From positions 48,371,159 through 48,435,158 of the forward strand of contig OX031059.1 of assembly GCA_943736015.1 (NCBI GenBank): DNA of 64,000 nt, in the 5' to 3' direction. Origin of the DNA: Tridacna crocea (lineage: Eukaryota; Mollusca; Bivalvia; Cardiida; Cardiidae). Of this stretch, positions 1-64,000 are shown piece by piece (position 1 is the stretch's first letter; every line of letters begins with the position of its first letter). Below the pieces are notes generated by a model, which had not been told where the DNA came from, did no database searches, and was given only the letters and a program-made list of their open reading frames with translations. The position numbers and the translations under genes were made by a program.

Positions 1-52
1 AAAGATGTCATATCATTATAATTTTTTGTAGGTGTGTGATCAAAACAGGTTT

Positions 53-413
53 TTAACCCTTTCCCAAACGACAAACTTTTGGACTAGACCAAATTGAAAG
101 CATTTGCAAACGAAAATTCAACTGTTGCTGAAAAGATGATTTCTGTCTACGATAGGGTTGAAAACATTGTGGGAAAAGGAGAAAGTGCTGGTTACCAGAA
201 TTTTCTCCTTTTCCCACAATGTTTTCAAAAGGCTACCATTCCAGACCGGAAGATAGTTGCTGGTTACCATCATTTTCTCCTTTTCTCACAATGTTTTCAA
301 TAGGCTACCATTCCAGACCAGAAGAACCAGCATTTTCTCCTTTTCCCGCAATGTTTTTAAAACGCTACTATGCCAGACCCGTAAAAACCAGGGATTGTTT
401 GGGAAAGGGTTAA
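53..413 (-). mobile_element. TTAA-A foldback MITE, expanded copy
   Basis: TTAA lies at both ends, followed inward by CCCTTTCCCAAACG on the left and its family counterpart on the right. The usual hairpin arm (TTCTCCTTTTCCCACAATG) occurs about three times in succession (near 201, 267 and 335), each followed by a variant of 'CTACCATTCCAGACC'. The copy is therefore about 360 bp instead of the usual 225-230. TTAA target duplication and CCC-starting ends match known piggyBac-type elements; that assignment is inference. Confidence 0.8.
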
Positions 414-904
414 ATAACTTTATTCAAGGGGAATTACTCCGAGTATGGGTATATCTGTACAATTTTCTGTATTCTACTCAGCCTTTCTAAAAAAAGAGAT
501 TAATATGCAGTATAATATTTATCACACCTTCACCTGTCTTTAACTGTGTTTGACTTCAAGTTTTTATCAATCAGAATAAATTATAATTAATGAAAATCCT
601 ACAAAATATAACAAATGCTAAAACTAGACCACCTAAAAAAAGGTTTAGAAAACATATCCTTCACACATTCAAGATAAGAATGTATCTACATACAGAACGT
701 CCATTTTACTGAATCTGTAATTTACAGAAAGCCTTTTACGTCCAGCACAGCGAAATTTTTTGTCATGCAGTGAGGTAACCTTTGAAAGCATTGCGGCAGT
801 GAGATTTTTTTATACGAGCAAACGCCAATGCAGACTTTGTGAGCCATTTGGACCACATGGCAAACGATAAGTTAAAGAATGTTTGATTAATAATTGAGTT
901 CTTC
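414..904. other. AT-rich stretch, nothing recognised
   Basis: No open frame, repeat signature or RNA gene is supported here. Short ORFs have no recognisable domain. Confidence 0.5.
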
Positions 905-995
905 TTAAACCCTTTACCACACAATCCCAACTTTTAATAACCCTGAAAAAGAAACCTTTTGAAGACATTTTGGAAAAAGGAGAAAATACTGGTAA
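905..995 (+). mobile_element. TTAA-A MITE, left-half fragment
   Basis: It starts with TTAA and CCCTTTACCACACAATCCC and keeps the left hairpin arm as far as 'AAAATACTGGTAA'. The right arm and right end are absent. Confidence 0.75.
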
Positions 996-1094
996 GTACA
1001 AACTACTTCTATATAAACTACAAAAAAAAAAAGAAATTCTTGTAAACTCCCCCCACCCCCTCCCCACAACAAAATGAATGTTTTCGGGGTATAC

Positions 1095-1375
1095 TGGAAT
1101 CAAATCATCCCATTTGTCTGTGTGTCAGTCTGTGTGTCTGTCCGTCTGTGTACAAAGCACCAGTAATTTTGTGTCCCAAACTCCTCCTACAGTTTTCCTT
1201 CAACTGTATTGAAACTTTGCACATATATTAATCATATATAGAGGATTACAAGATGCACTTTTCAATTGTCAACTCTTCCTGATTGAAGAATTATCTCCCC
1301 TTGAATTTGAAACTTTTTTCTGTCAAAGGGCTGGCAGGGGTATTAAGTCACATTAAGTCACAGCTCTAGTTCGAC
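1095..1375 (+). repeat. Interspersed repeat fragment with CTGTCCGTCTG tract
   Basis: The stretch has a TGTCTGTCCGTCTG tract, then 'ATTATCTCCCCTTGAATT', and ends with 'GTCACAGCTCTAGTT'. The order resembles the rolling-circle-like elements elsewhere in the window (pyrimidine tract near the start, CTC-TAGTT or CTCTTGTT at the end), but no 5' boundary is visible. Assignment is weak. Confidence 0.35.
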
Positions 1376-1506
1376 TTGCTGAAATAAAAAGGAATTGCAG
1401 ACAACAAATGAAATGTAGTTCAAGCAATGAGGTTTGTCTTTGACAGAGTCAAAAACATATTGGGAATCTAGTTCAAAAATGGGTTTAGTGTTTGATAGAA
1501 AAAAAA

Positions 1507-1611
1507 AAAACATTTGTCACAGTCAGAAAAGGAGAAAATGCTAGTTTCCAATATTTTCTTGTTTCCACATTATTTTCAAAATACATTTTCATGGAGGTAA
1601 TCAAGGGTTAA
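1507..1611 (-). mobile_element. Degenerate TTAA-A MITE fragment
   Basis: The hairpin arms (AGAAAAGGAGAAAATGCT and a diverged partner) and the terminal 'AAGGGTTAA' at 1603-1611 are visible. The left end is eroded; 'GCAGACAACAAATGAAATG' near 1397 may belong to it. Confidence 0.6.
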
Positions 1612-1636
1612 TGAACTTTTCTTTCCATTTTTGTAG

Positions 1637-2105
1637 TGTAAATATGGAAGGAAGGTGCAAAACGCAAAAACAAGTTTACCTCATCAGAGAAGAGAGAAAT
1701 CACCAAGCATGTGACAGAAAACCTTAATATTTTTTGGGAAGAAGTTGTGAAGTATTTAACCAAAAAATGAGGCAAGAGTCTTCCACCATCCACACTCAGT
1801 GGTTTATTTGAAAAACAAAGAAAAATGGACCAGTGGTTAGGAAGATTACAGGGTTCAGACTAGCACACCAAAACACATGAGCCTGGATGAGACCCTTTAT
1901 CTTTGGTACTCAGACTTAATTTCAAGAAATTTTGTAAGTGGTAATATGCTTGTCAAAAAGGTGAAGAACTTGGCTGTGAGCTGGGGATTCAGGATTGATC
2001 TTATTCCAATGGATGGCCGGCCAGATTTAAGAAATGCCATAGTATTCGAGCATGCAAACCTAAATGTAAGAATGTTTTTCAAGTCCAACCCAAGTTTTTA
2101 CTGGT
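1637..2105 (+). pseudogene. Tigger/pogo-type transposase N-terminal fragment (decayed)
   Basis: Three consecutive pieces in different frames resemble the N-terminal CENP-B/Tc5-type helix-turn-helix region of Tigger/pogo transposases. Around 1657-1770 a frame reads KRKNKFTSSEKREITKHV. Around 1770-1835 another reads LPPSTLSGLFEKQRKMDQW, matching the family pattern 'P-S-T-L-S ... K'. At 1877-2000 an open frame reads DETLYLWYSDLISRNFVSG followed by NMLVKKVKNLAVSWGF, matching the second helix-turn-helix ('W ... VSG ... L...K...LA...G'). Frame changes and stops between pieces show that it is broken, and no DDE catalytic domain follows because a TTAA-A MITE begins at 2107. Assignment rests on motif recognition, without an alignment. 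Confidence 0.6.
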
Positions 2106-2106
2106 T

Positions 2107-2338
2107 TTAACCCATTACCACACAATCCCTACTTTTGATAACCCTGAGAAAGAAGCCTTTGGAAAATATTGTGTGAAAAGGAGAAATTCAAAATGCTGGT
2201 ACCCAGCATTTTCTCCTTTTCTCACGTTTTCAGCTCTTTACAAAACAAATTTCAAATATTTAGTTACTTTTATTTTGTCGTCTGCAAATGCTTTTGATTT
2301 TGACAAGCCTAAAATATTGTTGTTTGGTAATGAGTTAA
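2107..2338 (+). mobile_element. TTAA-A MITE, complete
   Basis: TTAA at both ends, CCCATTACCACACAATCCC on the left, and GTCGTCTGCAAATGCTTTTG and 'TTTGGTAATGAG' on the right. The central arms carry an extra 'AATTCAAAATGCTGGTACCC' change, so the hairpin is imperfect. Confidence 0.85.
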
Positions 2339-2499
2339 TTCTTTATTTTTGACCAAATTCCTGTTGATTTTACAAGATGGAAACCTTTTAGACTCAAACC
2401 GAAAGCATTTACCGACAAAGGTGAAAAATCATCGCAGGAGGAGAAATGTTGTGTATTCGCATTTTCACCTCTTTTCTGTAGTTCTGTTTTTCTCGGGGA

Positions 2500-2756
2500 T
2501 TAGCTCACCTCGGCAGCTCAGTGGTCAGCAAACTTGTGACCTGATGGTGGTGAGTTTGATACCTGCTTGAGTCAAACTTTCTTTCCTGCCTCTTACGGCT
2601 GATGCATGTGAGAATCTAGCGAGTGATCCTGAAAGAAAGTTATGTCAGAACAGGTGTGAGAAAGCCAGGAAATACATGCATAGGTGCAGTCACTGCCATG
2701 ATATAACCTCAGCTGTGAAAATGGCAATAAACTCCAATTCAATCAATCAATCAACC
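2500..2756 (+). mobile_element. tRNA-derived SINE
   Basis: The head has a Pol III A-box-like CAGCTCAGTGGT at 2514-2525 and a B-box-like GAGTTTGATACCTG at 2552-2565, about 38 bases apart as in tRNAs. A body of about 180 bp follows, and the element ends in a short (AATC)n tail at about 2738-2755. A tRNA-like head, an unrelated body and a simple-repeat tail define a tRNA-derived SINE. The head does not fold into a proper tRNA by eye. Confidence 0.7.
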
Positions 2757-2895
2757 AGTCATGAGACTTGGAGGAATGCATTGTATGAGGATTTTTTTTC
2801 CTTTTCACAAGATGTTTTCTATAGCTTTGTTTCTGCCAGAAAATCGTAAAGAATTAATTCTTTACCAAACGCCAAAATTTTAGACTGGTCCAAAT

Positions 2896-4206
2896 CTTTA
2901 TGCTCCCCGAAGGGCGAGCATATAGTCGCCGCTTCGTCTGTCCGTCCGTCCGTCCGTCTGAAGCGATTTCTCCACAACCCCTGGACCAAATTGGATAAAA
3001 CTTCATATATGAACTCCTTAGGGTAAGGCGCCAACATACTTTTCCCGGATTTTCAATTTGACCCCGTGTCATGGAAAAAAGGGGCTTGATGCAAAATTGC
3101 AATTTTTACCAATATCTCATTCAGTTTTTGTCATAATATCATGAAACTTCATGGTTATATTGTCAATGGAAAGTTTTAGCATGTGCCCTTGCTATTTTAA
3201 TCTGGGCATTTTTTAAGTTGACGTTCTGTCATGGAAAAAGGGGGTTTCTTGCAAAATTCCAATTTTTACTTATATTTCATTCAGTTTTGGTCAAAATTTC
3301 ATTCAACTTCATGGTTATATTGTTTAAAAATTTCACCATGTGCTCTTGTTTCTTTATCTACATGTTTTTTAATTTGACCCTCTGTCATGGAAAAAGGGGG
3401 TTTCTTGTAAAATGACAAGGAAAAAGGGGCCTTAATGCAAAATTGCAATTTTTACTAACATCTTGTTCAGTTTTTGTCAAAATTTCATGAAATTTCATGG
3501 TTATATCTTGTTTTACAAGTTTCAACATGTGCCTTTTGTTTTTTTCAATCTATGAATTATTAAAGCGCAAATACGTCTTTCCTGGTTTCTCAAATTGAGG
3601 CTGCATCACGGAAAAAGGCGACTTCATGGAATGATTGTTTTTCACTAGTTTCTCTTTTATTGGTGCTCAAAACTTTGTGAAATTTTAAATCTGAACTTGC
3701 TGAAACGTTGCCCAGATACCTCTCTTCCTGTTTCTCAATTTCAGGCTGCGTCTTGGAAAAAGGGGGCTTCATGTAAAAAATTGTTTTATGTAATATTTAC
3801 TACATGACTGCTCAAAATTTTATGAAATTTCAAAATTTTGAATTATTATTCAAAAATGCCACAAACCACACAGCCGTTGTATTTATTTCAATGATCCAAT
3901 ATTGTCTTATGGGAAAAGGGTTGAATTATTATTCAAAAATGCCACAAACCACACACCCGTTGTATTTATTTAAATGATCCAATATTGTCTTATGGGAAAA
4001 GGGGGCTTAAAGGGGGCTTATTGGGCTTATTGTCCTCTACAAGTTTGTGTTGGCTATCTCTAAGATAGTAATTGCCTTTTCACTTCAAATTTTGGGGGGC
4101 ATGAACAGGTTCTTTTAGGATAAAAGAAGTGAATTTATATCAATTTCATATATTTTATGACAAGCACTTGTTCGGGGAGCATAACCCGTCTCTGACGGCT
4201 CTTGTT
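2896..4206 (+). mobile_element. Rolling-circle-like (Helentron/HINE-type) non-autonomous element
   Basis: It starts 'TTTATGCTCCCCGAAGGG' and ends 'TTCGGGGAGCATAACCCG', then a small hairpin (CCGTC-TCT-GACGG) and CTCTTGTT. Near the start lies a (GTCC)n tract. The interior has degenerate tandem units of about 170 bp ('GTCATGGAAAAAGGGGG' recurs near 3067, 3228, 3384 and 3414) and an 84-bp duplication (about 3838-4003). Termini, subterminal hairpin and T-rich target fit non-autonomous Helitron2/Helentron elements; the superfamily call is inference. No protein is encoded. Confidence 0.6.
3838..4005. repeat. 84-bp tandem duplication
   Basis: The block starting 'GAATTATTATTCAAAAATGC' at about 3840 recurs at about 3924 with few substitutions (for example ACACAGCC versus ACACACCC). 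Both copies end 'TCTTATGGGAAAAGGG'. Confidence 0.85.
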
Positions 4207-4366
4207 TAGCACTTGCAGACGACAAAATAAATGTAACTCAAAAATTGAAATTTGTTTCAAGCAGGGTAAAAAACATTGTTGGTAAAGGAATAAATGCTGG
4301 TTACCAGCATTTTCTCCTTTTCCCACAATGTTTTGAAAAAGGCTTCTATCTTGGGGTAAAAACCAG

Positions 4367-4923
4367 AGGTGTGTTCAACATCGCGGGCGCTTCACAGAGC
4401 GCCTGGTGAGAATGCACCTCGTTAGTTGAACGCAAGCGAGCGCTCGCTTATTTTTCAAAAGTGGCGCAAAAAAAAAAAGTCTTTCTGGGACATAAGACTA
4501 GCCATCATGACAGAGTTATCTGTAAAATTCAGTAAACTACGGTATTTAATGATAAAAAAGCATGAACAAAGAAAACAGTGGTATGCTGAATCTCTTTGTT
4601 CCGATCACAGATCTGTTAATTCTCTGTGTTCTTAAAAAGAAAAAAAAAAATCGAATAAAATATTGAACTTGTCTTCAGAACATCTTTAGTAAACATCTAA
4701 AGGGACGTGCATGGTGTAATTTTGTCCAGTCGCCTCATTGTTTATATTCTCATTAGACTCTCTCATTTGGATAACACTTCTGCCATTGGATGCCATCTTG
4801 GAAATACAAGCGAAACTCCTATCAAGTGTGAATGCGGGCTCTAACGAGCACCAGAGTGGGTGCCCGCGTTCAGAACAAAAGCGCTTGAGAGCGCTCAAAG
4901 CGCTCGCTCTGTTGAACGCACCT
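4367..4923. mobile_element. TIR element 'AGGTGTGTTCAAC', possible 3-bp target duplication CAG
   Basis: The left end AGGTGTGTTCAAC (4367-4379) and right end GTTGAACGCACCT (4911-4923) are inverted repeats with one mismatch. CAG flanks both sides (4364-4366 and 4924-4926) and is present once in uninterrupted TTAA-A copies, so a 3-bp target duplication is plausible. The subterminal DNA is rich in GCGCTC-type motifs. No transposase frame is present. A 3-bp duplication occurs in PIF/Harbinger and some CACTA elements; the superfamily is undecided. Confidence 0.6.
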
Positions 4924-4955
4924 CAGGGATGTTTATCTCCCTGTCCATGGATTAA

Positions 4956-5638
4956 CTCCGCACAGAAATTTCCCTTCGATTTTTGCAGCGTTATTTATGA
5001 AATATTTTCATTACCCGGATGATATTTGACAAAAACAGAGAATTTGCCGATTCTTTGTATACCTGATATTGTCTACATTATGTCATAATACTTTATTCCT
5101 GCCTCATAATTATCGTAGTATTCAGTAAATAAAGAATATGTTTACGGATATGAGGAATCCCTTCAGTTAAAAGTTTAAGCGCGTACTGCACATGCGCAGA
5201 CGGTATCCGGATAAAACGTCCCACAGTCAAAACATCCCACTTTTGGTTAAAACGGTTCCTATTTCCATTGCAAATTGGTTAAATCCAGGGTTCGTAGTAA
5301 ACACTAGCAAACTCGCAAAATGCAAGTGGAAATTTGATTTTGCAAGTAGATTTTACGACCACTAGCATTTTTTTGCGAGTAGAAATGAAAATTTGTTTGC
5401 AGGGTCTAAAAAAAAACCGAAACAAAAACTCTCGTATAAATTTATGAATAAGAAATGGATGAGGACGAGTGAAATATCTGCCATACTAGTCCGGTAGGAC
5501 GAGTGGTGAATAGGAGATAGTAAAAGAAGTTAAGTTTTTCAGACAAATATTTAACTTACAAAAGACAAAACGGCCATTCAGTTATTAAATAACCAAATCA
5601 AGGGTATTTAGGAAATCAAATTTTGAAACAGAACATAA
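4956..5638. other. Stretch with no recognised feature
   Basis: No supported ORF, RNA gene or repeat family was identified between the end of the interrupted MITE and the duplicated segment at 5639. Confidence 0.4.
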
Positions 5639-6221
5639 AGGCATAAGTAAACAGTTTGCTTCGAATTGGCCAGGGTCAAAATTAGAAATAAGTGAGTAAG
5701 GTAGGTTTTTGATGCAATTTTGATAAGAAGAGTAGTTATTAAACCCATGAATTGTGTTAGATTAAGGAAAAGAAGCATTTAATTTGTATGTGAAACAGGG
5801 GGGGTCAAGACCTTTCCTTCTTTGTTCTATAGTTTTGACCTCAAATGTGAAAGTGAGGGGTCATGGAGCAAGCGGCTGTTTTTAGCGGAGAAAACAAGGG
5901 GTAGGGTCAGGGCACGAAAGCTTGCGAAAAAACGGCATGGTAATGTGCTATTTTGGATTTTATTCCCAGATTATGTGTTGTTTGGAGTTTCAATTCAGCT
6001 TGGCATTTTCAGGCTAGCTTCCTGGGTTTGGATTTTGTGAATTTTGGAATATAGGCTAAAATGGCAATTTTTTTCAGTTTTTTTCCGACCATGTCACTTG
6101 CTTATATTGATCATTGATATCACTATTTCACAAGTTGAACATGATTTATTGATAAAATCTAAAGAATTAGGATTATGCTGTTGCATTTAAGTGCTCCTTA
6201 TAATTTCAGGCTGACTATATA
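5639..6221 (+). repeat. Segmental duplication copy 1 (uninterrupted)
   Basis: The segment is closely similar, in the same orientation, to 7388-7903 plus 9624-9761. Both begin near 'AAGTAAACAGTTTGCTT' and end near 'TTTCAGGCTGACTATAT'. This copy lacks the 1.7-kb element that splits the other and so preserves its empty site at about 6080-6088 (CAG, seven T, then CCGACC). Frames in the segment are short. Confidence 0.85.
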
Positions 6222-7013
6222 GACCTTTGTTTGAGGAAGTTCAGTTCGGCGTATGGCGGACCGAGACGAGTTTAGCCGACAAACCGTGTAGGCCTACTGC
6301 TACCATAAGGTAAGTGGCAGTTTATAAAGTTTGTATTTTGACCACAAATTGCATTTAGTCTAGTAATTCCATCAATTTCCAGACTGAAAATAGTATTCAA
6401 GTTGATCCTAAGATTGTGAATTTTGGCTGATATTGATTCAAAGAAGGGAGGTAAGTCGAAATTCGGAAAAATGCATGCAGATTTGGCGAATTTGGCGCTT
6501 GACGTCATTTTGCCTGATTTCGCTATTTCTGTACTTTTCCAGAGGTGTTTTGCTTGAAACCAGTATGATTTATGCAATTCTGGTAGATTTAGACCATTTC
6601 TGATATTGGGGGAACAGATCTACATACCTACATGGTCAGTGCATTCTTCAGTTCTCTATTGTGTCCGAAAAGAGTCATCATGGACCGAAATGTTTTGTCC
6701 GACGAGTCTCTGGGCTATGATGAATGTGTAGTTAGGACCGGCCTGACCGGTATATGTGGCTTTGGCGTATACCTTGACGGTAAAAGTTTGAAACTGCTGG
6801 TTTATTGACTTACATACTTTGTCATGGTGACAAATATATATGCATTTGTGTCCAAACAAATTATGCCTCAATGTTGATCACTTGTCATATCAAAGGGTTC
6901 AGTTGTTGTGTTATATTTGTTTCTTATATGTTTTGCAAGTTGCTCATGTCTTAAACTTGTAGAAGCAGTTTCTAACATTCTAATTATTAGAATTTTTTTA
7001 ATGTAACAAACAG
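6222..7013. other. Unassigned stretch upstream of a putative exon
   Basis: No repeat family was recognised. Splice-like sites exist (TTTCAG near 6205, AAGGTAAGTGG near 6307), but the intervening sequence has stops in the frames that would join to the exon at 7014. Confidence 0.35.
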
Positions 7014-7113
7014 GCAATTTGGCATGGTATGTTAAGAGAAGTGACAGTTTTAACAGAAATGGAACTCAAGACATGGAAGAACCAGTGGTTTTGCAACTGT
7101 ACAAGTACCTGAG
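7014..7113 (+). CDS. Putative internal exon of an unrecognised gene
   Basis: An acceptor-like 'AACAAACAG' precedes 7014 and a donor-like 'GAG-GTAAGA' follows 7113. Between them one frame stays open for 32 codons, beginning NLAWYVKRSDSFNRNG and ending VLQLYKYL, with two bases (AG) left over. The putative exon at 10169 supplies one base and then stays open, so the phases match. No domain is recognised. The frame is short enough to be open by chance; matching phase and good splice sites are the only support. Confidence 0.35.
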
Positions 7114-7608
7114 GTAAGATTAATGTCTAGAAAGACAATAGAATCTTGCCTGAGGTTGTGAAAGTGAAATTCAAGTAGTTCTCCTAAGACTTATCTTTGA
7201 GCTCAGACTGCCAGTAAAATGGGGTAAAATATTCTTATTTGCATAAGGGTTAAGAATCCATTTGAAATGAGTTCAGTGTGACTGAGTCTCATTCTGCTGG
7301 TTTATATCAGTGAGTAACAAGGCAAGTTACTTGTTTAGACTGTTTAAAGTGTTTTTTGGCATATTTGAATAAATTCATTTCTGCCTTAAGGCACAAGTAA
7401 ACAGTTTGCTTTGAATTGGCCCGGGTCAAAATTAGAAATAAGTGAGTAAGGTAGGTTTTTAATGCAATTTTGATAAGAAGAGTAGTTTTAAACCAATGAA
7501 TTGTGTTAGATTAAGGAAAAGAAGCATTTAATTTGTATGTCAAACAGGGGGTCATGACCTTTCCTTCTTTGTTCTACAGTTTTGACCCCAAATGCGAAAG
7601 TGAGGGGT

Positions 7609-7754
7609 CATGGAGCAAGCGGCTGTTTTTAGTGGAGAAAACATGAGTAGGGTCAGGGCACGAAAGATTGCGAAAAAAGGGCATGGAGCAAGCGGCTGTT
7701 TTTAGCGGAGAAAACATGAGTAGGGTCAGGGCACGAAAGATTGCGAAAAAAGGG
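7609..7754 (+). repeat. 73-bp tandem duplication
   Basis: 'CATGGAGCAAGCGGCTG' starts at 7609 and again at 7682. Both units end 'GCGAAAAAAGGG' with one or two differences (TTAGTGGAG versus TTAGCGGAG). The paralogous segment at 5639 has a single unit. Confidence 0.9.
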
Positions 7755-7903
7755 CATGGTAATGTGCTATTTTGGATTTTATCCCCAGATTATGTATTGT
7801 TTGGAGTTTCAATTCAGCTTGGCATTTTCAGGCTAGCTTCCTGGGTTTGGATTTTGTGAATTTTGGAATATAGGCTAAAATGGCAATTTTTTTCAGTTTT
7901 TTT

Positions 7904-9623
7904 AGCTCACCTGAGCGCAAAGTGCTCAAGGTGAGCTATTGTGATCGATCAATGTCCGTCATCCGTCTGTCTGTCCGTCTGTCCGTCCGTTCTTCTCCTC
8001 TTAAACTAATCGTCAGATTTCAATCAAACTTCACAGAAATGATCCCTAGGTGATGCACTTTCAAAATACTTCAAAGATTTGAATTCCATGAAGAACTCTA
8101 GTTGCCATGGCAACCAAGTGAAAAAACTTTAAAAATCTTCTGGTCCAAAACTGTAAGGGCTAGAGCTTTGATATTTGGCATGTAGCATTATCTAATGGCC
8201 CTCTACCAAAATACTTCAAATCATGGTTGTAGGCTTGAAATTGGCCCTATGTTGTGGGTTCTCAGATTTTACATAGAGATAAGGAAGGATATCTTAGAAA
8301 ATCTTCTTGTCTCAAACTGTAAGGGCTAGAGCTTTCATATTTTGCATGTAGCATCATCTAGTGGCCCTCTACTAAAAGACTTCAAATTATCTCCCTAGTG
8401 CGGAAATTGACCCTATGTTGTTGGGTCTCAGATTTCACAAAGAGATAAAGAAGGAAATCTTAGAAAATATTCTTGTCCCAAACCGTAAGGGCTAGAGCTT
8501 TCATATTTTGCATGCAGCATCATCTAGTGGCCCTCCAACAAAATACTTAAAATTATGGCTCTGCTGTGAAAATTAAACCTAGGTTGTTGGTCTTGGATTT
8601 CACATAGGAAGGAAATCTTTAAAAACCTTCTTGTCCAAATGGTAATTGCCAGAGCTTTCATATTTGGCATGTAGCATTATCTAGTGGCTCTCTACCAAAA
8701 TACTTCAAATTATGTCCCTAATGTAAAGAATTGGCCCTATGTTGTGGGTCTCGGATTTCATATAGCGATTAAGAAGGAAATCTTTAAAAATCTCTTTGTC
8801 CCAAACGATAATGGCCAGAGCTTTCATATTTGGCGTGTAGCATCATCTAGTGGCCCTCTACCAATATACCTCAAACTACGGCCCTAGTGTTGAAAATGGC
8901 CCTATATTGTGGGTTCTCAGATTTCATATAGCGATAAAGAAGGAAATCTTACAAAAATCTCTTTCTCCCAAACCATAAAGGCTAGAGCTTTCATATTTGG
9001 TATGTAGCATCATCTAGTGGCCCTCTACCAAAATACTTCAAATTATGGTCCTGGTGTGAAAGTTAGCCCTATGTTGTTGGTCTCAGATTTCACATAGAGA
9101 TAAAGAGGGAAATCTTTAAAAGTCTTCTTGTGAGCACTCTTGAGAGCACATTTCTTGCTAAGCTGAATCGAAAATTGGTTAGAATGTCTGTCTCAATAAA
9201 ATGTCACATGAGTCTGCATTGAATGCTTGTTCGGAATATAACTTTGTCATCTCAAGTAAGAACGACTTCAAAATTGGTATGCATGTTTGTTGTGATATTA
9301 CAGAGTACTGTGTTCAAGAACAATAACTCTACCTAGCATGGATTTTGAGTAATTCCACTTTGATCTTTATTTTGATAGTATTGTTTGCTTGTTCAGAATT
9401 TTGAAGTCTCAAGTCAAATTGTTTGTTGCATTGCCTGCCCTTTGCAACTATTATACCTCCTGTACAACTGGCGGTGGGATTGCATATCTTGCGACAATTT
9501 GCCGCTCTTGTTTCATCATCATTAGCCCTTGAACCTCAATATTTGGTAATTATAGTCTTTGTTGTAGACCTTTGCTGCTTAGTACTCAGGTGAGCGATAC
9601 AGGACCATCATGGTCCTCTTGTT
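7904..9623 (+). mobile_element. Rolling-circle-like (Helentron/HINE-type) element 'AGCTCACCTGAGC'
   Basis: The 5' end AGCTCACCTGAGCGCAAAG is followed by the inverted GTGCTCAAGGTGAGCT. A GTCCGTCTG-type tract follows, then about six tandem units of about 165 bp (markers 'GGGCTAGAGCTTT' near 8158, 8324, 8490, 8651, 8816 and 8981). The 3' end is 'GTGAGCGATACAGG', a hairpin (AGGACCATCATGGTCCT) and CTTGTT. Comparison with the empty site at about 6080 shows clean insertion into a T run with no duplication beyond at most one T, as expected for Helitron2/Helentron elements. No Rep/helicase is encoded, so it is non-autonomous. Confidence 0.7.
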
Positions 9624-9921
9624 CAGACCATGTCACTTGCTTATATTGATCATTTATATCACTGTTTCACAAGTTGAACATGATTTATTGATAAAATCTA
9701 AAGAATTAGGATTGTGCTGTTGCATTTAAGTGCTCCTTATAATTTCAGGCTGACTATATGGAGTGACCTCACTGAGAAATACTTCCTGAGGTCGTTGTAG
9801 GGTGAAAGTAGTACATAGAAAAAATGTAGTTCTTGAAAGGCTGAACTGTTTTGAGTCTTAAACAGTGGTTTATGTATTGTTTTGTTTGATTTTGTAATAA
9901 TTCTGCATCTGTTCTGCTGTT

Positions 9922-10143
9922 TTAACTCTTTACCACACAACAAAATTTTAGACTGGTTCAAATTGAAAGCATTTGCAGACGACAAATTAAAGGTGTCTAA
10001 AAAATTTAAATTTGTTCTGGGAAGGGTAGAAAACACTGTGGGAAAAGGAGAAAATGCTGGTTACCAGCATTTTTCCTACAGTGTTTTCAAAAGGCTTCTT
10101 TCTCAGGGGCGTCAAAAGTAGGGATTGTGTGGTAACGGGTTAA
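9922..10143 (-). mobile_element. TTAA-A MITE, complete
   Basis: TTAA at both ends, TTTTAGACTGGTTCAAATTG on the left and 'TAGGGATTGTGTGGTAACGGG' on the right. The right arm has lost a few bases (CATTTTTCCTACAGTG). Confidence 0.85.
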
Positions 10144-10168
10144 ATTGCATTTTATCCTCTCCTTGCAG

Positions 10169-10316
10169 GACTGCATTTTATTGGTGCGTAAAAATTGGAG
10201 GTACCGATACCTTTCGTGGAGGAGTGTTTTCCATGGGTGGAAAAAAGACGGTACCTGTGGTTGGAGTCCGTTATTTCAAAAGTTCATCATTCATGACCTA
10301 TGATTTCTATGCTTAA
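10169..10316 (+). CDS. Putative terminal exon of an unrecognised gene
   Basis: A pyrimidine-rich acceptor (TCCTCTCCTTGCAG) ends at 10168. From there one frame is open for 48 residues to TAA at 10314-10316. It contains YWCVKIGGTDTFRGGVFSMG and ends SSSFMTYDFYA. Its one-base phase complements the two bases left by the putative exon at 7014-7113. If both belong to one gene, the intron holds the segmental duplication, a rolling-circle-like element and a TTAA-A MITE. No family is recognised and an upstream start is not visible. Confidence 0.35.
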
Positions 10317-10617
10317 TTGGAAGTTCAGCAATGGACGAAACACCAACAGAGAGGATATATTTCAACAAATGTTTTGAGATGTGCCATAGCTCGGACAAAA
10401 GTTTTCATTTCATATAGTGTAAAGAAGGCCAAATTTCAGTGAGGTGTGACCTAGATGTCAAAATATGAACTTTGTCATTTCATGGAATTTCAGCCTGAAA
10501 CTTTCCAAACTAGTTTGAATTAACATCAGAAGATCAAAAAGGAGCTGATTCCCATCAAGGTAAGTGTTTTTTTTTTATTTATTAGAATTTTACAAAAAAT
10601 GATCCGAAAATAGTGCC

Positions 10618-10795
10618 ATAAAATAGTGTGAGAAAAGGAGATAATGCTGATAACCAGCATTTTATCCTTTTTCCACAATGTTTTCTACTCATCCCAAAAA
10701 TAATATCCTTTGTTATGTTGCATTTATATTGTCGTCTGCCAATGCATTGATTTTTGACCGATCTAAAAATTTGTCGGTTGGTAAAGAGTTGATGT
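10618..10795 (+). mobile_element. TTAA-A MITE, left end missing
   Basis: The hairpin (GGAGATAATGCTGATAACCA with its partner) and right part (GTCGTCTGCCAATGCATTG, 'GGTTGGTAAAGAGTT') are recognisable. The left terminal 60 bases are absent and the right TTAA has become TTGA. Confidence 0.7.
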
Positions 10796-10867
10796 TGACA
10801 CAGGATGAAGGAAATGGTTGGTTGGGTAAGGGTATATGATAACTGTATTTTCAGTACAGAATACTCA

Positions 10868-10911
10868 ATTTTATTATTATTATTATTATTATAATGATTA
10901 TTATTATTTAG
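10868..10911. repeat. (TTA)n microsatellite
   Basis: An imperfect TTA/ATT run is followed by a run of G at about 10912-10921. Confidence 0.9.
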
Positions 10912-11029
10912 TGGGGGGGGGGTAAAGGGTTTAGAGGGGTAGACTTTTCAATTTGTTGTTGATTTCTTATCCCGTTTCGGTTGGCATCAGACCATCATCA
11001 GAACATCTGTCTTGATGTTGACAGGATTT

Positions 11030-11660
11030 TTATACGCCCGTCGCAGACGGGACGTATTATGGGATCAACCATGGCGGGCGGGTGGGCGTCCCGGCGGCGT
11101 CCAGTTCTTTGTCCGGAGCATATCTCCAAAACTGTTCTAGCTAGGGTTATGAAATTTCATGGGTGGATAGATCTCATCAAGAGGGAGTACAGTGCACAGG
11201 AATCATAACTCTTGCTTGCTTAATTTTTGAGTTATTGCCCTTTGTTGTTTTTCATACTTGAATTTTGTCCGGAGCATATCTCCAAAACTATACTAGCTAG
11301 GGTTATGAAATTTCATGGTTGGATAGATCTCATCAAGAGGGAGTACAGTGCGCAGGAATCATAACTCTTGCTTGCTTAATTTTTGAGTTATTGCCCTTTG
11401 TTGTTTTTCATACTTGAATTTTGTCCGGAGCATATCTCCAAATTATACTAGCTAGGGTTATGAAATTTCATTGGTGGATAGATCTCACAAAGGGGGAGTG
11501 CAGTGCATAGAAATCATAACTCTTGCTTGCTTAATTTTTGAATTATTGCCCTTTGTTGTTTTTCAAACTTGAAATTTGTCCGGAGCATATCTCCAAAAGT
11601 ACACTAGCTAGGGTTATGAAATTTCATGGGTAGATAGATCTCATCAAGGGAGATGAGAAG
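11030..11660 (+). mobile_element. Rolling-circle-like element 'TATACGCCCGTC', 3' truncated
   Basis: The start TTTTTATACGCCCGTCGCAG with inverted 'ACGGGACGTATTATGGG' and a GCGGGCGGGTGGGCG tract resembles the layout of the other rolling-circle-like elements. The interior is 3.5 tandem units of about 156 bp, each beginning 'GTCCGGAGCATATCTCC' (11111, 11267, 11423, 11578). No 3' hairpin end is seen; similarity stops near 11660. Confidence 0.6.
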
Positions 11661-11989
11661 TCTATTCTAGATACTGGTCAACAAGTTGAAAATTTCGGAC
11701 GTAAAGGGAAAAACTAGTCACGTGATATATTCAAGTGGAGGTTTCCGGCGAAATAGAAATCACATGATACAAATGAGATCTGAGCGGAGAACGAATCAAA
11801 TTCTTCTGTGTGTATCACGTGATAGATTACCGACGCTTTGACGTCGTCATTTTGAAGAAGGTTGCAGAGAAAGAGAGACTCTCAGAGAGAACAAGATAAA
11901 GTCTAAATATGAAGCAACAACAACTGAAATTTAAGTTTTTATGTAGTTCTTGTATGCAAGTATTTTATCTGGATTGATTCCTTTGAATT
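11661..11989. promoter_or_regulatory. Cluster of palindromic CACGTG-like and CRE-like motifs
   Basis: The stretch has 'GTCACGTGATAT' near 11717, 'AATCACATGATAC' near 11758, 'TATCACGTGATAG' near 11813 and 'TTGACGTCGTCATTTTG' near 11838. These look like E-box and CRE cores, but no gene start is visible beside them. They may belong to an unrecognised repeat. Function is unsupported. Confidence 0.25.
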
Positions 11990-12188
11990 TTAAACCCATT
12001 ACCACACAATCCCTACTTTTGATGCCCCTGAGAAAGAAGCCCTTAGAAAACATTGTGGGAAAAGAGAAAATGCTGGTAACCAGCATTTTCTCCTTTTTCA
12101 TCAATGTTTTCTACTCTTTACTTACTTTGTCGTCTGCTAATGCTTTGAATTTGGACTTGTCCAAAATCTTGTCGTTTGGTAATGAGAT
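11990..12188 (+). mobile_element. TTAA-A MITE with internal deletion
   Basis: TTAA, CCCATTACCACACAATCCC and the complete hairpin stem are present. About 30 bases between the right arm and GTCGTCTGCTAATGCTTTG are missing, and the right end reads GGTAATGAGATC with no TTAA. Confidence 0.8.
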
Positions 12189-12394
12189 CAGAGACAGAAC
12201 TTGTACACTTTGGGCTAGACTGGTGTCAGTCCCTTAAATAGAGTCTTTTCATTATAGAAAGTCATCAAGTAAAACGGCAAAACGAAAACTCTGTGTTCTC
12301 AATGTCCTGAATGTCTGATTTAAGAAGAAGGGCAAGTAACAACACACATTTCTGTGACTTTGCTGTAGTGGTGTACCTTGCTTATTAGAATGAC

Positions 12395-12623
12395 TTAACC
12401 CTTTACCAAACAATCCCTGGTTTTTACGACCCTGAGATAGAAGCCTTTTGAAAACATTGTGGGGAAAGGAAAAAATGCTGGTAACCAGCATTTTCTCCTT
12501 TTCGAACAATGTTTTCTACCCTGCTGGAAACAAATTGCAATTTTTGAGTTATGTTTATTTTGTAGTCTGCAGGTGCTTTCAATTTGGACCAGTCTAAAAT
12601 TCCATTGTCTGGTAAAGGGTTAA
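12395..12623 (+). mobile_element. TTAA-A MITE, complete
   Basis: TTAA at both ends. The right arm has CTTTTCGAACAATG where the left arm has CATTGTGGGGAAAGG. Confidence 0.85.
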
Positions 12624-12974
12624 ATGCAGGGCCTGAATGCCAGGCTAGCCCCAAAAGCGGGCTGACTGTAATGTTACGCTCTATAAAGTAGTAATGCAGA
12701 AAATAGCTTTTGTCAACGTTTGAGGAGAAATGAGACCTGCTTTAGCTCCAGATTTCTCTAGACAGCTGATCGTAGCTGAGTGAATTGCACGAGGTAGCGT
12801 TTTATTGAGTAAATATTTATTTTAGTTTGAAATTCAAAGTAACGGTTGTCACGTAGGAAAGTGGTTCGGTTCTGTACCCAGGATGCACAAATTAGATAGA
12901 TGAGTATTTATAGAACGCCATCTAGCGGGAGATAATGGTTTGGAAGTCTCAAATTTCGTTGCTTTGAAGATTTA

Positions 12975-13350
12975 AGGTAAGACCTGTGTAATAGAAAACA
13001 GCTATTTCCACTGAAATATCATCCTGCAAAATTAGCTATAATTAAAAATGAGTAGTATTTAACTACTTCCACCATTTCATTTTTTCCATTTTTTTCCTTC
13101 TTTGAATTATCATTTATAAACCTAAAACCACTATTGTCTCAATTCAAAAATAGATAATAATTACCTCCCTTTTCAGAAAACTAACAAAAGTATCAAAAAT
13201 TAATTTCAAGATAGACATAAACGGAATTTCTGATCCATTAGAAGTATGCAAAAATATTATTTCTGCATAAATTGTTATTTATTCTCATTTATCGACCAAT
13301 TATAATTTTTGCTCCATGTTCACCGGAAGTGCATTACACAGGTCTTACCT
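12975..13350. mobile_element. TIR element with TA flanks
   Basis: AGGTAAGACCTGTGTAAT (12975-12992) and its exact reverse complement (13333-13350) bound a 376-bp AT-rich segment. TA lies on both sides. TA duplication is typical of Tc1/mariner-type MITEs; no transposase is encoded. TTA/TAA duplication (Harbinger-like) is an alternative. Confidence 0.65.
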
Positions 13351-13712
13351 TAATAGCCTAAAATGCAAGGAAGACAACTATGAATCTAGTAGATTTAATG
13401 TTTTGGCCTCACATAGCCTCCCTTACATTTAATAATCGACATCATACTAGTTAGCGTGGGCAGACCCCTTATGATCTATTAATTAGTGTTCACATGACAG
13501 TTCACATTGACCTTCAACTTCAATGTAGACGCCCTTCGTCCTCTTTGAATAACATCTATACAAATTTAGAGAAACAAAAGAGGGACAAAAGGCTCAAAAT
13601 GATATTTTTCTCTGTTTGTTTCAATGTTTTCATTGTTGCCTTAACATCAATGTTATCCGTGTATTTGTTCTTCTTTCTTTTATTACCCGAAGTCATTCAA
13701 TCTAAATAGGCG

Positions 13713-13900
13713 TTAACCCTTACCGAAAAATTCCGCATTTCTTTACAACCATGAGAAAGAAGGCTTTTGAAAACATCGTTTGAAAAGGAAAAAAACAAAC
13801 AAACAAACAAACAAACTTGGTCACTAGGATTTTTTTCCTTTTCCAAAATGTTTGCTTCCCTCTCAAAGATCTTTGGTTAATTTGTACCGCTTTCATATCC
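13713..13900 (+). mobile_element. Diverged TTAA-A MITE with (AAAC)n expansion
   Basis: TTAACCCTTACCGAAAAATT on the left and 'ACCATGAGAAAGAAGGC' are recognisable. The hairpin loop holds a pure (CAAA)n run at about 13792-13816. The right end is lost. Confidence 0.6.
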
Positions 13901-14145
13901 GTCATCATCAGATACATGTATGCTCCCTACCTTGAAACCAGTAAGAGTAATGTTCTTTGGTACAGGGCTAAGGGACATAATGATAAATGTAATGTTAGTT
14001 GTACAATACAGTGAGTCTTTAAAAAATATCTGTTGATCAAATATATATGTGAGCCAAGCTCAGTGATGACGGGGATTGATGCATGTCCGCCAGAGCTCCA
14101 GATAAAAAGGGAGTAATGGCATTCTAAATTCGTCATTTCTCTTCC

Positions 14146-14220
14146 AAACCCTATGTTGTGGGTACTCATTAGAATCGTCTCGATAAGACGATTCTAATGA
14201 GTACCAACAACATAGGATTT
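14146..14220. repeat. Inverted repeat, about 34-bp arms
   Basis: The arms contain 'TACTCATTAGAATCGTCT' and 'AGACGATTCTAATGAGTA' around a short CGATA loop. Outer parts (AAACCCTATGTTGTGGG versus CAACAACATAGGATTT) match with small gaps. No terminal duplication is evident. Confidence 0.75.
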
Positions 14221-14279
14221 AGTGGAAAATTGTTAATATTTCCAGTTATGAAATCAAAATCACCCCCGCTATCTGCAGC

Positions 14280-14602
14280 TCAGTCCGTGATACATGATAC
14301 CAAGCAGGTCATCTGACCTGGGTTGATACTTTTCGCAGATGCATTAACCCTTTACCCCATAAGGCATTTCGATGGTATCTCTAATTGACCCTAAATAACA
14401 CCAAGGATAAAGTCGCTTCTTATATGTATATGACACCTTTTGATGGTGAAGAAAACATTGTGGCAAAAGGTGAAATTGCTCGTCACGAGCAATTTCACCT
14501 TTTGCCACAATGCTTTCCAAAGGCTCCTACAAGCAATGCGTAGAAATGAGTATCTATGGAGTAAAGGGTTAAGCCCCCTTTTCACAGAGCACGGCTCAAT
14601 TA
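14280..14602 (+). mobile_element. Family-D repeat interrupted by TTAA-B at its TTAA
   Basis: The left part ends 'TTGATACTTTTCGCAGATGCA' and the right part begins 'AGCCCCCTTTTCACAGAGCA'. They are joined in related copies as GATGCATCAAGCCCCC (about 17992-18009). The TTAA-B element sits at the TTAA. Confidence 0.7.
14344..14572 (-). mobile_element. TTAA-B foldback MITE, copy 1
   Basis: TTAA-flanked, with inner ends CCCTTTACC and GGAGTAAAGGG. The near-perfect hairpin is centred on AATTGCTCGTCACGAGCAATT, with arms AACATTGTGGCAAAAGGTG. It shares the ends and the ACATTGTGG arm base with TTAA-A but has a different hairpin tip and a different body ('TAGGGTCAATTAGAG' side). Confidence 0.85.
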
Positions 14603-14639
14603 TCGTTGAAAACTTTTTGTGCCGATAAAAGCTGATCAG

Positions 14640-15871
14640 TGCGCAAACAATGCACTACTTCTGATAACATGGTCAAAGAAAATCATAACTAGATGTAATA
14701 ATAGTAGTAGTAATTGTTGTTGCTTATGTTGTTGTTGTATAGTAGACAAAAATAATTTGTTTTCGCTTACTCAGCACATTTATTTGTGAAGTACAATACA
14801 GAGGTTGATGCGACTGGGGAAAAAGAGTTGGCCTAACCAGAAGCCACAAAGTTATCATAGAATGTAGGGTAAAATATGAAAGTGAAGGTGTCAATACATG
14901 GAAATGTCATTACGCCAAAAAAGAAAGGATATTAAAAAAAAAAAAACCTTTCAGACGGAAATTAATTCCGGTTTAGGAGCGCGTGGAATACATGATAACA
15001 AACCACGAGATCTAAGTCTAAACAAATTATAGAAACTGGGTCAATATGCAAGACGAATGTAAGTGGTCAAACTTCAAGTGACACATAATGTTTATATTTA
15101 CTTTTTTCATGAATTGAAGACATACTAATGGGGAATAGTAATCGTATTTACAGTTTTATATATAATGAATACTGCACTTAGACAGTTTGTAAAATCCGGA
15201 TATGACTTCAAATCACGCGGTCATAAAACTAACCCAATCAGGTTTGAGCAACGTTTCGTAGGATTTGTGTGTATTCTGGAACGAAATTACTTGGGGGATT
15301 TACCCTTTATGCTCTTATCGTCTGAATAAATGCAGTGAGCATGTGATTATGGGAAATACCCAGAAATCGTAGACTAACAGATCTGCTATTTACGTGAATC
15401 TCACATTTGTGTTAACTTGAAATACAAAAACTCGACGGTCAAACTTTATCACTGGACGATTTGATTTTCACACATTCCTGACTATATCAGCTCGGAATTG
15501 ATTGAATTTGCGTTTATTTGTCGTCGCCACCGATTGCCCATATGGGCGACGCCCCCCTGAAGGCTGTTAGTATTGAACATTACGGGGGATAGTGCATATG
15601 CAGGACGAAACCCATCTTAAGTTACGCCTGCTTCTTTGACGTACTCGGTGTATAACACCGTCACACGGGACCTCGGTTTAACCTCACACCTCTGAAATTC
15701 CATTGGTCTATCACGGGATAAAGATAAAAGAATTTTTCATTATCGGACACCGTTACCATAAATAGCACATTGGTGAATCCCTCTCTATTCTATTATATTT
15801 CACGGCTTGTGAATAAAATGTGGCTAAGATGATGGGAGGCTGAAATAGCGGCCAAAAAGACAATGCATGAG
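14640..15871. other. Non-repetitive-looking stretch, nothing recognised
   Basis: No open frame of note, no RNA gene and no repeat shared with the rest of the window was found. A GGGCGACGCCCCCC patch near 15544 is the only GC-rich spot. Confidence 0.4.
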
Positions 15872-16100
15872 TTAACCCTTTACTCCATAGATACTCGTTT
15901 TAACACATTGCTTGTAGGAGCCTTTGGAAAACATTGTGGCAAAAGGTGAAATTGCTTGTGACGAGCAATTTCACCTTTTGCCACAATGTTTTCTATGCTA
16001 TCAAAAGGTGTCATATACACATAAAAAACAGCTTCATCCTTGCTGTTATTTAGGGTCAATTAGAGATACCATAGAAATACCTTATGAGGTAAAGGGTTAA
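15872..16100 (+). mobile_element. TTAA-B foldback MITE, copy 2
   Basis: TTAA at both ends. The hairpin tip has one mismatch (GCTTGTGACGAGC). It interrupts another repeat: the sequence right of it (TTAAATGCATTTCAATTTC onward) matches about 24527-24600, which has the unoccupied TTAA. Confidence 0.85.
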
Positions 16101-16283
16101 ATGCATTTCAATTTCAATCATACTATTCAAAGAAAATATGAAAATATTGTGAAGATGACAATTTGTGTTTGTGAAGTTGGTCCTAGTGTTTGTCGGTGGC
16201 AGAAAAACGATTTGTGAAAAACAGGCAAACAGTAAACAAGAGATAGAGAGACCTGGCAACTTTTAACATAGTTATGAAATTGA

Positions 16284-16370
16284 TTTTTCATCAATGTTTT
16301 CTACTCTTCACAAAACAAATTTCAAATTTACAGTCACTCTTACTTTGTCGTCTGCTAATGCTTTCACAAT
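16284..16370 (+). mobile_element. TTAA-A MITE, right-half fragment
   Basis: 'TTTTTCATCAATGTTTTCTA' and 'TTGTCGTCTGCTAATGCTTT' match the right half of the family, closest to the copy at 11990. It ends abruptly near 16370. Confidence 0.7.
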
Positions 16371-16574
16371 ATTAACAGATTGTCATCTTCAAATTTATTT
16401 CCGCACTTTTAAATGGTCTGATTCAAATTTCAATTTGATTACTTTTGGTAGCTATTGTTACTCTATCATCTCCTTTTGGTCTGATGCACTTTTTTTCGAT
16501 TTAACGGTATCCCCTGTTGTATACTGGTACCTAATTGGTGGAAAGCTTTTACAAAATCTACATTTCTTTAGGTC

Positions 16575-17035
16575 CCCGTGACCTAGTACAAAGCTAGTTA
16601 AACGTTACCGAGTGCCATTTGATCTGCCACTAGTACGAAACTAGCTACAAAGCTAGTATAGCAAAGGTTAGCGAATGCATATCTGCCGCTGGTGGGCAGC
16701 CAGCTTAAGAGCTAGTAAACTAAAGGTTTACAATTTTTTATTAGCCTCCGGTGAGCAGCCAGCTACAGAGTTAGTAAAGAACATATGTGAATGAAACCGC
16801 ATGCATATCTGCCTGTGATGAGCAGCCAGCTACAGAGTTTGTAAACTGTAAAGTAAAGATCAACAAATGTTTATTTGCCTCTAGTACGCAGCCAGCTACA
16901 GAGCTAGTTACATGTAAGTAAAGGTTAACAAATGCCTATTTGCCTCTTATGAGCAGTCAGCTACAGAGCTAGATAAGTAAAGGTTACCAAATGCTTATTT
17001 GCCTCCAGTAAGCAGCCAGCCATAGATTTTCAAGA
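16575..17035 (+). repeat. Degenerate minisatellite, about seven units of 60-75 bp
   Basis: Repeated core 'GCAGCCAGCTACAGAGCTAG' (or close variants) followed by 'TAAAGGTTANCAAATGC' and 'TATTTGCCTC'. Units become more alike toward the right. No open frame spans the array. Confidence 0.85.
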
Positions 17036-17325
17036 GCAGAACACTCTATATTACATGTACTTTAATGTGTGTGGCAAGAAACGCAGTACCTTTGATTTTT
17101 CATCATCCACATGTTTGTTGGTCACTTAAAACCAAACCCAAATGCATTCGTAGTTATGTAAGTTCATGACCTTGTCAGTGTCAGTCAATGATAGTATTTC
17201 CTGTCCTGTTGATGATCATTGTAACTGCACGTAACCCTTCCAGATCAGTGAAACTGTTGACGATTACACAGAAACTGTAAAGTCTTTGTTTTGTTTTGCA
17301 CATGAAGTGAAAATGCTGGTGAAAC

Positions 17326-17398
17326 AGATGAGAATGTAGACCAAGATCAGACTTCACATTTGTGCAGGCTGATCTTGCCTACATTCTCCGCAATATGC
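17326..17398. repeat. Family-C foldback (AGATCAGACT) fragment
   Basis: 'GTAGACCAAGATCAGACTTC' and the inverted 'GCAGGCTGATCTTGCCTAC' form an imperfect stem. The same stem recurs near 21600, 24370, 48550, 52140 and 62580. Confidence 0.65.
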
Positions 17399-17534
17399 AT
17401 GAAGATCCGCGAACGGCAGGGTGAGGATAAAGTGAAGTGACCGTTTAGATCAAGCTGCGTGTTGTATGATCTTGAATCTTTACTCTCTGCTAGTACATGA
17501 AAAATTCCCATGATAAAATGCGTAAAAAATAATT

Positions 17535-17815
17535 GAGCCATGCCATGACAAAAAGGGGCTTAACTCTTTACCATACGAGAAAATTTTAGACTGGTCTAAA
17601 ATGAAAGCATTTGCAGACGACAAAATAAAGGTGACTAAGAAATAGAAATTTGTTCTGGGAAGGGTAGAAAACACTGTGGGAAAAGGAGAAAATGCTGGTT
17701 ACCAGCATTTTCTCCTTTTCCCATAGTGTTTTCAAAAGGATTCTTTCTCAGGGGCGTCAAAAGTAGGGATTGTGTGGTAATGGGTTAATGCATCTCCGCC
17801 CTGCATAATGCCAAG
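17535..17815 (-). mobile_element. Family-D repeat interrupted by TTAA-A at its TTAA
   Basis: 'GACAAAAAGGGGC' on the left and 'TTAATGCATCTCCGCC' on the right join to the reverse complement of the family-D segment GGAGATGCATTAAGCCCC. An unoccupied related site lies near 58247 (AAAAGGGGTTAATACATATG). Confidence 0.7.
17560..17788 (-). mobile_element. TTAA-A MITE, complete
   Basis: TTAA at both ends. Hairpin stem nearly perfect (CACTGTGGGAAAAGGAG with CTCCTTTTCCCATAGTG). It sits in the family-D repeat described separately. Confidence 0.9.
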
Positions 17816-17892
17816 CATGTCATCACACACTCTCATGGTTCCATAAAGTCCATTTTGTTCAATAACCGATTCAATCATGGGGTAGACTGGTC

Positions 17893-18035
17893 GTCTTTTG
17901 ACGCACAGAAAACTGACCAGTTGCGACAAGTTTCGGCCCAGGTCAGCCTGCGCAGTCCGCGCAGGCTGACCTGGGTCGATACTTTTCGGAGATGCATCAA
18001 GCCCCCTTTCCTCAGAGCATGTCGCAATTTTTTTA
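17893..18035 (+). mobile_element. Family-D foldback (CAGGTCAGCCTGCGCAG)
   Basis: A perfect palindromic core CAGGTCAGCCTGCGCAGTCC / GCGCAGGCTGACCTG is followed by 'GATACTTTTCGGAGATGCAT' and 'CAAGCCCCCTTTCCTCAGAGC'. Several related copies lie in the window (19310, 23740, 24255, 48165, 48720, 58230). Confidence 0.75.
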
Positions 18036-18226
18036 GTTATTCTAATTGACAGAATATATAATTTGAGCTATGTTCTGACAAAATGGGGTTCATTGCAAAT
18101 TCATGATGCAGCGGATTAAGTGAGTCCTTATGAAATAATGGAGTCATAAAATCTAGTTTGTTTGATAAAAGAGTCATGAGGCAGAATAGTCCTTTGGCAT
18201 GTAGAAAATTTACCGAGAGCAAAAAC

Positions 18227-18420
18227 TTTTGACACAGGCCCGCCTACTTAAACTCCTGTCACACCAGGGCGGCGTTCCCACGGCGTCCAAAAGAATGCAG
18301 TAGGCAGACGTGCGCGCAGACAGTTTTGACACAGGCCCGCCTATTTAAACTCCTGTCACACAAGGGCGGTGTTCCCATGGCGTCCAAAAGAATGCAGTAT
18401 GCCGACGTGCGCGCATTACG
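18227..18420 (+). repeat. 97-bp tandem duplication
   Basis: 'TTTTGACACAGGCCCGCCTA' begins at 18227 and again at 18324. Both copies continue through 'GGCGTCCAAAAGAATGCAGTA' to 'GACGTGCGCGCA'. Confidence 0.9.
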
Positions 18421-19300
18421 ATCGCAAGCACCGCCACAGCAACGTAGTGTCATCGTGAATAGACGCTTTGGGATCGTCTAGGACGTCGAAGGACGGCGCG
18501 CATTTTGAACGTGCTAAAAACAAATGCCATCTCTCGGTGCGCACAAAGGTTGCAGTACAAACGCTATGGTTGTCGGTAGCGTTTGCATGGATACGGTACT
18601 GCATGGTCCGAGACGTGACTGCGTCTTTACTGTGCGTATATGGAGCGTCAGCGGCGCTTATACGGTGCGTCAACGGCGCTGACACGGAATACTATTTATT
18701 TCACTGCGCTCTTAAAACGATTCATTTGAGCTGCATCGGCGACCGTTGCACTTGTAAGGCGCTACAGCGTCCATCAGTCATTGACTGACAAAAACGCACA
18801 TATACATGTAGTAGACGAACCATGCAAATAAACAATCAATTCACGATGGTTGATGTACGCTACCAAGCCGGGCTGGTCATGGTCGAGGAAGTGACAATGG
18901 TTGACTTGCTTCTGTTTGAGAGGGTTGGGTTAATTGTCCTTTTTTTGCCCCCTTTCTTTGAGCGAGCATAGTTTTATTCTCCATTGACTTTTCGAGACCA
19001 TAGCAAAAAACAATTGATGAATAAATGTGTATTTCAGAGGAAGTTCAAACGATTGTTAAGTAAACGCCGTCATCGAAGTGTAAGCGCCCTGAGAACTCTG
19101 TGAACGCCCAGTGCACGCATTATGAGCAACGTGAAAGCGCAGAGCCTGCAGCCGAAGCGCCATGAGAGCGCAGAAAATCACCGAGAAGAACTCGGTAGGG
19201 ACGCGATAACGCCCCATAAGAGCTCCGTAGCAACGCCTTTGTCTGCTTGTGTCATAGCGACGCTCATAAATTGCCTGAAACGCGAGAAAAGGAGCATTCG
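18421..19300. other. CG-rich island of degenerate GCGTC/GCGCC motifs
   Basis: This stretch is visibly richer in CpG than its surroundings. Short motifs recur, such as GCGTCAGCGGCGC / GCGTCAACGGCGC near 18646-18676 and 'AACGCC', 'AAGCGC', 'GAGCGC' at roughly 20-bp steps over 19050-19230. Overlapping short ORFs on both strands have no recognisable domain. It may be a diverged repeat or a CpG-rich regulatory region. Confidence 0.35.
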
Positions 19301-19309
19301 GGCATTTGC

Positions 19310-19510
19310 GTAAAGTGTCGTCTCGGATCAGCCTGCGCAGTCCGCGCATGCCAATCCGAGACGGCACTTTACGTCAACATTAGTTTTTTTAGTACAGTAG
19401 ACTTTCGTGAAACAGAAAATCACACGGTGTCGCTGACTGCGCAGGCTGAACCGGACCGATACTTTCCGCATATGTCCGAATGTCCCTTTTTGCTTGTTGC
19501 AGGCCAATTA
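19310..19510 (+). mobile_element. Family-D foldback copy
   Basis: 'AAAGTGTCGTCTCGGATCAG' and inverted 'CCGAGACGGCACTTTACG' bracket a GCCTGCGCAGTCCGCGC core. A second, diverged part (CTGACTGCGCAGGCTGAACC) follows to about 19475. Confidence 0.65.
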
Positions 19511-20060
19511 TTAGCGAACAGCTTTAAAGAAAGAGACAAAAAAGGTATTTTTAAAAACATGGAGAACGACAGGGAAAAGTACGGTTTGTTAAACAGCTGT
19601 AATAATATTTTGATACACTGATTAGTGATTACTGTCTCGTTTTACAGCAAAAAATTGTTTTTATTGCAATATTTTTTTAACACAAAAGCAAACATTACAT
19701 CCTTGGAAAAGACTGCTAGGAAGATTGCTAAGATAGATAGTAGATGGCTAACGAGGCTAGCGAAGGGGTACAACTTTTTAGACGCAATTCACCTTTGACT
19801 CAGCATCATCTGTTCAAGTTTTCTCGTTCACGTGCACAAATAAAACACATGACTCTGGGTTTCGGAAATTGGTCGTACGATACTTTTTCCATCCTAGATC
19901 ATAAATTGCTATTTTCCGTTAAAAACGTGAATTTTCAAAATAAGTATTTTTTCCTTTTCTTTTCCCACCATTTTTTGTAAGGAATAACGGAAAAATTCTC
20001 CAATAGAATAGAGATTTTTACACCCCCCTTACAGAAAAAAAGGTTCATTTGTTTGTTTGA

Positions 20061-20291
20061 TTAACCAGTTAGCCGACACAGTCCCTACTTTTGAAGACCC
20101 TGAGAAAGAAGCCTTTAAAAACATTGTGGGAAAAGGAGTAAATTCTGATAACCAGCACTTTCTCCTTTTCCCACAATTTTTTTTTACCCTTCACAAAACA
20201 GATTTAATATTTTCAGTCACTTTTCTTTTGTCTTCTGCAGATGTTTTCGATTTGGACAAAGTTAAAACTTTGTCCTTTGGTAATGAATTAA
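20061..20291 (+). mobile_element. TTAA-A MITE, complete
   Basis: TTAA at both ends. The right arm continues into TTTTTTTTACCCTTCAC, as in the copy at 22466, with which it forms a recognisable subgroup. Confidence 0.85.
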
Positions 20292-20540
20292 GCTAGCATA
20301 ATCATACACTGTTTACTAACTCTAACTCATTTTGAAGGTGTTTAAACTTGTACTTCATATATTTTTATTTGTTTGTTTATTCCTAGTGCTGTATATGTAC
20401 CATGCTGTTATGTTCACGTGTAATGGGCCTTAGGCCTACTCGTAAGTCACCAACAGAATTTTGTATTGAATTGTTTTTGTTTGTATTGGACTTTGATGCC
20501 ATTTTAATCCTTATACCGCTAAATGAGTTAAATGATATAT

Positions 20541-20968
20541 TAAAGGTGGGTATTTAGAATTTTCACATCACACCAAATTGAAAAATATATGTATCACTGA
20601 AATTTATATGAAAAAACAATACAATTCATCGATAATCAAGAATCATAAAATTTAAAAAAATATCTTTTTTGGTGGTATTCCCTTAAAAGGCTACGCAGCG
20701 TCTTAAGCTTTTTTTTAGATTTCCCGCCAAAAGTCAAAGAAGCATTGTCGGAAGCGGGTTAAGTGAGTAGCACGTGACTAATGACTCTTAAATTCCATAA
20801 CATAACAAACATGTAATTATTTTCCAAATGTCTAGAACTATATATGAACCTGTTGTTGGATGGTTTTCGACCACTGGGGTTTTATGAATGAAAATTATAA
20901 GGCTTTGGGAGTAAACTATAAGGATAATTTTTTGTATTATTGTAACATTTTCTGAAGGGCCACCTTTA
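20541..20968 (+). mobile_element. TA-flanked MITE (family G), complete copy
   Basis: The ends TAAAGGTGGGTATTTAG and GGGCCACCTTTA are short inverted repeats (AAGGTGG/CCACCTT) with TA outside. The interior includes 'GATTTCCCGCCAAAAGTCAA' and 'GGATGGTTTTCGACCACTGG'. The same sequence in reverse is split into 24904-25022 and about 30320-30622. Confidence 0.75.
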
Positions 20969-21590
20969 AAGCTAATGTCAAAAATCCAAAATTAATGTTA
21001 CTTTTTCAAATCTATATGTTGAGGGATAGTACCTCCTCATTGGACAGTGTATAGCCAAGAGGATCAAATGGTAACAAATATTTTCCCAGGTGCCACTTTT
21101 TTCGTCTCTTTTAAATATAACTACAATCAATTAATGTCCGTATAATCGTGATCGTCGTCTTTAAATGTGCTCGAACAAGATAAAATCTAACACAAAACTC
21201 GTTATCGGAAATTTCATGCAAATTTTCAGCGTTTTCCACTCTTCGACCATAAATGTCTGCCATTTTGTCTCACACTCGTGACGTCACACGATTTTACCGG
21301 AAGTTAGGTTAAAATTACATGTAATTATCGATTTTTGGACAGGTAAAAATGCAACTTATCTCGTAAATGAAACATCACCGAAATTTAGGACCTCTTTTAT
21401 TGATTTACTATTACACAGCTCTAACAGATTTCGAGGAAAAAGTTATGGCCTTGAATTACCCTTTAAATACTTGTTATAATTTCTACTGTACCCGCGATAA
21501 ATCGTCCTGATTGCCATGGCATCAAAACTACTTGACTTGGGAGACACATTCATTAGTAAAAATCTTATCTAGCCTTTAAGTTGCTGAGCG
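20969..21590. other. Unassigned AT-rich stretch
   Basis: No supported gene. 'CACTCGTGACGTCACACGATT' near 21271 is a CRE-like palindrome without a visible gene start. Confidence 0.35.
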
Positions 21591-21690
21591 CAATTCACTG
21601 ACCCTTTGCGGACAGTGTAGATCAAGATCAGACTGCATAGAACGTACAGTCTGATCGTGAATCACATTGTCCGATAAGGAGATATACGAC
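21575..21690. mobile_element. Family-C foldback copy
   Basis: 'GGACAGTGTAGATCAAGATC' and the partly matching 'CAGTCTGATCGTGAATCACA' form an imperfect stem. The left flank 'GCGCAATTCACTGACCCTTTG' matches 22383-22404. Confidence 0.7.
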
Positions 21691-21804
21691 CCCCTATTTA
21701 GCAAAACTTGGGTTTTTACTGTCAGCTTGAGTGTTTCATTTTCAGTTACCTAATAGGATGAGATAATTTTACATCGAATGTGAAAGAAGTTCTTATAACT
21801 TATA

Positions 21805-22032
21805 TTAACCCATTATCACACAATCCTTACTTTTGACGACCTTGAGAAAGAAGCCTTTAGAAAATATTGTGTGAAAAGCAGAAAATGCTGGTAACCAGCA
21901 TTTTCTCCTTTTTCCACAGTGTTTTCTATCCTGCTGAAAACAAAGATCATTTTTGAGTTACATCTATTTTGTCGTCTGCAAGTGCTTTCAGTTTGGACCA
22001 GTCTAAAATTTTGTCGTTTGGTAAAGGGTTAA
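21805..22032 (+). mobile_element. TTAA-A MITE, complete
   Basis: TTAA at both ends. The arms have diverged independently (GTGTGAAAAGCAG versus CTCCTTTTTCCACAG), unlike most copies. Confidence 0.85.
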
Positions 22033-22049
22033 ACACTTTCGATGACTGC

Positions 22050-22200
22050 ATTCAAGAAATTTACCCAACTGTGTGGAGTACTCGTACAGTAATGCTCGTG
22101 ACAAAGATTGACTCCGCTTATCACAAGATTTGAACCCAGAACCTTTGGAGCCTTTTCGGAGAGGCCGACTATCTTCCATCACATCTCTGTCTCCCACATG
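22050..22200 (-). mobile_element. Possible tRNA-derived SINE fragment
   Basis: On the minus strand, 'GATAGTCGGCCTCTCCG' and the B-box-like 'GGGTTCAAATCTTG' lie at tRNA-like distance. The plus strand reads CAAGATTTGAACCC at about 22127-22140. No tail is identified. Confidence 0.35.
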
Positions 22201-22364
22201 GACATGTACAAGTAATCATCTCTGAAAAATGGCATGCTACTTTTACTATGCCATTTGCCATCACTCAGAATTTCCTCTAGACACTTCGATTGGACACTCA
22301 TTCGTCATCAAAGCATGGCTTTTACCATCTTGACTTGCCTTCTGTATAATGGCCTAGTATTTAT

Positions 22365-22442
22365 TTAACCCCTAGGCTACTTAGCGCGACTCACTGACCT
22401 TTTGCGGACAGTGTAGATCAAGATCAGACTGCACAGAACGTT
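22365..22442. mobile_element. Family-C foldback, half copy
   Basis: 'GCGCGACTCACTGACCTTTT' and 'GCGGACAGTGTAGATCAAGA' through 'CAGACTGCACAGAACG' form one arm only. The partner arm is missing. Confidence 0.7.
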
Positions 22443-22465
22443 TCGGTATTGTCATGATGACTTGC

Positions 22466-22695
22466 TTAACCCATTACCACACAGTCCCTACTCTTGACGC
22501 CCCTGAGAAAGAAGCCTATAGAAAACATTGTGGGAAAAGGAGAAAATGCTGGTAACCAGCATTTTCTCCTTTTCCCACAATTTTTTTCTACCCTTCACAA
22601 AACAGATTTCAAATTTTCAGTCACTTTTGTTTTGTCATCTGCAAATGTTTTCAATTTGGACCAGTCTAAATTATCATTGTTTGGTAATGGGTTAA
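22466..22695 (+). mobile_element. TTAA-A MITE, complete
   Basis: TTAA at both ends. The hairpin is perfect from GTGGGAAAAGGAG through the ATGCTGGTAACCAGCAT tip. It is a good family reference copy. Confidence 0.9.
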
Positions 22696-22787
22696 TATCA
22701 TGCATCACGCGGGGTGCATTAAACCCACTTTTTTCACCCACAGCATAGTTCATTTATTTTTGTTGTCATGGTAAGAGTTTATTCCAA

Positions 22788-22801
22788 CCCCCCCCCCCCC
22801 A
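22788..22801. repeat. Poly-C run
   Basis: A run of about 13 C. Confidence 0.9.
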
Positions 22802-23057
22802 CCTAAAAAAGATGCTTTGATTTGCCCATGAATCCTGGGTTCAGCGCTACAAAGGTCAATTTGCCATGGCAGAGCTATATTTGGGGTAACAGGGTACGGG
22901 TGTTGAGTTATCTGTGTCGCGCTCGTGTGTCTGGTACTTCACTATCTGACATGATGTCAACATCTCTGTTTACAGGTCATCTTAGATATTGATATAACTA
23001 TACTGCCCATCTTTATTATCTATCTAGTCGGACAGCACAGCAACAGGGCAGGGAGGT

Positions 23058-23116
23058 CAAAAAGATATTAGAGAGAAAGAAAGAAAGAGAGAGAGAGAGG
23101 GGGGGGAGAGAGAGGC
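23058..23116. repeat. GA-rich microsatellite
   Basis: An imperfect (GA)n/(GAAA)n run followed by about eight G and another short GA run. Confidence 0.9.
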
Positions 23117-23374
23117 GGACGGACGGAAAGACAGACAGTTCAACCAGTATCTTGGCAAGGTTGTTATCTGTAACGTTAGTGGATGTCGGAAGGTTAAAAA
23201 TGGAGACTAATCGATACTTGCACTGGTCACTTTTGATATAAACTAAGAACGGAAAATACCAACAATCAAATAAATAATACCATGGTACATATATTACTAG
23301 CCAGTTATTTTCATTCATTACTCATGCTTAATTAGACCAAAGTTTTGACTACATATCATTTTAAATTGCAAAAT

Positions 23375-23603
23375 TTAACTCATTACCACACGAGACAATT
23401 TTAGACTGGTCCAAATTGAGAGCATTTGCAGACGACAAAATAAAGGTGACTGAAAAATAGAAATTTGTTCTGGAAAGGGTAGAAAACACTGTGGGAAAAG
23501 GAGAAAATGCTGGTTACCAGCATTTTCTTCTTTTCCCACAGCGTTTTCAAAAGGCTTCTTTCTCAGGGGCGTCAAAAGTAGGGATTGAGTGGTAATGGGT
23601 TAA
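23375..23603 (-). mobile_element. TTAA-A MITE, complete
   Basis: TTAA at both ends. Arms CACTGTGGGAAAAGGAG and CTTCTTTTCCCACAGCG differ at two places. Confidence 0.9.
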
Positions 23604-23734
23604 AGGACAAAAAATGTAAGTGAAAGTAAGTAATTGTATCCTTACGTTCCAACATTTTCCCAGATTACAAGTTTCATCGTCGAGGAAGTAAGTCGTATCT
23701 GTACATAAATGTTATTGGCATGCAATACGCGAAA

Positions 23735-23832
23735 AGGGGCATTCGGACGTTTGCGTAAAGTGTCGTCTCGGATCAGCCTGCGCAGTTCGCGCAGGCTGAT
23801 CCGAGACGGCTCTTTACGACTGCATAGATAAT
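23735..23832 (+). mobile_element. Family-D foldback copy
   Basis: A near-perfect stem AAAGTGTCGTCTCGGATCAG ... CTGATCCGAGACGGCTCTTT surrounds CCTGCGCAGTTCGCGCAGG. Confidence 0.75.
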
Positions 23833-24249
23833 GTACTACAGTAAACGTGCGTAGTTATCATCGCACATGTCATTGCATATATATAGCAACGCGCAATTTT
23901 TAAGATGAGTGTATCCTTTCTGGGAAATTATTGTGCGTTTTGCACAATGTAACTAATAGAGTACATGAATCACTTGCACCTCGAGTCCAGATAATCATTG
24001 CCCTTAACCTGCGAAATAAATGAAAATAATCTTTCAAGCCGATTGTAAGAATCGAAATTTTGCTATTTCAGTATATTTTCTTTTTGTGAAAAGATATAAT
24101 GACCCATCAATCAAAAAGGGACCCATCTGGGAATTCTGTACATCAATTAGATGAAATCAGATCAAGGATAGTGCAGGTCAGTTTAAGTTGATAATCAAGA
24201 AAAATGAATGTATAGCAAAGCACAATGACCTTTTTTCATATAGAATATG

Positions 24250-24345
24250 TCATTAAAGCGAAAAGTGTCAACCCTGGTCAGCCTGCGCAATTCGCGCAGT
24301 CTGACTAGGGCTGACATTTTTCGCACTTCCCGGAAGGTCCCTTTT
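24250..24345. mobile_element. Family-D foldback copy
   Basis: The stem AAAAGTGTCAACCCTGGTCA ... TGACTAGGGCTGACATTTTT surrounds GCCTGCGCAATTCGCGCAG. Confidence 0.7.
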
Positions 24346-24364
24346 GGCGTGTTGGGTCACATAT

Positions 24365-24478
24365 TTCCTTATCGGACAATGTAAATCCAAGATCAGACCA
24401 CGTTCTGTGCAGTCTGATCTTGATTTACATTGTCTGCGAGAGATTCTTGAGTCGCACATAGCAGCCTAAAGATTAATG
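24365..24478. mobile_element. Family-C foldback copy
   Basis: 'GGACAATGTAAATCCAAGATC' pairs with 'GATCTTGATTTACATTGTCT'. The flanks match the 52130 copy in part. Confidence 0.75.
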
Positions 24479-24903
24479 AGACACTTAAAGTAACAATAAA
24501 GGGCAAATGTCTACAAAGCGGGTGCTTAAATGCATTTGAATTTACATCATACCTTTTAAGGGTATGAAAATTATTGTGAGGATGACAATTTTACCTTTTT
24601 CCTGATTTTTAAAAATCTTTTTTTTTTACTTCCAAGTGGCTAACATATGGCCAGACTACATGAGAACAGACTGTCATACGCACAGTTTCCACAGTATGAT
24701 TTTAATTTAAATGTTATATGACACCTGCTCTGATATCCTGGCCTTTACTGGGCCTTTAATAATTTTGATCTCTATAACATATTAAGGGGCTATCTTGTTT
24801 CAAAATTGTCCATAACTAAATACATGATCAATATAAATAAATCTGACACCGGCCTTGATGTCCGAGTTTAGATCTATATCAGTACATGTAATGTTGCGGT
24901 TTA

Positions 24904-25022
24904 AAGGTGGCCCTTCAGATTTTGGGACAAAATTTTACAAAAAATACAAAAAAATCATCCTTGTACTCCCAAAGCCTTTTAATTTTCATTCATTAAACCC
25001 CACTAGTCGAAAACCATCCGAC
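24904..25022 (-). mobile_element. Family-G MITE, left part of a split copy
   Basis: The reverse complement of about 20850-20968: it begins TAAAGGTGGCCCTTCAG and ends near 'GTCGAAAACCATCC'. The rest of this MITE continues at about 30320 beyond the LINE. Confidence 0.75.
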
Positions 25023-25522
25023 AGCTAGATAAATTAGAGATTTACAACAGCCCAGGTCGACACTGAAGGGAAACACGGTCTATTTTTACATGAGCAACTC
25101 GCTCATTTACATACCGTTTAGTTTAAACATATTTTATTGCCATACATATGTACATGTCAATAACAGCAATACATAAATACAATTTCTAGTATACATGGAA
25201 TGACAAATGTACATTGGCAAAGGGGTCTGGCCACAAGTTCTCACAACTTAGATTCGGCAATTCCCCTCCTCCAATTACATATTAGGAAACAACAGTCTTA
25301 TGGCAGCTAAAAAAATTTCAAACTTTTCAGTAGTTAGGGATAATAAAGAGAAACAGATAATGAAAAATCTGAACATCAAAGACTAATGTACTAGACAACA
25401 TCAGAGTGATAAAGATTATAGATATATTGTATATTATATATTGTCAGCCGGGATTGAGATTGGAGAATTCTGATCAAATGGCGACTCATATAGGATGGGC
25501 TCAAGGAACGTATTATAAACGG

Positions 25523-28500
25523 TCAATCAAACCTTCCTGAGTTTTTAATAAATTCTTGGACAGAATAAACTATTTCAATATTATCATTAAGGCTTAAATT
25601 ATCAGATCCAAACAATAATAAATTTAAGTTTAAAGGGTGATATTTGCGGAGTTTGCGAAATAACATCAATCTTTGATTGGTATATGACAGGCAGTGAAAA
25701 AAATAATGCTCCGCATCTTCAACATAATAGCCACAGTGGCACAAATTACTTTCCGAAATGTGGTTTTTGTGTAAGTCAGATTTCAGGTCGCTGCAATTAT
25801 TTCTTAATCTCGCTTGAAAGACTGAGAATTTGCGATCTCCTACACCAAAGTATTTTGGGACTACAGACACTGGAAATTGACGCAAGATTGATGACTTAAA
25901 CATAGAAAGTGATTGTAGTGATTTTGTTTCCATCGGCAAATTGTTCCATAGAGATATTGCCGACGGAATAAACGACTTCGCAAAGATTTCGGTACGGCGG
26001 GCCAATGTTTCAATATCTAGGGAATTTCGAAGGGAATATACTGTACTATTTCCAACAGTTGATGGAAACAGTTGACATAAAAAGTCTGGAGCTTGACCAT
26101 TGATGATTTTAAACGTTAAAATAAGTTTCTGGTATTTACGTCTGTCGGACAAGCTCAGCCAGCCGATCTCTGTATACAAATTTATAAGAGAAGTGGATCT
26201 CGTAAGTCCTGTAACTATTCTTGCAGCTTCGTTTTGAATTTTTTCAAGAGAATCTCTTTCACTAAAGGTACAGTTATCCCATACAACAGAAGCATACTCA
26301 AGAAGAGGGCGTAAAAATGATATGTAAAGTTGGTTCAAAGAATTTCGGCTTATTTTGAAGTTTACCGCCCTCATCATTCCAAGGATTTTAGAAGCCGACA
26401 CAGTCAATTGCCTTATATGTTCACGCCATTTTCCATTTGCAGAAAGGGTTAAACCTAAGTGTTTATGGTGTTCAACAAAACTTATTTGGACATTATCGAA
26501 GAACAAATTTGGGCTGGGAACGGTTTTTGCAGAAAAGATCATTGCTTCAGTTTTTTGGGGATTGAATGTAACCAGCCACTGCTTTGCCCAGTAAGAAATC
26601 ATTAGTAAGTCATGATTAAGTATACCCTGAATATCTTGAACTGCTGCAGCTGAACAAGCTAATGATGTGTCATCAGCAAATAAACGTGAAATGCTGAGCA
26701 GGTTTTCAGAAATATCATTAACATAAATTAGAAATAGAAGAGGGCCGAGAACTGAGTCTTGTGGAACGCCCGCCTTAACATTCATTAGTTTTGACTTCGC
26801 AGTACCAACAAATACTGCTTGTTGTCTATTTGAAAGATAACTTTTAATCCAATTTAGCAAACAACCATTAATTCCATTTTGTTGCAATTTGAAAAGTAGA
26901 CCCTTATGCCATACTCTATCAAAAGCTTTCGAAATATCACAAAAAACCATACAAGTATTCTGGTTAGAGTCCAGAGAAGAAACAACTTGATGATAGATAT
27001 CAATCAGCTGATGAACAGTAGAATGACCTTTTAGAAAACCTGACTGCTTTTGGTATATTATGTCATTTGAAACAAAGAAATTGTACATATACTTGTAGAC
27101 GCACCGTTCCATTAATTTTCCAACACAACTTAGTAAAGATATAGGACGGTAGTTACTAACGCAAGATTTGTCTCCTATTTTGAACAGTGGCATGATAATA
27201 GACTGTTTCCAACTTTGCGGAAAAGTTTCTTGATCAAGAGATTTATTGAAGATCCTACACAAGGGCTTTGATATACTGTGTTTTGTAGCCTTGAGTAGTT
27301 TATGACTTATTTGATCCGGTCCAATTGCTTTATTTATGTCTAATGTTCCAATAATACTTTCAACATCCGCAACAGAAATTTGAATGGTTGAAAGAGTATT
27401 TAGTGTTTTGTGAACAAAGTTTGGTAAAGTGGCATTTGAGTCATCTAAAGTTGATATGGAAGTAAAATATTCGTTCAGACAATTAGCTTTATCTTCGTCA
27501 GTATAATGAAACGTTTCTAAGTCATTATTCAATGTTTTCAAAACTGGAATCGAATTAATGCTGGTACTGTTGTTGACCAAACTGCGAAGATATTTCCAGT
27601 ACTGTTTTGGATTTTCAAAACGCGATGAGGATAGACGTTCGTCAAGATTACTGTAGTAGCGTTGTTTAGCGTATTTCTTTAGGTTATTTACTTTATTGCG
27701 CATTTTCTTGTATTTTTCCCAATCATTTATACGCTCGGATTTCGTAGCTATAGCCCTTAGTCTGTCTCGTTGTCTACTTGTTCTTCTTATCTCCGAATCG
27801 TACCACGGTCTGTCGTTAGGTCTTATCGTAATTTCTCCAGAAGGAATACACTGGTTCATCAAATTCATTAAAATACGGCTAAAGCGCATACATGCATCAT
27901 TTATGTTAAGGTTGTCTATGAAATCCCAGCACTCATTGTCAATCAATAAATTAAGCTGGTTAAAGTCAGCTCTGTCGAAGTACCATACCTTACGTTTTGA
28001 ACAATGCCTTAGAGGCTGACAGAAATTTAAAACGACTAGAGTTGCTTTGTGATCACTTATTGAACTATCAACATCCAAGGTATCGGAATGAAGGGCATGA
28101 ACAGTGTTAGAAATTAAAATTGGATCAAGAAGAGTTGCAGAATTCTCTGAAATACGGGTAGGTTTTGTGATGACATTAGTAAAATCGTTTAAAGAGATTA
28201 TATGACTTAGGTGATGTTCATTTGGATTTAGGAGGTCCTCGTTAAGATCGCCAAGCAATAATATATGTGGACAACACTCAAGTGCCTTTTCAATATTGAT
28301 ACTTAAATTTTCCCAAAATGCTACAGGTGTACCTGGAGGACGATAAATTGTACATAGCAGAATGACTGTAGATCGACACTTGATTTCAACCCAAATAGAC
28401 TGAATAGCCTCAGATTCTAGGCCAAGCCTTCTTTTTGAAGCATATATATTTGAAACATATACCAAGATTCCACCAGAATGAGATGTAAGGTCGCGCCTAT

Positions 28501-28888
28501 ACATAGTAGAAACATGACTTTCGATCTGTAAGTCGTCATTCTTTACTGTTACATCAAGATGTGTTTCTGTAAAACTTAATACATCAAAATCGGATAAATG
28601 ATCAGCAATATAATTAAGTTTGTGTCTGATGCTGCAAATATTCAAATGCACACAAGACAGAGAGCCATTGTCATCGTGTTGTAAACAAGTAAAGGGACCT
28701 GGATTTAGTTCTATATCTCCCGAAAGGAGAAGTAGTATTGAAGCGAGAAACCAAAGATGAATTCGAAATTTCAAATTAGAGATACAAAAGAATAGAAAAC
28801 ATGTAATCGAACTGAAGGAAGGTTCAAAAAGTTTATTCGTTGTCGAAGAGAACCTCTTGCCAACCCTGCGTGTTTTAACACAGAACAA
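25523..28888 (-). CDS. LINE ORF: 2A leader, AP-like endonuclease and reverse transcriptase
   Basis: This 1121-residue ORF encodes the retrotransposition machinery: target DNA nicking and reverse transcription of the element RNA. A hydrophobic segment (about 28-56) leads into the 2A motif GDIELNPGP (57-65). The endonuclease (about 76-290) has N83, TETHLD (107-112), IYRPPG (181-186), GDLNED (213-218) and SDH (278-280). The RT has KAIGPDQISHKLL (520-532), SNYRPISLLS (578-587), a catalytic-Asp block FCDISKAFDRVW (649-660) and FADD (737-740). A tail CHCGYYVEDAEHYFFHC (1050-1066) suggests a zinc knuckle. D711 replaces the glycine usual in GVPQGSVLGP and may impair activity. The first ATG was chosen since it precedes the leader. 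No ORF1 was recognised. The architecture fits the CR1/L2 group. Confidence 0.95.
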   Translation of the reverse strand: MFCVKTRRVGKRFSSTTNKLFEPSFSSITCFLFFCISNLKFRIHLWFLASILLLLSGDIELNPGPFTCLQHDDNGSLSCVHLNICSIRHKLNYIADHLSDFDVLSFTETHLDVTVKNDDLQIESHVSTMYRRDLTSHSGGILVYVSNIYASKRRLGLESEAIQSIWVEIKCRSTVILLCTIYRPPGTPVAFWENLSINIEKALECCPHILLLGDLNEDLLNPNEHHLSHIISLNDFTNVITKPTRISENSATLLDPILISNTVHALHSDTLDVDSSISDHKATLVVLNFCQPLRHCSKRKVWYFDRADFNQLNLLIDNECWDFIDNLNINDACMRFSRILMNLMNQCIPSGEITIRPNDRPWYDSEIRRTSRQRDRLRAIATKSERINDWEKYKKMRNKVNNLKKYAKQRYYSNLDERLSSSRFENPKQYWKYLRSLVNNSTSINSIPVLKTLNNDLETFHYTDEDKANCLNEYFTSISTLDDSNATLPNFVHKTLNTLSTIQISVADVESIIGTLDINKAIGPDQISHKLLKATKHSISKPLCRIFNKSLDQETFPQSWKQSIIMPLFKIGDKSCVSNYRPISLLSCVGKLMERCVYKYMYNFFVSNDIIYQKQSGFLKGHSTVHQLIDIYHQVVSSLDSNQNTCMVFCDISKAFDRVWHKGLLFKLQQNGINGCLLNWIKSYLSNRQQAVFVGTAKSKLMNVKAGVPQDSVLGPLLFLIYVNDISENLLSISRLFADDTSLACSAAAVQDIQGILNHDLLMISYWAKQWLVTFNPQKTEAMIFSAKTVPSPNLFFDNVQISFVEHHKHLGLTLSANGKWREHIRQLTVSASKILGMMRAVNFKISRNSLNQLYISFLRPLLEYASVVWDNCTFSERDSLEKIQNEAARIVTGLTRSTSLINLYTEIGWLSLSDRRKYQKLILTFKIINGQAPDFLCQLFPSTVGNSTVYSLRNSLDIETLARRTEIFAKSFIPSAISLWNNLPMETKSLQSLSMFKSSILRQFPVSVVPKYFGVGDRKFSVFQARLRNNCSDLKSDLHKNHISESNLCHCGYYVEDAEHYFFHCLSYTNQRLMLFRKLRKYHPLNLNLLLFGSDNLSLNDNIEIVYSVQEFIKNSGRFD
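28694..28717 (-). other. 2A-like ribosome-skipping motif
   Basis: Codons 58-65 of the LINE ORF read DIELNPGP, matching the D-x-E-x-N-P-G-P consensus, with skipping expected between G64 and P65. A hydrophobic stretch lies immediately upstream. 2A-like sequences are known in APE-type non-LTR retrotransposons of invertebrates. Identical motifs occur at 33680-33703, 38662-38685 and 43649-43672. Confidence 0.85.
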
Positions 28889-29628
28889 ACCTATAGCCGC
28901 GCGCCAAATTGCAATAAATGTACCTATGGCGGATCAGTTATATCAAAATCCATAAACAAGTCCGCGCGCGAATATAGGGTCTTGAGCCTACATACAAGTG
29001 TGCCAGACATACACCATCCCCGAATCCCAGCTAACTTTAAAGAACAAACAGAGGAAATGTACAAAAATGTAGAAAAAATAATAAGAATGAAAAAAAGGAG
29101 AACAAAAGATGATTCCAAGAATAAATCCGAATGCATTGAGAGGACTCGTAACGTTTTGGATATGACAGGAACAACGGAATAGTTTACGTAACAAGACCAG
29201 GAAAATAAATTCCAGGAGAAATTGTTGTAAACAATAAAAAAGACATCTTCAAGTTTATGTATAAACAATAACTTAAACTTGTATTAAACGTTTTAGCAGT
29301 AACAGTTGATAAACATCATCAAAGGAGAAGGTACATCATAAGGAAGAGCGATTTTGATTATGAAATAAAATATTTGGCTGAAAAGTCTCAACAGAACTGT
29401 ATGAAGTAGTAAAGGGATATTATTTCTTGATAAAATTGTCATGTTTAGTATACCGTTCAATTATAAATAATTATGGACAGGCTGTACTTAAGAGAGAGAG
29501 AGAGGAGAACGGGCAAAGAGCCTTCAGTTATTTTCCTACCCAAGTAAAGAGTAAACGTAAATTACATGGTAAAATTGTCATACTAAGATTATTAATAGAG
29601 AGCAAGCACAGAGAGAGAGAGAAAGACA

Positions 29629-29643
29629 GGGGGGGGGGGGGGG
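29629..29643. repeat. Poly-G run, length-variable between units
   Basis: 15 G here; 11 in unit 2 (from 34615), 16 in unit 3 (from 39597) and 16 in unit 4 (from 44584). This is the only length difference found between units. Confidence 0.9.
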
Positions 29644-29810
29644 CGGGAATAGGGAGGGGGACGAGCAATCTTGTAATGTGCTTACCTGGTAATAATTTAT
29701 ACTAAACGTACATAATAGGCTTCAATATTATAAAGATTGACATACTATCAATATTGAGGAAAACAAACTATGTGAGTGAGTGGACCGCATATATGTGCGA
29801 AGGTGGGTGT

Positions 29811-29814
29811 GTGC

Positions 29815-29862
<48 letters not shown>

Positions 29863-29876
29863 GAGAGAGAGAGATG
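29811..29876. repeat. (GT)n-(GA)n compound microsatellite
   Basis: A short GTGTGCGTGT... run passes directly into a GA run. It is repeated in each tandem unit at the stated offsets. Short ORFs across it are repeat translations and are not treated as genes. Confidence 0.95.
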
Positions 29877-30319
29877 GCACGCTAAATGTTCATGTAATGT
29901 CTTACAAACCATGTGAGTGTGTGGGGCGCACAATATATTACATCAAAATTGAAGCTTCGCTTCCCGCAGTGATCATGTTTGGTACAACCTGAAGTAATGA
30001 TTCTTTTTACCCAATGTTATATACATATATACAAATAACAGCCAGATATATATACTATATACTGTTTCAGTAAGTACAATATATACACATCTGGTACATA
30101 TATGCATGTATACAAATAACAGCCCAATATATACAAAATACTGATTCAGTAAATACAAAGTATAAGCATAATAGTCCAGGATTTCGTGGTCAACGAAAAG
30201 GACATTTTAACCAACAAAAAACAAATTAATTGTCTCTATTATCCCATATAAAGGAGAAGTATGCACGAAAATACATACCGGAAATTTATATACAAACGAA
30301 GCTTCAAACATAGCATCCG

Positions 30320-30622
30320 AAGTTCTAGACATTATGGAAAATAATTAAATGTTTGTTATGTAATGGAATTTAATAGTCATAAGTCACGTGCAAGTCACTT
30401 AACATTCCCACAATGCTTTTTTTGATTTTGGCGGGAAATCTAAAAATAGCTTAAGAGGCTACGTAGCCTTTTAAGGGAATACCACCAAAGAAATGTTTTT
30501 TTTTTTGTAATTTTATGATTTTTAATTACTGATGATTTGTATTGTTTTTTCATATAAATTTCAGTGACATATATATTTTTTAATTTGGTGGGATGTGAAA
30601 ATTCTAAATACCCACCTTTAAG
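30320..30622 (-). mobile_element. Family-G MITE, right part of a split copy
   Basis: The reverse complement of about 20541-20835: it runs from 'TTCTAGACATTATGGAAAA' through 'TTTTGGCGGGAAATCT' to 'AATACCCACCTTTA'. With 24904-25022 it reconstitutes a full-length MITE. Further copies come only from the tandem duplication. Confidence 0.75.
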
Positions 30623-30646
30623 TCTTCCCTCGATATTGTAAACCAG

Positions 30647-30861
30647 TTAATCCTTTGCCACACAGTCAAGAGTTTAAATGAACGCTTATGAAAACATTGT
30701 GGAAAAAGGAGAAAATGCTGGTAACCAGCATTTTCTCCTTTTTCCACAATGTTTTCTATTTAGCCAAAGAGGAATTTCAGTTATTTAAGTCACAATTATT
30801 TTGTCGTCTTCTAGAGCTATCAATTCGGAAAAATCTAGCATTTTGCCGCGTGATAGTTTAA
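30647..30861 (+). mobile_element. TTAA-A MITE, complete (in every tandem unit)
   Basis: TTAA at both ends. The hairpin is perfect, with matched changes in both arms (GTGGAAAAAGGAG and CTCCTTTTTCCAC). Copies lie at 35629-35843, 40616-40830 and 45603-45817. Confidence 0.85.
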
Positions 30862-31554
30862 AGGGGTAAATTAAATCTTGAGTGCAAGAAATAAATTTTT
30901 CTTTATAAGATACAAATTTGTTTGGTATTTCATTTTGTTTTTAACATTTCGCCAATCGTATCAAGACGGCCAGTGCCCCTATTCATGTCTTCCATAAGAT
31001 ATTTTGTACTTTGTGAGACCACATTCGGCAAACCTCGGGTGCTTGGAGCCATTATGTCTCTCGCCTGTAACTGGTGGATTGATATGTCAGACCTGGAAAT
31101 ACACCGGTTTATCCGGTTCTGAAATTTGTAAGGGTCTTCTTACAATAGAAAACTTGAGTTTCAATTTTCTATCAAAATCTTTCTAGATATATTTCAATTG
31201 ACAAACAGTTCGTACATTCATTTTTTAAAGTGGTTTATAAATTCCGATTGAAGTTTTCTCCAACAAATAGACAGATGTGAATAACTTCTTCGAGGTTGTT
31301 TATGTCGTTGGCTATATATAGAATCACGTGATTCTCATTTCAAAATGAAAATCTTCTTGGTAAGGACGAGGTTAGATGTGGGTACGGAATCGGCAGTGTT
31401 GTGACGAATGTGTAAGACCACGCTTGCTTTTCATCATAAACATTGCAACAGAGCTTACAGTAAGTACGATAGATAATTCCGCCTAAATGACTTAGATTGA
31501 TTATATAGGGTTTATTTCATCAGCTTGTGGTTAATATGGGGAAATATTTGCCGA

Positions 31555-31625
31555 AAAAGGCAAAGGTATGCGAAAATAACGAGTCCCGTAAGGTACGAGT
31601 TATTTTCGCGGACCTTTGCCTTTTG
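31555..31625. repeat. Hairpin with about 26-bp arms
   Basis: 'AAAAGGCAAAGGTATGCGAA' and 'TTCGCGGACCTTTGCCTTTT' pair around GAGTCCCGTAAGGTACGA. One or two mismatches. It recurs in units 2-4. Confidence 0.8.
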
Positions 31626-31989
31626 AGGTATGCGCTTTGCGCTCCCGGTGTTTCGTGAAACTCTTGCCCTTGTCGTTTTTATACGGAAAGACCTCGTACT
31701 TGGTCGATATCCTATCTTACCTCAGTACTTTGTGTTTTTTTTTGTACAGAATGTTTCTTTGGCTCTTTGTTCAGTGTATCGCGTAAAAGGTAGGCCGCAG
31801 ATTACCATGGTCTGTGCATGGATGTAATGCAAATTACGCTGAGAAATTAACGACTGATTATTAGACATTCGGTCAACCAAGGTTCAGGACGTTCTCTATG
31901 GGCGTTTTCAACCTTTTATATTGAACGAAGAGTGACTCAAACCTGCTGTTATAATTCAAAGGTTAGTGGAACCTTTTTGTTTTATTTCA

Positions 31990-32420
31990 AAACGTATTCA
32001 CCATTCTTCTCATACGTTCTAGAAAGGAACACAACTTTTGATAGCCAAACTAAATAATTTGGCCAAAATATTTTTTTGAGAATAAGACTTAGGATAATAA
32101 ACATGTCCACTTCAGTAAATACTTCGAATCACTTAGAAAGATACTTTAACAGTCCGACTTTATGTTATGAGTGCAACTTTTAATAGTGTTTTTGCAATAA
32201 AAACTAAAGTCAGACTCTATATATCGTGCGTCCGTCTTCACCAACTGTTCTTAAGAACATTCTTTGTCTTATTTTGCAAGACTTTCCAAGTTTGAAAGAA
32301 CACAACTTCTGATAAGCTAAACCAAATGGTTTAGCAAATTAGATGGTGTGTTACTATCATACTTGGAAAAATCTGGAGAACAAGACTAAGAATGTTCTTG
32401 AGAATGGTTGGTGAATATGG
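31990..32420. mobile_element. Two family-E foldback copies
   Basis: A degenerate copy lies at about 31990-32105 ('GTATTCACCATTCTTCTC', 'ACACAACTTTTGATAGCCAA'). A fuller copy at 32235-32420 has TTCACCAACTGTTCTTAAG at the left and 'AGAATGGTTGGTGAATATGG' at the right as inverted ends. It is related to 53062-53238. Confidence 0.7.
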
Positions 32421-32724
32421 AGCCTGATCAGTTTATAACTTGCAGCCTCATCTTTGACCTACAAATTGTTGTAAGCTGCCTTCAAATTAGAAAGCGATAG
32501 CTATGAAATTGCTAGGCACATAAATTGGGATGAAACTGACCAAGAATGTGGTGTCCAGTATTTTGTGAGATAGCCTTGCAAATAACCGGGCTTAAAAATG
32601 CAAATTTTTGGCCGGTTCTATACAATTGAAATTGTCTTTTGATATCATTCTGTGCTGAAGTCAAAACAATCCACGCAAAGTGTGCAATGGGGGCACGAAG
32701 GGGTAGGGGTGGCGTTAGGAGACT

Positions 32725-32903
32725 TTTGTAAACATTGTCGAATGCTGAAAAAGGAAAACATTCTGGTATCCAATTTTCCCCATCCCAAATTCCACAATTT
32801 TTTCTACCTGTTCAAATACTGTCTTTTCAGCCACATCTTTTCTGTCATCTGAAACTGCTATCACTTTTGACGAGATTAGTTTTATCCATTTGTAAAGAAT
32901 TAA
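32725..32903 (+). mobile_element. Degraded TTAA-A MITE
   Basis: 'GTAAACATTGTCGAATGCTG', 'ATTCCACAATTTTTTCTACC' and the right end 'TTTGTAAAGAATTAA' keep the family order. The hairpin no longer pairs well. Confidence 0.6.
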
Positions 32904-33874
32904 TGTGCAGTTCCCTGGCTTACCTTAATCAATAAATTAAGCTGGTTAAAGTCAGCTCTGTCGAAGTACCATACCTTACGTTTTGAACAATGCCTTAGAG
33001 GCTGACAGAAATTTAAAACGACTAGAGTTGCTTTGTGATCACTTATTGAACTATCAACATCCAAGGTATCGGAATGAAGGGCATGAACAGTGTTAGAAAT
33101 TAAAATTGGATCAAGAAGAGTTGCAGAATTCTCTGAAATACGGGTAGGTTTTGTGATGACATTAGTAAAATCGTTTAAAGAGATTATATGACTTAGGTGA
33201 TGTTCATTTGGATTTAGGAGGTCCTCGTTAAGATCGCCAAGCAATAATATATGTGGACAACACTCAAGTGCCTTTTCAATATTGATACTTAAATTTTCCC
33301 AAAATGCTACAGGTGTACCTGGAGGACGATAAATTGTACATAGCAGAATGACTGTAGATCGATACTTGATTTCAACCCAAATAGACTGAATAGCCTCAGA
33401 TTCTAGGCCAAGCCTTCTTTTTGAAGCATATATATTTGAAACATATACCAAGATTCCACCAGAATGAGATGTAAGGTCGCGCCTATACATAGTAGAAACA
33501 TGACTTTCGATCTGTAAGTCGTCATTCTTTACTGTTACATCAAGATGTGTTTCTGTAAAACTTAATACATCAAAATCGGATAAATGATCAGCAATATAAT
33601 TAAGTTTGTGTCTGATGCTGCAAATATTCAAATGCACACAAGACAGAGAGCCATTGTCATCGTGTTGTAAACAAGTAAAGGGACCTGGATTTAGTTCTAT
33701 ATCTCCCGAAAGGAGAAGTAGTATTGAAGCGAGAAACCAAAGATGAATTCGAAATTTCAAATTAGAGATACAAAAGAATAGAAAACATGTAATCGAACTG
33801 AAGGAAGGTTCAAAAAGTTTATTCGTTGTCGAAGAGAACCTCTTGCCAACCCTGCGTGTTTTAACACAGAACAA
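32900..33874 (-). CDS. Truncated LINE ORF, endonuclease only (unit 2)
   Basis: The 324-codon ORF is identical to residues 1-316 of the intact LINE ORF except C171Y. At the unit junction it runs into flanking DNA and gains eight residues (KVSQGTAH) before TAA. It keeps the hydrophobic leader, the 2A motif and the endonuclease motifs up to SDH but has no RT. The junction reads ATTAAG-GTAAGC on the minus strand, a strong splice-donor-like sequence. Whether it is transcribed is unknown. It arose by tandem duplication, so it is not a 5'-complete independent insertion. Confidence 0.9.
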   Translation of the reverse strand: MFCVKTRRVGKRFSSTTNKLFEPSFSSITCFLFFCISNLKFRIHLWFLASILLLLSGDIELNPGPFTCLQHDDNGSLSCVHLNICSIRHKLNYIADHLSDFDVLSFTETHLDVTVKNDDLQIESHVSTMYRRDLTSHSGGILVYVSNIYASKRRLGLESEAIQSIWVEIKYRSTVILLCTIYRPPGTPVAFWENLSINIEKALECCPHILLLGDLNEDLLNPNEHHLSHIISLNDFTNVITKPTRISENSATLLDPILISNTVHALHSDTLDVDSSISDHKATLVVLNFCQPLRHCSKRKVWYFDRADFNQLNLLIKVSQGTAH

Positions 33875-34796
33875 ACCTATAGCCGCGCGCCAAATTGCAA
33901 TAAATGTACCTATGGCGGATCAGTTATATCAAAATCCATAAACAAGTCCGCGCGCGAATATAGGGTCTTGAGCCTACATACAAGTGTGCCAGACATACAC
34001 CATCCCCGAATCCCAGCTAACTTTAAAGAACAAACAGAGGAAATGTACAAAAATGTAGAAAAAATAATAAGAATGAAAAAAAGGAGAACAAAAGATGATT
34101 CCAAGAATAAATCCGAATGCATTGAGAGGACTCGTAACGTTTTGGATATGACAGGAACAACGGAATAGTTTACGTAACAAGACCAGGAAAATAAATTCCA
34201 GGAGAAATTGTTGTAAACAATAAAAAAGACATCTTCAAGTTTATGTATAAACAATAACTTAAACTTGTATTAAACGTTTTAGCAGTAACAGTTGATAAAC
34301 ATCATCAAAGGAGAAGGTACATCATAAGGAAGAGCGATTTTGATTATGAAATAAAATATTTGGCTGAAAAGTCTCAACAGAACTGTATGAAGTAGTAAAG
34401 GGATATTATTTCTTGATAAAATTGTCATGTTTAGTATACCGTTCAATTATAAATAATTATGGACAGGCTGTACTTAAGAGAGAGAGAGAGGAGAACGGGC
34501 AAAGAGCCTTCAGTTATTTTCCTACCCAAGTAAAGAGTAAACGTAAATTACATGGTAAAATTGTCATACTAAGATTATTAATAGAGAGCAAGCACAGAGA
34601 GAGAGAGAAAGACAGGGGGGGGGGGCGGGAATAGGGAGGGGGACGAGCAATCTTGTAATGTGCTTACCTGGTAATAATTTATACTAAACGTACATAATAG
34701 GCTTCAATATTATAAAGATTGACATACTATCAATATTGAGGAAAACAAACTATGTGAGTGAGTGGACCGCATATATGTGCGAAGGTGGGTGTGTGC

Positions 34797-34844
<48 letters not shown>

Positions 34845-37800
34845 GAGAGAGAGAGATGGCACGCTAAATGTTCATGTAATGTCTTACAAACCATGTGAGT
34901 GTGTGGGGCGCACAATATATTACATCAAAATTGAAGCTTCGCTTCCCGCAGTGATCATGTTTGGTACAACCTGAAGTAATGATTCTTTTTACCCAATGTT
35001 ATATACATATATACAAATAACAGCCAGATATATATACTATATACTGTTTCAGTAAGTACAATATATACACATCTGGTACATATATGCATGTATACAAATA
35101 ACAGCCCAATATATACAAAATACTGATTCAGTAAATACAAAGTATAAGCATAATAGTCCAGGATTTCGTGGTCAACGAAAAGGACATTTTAACCAACAAA
35201 AAACAAATTAATTGTCTCTATTATCCCATATAAAGGAGAAGTATGCACGAAAATACATACCGGAAATTTATATACAAACGAAGCTTCAAACATAGCATCC
35301 GAAGTTCTAGACATTATGGAAAATAATTAAATGTTTGTTATGTAATGGAATTTAATAGTCATAAGTCACGTGCAAGTCACTTAACATTCCCACAATGCTT
35401 TTTTTGATTTTGGCGGGAAATCTAAAAATAGCTTAAGAGGCTACGTAGCCTTTTAAGGGAAAACCACCAAAGAAATGTTTTTTTTTTTGTAATTTTATGA
35501 TTTTTAATTACTGATGATTTGTATTGTTTTTTCATATAAATTTCAGTGACATATATATTTTTTAATTTGGTGGGATGTGAAAATTCTAAATACCCACCTT
35601 TAAGTCTTCCCTCGATATTGTAAACCAGTTAATCCTTTGCCACACAGTCAAGAGTTTAAATGAACGCTTATGAAAACATTGTGGAAAAAGGAGAAAATGC
35701 TGGTAACCAGCATTTTCTCCTTTTTCCACAATGTTTTCTATTTAGCCAAAGAGGAATTTCAGTTATTTAAGTCACAATTATTTTGTCGTCTTCTAGAGCT
35801 ATCAATTCGGAAAAATCTAGCATTTTGCCGCGTGATAGTTTAAAGGGGTAAATTAAATCTTGAGTGCAAGAAATAAATTTTTCTTTATAAGATACAAATT
35901 TGTTTGGTATTTCATTTTGTTTTTAACATTTCGCCAATCGTATCAAGACGGCCAGTGCCCCTATTCATGTCTTCCATAAGATATTTTGTACTTTGTGAGA
36001 CCACATTCGGCAAACCTCGGGTGCTTGGAGCCATTATGTCTCTCGCCTGTAACTGGTGGATTGATATGTCAGACCTGGAAATACACCGGTTTATCCGGTT
36101 CTGAAATTTGTAAGGGTCTTCTTACAATAGAAAACTTGAGTTTCAATTTTCTATCAAAATCTTTCTAGATATATTTCAATTGACAAACAGTTCGTACATT
36201 CATTTTTTAAAGTGGTTTATAAATTCCGATTGAAGTTTTCTCCAACAAATAGACAGATGTGAATAACTTCTTCGAGGTTGTTTATGTCGTTGGCTATATA
36301 TAGAATCACGTGATTCTCATTTCAAAATGAAAATCTTCTTGGTAAGGACGAGGTTAGATGTGGGTACGGAATCGGCAGTGTTGTGACGAATGTGTAAGAC
36401 CACGCTTGCTTTTCATCATAAACATTGCAACAGAGCTTACAGTAAGTACGATAGATAATTCCGCCTAAATGACTTAGATTGATTATATAGGGTTTATTTC
36501 ATCAGCTTGTGGTTAATATGGGGAAATATTTGCCGAAAAAGGCAAAGGTATGCGAAAATAACGAGTCCCGTAAGGTACGAGTTATTTTCGCGGACCTTTG
36601 CCTTTTGAGGTATGCGCTTTGCGCTCCCGGTGTTTCGTGAAACTCTTGCCCTTGTCGTTTTTATACGGAAAGACCTCGTACTTGGTCGATATCCTATCTT
36701 ACCTCAGTACTTTGTGTTTTTTTTTGTACAGAATGTTTCTTTGGCTCTTTGTTCAGTGTATCGCGTAAAAGGTAGGCCGCAGATTACCATGGTCTGTGCA
36801 TGGATGTAATGCAAATTACGCTGAGAAATTAACGACTGATTATTAGACATTCGGTCAACCAAGGTTCAGGACGTTCTCTATGGGCGTTTTCAACCTTTTA
36901 TATTGAACGAAGAGTGACTCAAACCTGCTGTTATAATTCAAAGGTTAGTGGAACCTTTTTGTTTTATTTCAAAACGTATTCACCATTCTTCTCATACGTT
37001 CTAGAAAGGAACACAACTTTTGATAGCCAAACTAAATAATTTGGCCAAAATATTTTTTTGAGAATAAGACTTAGGATAATAAACATGTCCACTTCAGTAA
37101 ATACTTCGAATCACTTAGAAAGATACTTTAACAGTCCGACTTTATGTTATGAGTGCAACTTTTAATAGTGTTTTTGCAATAAAAACTAAAGTCAGACTCT
37201 ATATATCGTGCGTCCGTCTTCACCAACTGTTCTTAAGAACATTCTTTGTCTTATTTTGCAAGACTTTCCAAGTTTGAAAGAACACAACTTCTGATAAGCT
37301 AAACCAAATGGTTTAGCAAATTAGATGGTGTGTTACTATCATACTTGGAAAAATCTGGAGAACAAGACTAAGAATGTTCTTGAGAATGGTTGGTGAATAT
37401 GGAGCCTGATCAGTTTATAACTTGCAGCCTCATCTTTGACCTACAAATTGTTGTAAGCTGCCTTCAAATTAGAAAGCGATAGCTATGAAATTGCTAGGCA
37501 CATAAATTGGGATGAAACTGACCAAGAATGTGGTGTCCAGTATTTTGTGAGATAGCCTTGCAAATAACCGGGCTTAAAAATGCAAATTTTTGGCCGGTTC
37601 TATACAATTGAAATTGTCTTTTGATATCATTCTGTGCTGAAGTCAAAACAATCCACGCAAAGTGTGCAATGGGGGCACGAAGGGGTAGGGGTGGCGTTAG
37701 GAGACTTTTGTAAACATTGTCGAATGCTGAAAAAGGAAAACATTCTGGTATCCAATTTTCCCCATCCCAAATTCCACAATTTTTTCTACCTGTTCAAATA

Positions 37801-37907
37801 CTGTCTTTTCAGCCACATCTTTTCTGTCATCTGAAACTGCTATCACTTTTGACGAGATTAGTTTTATCCATTTGTAAAGAATTAATGTGCAGTTCCCTGG
37901 CTTACCT
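32927..37907. repeat. Tandem unit 2
   Basis: 4981 bp. Same content as unit 1, with T at 33363, an 11-G run and a private A at 35462. Confidence 0.95.
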
Positions 37908-38856
37908 TAATCAATAAATTAAGCTGGTTAAAGTCAGCTCTGTCGAAGTACCATACCTTACGTTTTGAACAATGCCTTAGAGGCTGACAGAAATTTAAAA
38001 CGACTAGAGTTGCTTTGTGATCACTTATTGAACTATCAACATCCAAGGTATCGGAATGAAGGGCATGAACAGTGTTAGAAATTAAAATTGGATCAAGAAG
38101 AGTTGCAGAATTCTCTGAAATACGGGTAGGTTTTGTGATGACATTAGTAAAATCGTTTAAAGAGATTATATGACTTAGGTGATGTTCATTTGGATTTAGG
38201 AGGTCCTCGTTAAGATCGCCAAGCAATAATATATGTGGACAACACTCAAGTGCCTTTTCAATATTGATACTTAAATTTTCCCAAAATGCTACAGGTGTAC
38301 CTGGAGGACGATAAATTGTACATAGCAGAATGACTGTAGATCGATACTTGATTTCAACCCAAATAGACTGAATAGCCTCAGATTCTAGGCCAAGCCTTCT
38401 TTTTGAAGCATATATATTTGAAACATATACCAAGATTCCACCAGAATGAGATGTAAGGTCGCGCCTATACATAGTAGAAACATGACTTTCGATCTGTAAG
38501 TCGTCATTCTTTACTGTTACATCAAGATGTGTTTCTGTAAAACTTAATACATCAAAATCGGATAAATGATCAGCAATATAATTAAGTTTGTGTCTGATGC
38601 TGCAAATATTCAAATGCACACAAGACAGAGAGCCATTGTCATCGTGTTGTAAACAAGTAAAGGGACCTGGATTTAGTTCTATATCTCCCGAAAGGAGAAG
38701 TAGTATTGAAGCGAGAAACCAAAGATGAATTCGAAATTTCAAATTAGAGATACAAAAGAATAGAAAACATGTAATCGAACTGAAGGAAGGTTCAAAAAGT
38801 TTATTCGTTGTCGAAGAGAACCTCTTGCCAACCCTGCGTGTTTTAACACAGAACAA
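37882..38856 (-). CDS. Truncated LINE ORF, endonuclease only (unit 3)
   Basis: The protein is identical to that at 32900-33874, including Y171 and the eight-residue junction tail. The leader, the 2A motif and the endonuclease motifs TETHLD, GDLNED and SDH are intact; RT is absent. The perfect repetition of the chimeric tail shows that the same breakpoint was copied, not created anew. Confidence 0.9.
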   Translation of the reverse strand: MFCVKTRRVGKRFSSTTNKLFEPSFSSITCFLFFCISNLKFRIHLWFLASILLLLSGDIELNPGPFTCLQHDDNGSLSCVHLNICSIRHKLNYIADHLSDFDVLSFTETHLDVTVKNDDLQIESHVSTMYRRDLTSHSGGILVYVSNIYASKRRLGLESEAIQSIWVEIKYRSTVILLCTIYRPPGTPVAFWENLSINIEKALECCPHILLLGDLNEDLLNPNEHHLSHIISLNDFTNVITKPTRISENSATLLDPILISNTVHALHSDTLDVDSSISDHKATLVVLNFCQPLRHCSKRKVWYFDRADFNQLNLLIKVSQGTAH

Positions 38857-39783
38857 ACCTATAGCCGCGCGCCAAATTGCAATAAATGTACCTATGGCGG
38901 ATCAGTTATATCAAAATCCATAAACAAGTCCGCGCGCGAATATAGGGTCTTGAGCCTACATACAAGTGTGCCAGACATACACCATCCCCGAATCCCAGCT
39001 AACTTTAAAGAACAAACAGAGGAAATGTACAAAAATGTAGAAAAAATAATAAGAATGAAAAAAAGGAGAACAAAAGATGATTCCAAGAATAAATCCGAAT
39101 GCATTGAGAGGACTCGTAACGTTTTGGATATGACAGGAACAACGGAATAGTTTACGTAACAAGACCAGGAAAATAAATTCCAGGAGAAATTGTTGTAAAC
39201 AATAAAAAAGACATCTTCAAGTTTATGTATAAACAATAACTTAAACTTGTATTAAACGTTTTAGCAGTAACAGTTGATAAACATCATCAAAGGAGAAGGT
39301 ACATCATAAGGAAGAGCGATTTTGATTATGAAATAAAATATTTGGCTGAAAAGTCTCAACAGAACTGTATGAAGTAGTAAAGGGATATTATTTCTTGATA
39401 AAATTGTCATGTTTAGTATACCGTTCAATTATAAATAATTATGGACAGGCTGTACTTAAGAGAGAGAGAGAGGAGAACGGGCAAAGAGCCTTCAGTTATT
39501 TTCCTACCCAAGTAAAGAGTAAACGTAAATTACATGGTAAAATTGTCATACTAAGATTATTAATAGAGAGCAAGCACAGAGAGAGAGAGAAAGACAGGGG
39601 GGGGGGGGGGGGCGGGAATAGGGAGGGGGACGAGCAATCTTGTAATGTGCTTACCTGGTAATAATTTATACTAAACGTACATAATAGGCTTCAATATTAT
39701 AAAGATTGACATACTATCAATATTGAGGAAAACAAACTATGTGAGTGAGTGGACCGCATATATGTGCGAAGGTGGGTGTGTGC

Positions 39784-39831
<48 letters not shown>

Positions 39832-42800
39832 GAGAGAGAGAGATGGCACGCTAAATGTTCATGTAATGTCTTACAAACCATGTGAGTGTGTGGGGCGCAC
39901 AATATATTACATCAAAATTGAAGCTTCGCTTCCCGCAGTGATCATGTTTGGTACAACCTGAAGTAATGATTCTTTTTACCCAATGTTATATACATATATA
40001 CAAATAACAGCCAGATATATATACTATATACTGTTTCAGTAAGTACAATATATACACATCTGGTACATATATGCATGTATACAAATAACAGCCCAATATA
40101 TACAAAATACTGATTCAGTAAATACAAAGTATAAGCATAATAGTCCAGGATTTCGTGGTCAACGAAAAGGACATTTTAACCAACAAAAAACAAATTAATT
40201 GTCTCTATTATCCCATATAAAGGAGAAGTATGCACGAAAATACATACCGGAAATTTATATACAAACGAAGCTTCAAACATAGCATCCGAAGTTCTAGACA
40301 TTATGGAAAATAATTAAATGTTTGTTATGTAATGGAATTTAATAGTCATAAGTCACGTGCAAGTCACTTAACATTCCCACAATGCTTTTTTTGATTTTGG
40401 CGGGAAATCTAAAAATAGCTTAAGAGGCTACGTAGCCTTTTAAGGGAATACCACCAAAGAAATGTTTTTTTTTTTGTAATTTTATGATTTTTAATTACTG
40501 ATGATTTGTATTGTTTTTTCATATAAATTTCAGTGACATATATATTTTTTAATTTGGTGGGATGTGAAAATTCTAAATACCCACCTTTAAGTCTTCCCTC
40601 GATATTGTAAACCAGTTAATCCTTTGCCACACAGTCAAGAGTTTAAATGAACGCTTATGAAAACATTGTGGAAAAAGGAGAAAATGCTGGTAACCAGCAT
40701 TTTCTCCTTTTTCCACAATGTTTTCTATTTAGCCAAAGAGGAATTTCAGTTATTTAAGTCACAATTATTTTGTCGTCTTCTAGAGCTATCAATTCGGAAA
40801 AATCTAGCATTTTGCCGCGTGATAGTTTAAAGGGGTAAATTAAATCTTGAGTGCAAGAAATAAATTTTTCTTTATAAGATACAAATTTGTTTGGTATTTC
40901 ATTTTGTTTTTAACATTTCGCCAATCGTATCAAGACGGCCAGTGCCCCTATTCATGTCTTCCATAAGATATTTTGTACTTTGTGAGACCACATTCGGCAA
41001 ACCTCGGGTGCTTGGAGCCATTATGTCTCTCGCCTGTAACTGGTGGATTGATATGTCAGACCTGGAAATACACCGGTTTATCCGGTTCTGAAATTTGTAA
41101 GGGTCTTCTTACAATAGAAAACTTGAGTTTCAATTTTCTATCAAAATCTTTCTAGATATATTTCAATTGACAAACAGTTCGTACATTCATTTTTTAAAGT
41201 GGTTTATAAATTCCGATTGAAGTTTTCTCCAACAAATAGACAGATGTGAATAACTTCTTCGAGGTTGTTTATGTCGTTGGCTATATATAGAATCACGTGA
41301 TTCTCATTTCAAAATGAAAATCTTCTTGGTAAGGACGAGGTTAGATGTGGGTACGGAATCGGCCGTGTTGTGACGAATGTGTAAGACCACGCTTGCTTTT
41401 CATCATAAACATTGCAACAGAGCTTACAGTAAGTACGATAGATAATTCCGCCTAAATGACTTAGATTGATTATATAGGGTTTATTTCATCAGCTTGTGGT
41501 TAATATGGGGAAATATTTGCCGAAAAAGGCAAAGGTATGCGAAAATAACGAGTCCCGTAAGGTACGAGTTATTTTCGCGGACCTTTGCCTTTTGAGGTAT
41601 GCGCTTTGCGCTCCCGGTGTTTCGTGAAACTCTTGCCCTTGTCGTTTTTATACGGAAAGACCTCGTACTTGGTCGATATCCTATCTTACCTCAGTACTTT
41701 GTGTTTTTTTTTGTACAGAATGTTTCTTTGGCTCTTTGTTCAGTGTATCGCGTAAAAGGTAGGCCGCAGATTACCATGGTCTGTGCATGGATGTAATGCA
41801 AATTACGCTGAGAAATTAACGACTGATTATTAGACATTCGGTCAACCAAGGTTCAGGACGTTCTCTATGGGCGTTTTCAACCTTTTATATTGAACGAAGA
41901 GTGACTCAAACCTGCTGTTATAATTCAAAGGTTAGTGGAACCTTTTTGTTTTATTTCAAAACGTATTCACCATTCTTCTCATACGTTCTAGAAAGGAACA
42001 CAACTTTTGATAGCCAAACTAAATAATTTGGCCAAAATATTTTTTTGAGAATAAGACTTAGGATAATAAACATGTCCACTTCAGTAAATACTTCGAATCA
42101 CTTAGAAAGATACTTTAACAGTCCGACTTTATGTTATGAGTGCAACTTTTAATAGTGTTTTTGCAATAAAAACTAAAGTCAGACTCTATATATCGTGCGT
42201 CCGTCTTCACCAACTGTTCTTAAGAACATTCTTTGTCTTATTTTGCAAGACTTTCCAAGTTTGAAAGAACACAACTTCTGATAAGCTAAACCAAATGGTT
42301 TAGCAAATTAGATGGTGTGTTACTATCATACTTGGAAAAATCTGGAGAACAAGACTAAGAATGTTCTTGAGAATGGTTGGTGAATATGGAGCCTGATCAG
42401 TTTATAACTTGCAGCCTCATCTTTGACCTACAAATTGTTGTAAGCTGCCTTCAAATTAGAAAGCGATAGCTATGAAATTGCTAGGCACATAAATTGGGAT
42501 GAAACTGACCAAGAATGTGGTGTCCAGTATTTTGTGAGATAGCCTTGCAAATAACCGGGCTTAAAAATGCAAATTTTTGGCCGGTTCTATACAATTGAAA
42601 TTGTCTTTTGATATCATTCTGTGCTGAAGTCAAAACAATCCACGCAAAGTGTGCAATGGGGGCACGAAGGGGTAGGGGTGGCGTTAGGAGACTTTTGTAA
42701 ACATTGTCGAATGCTGAAAAAGGAAAACATTCTGGTATCCAATTTTCCCCATCCCAAATTCCACAATTTTTTCTACCTGTTCAAATACTGTCTTTTCAGC

Positions 42801-42894
42801 CACATCTTTTCTGTCATCTGAAACTGCTATCACTTTTGACGAGATTAGTTTTATCCATTTGTAAAGAATTAATGTGCAGTTCCCTGGCTTACCT
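37909..42894. repeat. Tandem unit 3
   Basis: 4986 bp, with a 16-G run and C at 41364, both shared with unit 4. Confidence 0.95.
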
Positions 42895-43843
42895 TAATCA
42901 ATAAATTAAGCTGGTTAAAGTCAGCTCTGTCGAAGTACCATACCTTACGTTTTGAACAATGCCTTAGAGGCTGACAGAAATTTAAAACGACTAGAGTTGC
43001 TTTGTGATCACTTATTGAACTATCAACATCCAAGGTATCGGAATGAAGGGCATGAACAGTGTTAGAAATTAAAATTGGATCAAGAAGAGTTGCAGAATTC
43101 TCTGAAATACGGGTAGGTTTTGTGATGACATTAGTAAAATCGTTTAAAGAGATTATATGACTTAGGTGATGTTCATTTGGATTTAGGAGGTCCTCGTTAA
43201 GATCGCCAAGCAATAATATATGTGGACAACACTCAAGTGCCTTTTCAATATTGATACTTAAATTTTCCCAAAATGCTACAGGTGTACCTGGAGGACGATA
43301 AATTGTACATAGCAGAATGACTGTAGATCGATACTTGATTTCAACCCAAATAGACTGAATAGCCTCAGATTCTAGGCCAAGCCTTCTTTTTGAAGCATAT
43401 ATATTTGAAACATATACCAAGATTCCACCAGAATGAGATGTAAGGTCGCGCCTATACATAGTAGAAACATGACTTTCGATCTGTAAGTCGTCATTCTTTA
43501 CTGTTACATCAAGATGTGTTTCTGTAAAACTTAATACATCAAAATCGGATAAATGATCAGCAATATAATTAAGTTTGTGTCTGATGCTGCAAATATTCAA
43601 ATGCACACAAGACAGAGAGCCATTGTCATCGTGTTGTAAACAAGTAAAGGGACCTGGATTTAGTTCTATATCTCCCGAAAGGAGAAGTAGTATTGAAGCG
43701 AGAAACCAAAGATGAATTCGAAATTTCAAATTAGAGATACAAAAGAATAGAAAACATGTAATCGAACTGAAGGAAGGTTCAAAAAGTTTATTCGTTGTCG
43801 AAGAGAACCTCTTGCCAACCCTGCGTGTTTTAACACAGAACAA
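42869..43843 (-). CDS. Truncated LINE ORF, endonuclease only (unit 4)
   Basis: The third identical 324-codon copy, with the same leader, 2A motif, endonuclease and junction tail. Unit 4 is the last unit, so this ORF is the rightmost; right of 47881 unique flanking DNA begins. Confidence 0.9.
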   Translation of the reverse strand: MFCVKTRRVGKRFSSTTNKLFEPSFSSITCFLFFCISNLKFRIHLWFLASILLLLSGDIELNPGPFTCLQHDDNGSLSCVHLNICSIRHKLNYIADHLSDFDVLSFTETHLDVTVKNDDLQIESHVSTMYRRDLTSHSGGILVYVSNIYASKRRLGLESEAIQSIWVEIKYRSTVILLCTIYRPPGTPVAFWENLSINIEKALECCPHILLLGDLNEDLLNPNEHHLSHIISLNDFTNVITKPTRISENSATLLDPILISNTVHALHSDTLDVDSSISDHKATLVVLNFCQPLRHCSKRKVWYFDRADFNQLNLLIKVSQGTAH

Positions 43844-44770
43844 ACCTATAGCCGCGCGCCAAATTGCAATAAATGTACCTATGGCGGATCAGTTATATCA
43901 AAATCCATAAACAAGTCCGCGCGCGAATATAGGGTCTTGAGCCTACATACAAGTGTGCCAGACATACACCATCCCCGAATCCCAGCTAACTTTAAAGAAC
44001 AAACAGAGGAAATGTACAAAAATGTAGAAAAAATAATAAGAATGAAAAAAAGGAGAACAAAAGATGATTCCAAGAATAAATCCGAATGCATTGAGAGGAC
44101 TCGTAACGTTTTGGATATGACAGGAACAACGGAATAGTTTACGTAACAAGACCAGGAAAATAAATTCCAGGAGAAATTGTTGTAAACAATAAAAAAGACA
44201 TCTTCAAGTTTATGTATAAACAATAACTTAAACTTGTATTAAACGTTTTAGCAGTAACAGTTGATAAACATCATCAAAGGAGAAGGTACATCATAAGGAA
44301 GAGCGATTTTGATTATGAAATAAAATATTTGGCTGAAAAGTCTCAACAGAACTGTATGAAGTAGTAAAGGGATATTATTTCTTGATAAAATTGTCATGTT
44401 TAGTATACCGTTCAATTATAAATAATTATGGACAGGCTGTACTTAAGAGAGAGAGAGAGGAGAACGGGCAAAGAGCCTTCAGTTATTTTCCTACCCAAGT
44501 AAAGAGTAAACGTAAATTACATGGTAAAATTGTCATACTAAGATTATTAATAGAGAGCAAGCACAGAGAGAGAGAGAAAGACAGGGGGGGGGGGGGGGGC
44601 GGGAATAGGGAGGGGGACGAGCAATCTTGTAATGTGCTTACCTGGTAATAATTTATACTAAACGTACATAATAGGCTTCAATATTATAAAGATTGACATA
44701 CTATCAATATTGAGGAAAACAAACTATGTGAGTGAGTGGACCGCATATATGTGCGAAGGTGGGTGTGTGC

Positions 44771-44818
<48 letters not shown>

Positions 44819-47800
44819 GAGAGAGAGAGATGGCACGCTAAATGTTCATGTAATGTCTTACAAACCATGTGAGTGTGTGGGGCGCACAATATATTACATC
44901 AAAATTGAAGCTTCGCTTCCCGCAGTGATCATGTTTGGTACAACCTGAAGTAATGATTCTTTTTACCCAATGTTATATACATATATACAAATAACAGCCA
45001 GATATATATACTATATACTGTTTCAGTAAGTACAATATATACACATCTGGTACATATATGCATGTATACAAATAACAGCCCAATATATACAAAATACTGA
45101 TTCAGTAAATACAAAGTATAAGCATAATAGTCCAGGATTTCGTGGTCAACGAAAAGGACATTTTAACCAACAAAAAACAAATTAATTGTCTCTATTATCC
45201 CATATAAAGGAGAAGTATGCACGAAAATACATACCGGAAATTTATATACAAACGAAGCTTCAAACATAGCATCCGAAGTTCTAGACATTATGGAAAATAA
45301 TTAAATGTTTGTTATGTAATGGAATTTAATAGTCATAAGTCACGTGCAAGTCACTTAACATTCCCACAATGCTTTTTTTGATTTTGGCGGGAAATCTAAA
45401 AATAGCTTAAGAGGCTACGTAGCCTTTTAAGGGAATACCACCAAAGAAATGTTTTTTTTTTTGTAATTTTATGATTTTTAATTACTGATGATTTGTATTG
45501 TTTTTTCATATAAATTTCAGTGACATATATATTTTTTAATTTGGTGGGATGTGAAAATTCTAAATACCCACCTTTAAGTCTTCCCTCGATATTGTAAACC
45601 AGTTAATCCTTTGCCACACAGTCAAGAGTTTAAATGAACGCTTATGAAAACATTGTGGAAAAAGGAGAAAATGCTGGTAACCAGCATTTTCTCCTTTTTC
45701 CACAATGTTTTCTATTTAGCCAAAGAGGAATTTCAGTTATTTAAGTCACAATTATTTTGTCGTCTTCTAGAGCTATCAATTCGGAAAAATCTAGCATTTT
45801 GCCGCGTGATAGTTTAAAGGGGTAAATTAAATCTTGAGTGCAAGAAATAAATTTTTCTTTATAAGATACAAATTTGTTTGGTATTTCATTTTGTTTTTAA
45901 CATTTCGCCAATCGTATCAAGACGGCCAGTGCCCCTATTCATGTCTTCCATAAGATATTTTGTACTTTGTGAGACCACATTCGGCAAACCTCGGGTGCTT
46001 GGAGCCATTATGTCTCTCGCCTGTAACTGGTGGATTGATATGTCAGACCTGGAAATACACCGGTTTATCCGGTTCTGAAATTTGTAAGGGTCTTCTTACA
46101 ATAGAAAACTTGAGTTTCAATTTTCTATCAAAATCTTTCTAGATATATTTCAATTGACAAACAGTTCGTACATTCATTTTTTAAAGTGGTTTATAAATTC
46201 CGATTGAAGTTTTCTCCAACAAATAGACAGATGTGAATAACTTCTTCGAGGTTGTTTATGTCGTTGGCTATATATAGAATCACGTGATTCTCATTTCAAA
46301 ATGAAAATCTTCTTGGTAAGGACGAGGTTAGATGTGGGTACGGAATCGGCCGTGTTGTGACGAATGTGTAAGACCACGCTTGCTTTTCATCATAAACATT
46401 GCAACAGAGCTTACAGTAAGTACGATAGATAATTCCGCCTAAATGACTTAGATTGATTATATAGGGTTTATTTCATCAGCTTGTGGTTAATATGGGGAAA
46501 TATTTGCCGAAAAAGGCAAAGGTATGCGAAAATAACGAGTCCCGTAAGGTACGAGTTATTTTCGCGGACCTTTGCCTTTTGAGGTATGCGCTTTGCGCTC
46601 CCGGTGTTTCGTGAAACTCTTGCCCTTGTCGTTTTTATACGGAAAGACCTCGTACTTGGTCGATATCCTATCTTACCTCAGTACTTTGTGTTTTTTTTTG
46701 TACAGAATGTTTCTTTGGCTCTTTGTTCAGTGTATCGCGTAAAAGGTAGGCCGCAGATTACCATGGTCTGTGCATGGATGTAATGCAAATTACGCTGAGA
46801 AATTAACGACTGATTATTAGACATTCGGTCAACCAAGGTTCAGGACGTTCTCTATGGGCGTTTTCAACCTTTTATATTGAACGAAGAGTGACTCAAACCT
46901 GCTGTTATAATTCAAAGGTTAGTGGAACCTTTTTGTTTTATTTCAAAACGTATTCACCATTCTTCTCATACGTTCTAGAAAGGAACACAACTTTTGATAG
47001 CCAAACTAAATAATTTGGCCAAAATATTTTTTTGAGAATAAGACTTAGGATAATAAACATGTCCACTTCAGTAAATACTTCGAATCACTTAGAAAGATAC
47101 TTTAACAGTCCGACTTTATGTTATGAGTGCAACTTTTAATAGTGTTTTTGCAATAAAAACTAAAGTCAGACTCTATATATCGTGCGTCCGTCTTCACCAA
47201 CTGTTCTTAAGAACATTCTTTGTCTTATTTTGCAAGACTTTCCAAGTTTGAAAGAACACAACTTCTGATAAGCTAAACCAAATGGTTTAGCAAATTAGAT
47301 GGTGTGTTACTATCATACTTGGAAAAATCTGGAGAACAAGACTAAGAATGTTCTTGAGAATGGTTGGTGAATATGGAGCCTGATCAGTTTATAACTTGCA
47401 GCCTCATCTTTGACCTACAAATTGTTGTAAGCTGCCTTCAAATTAGAAAGCGATAGCTATGAAATTGCTAGGCACATAAATTGGGATGAAACTGACCAAG
47501 AATGTGGTGTCCAGTATTTTGTGAGATAGCCTTGCAAATAACCGGGCTTAAAAATGCAAATTTTTGGCCGGTTCTATACAATTGAAATTGTCTTTTGATA
47601 TCATTCTGTGCTGAAGTCAAAACAATCCACGCAAAGTGTGCAATGGGGGCACGAAGGGGTAGGGGTGGCGTTAGGAGACTTTTGTAAACATTGTCGAATG
47701 CTGAAAAAGGAAAACATTCTGGTATCCAATTTTCCCCATCCCAAATTCCACAATTTTTTCTACCTGTTCAAATACTGTCTTTTCAGCCACATCTTTTCTG

Positions 47801-47881
47801 TCATCTGAAACTGCTATCACTTTTGACGAGATTAGTTTTATCCATTTGTAAAGAATTAATGTGCAGTTCCCTGGCTTACCT
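42896..47881. repeat. Tandem unit 4 (right boundary unit)
   Basis: 4986 bp. At its right end TTACCT continues directly into CGGAGGCTGTCAGACGCC, the original flank, so the ancestral right breakpoint is preserved here. Confidence 0.95.
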
Positions 47882-48164
47882 CGGAGGCTGTCAGACGCCG
47901 TATCTCAACTCTAGTCGTATCTCAACTCTAGTTGTCTGTGTGATAATTCGTGATGATTTACGGCAACAAATGAAATACAAACTAAGAACACCCACAGTAG
48001 ATGTTCAAGTTTTATTGCCTTGCAATTGAAACTAGATTTACTGGGTTTTATTTGATTAAAATTTTGTGCATAAAATATATCCGTGTCATATATATTGTAA
48101 AGTAGGGAAGTAAATCATCAGGAGCACTCATCCCAGGTTGTAGGCCTATACAGCTTGCAACGCA
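47882..48164. other. Right flank of the array, no gene recognised
   Basis: It contains a 17-bp direct repeat (CGTATCTCAACTCTAGT near 47896 and 47913). On the minus strand, CCGAG-GTAAGCC at the unit edge resembles a splice donor. Confidence 0.4.
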
Positions 48165-48370
48165 CGTAAAGGGACATTTGGGTAAACTATCGTCTCAGAT
48201 CAGCGTGCGCAATCTACTGTAGCTATTTACGACTGCATTTGATTTGTGCTACAGTAGACTTGCGCAAAACAGAAAATTATATAAAAACGGAAAGTATCGC
48301 CTGCGCAAACTGTGCAGGATAATCTGAGACAACACTTTACGCAAATGCCAGAATGCCTATTTTTGCGTGT
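48165..48370. mobile_element. Family-D foldback, diverged
   Basis: 'CTATCGTCTCAGATCAGCGTG' and later 'AATCTGAGACAACACTTTACG' form a weak stem. Both halves contain GCGCAA-type cores. Confidence 0.55.
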
Positions 48371-48539
48371 TGTAGGCCTACATGTTTATTCACTGCTCTG
48401 CACAGAGCTGCAGTGCACAGTATGGCACAATGCTGTTTGTTTCACCCTTAAAGCACTGAATTAAAACAAGAGACAATTTTAAATAGGAAAAACATCTGAA
48501 ATATTGCTGTACCAAAGTTTTTTTTTTTTGCCAGAATAT

Positions 48540-48660
48540 GAAAAATAAAGTAGTGGACAGTGTAGATCCAAGATCAGACTGCAGGTTCTGTGCAGTCTGA
48601 TCTTGATTTACGCTATCCACAAAAACAAGTTAAGTTGGTTCCAGCGCTTTAAGGGTTAAC
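48540..48660. mobile_element. Family-C foldback copy
   Basis: 'GTGGACAGTGTAGATCCAAG' pairs with 'CTTGATTTACGCTATCCAC'. The core is ATCAGACTGCAGGTTCTGTG / CAGTCTGAT. The right end 'CTTTAAGGGTTAAC' may be terminal, matching 'CACCCTTAAAGCACTGAATT' at 48446, which would make the element about 210 bp. Confidence 0.7.
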
Positions 48661-48719
48661 AATTCAAAATCCAGGGTACAATAATTTAAAGCGCGGTCTT
48701 TGAAAAGCCAGTTTAATGA

Positions 48720-48812
48720 ATCTGCATAAAGTATCGACTCAGGCAAGCCTACGCAGTAGTCCGTGCAGGCTTACCTGGATCGAAACAGTTTTTCCATTTG
48801 CCATTTTTTCTG
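48720..48812. mobile_element. Family-D foldback copy, diverged
   Basis: 'AGTATCGACTCAGGCAAGCC' and 'GGCTTACCTGGATCGAAAC' bracket TACGCAGTAGTCCGTGCA. Confidence 0.55.
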
Positions 48813-49080
48813 CATGTCAGAGGACCAGATTATCTCATGATATAAAAAATTGATTTTATGGATCCATTATCATGCGACGACTTACTGGATATAAAGCATC
48901 ATCGAGTTGCAAGAACCCCATTTTTCCCCAGAGCGGCGCTCGTTTGTTTGTTTGAATGATGACTTGTTTGGATAAATCACTGTTTGTTGCACAGGCCTTA
49001 ATCAGTATTTGAAAGTAGCTCACCATTCATGAATTGCTAAACCGAAATGGTTTTGCCAATCAGAAGAGGAAATGCTTTTT

Positions 49081-50655
49081 AGCTCACTTGAGCACGAAGT
49101 GCTTAAGATGAGCTTTTGTGATCGTGCCATCATCAACAATTACCTTGTGTGCACTCTAAAGCCAAATTTGCAGTCGAATACTCATGAAAGTTGGTCGGAA
49201 TGTTTGTCAAGATAATATCCGAGTGTTAAACAAGTAAAAGGTAGGTCACTGGGTCAAATCTGAAAAAAAAAAAAACACGTAAAAACTCTGGAGGCCACCC
49301 TTTCAGCCTGATACTCTTGTAAGTAGGTCGGAGAGTTCGTCTTGATGATATCTCGGACGAGTTTGAAATTAGGTCATTTCGCGTCAAAAAGTAGGCCACT
49401 GGGCCTAATCTTAGAAAAAACTTGTTGTACACTCTAGAAGCCACATTTTGGGCCTAATACTTTTGATTAATGACATATGAGTTAAGTTCGAAATCAGATT
49501 ATGTGAGGTCAAAAAGTAGATCACTGGACCAAAAATATTGGAAAACCCTTTTGTGTACTATGGTGGCAACATTTTCGGCAAAATACTCAGAAGTCAGAGT
49601 GTATTATTGATAATATCTCAGACAAATGTGAATTTGTGTAACTTTGGGTAAAAAAAAGTAGGTCAGTGGGCCAAATATTAGGAAAAACGTTGTTGACATT
49701 CTAGAAACCACATTTTCAGCTAGATTCTCTTGAAACTTAGTCAGAATCTTTATCACCTTGAAAAAAATATAAACTGGGTCAAAAAGTAGATCACTGGGCC
49801 AAATACTAGAAAAAGCTTGTTTGCACTCTAGAGGCCACTTTTTTTTTCAGCCAGATATTCTTGAAACTCAACCAGAATGTCTGTCTTGATATTGACAAGT
49901 TTGAAATAAGATCTTGCCGGTTCAGAAAGTATGTCAGTGGGCAAAATCTGGTCTGCAGTCTAAAGGCAACATATTCTGTGTGATATGTACTTATGATAGA
50001 TTGTAAGAATGTTTTTTTTCCGTCATATCTTAGACAAGTTCGAAATCGGGTCATATCGGGTCAAAATGTAGGTCACTGTACCAAATTTCAGAAAAGTTTG
50101 TGAGTATTATAGAGGTCACGTTTTCAGCCTGATACTCTTAAAACTTGGTCTGAACGTTTGTCTTGGTGATATATCCGAGAACTTTGAAATTAGTTATTTC
50201 GGGTCAAAAATATATCATTTTGCACAATTGTAGGAAAACAGCATTCTTGATGCCATATTTCCAGTCAGATACTCATTATATTCACTCATAGTAGTTTTCT
50301 TGATGAAACTTCAGATATATTTGAAATTGTATCAGAATGTCAATAATAAAAAAGTGGGTAGATGGGCCAAACTTATAGAAGTTTTGAATGCACCACAGAA
50401 GCCACAAGTTAAGTTTGATACTAATGAAACTTGGTCAAAAAGGTTTTCTTGATTATATCTATGACAAATTCGAAATTGGGTCATGTCAGAGTGAAAAATA
50501 GGTCACTGGGCCAAATTTTCGAAAAACCTTGTGTGCAGGCTAGATGCCACATTTTCATTCTTATACTCTTGAAACTTGGTCAGAATATTTTCTTGTTACT
50601 GTCATAGACAGGTTTGAAATTGGTTCACTTCGGTCAATTGGTCAAAAAGTAGGTC
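49081..50655 (+). mobile_element. Rolling-circle-like element 'AGCTCACTTGAGC', 3' truncated
   Basis: The start AGCTCACTTGAGCACGAAGT and inverted 'GCTTAAGATGAGCT' match the design at 7904. About nine degenerate units of about 165 bp follow, each with 'AGTAGGTCACTGGGCCAAAT', 'GAAACTTGGTCAGAAT' and 'GACAAGTTTGAAAT' variants. No 3' hairpin or CTTGTT end is seen; the array stops near 50655. Confidence 0.65.
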
Positions 50656-51800
50656 ACTTACACTCATGTATTTAACTTTATTAACTTGATACGAGTTTAC
50701 GAAAATACAATACAAATTTTATGTAACGACATGACATGTAAGCACATATAAATATACAAACAAACATTACATACAAGACATTTGCATTTATGTAAGAGAC
50801 AAATGTTACGATGCACTATCAAGTAAAGGAGTCAGTGATGCTAAAGACTTTGAAAGACTGATTTTACGTATGAATTTTAATTACACTAGGCTATCAATGT
50901 TTCAGTCTAGAAACCAGGGCAATGAGTGGTAGTAATCCAGGGCGAAACACTGCTTCGGAATAGACATATTTAGTGGACCTCGACACACTCAAAAAAGTGC
51001 TCGTTGTCTTTTTCAGAATTTTAAGGGTTTTAGATAAATATCGCAGTTAACTATGTATCGGACAATACATTTTGTATTTCTCTTTATTGAAAATACCGGT
51101 ATTTGTAGCACATCTCATAGAATCCGAGTTTAAAAACGATGAAAAAAGAAAGCTGAATTGCTCTCTCATACAGTGCCAGGGTAATCACGATGTCGTTTGG
51201 TAAAGCACTAAATTAAGTCTCCTTCTACAATAAAAAAAAAAGAACTACTGTAGATGGTTTTGGAAAGAAAACACCCGGACGGTTTATATAATTGCACTCT
51301 GGCCTCAAATATATAGAGTTCAGACCTTGTGAAAAGCAAAATCAAGTCTACGCCAATCAACTAGCCGCAACTAATGTACACATTGCACTGTATGACACTA
51401 ATTTATTTCAGTTCTGCTCATAACAGAATTAGATTTGTTAGAATCGTGTTTACTGCCGTTTTTAGTCATATTTCATATATACAGTCAGACATAAGTCAAG
51501 CATCGCCCGAAAAAATTTAGTCATAATTTTTTTTAATGGATAACCTTTTATTTGGTATATTTTCAAGCTATGCAAGCACCCACTAGACATGTTACAGGCT
51601 GCTTTATGAGCCAGATGAAAGGATGACCCCGAGAAAACTTTCCGAAGCCAAGAAATGGAAAATTGTGGCCATGAGTAATGCTGTTCTAAGCACATGGGCT
51701 ATTGCTGGTCAGTTTTAGTGACGCTTAACTTATGTTTGACGGTATATTTCCCGGCGACAAGAAGTCTCACCATTTGCATAGAATCACATTTCGATTGGTG
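50656..51800. other. AT-rich stretch, nothing recognised
   Basis: No supported gene, RNA or shared repeat was found. Confidence 0.4.
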
Positions 51801-51802
51801 AA

Positions 51803-51857
51803 TGCAACACTATTCTAAGTGCCTGTACAATGTAGAGGTACTTAGAATAGTGTTGCA
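51803..51857. repeat. Inverted repeat, 22-bp arms
   Basis: TGCAACACTATTCTAAGTGC... and its inverse ACTTAGAATAGTGTTGCA surround a GTACAATGTAG loop, with one mismatch. Confidence 0.8.
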
Positions 51858-52129
51858 CTCGCCTATCGATTTATAAACGTGAAAAAAATTAAACCAATGA
51901 TATCATTTGTAAGCGAAATCATTGATCTTCCCGGATTGGAAAAAATCCTGATGAAGAAATGTTATTGTTTTGATTGTTTTGATCTACCACAAAGTCTAAA
52001 AATACAATGTACATGCATGAATCAACATGTGGGAGAGTTGTTAACCCTTGTCATGCAAAATAAGTGAATTGAAATTTTAAAGCGGATTGTAAAAAAAAAG
52101 ATATTTCAAATGTCGCTTTTATGGGAATA

Positions 52130-52248
52130 TATGTCCTTATCAGACAGTGTAGATCTATGATCAGACTGCACGTTCTGTGCAGTCTGATCTTAGATCTACA
52201 CTGTCCGCTAAAGGTCAGCCAGTCGCGCTTAGTATTCTAACGATTAAA
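52130..52248. mobile_element. Family-C foldback, best-preserved copy
   Basis: 'AGACAGTGTAGATCTATGAT' and 'GATCTTAGATCTACACTGTC' pair around CAGACTGCACGTTCTGTGC. The flank 'GGTCAGCCAGTCGCGCTTAG' corresponds inversely to the left flank of the 22365 copy. Confidence 0.8.
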
Positions 52249-52430
52249 TTAAATATGCACCAGAATCAAAGTTAATTCTATGTACAGAATGATAGGTTTT
52301 AGGCGCTATATGAGGAGATTGCTCGTAGCCTAAAAGTTACATTAAATATGCACCAGAAGTTAATTCCTTGCACAGAATGGAAGGTTCCAGCCATCATCTG
52401 AGGCGATTGGCCCTGTGAGAAAAAATAGTC
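52249..52430 (+). repeat. 93-bp tandem duplication
   Basis: 'AAATATGCACCAGAA' begins at 52251 and 52344. Both units share 'TACAGAATG' / 'CACAGAATGG' and 'GAGG(A/C)GATTG', with moderate divergence. Confidence 0.75.
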
Positions 52431-53060
52431 CGCTTGTGCTTTAGATTTTACAAGAACTAAAAAGATTGACGGCATAAGGAGAGCTGAAATATGAGTATTG
52501 GGGCTCTTTGTGGATCGTTATTAAGTAATGTAATGAAAAGTAACCTCGTGAGCAATTGCTGCTTTTTTCCTCACCAGTTTTCATTTTGTTGAAAAGTAGT
52601 TTCAGAATAATGAGTGACGCTTACGAAAATATTTAATTTTGAAATAGAACAAGAAAAAGATCGTTCTCTATTTCATAAATTTGCCATGGTATTTATCAAG
52701 GGCCCAGGGGTGATGTCGATTCGCAGTGGTAATGCTTGTAAATAGTGGTCTCATAAATATGCAAGAAAAGAGTGGATCCGACGAATAAACACCTGCACTT
52801 TTTTTCACCAACTGCAGATAATCATATATGGTGTCATTGTTTTTGGTCATACTGAAAATAGAGTGAAATTAGCCATCTTTGAAGCTTCATAGATGGCTTA
52901 ATGGCAAAACTTTTGCTTTTCTGTGTCTTGCTGTCTAAGGTATGTCCATAGTCCTTCAAACAAAAATACATTAAAAACAACATGTCAACCGATTGTGTTT
53001 TTCGCTATATCCCAAAAATAACTGGCAGCCTACGATTTTCCCTCTCAAAAACACCTGGGC
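52431..53060. other. Unassigned stretch
   Basis: No supported gene or repeat family. Confidence 0.4.
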
Positions 53061-53061
53061 A

Positions 53062-53238
53062 CGTATTCACCAACCATTCTTAGTCTCAGTCTCCATAATT
53101 TTCTAAATTTGAAAATAACACAACTTCTGATTGGCTGAACCAAATTGTTAAGCCAATCAGAAGTTGTGTTATTTTCTAATTTAGAAAATCTTGTAGAATA
53201 AGACAAAGAATATTCTTAAGAATGATTGGTGAATACGG
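53062..53238. mobile_element. Family-E foldback MITE, best copy
   Basis: The ends CGTATTCACCAACCATTCTT and AAGAATGATTGGTGAATACG are inverted. Inner arms (AATAACACAACTTCTGATTGG and CCAATCAGAAGTTGTGTTATT) form a long stem around CTGAACCAAATTGTTAAG. Partial copies lie at 32235 and 58290. Confidence 0.8.
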
Positions 53239-53253
53239 ACGTTCACCGCCTCG

Positions 53254-53271
53254 CCCCCCCCCCCCCCCCAT
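53254..53271. repeat. Poly-C run
   Basis: About 17 C. Confidence 0.9.
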
Positions 53272-53445
53272 GACCCCAATTTTTTGTTCTTTCAGTGATA
53301 CAAAATAGTCCACTCAATATGCAATAAAACACATCTAAGTGATCCCCGAATACCTACATTTGAAGAAATCTAAACTATAAAACACTAAGCTCTATTAGCT
53401 CCATAGGAAAGTGCAACAAAATTGCTACTGCAAATTTTCACATGG

Positions 53446-53690
53446 GACTACTTTTGAGTCCTACGAACCGGAAGCAGTCTCGCAGTGGTATGACATCCTA
53501 ACAACGAACCGAAAGCAGTCTCGCAGTGGTGTGACACCATATTTATTCTTTATCAGACCCAAGTAGACTACTTTTGAGTCCTACGAACCGGAAGCAGTCT
53601 CGCAGTGGTACGACATCCTAACTACGAACCGAAAGCAATCTCGCAGTGGTGTGACACCATATTTATTCTTCATCAGACCCAAGTATTAGG
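53446..53690 (+). repeat. 120-bp tandem duplication with nested half-repeats
   Basis: 'GACTACTTTTGAGTCCTACG' occurs at 53446 and 53566. Inside each unit 'ACGAACCG(G/A)AAGCAGTCTC' occurs twice about 49 bp apart. Confidence 0.9.
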
Positions 53691-53791
53691 CCAAAAGCAG
53701 CCCCATCAGCTTCGCCGAAAAAATCTCAGATTTTGCGAACATAAAAAAACATTATGGTTTACACCCCTTCACTGACGACGAGTCAGTTCCC

Positions 53792-54020
53792 TTAACCCTT
53801 TACTCCACAGATACTCATTTCTACGCATTGCTTGTAGGAGCCTTTGGAAAACATTGTGGCAAAAGGTGAAATTGCTCGTGACGAGCAATTTCACCTTTTG
53901 CCACAATGTTTTCTATGCTATCAAAAGGTGTCAAATACACATAAGAAACAGCTTCTTGCTTGCTGTTATTTAGGGTCAATTAGAGATACCATAGAAATCC
54001 CTCGTGGGGTAAAGAGTTAA
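53792..54020 (+). mobile_element. TTAA-B foldback MITE, copy 3
   Basis: TTAA at both ends with a perfect hairpin around AATTGCTCGTGACGAGCAATT. It is closest to the copy at 15872. Confidence 0.9.
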
Positions 54021-54171
54021 GTGCGTTAGTGTCTTAGTGACTGTTGTATACATGTATACACAGGGGATATTTTACGGCAAAATAAGACTGCATAATTTGT
54101 GCAGCCAATTGTGATCTTTCCTACTTGTAATGGCAATTTATGTAAACCGCAATCAATACGTCAAGCTCTTG

Positions 54172-54275
54172 TGATGATGATGATAATGATGATGAAGATG
54201 ATGGTAATAATGATGATGATGATGATGATTTCTTGTCATTTATAATGATGAAGATGATGATGACGACGACGATTT
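54172..54275. repeat. (GAT)n imperfect microsatellite
   Basis: GATGAT runs broken by AAT, GAA and GAC triplets, with a further short run at about 54308-54322. Confidence 0.9.
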
Positions 54276-54299
54276 CTTGTAATTGATAGTGATACTGGT

Positions 54300-54906
54300 G
54301 CTGCTTCTGATGATGATGATCATCGTTACCACACATTTTACCGTCTTACTGCGCTGCTCGGACCAATTTGATTTCCCTCTGATTTCAAAAAGTCAAAAAT
54401 CAGAAGAACTATTTAAAGCCAGTACGAAGATCACAACAGTCACACTTGCCTACTTTCAGTTTCTGTCATCGAGATATTTTTGTTGTAAATTCTATGATTC
54501 ACCAAAGCGTGCGAAAAGCGCCATACTATGATCATTTGAACGCAAGTGGCTCCTTCCGTCCTGCCGTTTACATTAAAAAGGGATCGACCAATTTCCGTAA
54601 ACAGTCTTTGGGTTGCATAGAAACTGAATTTAAATTCTTTAATCGCCAAATATTATATATACTTTGTCAGTAGACAATATTTGCCCAAAGAGGATCGTCG
54701 AGGATGATTTTACGAAGATGGCTATCAGGACTCGGCCGTTTGTTGACCAATGATCAGACTGCAAGTTCAGATCATGATCTATACTAAATAAACAGCTCGT
54801 TATAATTCGCTGGAAATGCAAAGAGTGAAGACACTTTTAGGGAAATTAATTGCCGATTCCCTCATGGAATAGAGTTGCTACTACTTTATTGAACATGTTT
54901 ACCTAC
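54300..54906. other. Unassigned stretch with a family-C trace
   Basis: 'GATCAGACTGCAAGTTCAGA' near 54752 is a family-C core remnant. Nothing else is recognised. Confidence 0.35.
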
Positions 54907-55132
54907 TTAACCCTTGCCCAAACGATAAATTTTACACTCTTCTAAACTCAGAGAGTTTGCAGACGACAATTTCAAATTTGATAAAAATGGCAGAGAGTTC
55001 TCTAAATGGGTAAAAAACACTGTTGGAAAGGAGAAATTGCTCGTTACGAGCAATTTCTCTCTCCCACAGTGTTTTCAAAAAGACTTGTACTGCAGACACG
55101 TAAAAACAAGGGCTTGTTTGGGACAGGGTTAA
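54907..55132 (-). mobile_element. TTAA-A/B intermediate foldback MITE
   Basis: Its body and ends (TTAACCCTTGCCCAAACG, 'GAGTTTGCAGACGAC', 'GGCTTGTTTGGGACAGGG') are of type A. Its hairpin tip GAAATTGCTCGTTACGAGC is of type B. It is TTAA-flanked. Confidence 0.8.
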
Positions 55133-55618
55133 GCCTCCAACAATACTTTAGCAAAATGAATTTCTTTAGCGTGAGCTGTACTGACTTATTTCTTGGTATT
55201 AGGTTCGGATGATTAAATGGTAATTTGTGATTGGTTGAAAAAAGATGACATGTTTATTCTACGGGACTGGGAGTGGGGTGGGGGGGGGGCTATTTTGTAC
55301 TGTCTCTGTTTATATTTTCAGACACAACATTTTTAGCAGCCTTTGTTTATAATAACTAATCTTGAAAAAGATCATCTAGATGAAACTTTTACTTTTCAAC
55401 GATATGTAAAACAATGAGGAATAAACTGAGAAATTGTTAGCAGAGTTAATTTTAGTAATCCTCTTCATATTGAACCACAAACAAATTTCAGTAATCATAT
55501 TTCTCCCCCATTTTCCGGCTTGGACTTAACAGCTCTCTTTTTCTTGCATAAAATCCAGATTCAATACAAAGAAACTGGTTGGATTTTTTAAAGAACTTAA
55601 TGTAAAATTAACTGAACA
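55133..55618. other. Unassigned AT-rich stretch
   Basis: Only a G-rich run near 55273-55289 stands out. Confidence 0.4.
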
Positions 55619-55816
55619 AGTTACCAAATAACCCTATGTTTGATGACCATAGGAATAAAAGAGATAAAGAAGTTTAAAAAAAAAAACATTTGTGGTAAAG
55701 TAGAAAATGTGTCAAAATTTTTCTCCCTTTCCTCCAACATGTTAGTGTGGCATATAACGGTCTGAATATGGACATTCTGAAATTTTGAATTCTAAAAATT
55801 ATCGGTAACGAGTTAA
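55619..55816 (+). mobile_element. Degenerate TTAA-A MITE
   Basis: 'GTTACCAAATAACCCTATGT', 'AGTAGAAAATGTGTCAAAAT' and the end 'ATCGGTAACGAGTTAA' keep the family order. The hairpin is broken. Confidence 0.55.
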
Positions 55817-55977
55817 TCGGTAAGTTATAGATAGAGGGATGTAAGATTCTTCTGTAACAAAGGTACATTTAACATGCAATTTTTTATACTACAAAGAAAT
55901 TCGTGGTGATCTTATTGGATAATTTATGCCTCGAACATACATCATATATACACTAGCAAAACCAATGTAAAAGCTGT

Positions 55978-56266
55978 TACCCTTTCGGGTGCACTGTATA
56001 CGTGACTACACTATCAACACAACATCCAAAATGGCGACGTCGATCAGGTTCGTAAGATCATTTGTATACGCCAAGCTGCACGCTTAATCACCTTTTGCCA
56101 ATGTGTAAGTGACGTCAGTTACCAGTGACGTCAGTTTTCATGTAATTAGGGCACTCAGAAGGGAAATTCTACTTTGTCACCGTACTCATTTTTTTAAAAC
56201 CAAAAAACAAGTAAAATTCGCTTAACAAAAGTTGGAATGGCAAAGCTTGGCAGTATAATAAATTTC
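55978..56266 (+). repeat. Tandemly duplicated segment, copy 1 (YY1-like and CRE-like motifs)
   Basis: It matches 56337-56606 at about 360 bp spacing. It contains CAACATCCAAAATGGCGACG (YY1-like AAAATGGCG), two GTGACGTCAGTT motifs (CRE-like) and ends 'GCAGTATAATAAATTTC'. No open frame is shared by the copies, so the motif similarity may reflect a repeat rather than a promoter. Confidence 0.6.
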
Positions 56267-56336
56267 TCGTGATCTGATTGGTTAACATGCCGGGAACATA
56301 ATATCATGTTCCCTGGCAAAAACCACGTAAAACCAG

Positions 56337-56606
56337 TTTCCCTTTTGAGTGCCCCGTAAACATCACTTCCACGTGAAACACAACATCCAAAATGGCGGCG
56401 TCGGTCGATCACCAGACTGCACATTTATGCACCAAACTGCACGTTTTAGTGACATCAGTTTCCAGTGACGTCAGTTTTCATTGAATTGGGGGACACAGAA
56501 GGGAATTTCTGTTTGTTCAGCATACTCGATTCGTGAAATTATAAAAGAGGAAAATTTCGCTTAACACGCTTTGAAGGGGTAAAACTTTGCAGTATAATAA
56601 ATTTGT
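56337..56606 (+). repeat. Tandemly duplicated segment, copy 2
   Basis: Diverged partner of 55978-56266, with CAAAATGGCGGCGTCGG and one GTGACGTCAG plus one GTGACATCAG. It ends 'GCAGTATAATAAATTTG'. Confidence 0.6.
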
Positions 56607-57022
56607 TATGCGGTCAGGTGGCAGGGGACTTGGAAAATTTGTTCACGGCTGTGGTGAATCATCCTCGGATACCCCGGGGTCTCCCTATTTGCTACGCTAC
56701 ATCGACCCCTGGGACAATTAAACTAATAAAACTTGGAATCAGCCGCCGAAAATCGATACGAAACGTCATATTGTAGCGTACAGTCCACTCGCCCATCACA
56801 AAATGATGATGGAACCAATGAAAAGCCAGCATTCGGCCAGCGGTAAAGCGAGGGAAATTCAATTAATTGTCCCAGGGGTCGATGTAGCGTAGCAAATAGG
56901 GAGACCCCGGGGTATCCGAGGATGGTGGTGAATCATGTCGCCACCTCGCCCTCGGCTCGGAGCGACATGATTAACCACAGCCGTGAACAAGTTTCCCAGT
57001 CCCCTGTCACCTGACCGTACAA
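56607..57022. mobile_element. Family-F foldback, interrupted
   Basis: The left arm 'GTCAGGTGGCAGGGGACTTG' ... 'TTCACGGCTGTGG' is inverted at the right as CCACAGCCGTGAAC ... AGTCCCCTGTCACCTGAC. The original tip lies in 'CATGTCGCCACCTCGCCCTC' / 'GGCTCGGAGCGACATG'. A second, smaller copy lies at 57037-57142. Confidence 0.75.
56660..56924. mobile_element. MITE with perfect 62-bp TIRs and 9-bp target duplication
   Basis: The left TIR 56660-56721 (from CATCCTCGGATACCCCGGGG) is the exact inverse of 56863-56924. GTGGTGAAT occurs immediately outside both (56651-56659 and 56925-56933). A 9-bp duplication with long TIRs is characteristic of Mutator-like elements. The 141-bp interior encodes nothing. 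Perfect arms imply recent insertion or arm correction. Confidence 0.8.
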
Positions 57023-57036
57023 CTAATACTCGTAAT

Positions 57037-57142
57037 GTGTACAGTCAGGTGGCAGGGGACTTAGAAACTTGTGGCTGGGGACGAAATTAATCACCACAGC
57101 CATAAACAAGTTTCCAAGTCTCCTGCCACCTAACCGTACAAC
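57037..57142. mobile_element. Family-F foldback, short copy
   Basis: 'ACAGTCAGGTGGCAGGGGAC' and 'AGTCTCCTGCCACCTAACCG' are inverted, with inner GAAACTTGTGGCTG / CAGCCATAAACAAGTTTC. Confidence 0.75.
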
Positions 57143-57169
57143 TTGTAAAGTCTCGATAAGTCTCAGCTT

Positions 57170-57330
57170 TCCTCCGCTTGGATGGAGGGGCCGTTGCCAT
57201 GTAGCTTACCGGTGAAGATTTAGGATACCCCATCTAGAGGCCCCGGGTTCGTAATGTTCGTACCCTAGGGGCTTGGTTTTGTTCTTAAGTGTCCTTTGGC
57301 AAGACACTTCAGACACTAGCTGAGTTCTGA
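57170..57330 (+). mobile_element. Possible SINE fragment
   Basis: B-box-like 'CCGGGTTCGTAATGTTCG' near 57242 is followed by 'AAGTGTCCTTTGGCAAGACA', which resembles a conserved core found in several invertebrate SINEs. The A box and tail are not clear. Confidence 0.35.
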
Positions 57331-57514
57331 AAATTCCAAGAACACACACAAATAGGTTAATTATCGCCGTTAAATTACACCGTGAGTTTCTACTTGGTAA
57401 AAATGATTACATAGTCGTGATAATTATGATGGTCATATTTACGAATGCAAAAATAGAAGTGAAGAGCGATGTTTTGTGATTGACCTTTGACCTTGTCAAG
57501 TGAGGGTTTGTTTA

Positions 57515-57605
57515 ACCCTTAAGCTGTTTAGAGCCACACAAGACGCTCTAGTGCACAAAACGTGCAGTGTGATCTTGATCTGCGTTGTCCGATGCGCTGA
57601 GATTT
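57515..57605. mobile_element. Family-C foldback, diverged
   Basis: 'ACGTGCAGTGTGATCTTGAT' and 'CTGCGTTGTCCGATGCGCTG' match one arm; the left arm is weakly preserved. Confidence 0.5.
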
Positions 57606-58080
57606 TTTTTCGGCATAAGGAGCATGAAGATCTCAGGATTTGTTGTTATTTTTTCCCAACAATAATTCTTTTATTAAATAAAAAAATATATTTGAGTGTC
57701 ATCAAGAACAAGACTGCCTGTAAAAGGGTTAGCTACTTACCCCCTGCATCAAATTTAAAGCAGGCCTTGTGAAATAAAAAGAATAAAGCTGATACACCTG
57801 TATACACACAGAAACGTCGCAACAAAAGAAAAAATTGCTCGTCATTAAAAATTTGTTCATTTGTTCTAATGCTTTCAAAAGTCGCCTATTGTACAGTAAG
57901 AAAATGTCGTCTGCATACGATGATTCGGTTTAAATAAAAGGAAGTTAATTACACGCAATGATACATAATTTATAAGGGTCATGTTTGACCTAGATTTACT
58001 CTCTCCTTAGAATGCTGAATTTTCATTTTTCGAAAACACCCCCGCACGATATCTGGTTGCTATAGACTGATAAACCCAGG
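57606..58080. other. AT-rich stretch with a remnant of a type-B-tip MITE
   Basis: 'AAAAAATTGCTCGTCATTAA' near 57830 and 'AAAATGTCGTCTGCATACG' near 57901 look like remnants of a TTAA-A/B MITE. No gene is supported. Confidence 0.35.
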
Positions 58081-58084
58081 TACT

Positions 58085-58152
58085 TCTTGCGGACTTTACA
58101 GTTCGGGAACAGACTCATACAGGCTGTCTAATCTTAGATCTACCCTTTCATG
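58085..58152. mobile_element. Family-C foldback fragment
   Basis: 'GCGGACTTTACAGTTCGGGA' and 'CTGTCTAATCTTAGATCTAC' keep the family order but pair poorly. Confidence 0.45.
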
Positions 58153-58224
58153 TACCAAGAGAATATACGTGATAGAAATATGTCGGTTAGGATCACTAAA
58201 ATTGATTGTTATCTGGGCCATGCC

Positions 58225-58289
58225 CTGTGAATAAAAGGGGTTAATACATATGCAAATTGTATCAACCAGGTCAGCCTGCGTAGTCTATT
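58225..58289 (-). mobile_element. Family-D repeat fragment with an unoccupied TTAA
   Basis: 'GCCCTGTGAATAAAAGGGG' then TTAATACATATGCAAATTG and 'ACCAGGTCAGCCTGCGTAG' show the uninterrupted order of the segment that carries MITEs at 14344 and 17560. Confidence 0.65.
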
Positions 58290-58385
58290 CGGTTTAGCCA
58301 ATCAGGAGTTGTGTTACTTTCAAACTTAGAAAATCTTGAAGAATAAGACTGAAAATATTCTTAAGAATGGTTGGTGAATACGGAC
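58290..58385 (+). mobile_element. Family-E foldback, right half
   Basis: 'GTTTAGCCAATCAGGAGTTG' through 'TTAAGAATGGTTGGTGAATAC' matches the right half of 53062-53238. Confidence 0.75.
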
Positions 58386-58560
58386 CAGCTGATATTCTTT
58401 TGACAAGAAAATTTGAAAAGGCAGTCTTTGGTCTTTTACTATCCTGGTCCAGGCGGTAATAACCTTAAGCATTATTTTGCTAAATAACTAAAATTAGATT
58501 TTCAATTCGATACGAAAAACTACGGTGGCACAAAAGTGACATGGAAGATATATTTTATAC

Positions 58561-58791
58561 TACGTGCGCACGTAATAGTTATTACGTGCCCACGTAATAG
58601 TTAATACGTGCGCACGCAATAGTATTACGTGCGCACGTATTAGTTAATACGTGCGCACGTATTAGCTACTGCGTGCGCACGTAATACTATTGCGTGCGCA
58701 CGTATTAGTTATTACGTGCCCACGTATTAGTTAATACGTGCGCACGCAATAGTATTACGTGCGCACGTATTAGTTATTACGTGCGCACGTA
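58561..58791. repeat. Array of 11 CG-rich palindromes at 21-22 bp spacing
   Basis: The 14-mer TACGTGCGCACGTA, or a variant with one or two changes, starts at 58561, 58583, 58605, 58626, 58648, 58670, 58691, 58713, 58735, 58756 and 58778. Spacers are short ATAGTTA-type AT sequences. The pattern of variants repeats after six units (130 bp): 58583-58660 resembles 58713-58790. A CCAAT sequence (CCACCAATCAG) follows at 58797. Confidence 0.95.
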
Positions 58792-59777
58792 ATAATCCAC
58801 CAATCAGAATCATGAACGGAAGCCATTGTTTCAAGATGGAAGTAGACATTTATTGATTCGTGAATATGGTGGACAGAATAGTGAAACTATGAGAAGAAGA
58901 TATAAAAAGCGCCGTACTACCTGATCCAGTTGTTGAGGACAACGATGCAAAGGATCTCGCAAGAAGGCTGAATTGTTGAGGCTTTGCGGCGAACACAAGT
59001 TGTTCAAAAAAGAGATTTATTAACAGGTAAATTAAGAGAAATATCTTGCCCACTTGCGCGACGAGCTGTGACTCTGAGCGAGTTTGAATCGCCGTCCTTA
59101 TGTTTTTCAGACATCGCCCATATAGACTGATTATACACTAAACTGTTTATCATGCATCCAAAGCCTAAGTTGTGGATATTCTTTTGAAAGGGAATTCCAA
59201 TGGTTACGGGTCCGTAACTTTGATGTTTTGGCCTACGATTCGGGGTTCCCCTAAGATCCATTTCCTTCTATGTGCTGGCGGTTTTTAGCTCCACTTGCCG
59301 AAGGCCAGCGAGCTATTGTCATGGCGTTGTGTCCGTCATGCGTCCGTCCGTTCGTCCGTCCGTTCGTTCGTCCGTGCGTGCGTCCGTAAACTTTTTCTTT
59401 AAAAAACTTCTCCTCAGAAACTATTGACTGGATTTTTTACCAAATTTCACAGGAATGTTCCTTAGGTGGTCCTCTTTCAAATTTCTTCAAATAACTGTGT
59501 TCCATGAATAATTCTGGTTTCCATGGCAACCAAAGTAAAAAACCTTTAAAAATCTTCTCCTCCCAAACCACTAATTGGACAGCATCACTATTTTGCAGGA
59601 ATGTTCCTTAGATAGAGGTCTACAGAATTCCTTAAAAAAAAAGATCCATCAAAAAACATGGCTTTTATGGGAGACTCATTTTCCTTTTATGGTATAAAGT
59701 AAAATCTTTGAAAAATTTCTTCTCTCAAACTGTTCGTTTTGATTTCATTGTTGCATTGCAGGTTAGTTCCTATGGTG

Positions 59778-60006
59778 GTAAGTCTTTACCATACAATCCT
59801 GACTTTTAACGACCCTAAAGAAGAAGTCTTTGGAAAACACTCTTGGAAAAGGAGAAAATGCTGGTAATCAGCATTTTCTCCTTTTCCCTCAGTGTTTTCT
59901 ACTCCATCAAAGAGAGAAATAATCATTTCATCAATGTTTAATTTGTTGTCTGCAAATGCTTTCAGTTTGGTCACATCCCAAATTTTGTCGTTTGGTAAAG
60001 AGTTAA
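59778..60006 (+). mobile_element. TTAA-A MITE, nearly complete
   Basis: The left end is CTTTACCATACAATCC with GTAA in place of TTAA; the right end is GGTAAAGAGTTAA. The hairpin tip is AATGCTGGTAATCAGCATT. Confidence 0.85.
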
Positions 60007-60144
60007 AGATGGTTGCTTTACATAATCTATAATCCTTTTCATATAAAACAAGAGAACCTCTGCACTTTGATTAGTTCTGGTAAAGGTTTGTTGACCTACT
60101 GGTGACCTAGTACAAAGAGGGACAGGGCTTTACTGTTGTGATAA

Positions 60145-60353
60145 GGCATTTTGTTATCCAATCAAACTGATCCCTGACAAAGAAGACTTTAGAAAAGATT
60201 GTGGGAAAAGGAGAAAATGCTGGTAACCTTTTCCCACAATGTTATCTACCCTTCACAGAACAACTTTCAAATTTTCAGTCACTTTTATTTTTTCATCTAC
60301 AAATGCTTTCCATTTGGGCAACCCTAAAATGTTGTCGTTTGGTAATGAGTTAA
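60145..60353 (+). mobile_element. TTAA-A MITE with shortened hairpin
   Basis: 'GTGGGAAAAGGAGAAAATGC' is followed directly by GGTAACCTTTTCCCACAATG, so the tip-proximal part of the right arm is deleted. It ends TTAA at 60350-60353. Confidence 0.75.
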
Positions 60354-60355
60354 CT

Positions 60356-60565
60356 ATAACCAGACGACAAAATCTTTATAACTGGCCATAATTGAAAGAT
60401 GTTGCAGACAACATAAATCTTCAAATTAGTAAAACTTGTATCAAAAAGGGTAGAAATTATTGTGTAAAACTAAGAAAATGCAGGTTACTTTTATTTTCTT
60501 CTTTTCTCACAATGTTTTTCATAGCCTTTTTTCTTAAAATGCAGTAATGAATGGTAATTGTTAAA
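60356..60565 (-). mobile_element. Diverged TTAA-A MITE
   Basis: 'CCAGACGACAAAATCTTTAT', 'GTTGCAGACAACATAAATC' and the weak hairpin around AAGAAAATGCAGGTTAC are recognisable. It ends 'GGTAATTGTTAAA'. Confidence 0.55.
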
Positions 60566-60639
60566 AACTTCTCTTCACCGTTACAGAAAAATCAGGCCTG
60601 TGGAGCGATACAGGTGCTCAAGCGCCTCTAGTTATTTTC

Positions 60640-60924
60640 CACAAGAATATTTTCTGTATTTGGTCTAAACCAATGTGGAAAAAGATGACTTCAGCATATG
60701 CAAACTTAAGCAATATGCACTAGATTCCCATTCAGCTGTTATCAATAAATTTAACACCTGTAAACGGCATTTATTAATGATTTATTTATTTACAAATATA
60801 TCTAACTATAGGCTAGCATACTTATAACTTGAAAAGCCTATCACATAGAAGCTAGGACTAGTAACATTCTACACTTGATGTACAGAATAACTTTTAAAAT
60901 ATTGTGCATTGTTTGATATTTCAG
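60640..60924. other. Putative intron sequence upstream of the SWIM exon
   Basis: No repeat or ORF is recognised. It ends in the pyrimidine-rich acceptor 'GATATTTCAG' at 60924. Confidence 0.4.
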
Positions 60925-61552
60925 GGTGAAAGATCTTCAAGAGAATGGACTTTCAAAGTTTGTTGTTGACCTGGATGGATCAGAATGTAGTCAGAATGTG
61001 TTAACTGAGGCAGACTGCGGAATCCGTAAAGATATTAATTTTCCACTTCCATTACTGAGAAACTGGACAACAAATATGGGTTCTATTCCAAGAGGTTTCA
61101 ACTATGCTTGCATAGTTGACTATCTAGTTAAAAGAAAATTAATGATAGTTCATGCTGCAGACTCTGACAATGAAGACTCTGTTACAATCACAGATTTGCC
61201 TGTTGCCCAGAAACCACTGAGGAAAGGTTTTAACTTTTTTAAATCTGGTCATGTAAGTGATGTAAAATTTAATAAACTGGAAGACTACACACATGTCAGT
61301 GGAATGGTGTTGTCATCATACAAGAGCAAGACATTTCAAACAGATTTAGTTTTAAAAAACAGCACTGGTGAAGTTATGAAAGGAAAGTACAGATTTATGT
61401 GCAGCAGGACTTGGAGGAAAGTGCAATCATATAGCCATTGTACTTTTTGGCCTATTGGACTTTCAAGAATCTTTAAATGATGCACCAGAAAGCTGCACTT
61501 CCAAGGAACAGAAATAGCACCTGCCTTCAAGAAAAGCAAAGAAGCTAACCAA
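60925..61552 (+). pseudogene. SWIM-domain exon of a YqaJ-nuclease-type gene, frameshifted
   Basis: After an acceptor at 60924 the frame is open to about 61399. It contains KGFNFFKSGHVSDVKF and 'VSGMVLSSYKSKTFQTDLVL', typical of the segment before the SWIM zinc finger in metazoan SWIM/YqaJ proteins. Just past KGKYRF the expected finger continues in the next frame as CAAGLGGKCNHI and 'ALFGLLDF'-like IVLFGLLDFQESL. The shift lies at about 61396-61403. The first expected cysteine is Y. SWIM fingers need CxCxnCxH, so one ligand is missing. The second frame stops at 61517-61519. Either the gene is decaying or the assembly has an error here; the C-to-Y change favours decay. Confidence 0.7.
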
Positions 61553-61574
61553 ACCCATAAAAACAGGTATTTTT

Positions 61575-61748
61575 TTTTACATTGTCCAGTTGTGATAAAA
61601 AATCTATAAAATGTCTTTGATAGGGTAGAAAACAATGCGGGAAATGGAGAAAATGCTGGTTATCAGCATTTTCTCCTTTTCCCACAATGTTTTCAAAATG
61701 CTTCTTTGTTTTGGTTGTTTAAAGTCAGGATTGTGTGGTAGAGTTAAA
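61575..61748 (-). mobile_element. TTAA-A MITE, left end missing
   Basis: The near-perfect hairpin AGAAAATGCTGGTTATCAGC and right end 'GTCAGGATTGTGTGGTAGAGTTAA' are present. It lies in the putative intron after the SWIM exon. Confidence 0.75.
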
Positions 61749-61839
61749 ATAGAGGTCTTGTGCATTTTCATTATACAATGTACAGTACTACAACAAACAT
61801 CAGAAGCTTTCCCCATTTGTTCTGAAAATTTGTGACATT

Positions 61840-62035
61840 TGTGTGATGCTTTGCATCGCTTTCGAAGTGTATTTATAATGTTTGCTGTCGCTTTCGACAA
61901 TTTTTTTTTCATTTTATATTTCTCATGTGACCAGAAGGTCTGTTGTTGGGACTTGAAACTTTGAACCACAATCAGTGTGACCACAATACCTCACAGGTTT
62001 GAGATTACAAGCTTTAACCACTGAGCCTCACTAAC
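61840..62035 (-). mobile_element. tRNA-derived SINE (minus)
   Basis: On the minus strand, A-box-like GGCTCAGTGGTTAAAGC (62011-62027) and B-box-like GGTTCAAAGTTTCAAGTCC (61949-61967) lie at tRNA-like order and distance. An A-rich stretch (T-run on plus at about 61902-61910) may mark its tail. Confidence 0.55.
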
Positions 62036-62164
62036 CCTGTTATGCATTTGGAAATAAACTTGGACTAAGAATGGAAACCAAAATGTTTGGTGAACAAAAG
62101 ATCCATGCTAATCAAACTGTGTTCTTTTAACATTTTTACAAAAAATCTGATTCTCCCATTTCAG

Positions 62165-62328
62165 GTGTTCGTGTTGTCCAAAAACATGTATTTGGACGCT
62201 CTGTATGACGAAAAAGACCTCTTGAAAACTATGATGGGTACAGTGTACGAATGAAAAAGGCCATCTTAGATACCACTGCCTTAAAAGAAGACTTGAAGCA
62301 ATTACTTCATGAAAAAGGCTTGCTGATG
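62165..62328 (+). pseudogene. Second exon of the SWIM/YqaJ-type gene, with in-frame stop
   Basis: An acceptor CCCATTTCAG ends at 62164 and a donor GTAAGC starts at 62329. The best frame reads VRVVQKHVFGRSV, a stop (TGA), then RKRPLENYDGYSVRMKKAIL and 'KEDLKQLLHEKGLLM'. Basic linker segments of this kind lie between the SWIM finger and the nuclease in this family (known layout; similarity judged by eye). The stop supports pseudogene status. Confidence 0.55.
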
Positions 62329-62559
62329 GTAAGCACTAAAATTTCAACATTGATGAAAACCATTCTTGGAGCTTCTTTGAAATAAGTAACATTTACATGC
62401 AGTGTCTTTTTCATTGTTGAAAATAATCACAGGGACAGCACTGTGCCAATCTTTCAGGTGGTTGACAAATGTATTCTTTAACATTTACGTTGACTTTTGT
62501 CAACATTTACAATGCTGAGTAAACATGATGAACTTTTTTCAAACATTGTGCAAGGTTGT

Positions 62560-62665
62560 TTCAACCATAACCTGTAGTAAGGTATTGGACAATATAGATC
62601 AAAGATTAGTCTGCATGCTCTGTGTAGTCTGATCTTGATCTGCACTGATGGTAAAAGCAAGTTTA
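62560..62665. mobile_element. Family-C foldback copy
   Basis: 'GGACAATATAGATCAAAGATT' pairs with 'GATCTTGATCTGCACTG' around AGTCTGCATGCTCTGTGTAG. Confidence 0.7.
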
Positions 62666-62766
62666 CTTGAATTTAGCATTGTGAAGGTTAGAATGAAAAG
62701 CAAAGGATAAAAAGGATAAAAAATAACCCAACATACATGAAAAACTATTTAATTCATTTTCTTCAG

Positions 62767-62871
62767 ATTCTTAACTCAAGCACTGATACTGCTAGTGAAG
62801 GTGAAGAAGAGAGGATTAATACTCATCAACTTCCAGAGGAAATAGTTTGTCAAAAACTTAAGATATTTACA
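62767..62871 (+). pseudogene. Possible third exon of the SWIM/YqaJ-type gene
   Basis: Acceptor 'CATTTTCTTCAG' is followed by an open frame ILNSSTDTASEGEEERINTH then QLPEEIVCQKLKIFTYKT. The acidic Glu-rich part could be a linker before the nuclease domain. No clear donor was found before the stop at about 62914, so the end is approximate. Confidence 0.35.
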
Positions 62872-62912
62872 TATAAGACTTTATCTTATAATTTTTTATC
62901 AACAACCTCAGT

Positions 62913-63141
62913 TTAACTCATCACAAAAGGACAATATTTTAGGCTGGTCCAAATCGATAGCAATTGCAGACAACAAAATAATAATGACTGAAAATTTGAA
63001 ATATGTGTTGTGAAGGGTAGAAAACATTGTGGGAAAAGGAGAAAATGCTGGTAACCAGCATTTTCTCCTTTTCGCACAATGTTTTCTAAAGGCTTCTTTC
63101 TCAGGATCGTCGAAAGTAGGGATAGTGTGGCAATGGATTAA
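62913..63141 (-). mobile_element. TTAA-A MITE, complete
   Basis: TTAA at both ends with hairpin GTGGGAAAAGGAGAAAATGC and partner CTCCTTTTCGCACAATG. It lies in the putative intron before the YqaJ exon. Confidence 0.85.
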
Positions 63142-63175
63142 ATTACCTCAGTAAGAAAGTTAACATAAAGTTCTG

Positions 63176-63383
63176 TTAACTCCTTACGGAACAACAAAGT
63201 TTTAGACTTGTCCAAATTGAAAGCTTTTGCAGATGACAAAATTAATGTGACACAAAAAATGAAATTTAATTTGTGAAGGGTAGAAAACATTGTGGGAAAA
63301 GGAGAAAATGCTGGTTACCATGTTTTCAAACAACTTCTGTCTCTGGAGTCCTGAAAACCAGGGATTGTTTGGTAAAGGGTTAA
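63176..63383 (-). mobile_element. TTAA-A MITE with deleted hairpin arm
   Basis: TTAA at both ends. After AAATGCTGGTTACCATG the sequence passes at once to TTTTCAAACAACTTC, so most of the right arm is gone. Confidence 0.85.
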
Positions 63384-63454
63384 AGACATCAAATCTTTAA
63401 GCAAGCAACATTTTTCATCTGCAATATTTTACATTAGGTTTAGTAAAGAAAGAA

Positions 63455-63605
63455 AAAGGTTGATTTTTTTCCCAGCAGGGTCAAAAACAATGTGTGAAAA
63501 GGATGAAATGCTGGTTACCAGCATTTTCTCCTTTTCCCATAGGGTTTTCTAAAAGGTTTTTTTCTCAGGGTCATTAAAAGTCGGGATTGTGTGATAAAGA
63601 GTTAA
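63455..63605 (-). mobile_element. TTAA-A MITE, left end missing
   Basis: The hairpin around AAATGCTGGTTACCAGCATTT and the right end 'GGGATTGTGTGATAAAGAG' with TTAA at 63602-63605 are present. Confidence 0.75.
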
Positions 63606-63653
63606 CTTGAAAGCAGTCGATAAATGATAACAGCTAATTTATTGCCTTTATAG

Positions 63654-64000
63654 GTCACAGAGGCACGACAGAAAGAAATCAAAAAGCAAACTCATGGACA
63701 AGCAAATAACCCATTGTGGTTCAGGCACAAGAAAGGCAGGATTACAGCAAGCAAGGCGAAAAAGTTTGTCGGAAAGGGAAATATTGGAACCCTAGTTAAA
63801 GATATTATTCAGATAAGAAAACCAAAATTGACATCCATTCCAGCTGTCAAATATGGGATAGATAATGAAGTTGTTGTCGTTAAATACAAGCAGCAGAAAG
63901 CAGCACAAGGTGTAAATATAACAGTCTGTGGGTGTGGTTTGTTTGTTGATTTGGAATTTGGGCAGCTTGCTGCTAATCCTGATGGCCTGATTACAGATCC
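63654..64000 (+). CDS. YqaJ-type nuclease exon, partial (runs off window)
   Basis: After an acceptor (TGCCTTTATAG, ending 63653) a frame is open for 115 codons to the window end. It begins VTEARQKEIKKQTHGQ and contains WFRHKKGRITASKAKKF, 'AVKYGIDNEVVVVKYKQQ', CGCGLFVDLEFGQLAANPDG. These match the YqaJ/lambda-exonuclease PD-(D/E)xK family: W-x(n)-R-x-x-R-I-T-A-S, the YG-x-x-x-E helix and the 'LAANPDG' strand with the catalytic Asp. Bacterial and phage relatives are recombination exonucleases; metazoan SWIM/YqaJ proteins are of unknown function. This exon looks intact, but upstream exons carry lesions. Confidence 0.8.

Follow-up and report, generated by a model that had tools for sequence, protein, structure and literature searches.

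A probable recent tandem segmental duplication of part of a LINE and its flanking DNA in Tridacna crocea

Described kilobase arrays and the array in the window

Kilobase arrays that arose from a single-copy locus have been described at CUP1 in yeast. That study ascribes their formation to unequal non-homologous end joining in which little sequence, or none, was shared (PMC4232551). Its introduction states that unequal crossovers change the repeat number in existing arrays, and its section 17 gives one extra A/T pair at the Type 1 junctions (PMC4232551). In maize, a retrotransposon fragment forms the repeat unit of CRM1TR and CRM4TR; an excerpt of the original report proposes illegitimate recombination or atypical end joining, with growth by non-allelic gene conversion in the authors' proposal (PMC3648361). 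Somatic tandem duplications on the kilobase scale, with a mode near 11 kb, are described in a portion of a study on a transmissible cancer of the soft-shell clam (PMC10663159). Adjacent parallel breakpoints are named as the hallmark of breakage-replication/fusion in a passage of PMC12807874.

The window, by which we mean the whole stretch of 64,000 bp that was analysed (C4:48371159-48435158), comes from a genome of 1,048,827,098 bases (1.05 Gb) in 31 contigs. Self-comparison and multiple alignment of the window showed four head-to-tail units at 27941-47881, which bears out the coordinates and variants of the four near-identical tandem units noted in an earlier reading of the letters (hereafter the sequence-only reading). 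On the forward strand, unit 1 runs from 27941 to 32926 (4986 bp including the junction T), unit 2 from 32927 to 37908 (4982 bp), unit 3 from 37909 to 42895 (4987 bp) and unit 4 from 42896 to 47881 (4986 bp, without the junction T). Each unit starts inside the ORF of a LINE, after residue 316, and ends 2.66 kb past the LINE 5' end; it is made up of the LINE 5' 2.33 kb and 2.66 kb of flank. The sequence-only reading had the block begin at LINE codon 316, which is correct when numbering starts at the TTG, but its distance of 3.6 kb past the ORF has to be replaced by 4.04 kb past the TTG (from 28888 to 32926), of which just 2.66 kb lies past the true LINE 5' end (30270). Chance cannot be the source of a four-copy 5-kb match at such identity.

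In a genome-wide search with the unit, the best 40 of 17,090 first-look candidates were scored, and repeat counts are therefore lower bounds. Four units were listed, all at one place on C4, and no other contig contained a full unit among the matches listed. Satellite DNA, with its many copies and usually several sites, does not describe four units listed at a single place (counts again as lower bounds). What was found is contiguous local DNA copied head to tail, the same junction recurring each time, as in a tandem segmental duplication. Among the 45 matches listed for the LINE piece that was searched, none outside the array was repeated head to tail.

The outer flank of the unit (30849-32926) had no long match outside the array among the matches listed, only short and weak repeat relatives, which indicates that the array sits at its native locus. 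Two short stretches of this flank are repeat-like: approximately 31505-31628 has a match of 77-89% in the DNA next to L018, another LINE copy, and 32231-32421 is near-palindromic with weak relatives on C18, C6, C16 and C7 (72-80%). Another near-palindromic short repeat is located at 30690-30758. Both near-palindromic repeats have their equivalents in the other units and relatives elsewhere in the genome, and are presumably MITE-like elements.

Like yeast CUP1, this locus has kilobase units and a junction with little or no homology, and it carries one extra A/T pair, as does one CUP1 type in the section cited above (PMC4232551). Unlike at CUP1, no selected gene is evident, the unit is part LINE and part flank, the organism is an animal, and there is one junction type in one assembly. 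A retrotransposon fragment within the repeat unit is also found in CRM1TR and CRM4TR. However, in the excerpt cited these consist of LTR-UTR pieces and form centromeric or pericentromeric arrays of many islands (PMC3648361), whereas the array here has four units, is LINE-derived and is for one half non-element flank. The kilobase-scale tandem arrangement is shared with the clam-cancer duplications, although those are somatic and, in the portion cited, have the larger mode given above (PMC10663159). Structural changes of this kind are known; in the present case the history can be read.

The LINE and its insertion site

The LINE is a full-length APE-endonuclease/RT non-LTR retrotransposon at 25117-30271 on the reverse strand, with its 5' end at the right (30270/30271). 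Five other genomic copies (L010-L014) align to exactly 30270 and then stop, which places the LINE 5' end there; L015-L019 end earlier. The element is flanked by a target-site duplication, TACATACCG, of which the left copy lies at 25108-25116 and the right copy, the same nine bases, at 30272-30280. When joined with one copy of this 9-bp duplication, the LINE flanks match six paralogous LINE-free repeats at 92-95.5% (five over 262-266 of 266 bp, one over 179 bp), and the overlap is the 9-bp duplication itself. The identical nine bases and the LINE-free paralogous repeats place the LINE 3' end at 25117. A full-length LINE was thus inserted into an older dispersed repeat, and only its 5' 2.33 kb was later duplicated.

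The LINE ORF (25523-28888, reverse strand) is 1121 aa long from a TTG, with an endonuclease domain at residues 83-280 and RT at 577-790. Endonuclease and RT domains in one ORF, together with the target-site duplication, identify the element as an APE-type LINE. Near the start of the ORF, ahead of both domains, residues 57-65 read GDIELNPGP, which is 2A-like. Odon et al. reportedly described 2A-like sequences in APE-type non-LTR retrotransposons in 2013. The motif fits D[V/I]ExNPGP and lies upstream of endonuclease and RT, as in the 2A-bearing APE-type elements presented in part of PMC4981915; in contrast to those, it is located here in an ORF without an upstream ATG. The first ATG is not met before residue 129, hence none precedes the 2A-like motif, and the region of the ORF start is nearly invariant in 13 other copies, with scattered single-base changes (over at most 91 bp, some copies being partly covered). 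Translation of the LINE may therefore start at a codon other than AUG, or be preceded by splicing. No relatives of the LINE were confirmed in viral contigs, and no known RNA families or tRNAs were found within the window at the thresholds used.

For the comparison of LINE copies, the best 40 of 108 candidates were scored, giving 45 matches listed, 30 of them with loci. It covered 26 other physical copies, among which L013 and L014 form a local duplicate pair and are not independent. Seven substitutions in 27941-30270 (at 28422, 28636, 29118, 29385, 29716, 29886 and 30044) set the window LINE apart from every compared copy that covers the site, each site being covered by 6 to 18 copies. A further site, the eighth, falls in a purine tract (29623) and was set aside, as was every site at which the window LINE agrees with some of the other copies. 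All seven substitutions are common to the four units, and one later change is present in the same stretch (28377, unit 1). Seven LINE-specific changes common to all units against one later change indicate that insertion and divergence of the LINE preceded the separation of the present units. The first join could be older than it appears if gene conversion took place among the units.

Two other local duplications turned up unsought among the loci examined. On C6 (14.49/14.52 Mb), the same LINE and its flanks are duplicated 33 kb apart, at 99.1% over the 4.3 kb compared; these are the copies L013 and L014. The second pair, L060 and L063 on C8 (7.01/7.03 Mb), lies 19.6 kb apart, at 99.7% over 3.4 kb. 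Similar local, near-identical duplications thus exist elsewhere in the genome. The mitochondrial contig (C31, L066) has a length of 29,009 bp, which is large for animal mitochondrial DNA, and its COX1 is open under the invertebrate mitochondrial code.

Junctions and differences between the units

All three internal junctions, at 32920-32934, 37902-37916 and 42889-42903 on the forward strand, have the sequence TTACCT-T-AATCAATA, and no difference between them was seen within 200 bp to either side. This uniformity points to a single join at the founding of the array. The native left break is GTC/AATCAATA and the native right break TTACCT/CGGAGG. In present coordinates the breakpoints are 27940/27941, inside the LINE ORF, and 47881/47882, in the flank. 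Of the LINE/flank breakpoint across which the sequence-only reading had the units built, the LINE half stands; the other break is in flanking DNA that has no match across it elsewhere. An edge of another repeat at this position was rejected, since no sequence outside the array matched across the right break, and non-array matches start no nearer than approximately 385 bp to the right of it, near 48266.

At the break, 0 bp are shared in register and one T is added. All 34 rows of the comparison (24 physical copies) have C as the LINE base to the left of the break, which shows that the junction T is not from the LINE; none of the 24 other physical LINE copies has a T there. Homology between the breaks was not in excess: local alignment of the 120 bp around each break gave a score of 15, while 2000 random window pairs averaged 16 and 61% of them reached 15. 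No unusual folding was seen at either break (150-nt folds with RNA parameters, compared with 200 random places each). No or very short homology and a small insertion are what end joining allows. With breakpoint homology absent, folding unremarkable and a C beside the break, end joining is favoured for the first junction and microhomology-driven replication is not indicated. On both points the sequence-only reading is upheld: it had described one untemplated T without shared bases, which is now seen at all three junctions, and had suggested end joining for the first duplication.

A search with the 15-mer of the junction returned three occurrences in the array and two elsewhere (C6 and C7), with approximately 13 expected from the base composition of the window and 0 for the reversed-pattern control. 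The two outside matches share nothing substantial beyond the pattern and are unrelated sequence. A perfect 17-bp tandem duplication is located at 47899-47932, 17 bp beyond the right edge of the array; it may have been left by the repair of the same break, or have arisen by chance.

Multiple alignment agreed with the sequence-only reading that three substitutions and one G-run are the sole differences between the units, the junction T apart. In unit-1 coordinates, 28377 is C in unit 1 and T in units 2-4, 30480 is A in unit 2 (position 35462 of the window) and T in units 1, 3 and 4, and 31395 is A in units 1 and 2 and C in units 3 and 4 (41364 in unit 3). The G-run has a length of 15, 11, 16 and 16 in units 1 to 4, respectively. 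The junction T after unit 3 is all that distinguishes units 3 and 4, and this pair was the last to separate. Seven other tracts (five GA/GT/AG tracts and two T-runs) do not vary in length among the four units, which shows that the units separated very recently or were homogenised.

Copies outside the array were used to polarise these differences. At 28377 a T is present in 29 of 29 rows, which represent 19 of 19 other physical LINE copies compared; the T is thus ancestral and the C of unit 1 derived and private. Likewise, six of six paralogues of the host repeat have T at 30480, which indicates that the A of unit 2 is derived and private. The G-run and the adjoining purine tract vary widely among other LINE copies, with no clear ancestral state. 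For the flank around 31395, no paralogue was found among the matches listed in the genome-wide unit search. This is the sole site that groups units, and it gives an unrooted split of units 1 and 2 from units 3 and 4. The sequence-only reading had derived a stepwise amplification from unit 1 to units 3 and 4. That order is rejected, because the T common to units 2-4 is ancestral and 31395 has no outgroup; the pattern consists of two private changes and one unrooted split, by which growth from unit 1 to units 3 and 4 is not shown.

Origin of the array and alternative explanations

We consider it likely that a recent tandem segmental duplication produced the array at its native locus, by end joining after LINE insertion, and that units were then gained and homogenised through homology. 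The sequence itself shows the anatomy, a single type of junction, breaks that share no homology, and a LINE that preceded the present units; the breakage and the joining of ends are inferred. The LINE had first inserted into the older dispersed repeat. Two double-strand breaks, one in the LINE ORF (27940/27941) and one in the flank (47881/47882), would have occurred later, probably on sister chromatids or homologues, and their ends would have been joined with one added T to give two copies. Homology between these copies would then have allowed unequal exchange or gene conversion, which raised the number to four and kept the units near-identical. Later amplification was also proposed in the sequence-only reading, by unequal exchange or replication slippage; a homology-based process is supported for it, and we infer unequal exchange as the growth step. 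On the letters alone, unequal crossing-over would look the same as excision of a circle and its reinsertion.

There is good support for the junction itself and less for the exact copy number, with one assembly. A real junction with four copies as a miscount of the assembly (over- or under-expansion, or two mixed haplotypes) is rather unlikely, though it ranks first among the alternatives; it is compatible with the end-joining mechanism, and its odds overlap those of the tandem duplication described above. Units 3 and 4 are identical, and three units can be told from four only by a read that reaches from 36377, where the last marker of unit 2 lies, to 47882 in the right flank, a span of at least 11,506 bp. 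The sequence-only reading took private variants as an argument against an artefact. This argument is weak: both private substitutions are singletons, consensus error could account for one changed base in one unit, and a G-run 15 bases long is unreliable. The total of three substitutions over 20 kb lies near the range of residual consensus error. Against a miscount, modern long reads often exceed 11.5 kb, and no second copy of the locus was present on other contigs among the best 40 of 17,090 candidates scored.

Circular DNA, end-joined with the same T junction, could have been multiplied as a rolling circle and recombined into the locus, so that several units were gained in one step. The same junctions and near-identical units would be expected, and the few differences fit a single recent burst. 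However, this requires more steps, and no insertion was seen elsewhere, the junction 15-mer occurring outside the array only in the two unrelated sequences. We regard this route as improbable. More doubtful still, and very improbable, is that the whole array is false, through a chimeric read or an assembly loop. The very high identity and the one assembly would suit this, but one exact non-homologous junction is present three times, the 31395 variant is common to two of the four units, and haplotype duplication would not create a new junction.

In units 2-4 the duplicated ORF stops after residue 316 (TTG numbering) plus eight new residues. The truncated ORFs, at 32900-33874, 37882-38856 and 42869-43843 on the reverse strand, are the same: 324 aa with a complete endonuclease domain, no RT and the new tail KVSQGTAH. 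In unit 1, the C at 28377 replaces Tyr by Cys within the endonuclease domain of the array's only full-length ORF; the other units retain the Tyr. Since the 324-residue frame is open and its endonuclease domain complete, the extra units could possibly yield an expressed endonuclease fragment. That units 2-4 are a cassette array, each with the LINE 5' leader and a 324-residue frame for the 2A-like peptide and endonuclease without RT, is a long shot. If expressed, such a locus would supply a free-standing LINE endonuclease able to nick DNA. This might compete with the full LINE protein, or begin a host-captured nuclease under copy-number selection. The array is probably without special function, and the explanation by tandem duplication requires none.

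An origin by LINE retrotransposition or template jumping, to which the one breakpoint inside the LINE might point, is practically out of the question: the LINE 3' end and the target-site duplication are present only at the one full LINE and units 2-4 lack that 3' end, the new junctions lie inside the ORF without poly-A or target-site duplication, and every unit contains 2.66 kb of non-LINE flank.

The variants of such an array need polarising with outside copies before repeats are ordered. If copy number varies among individuals, the array would make a convenient marker, but no broad question depends on it. As a tandem duplication, it would be a clean and young example of the birth of a kilobase tandem array in an animal genome, in which the founding junction, the site where the LINE inserted and relatives of the repeat that received it can be read together.
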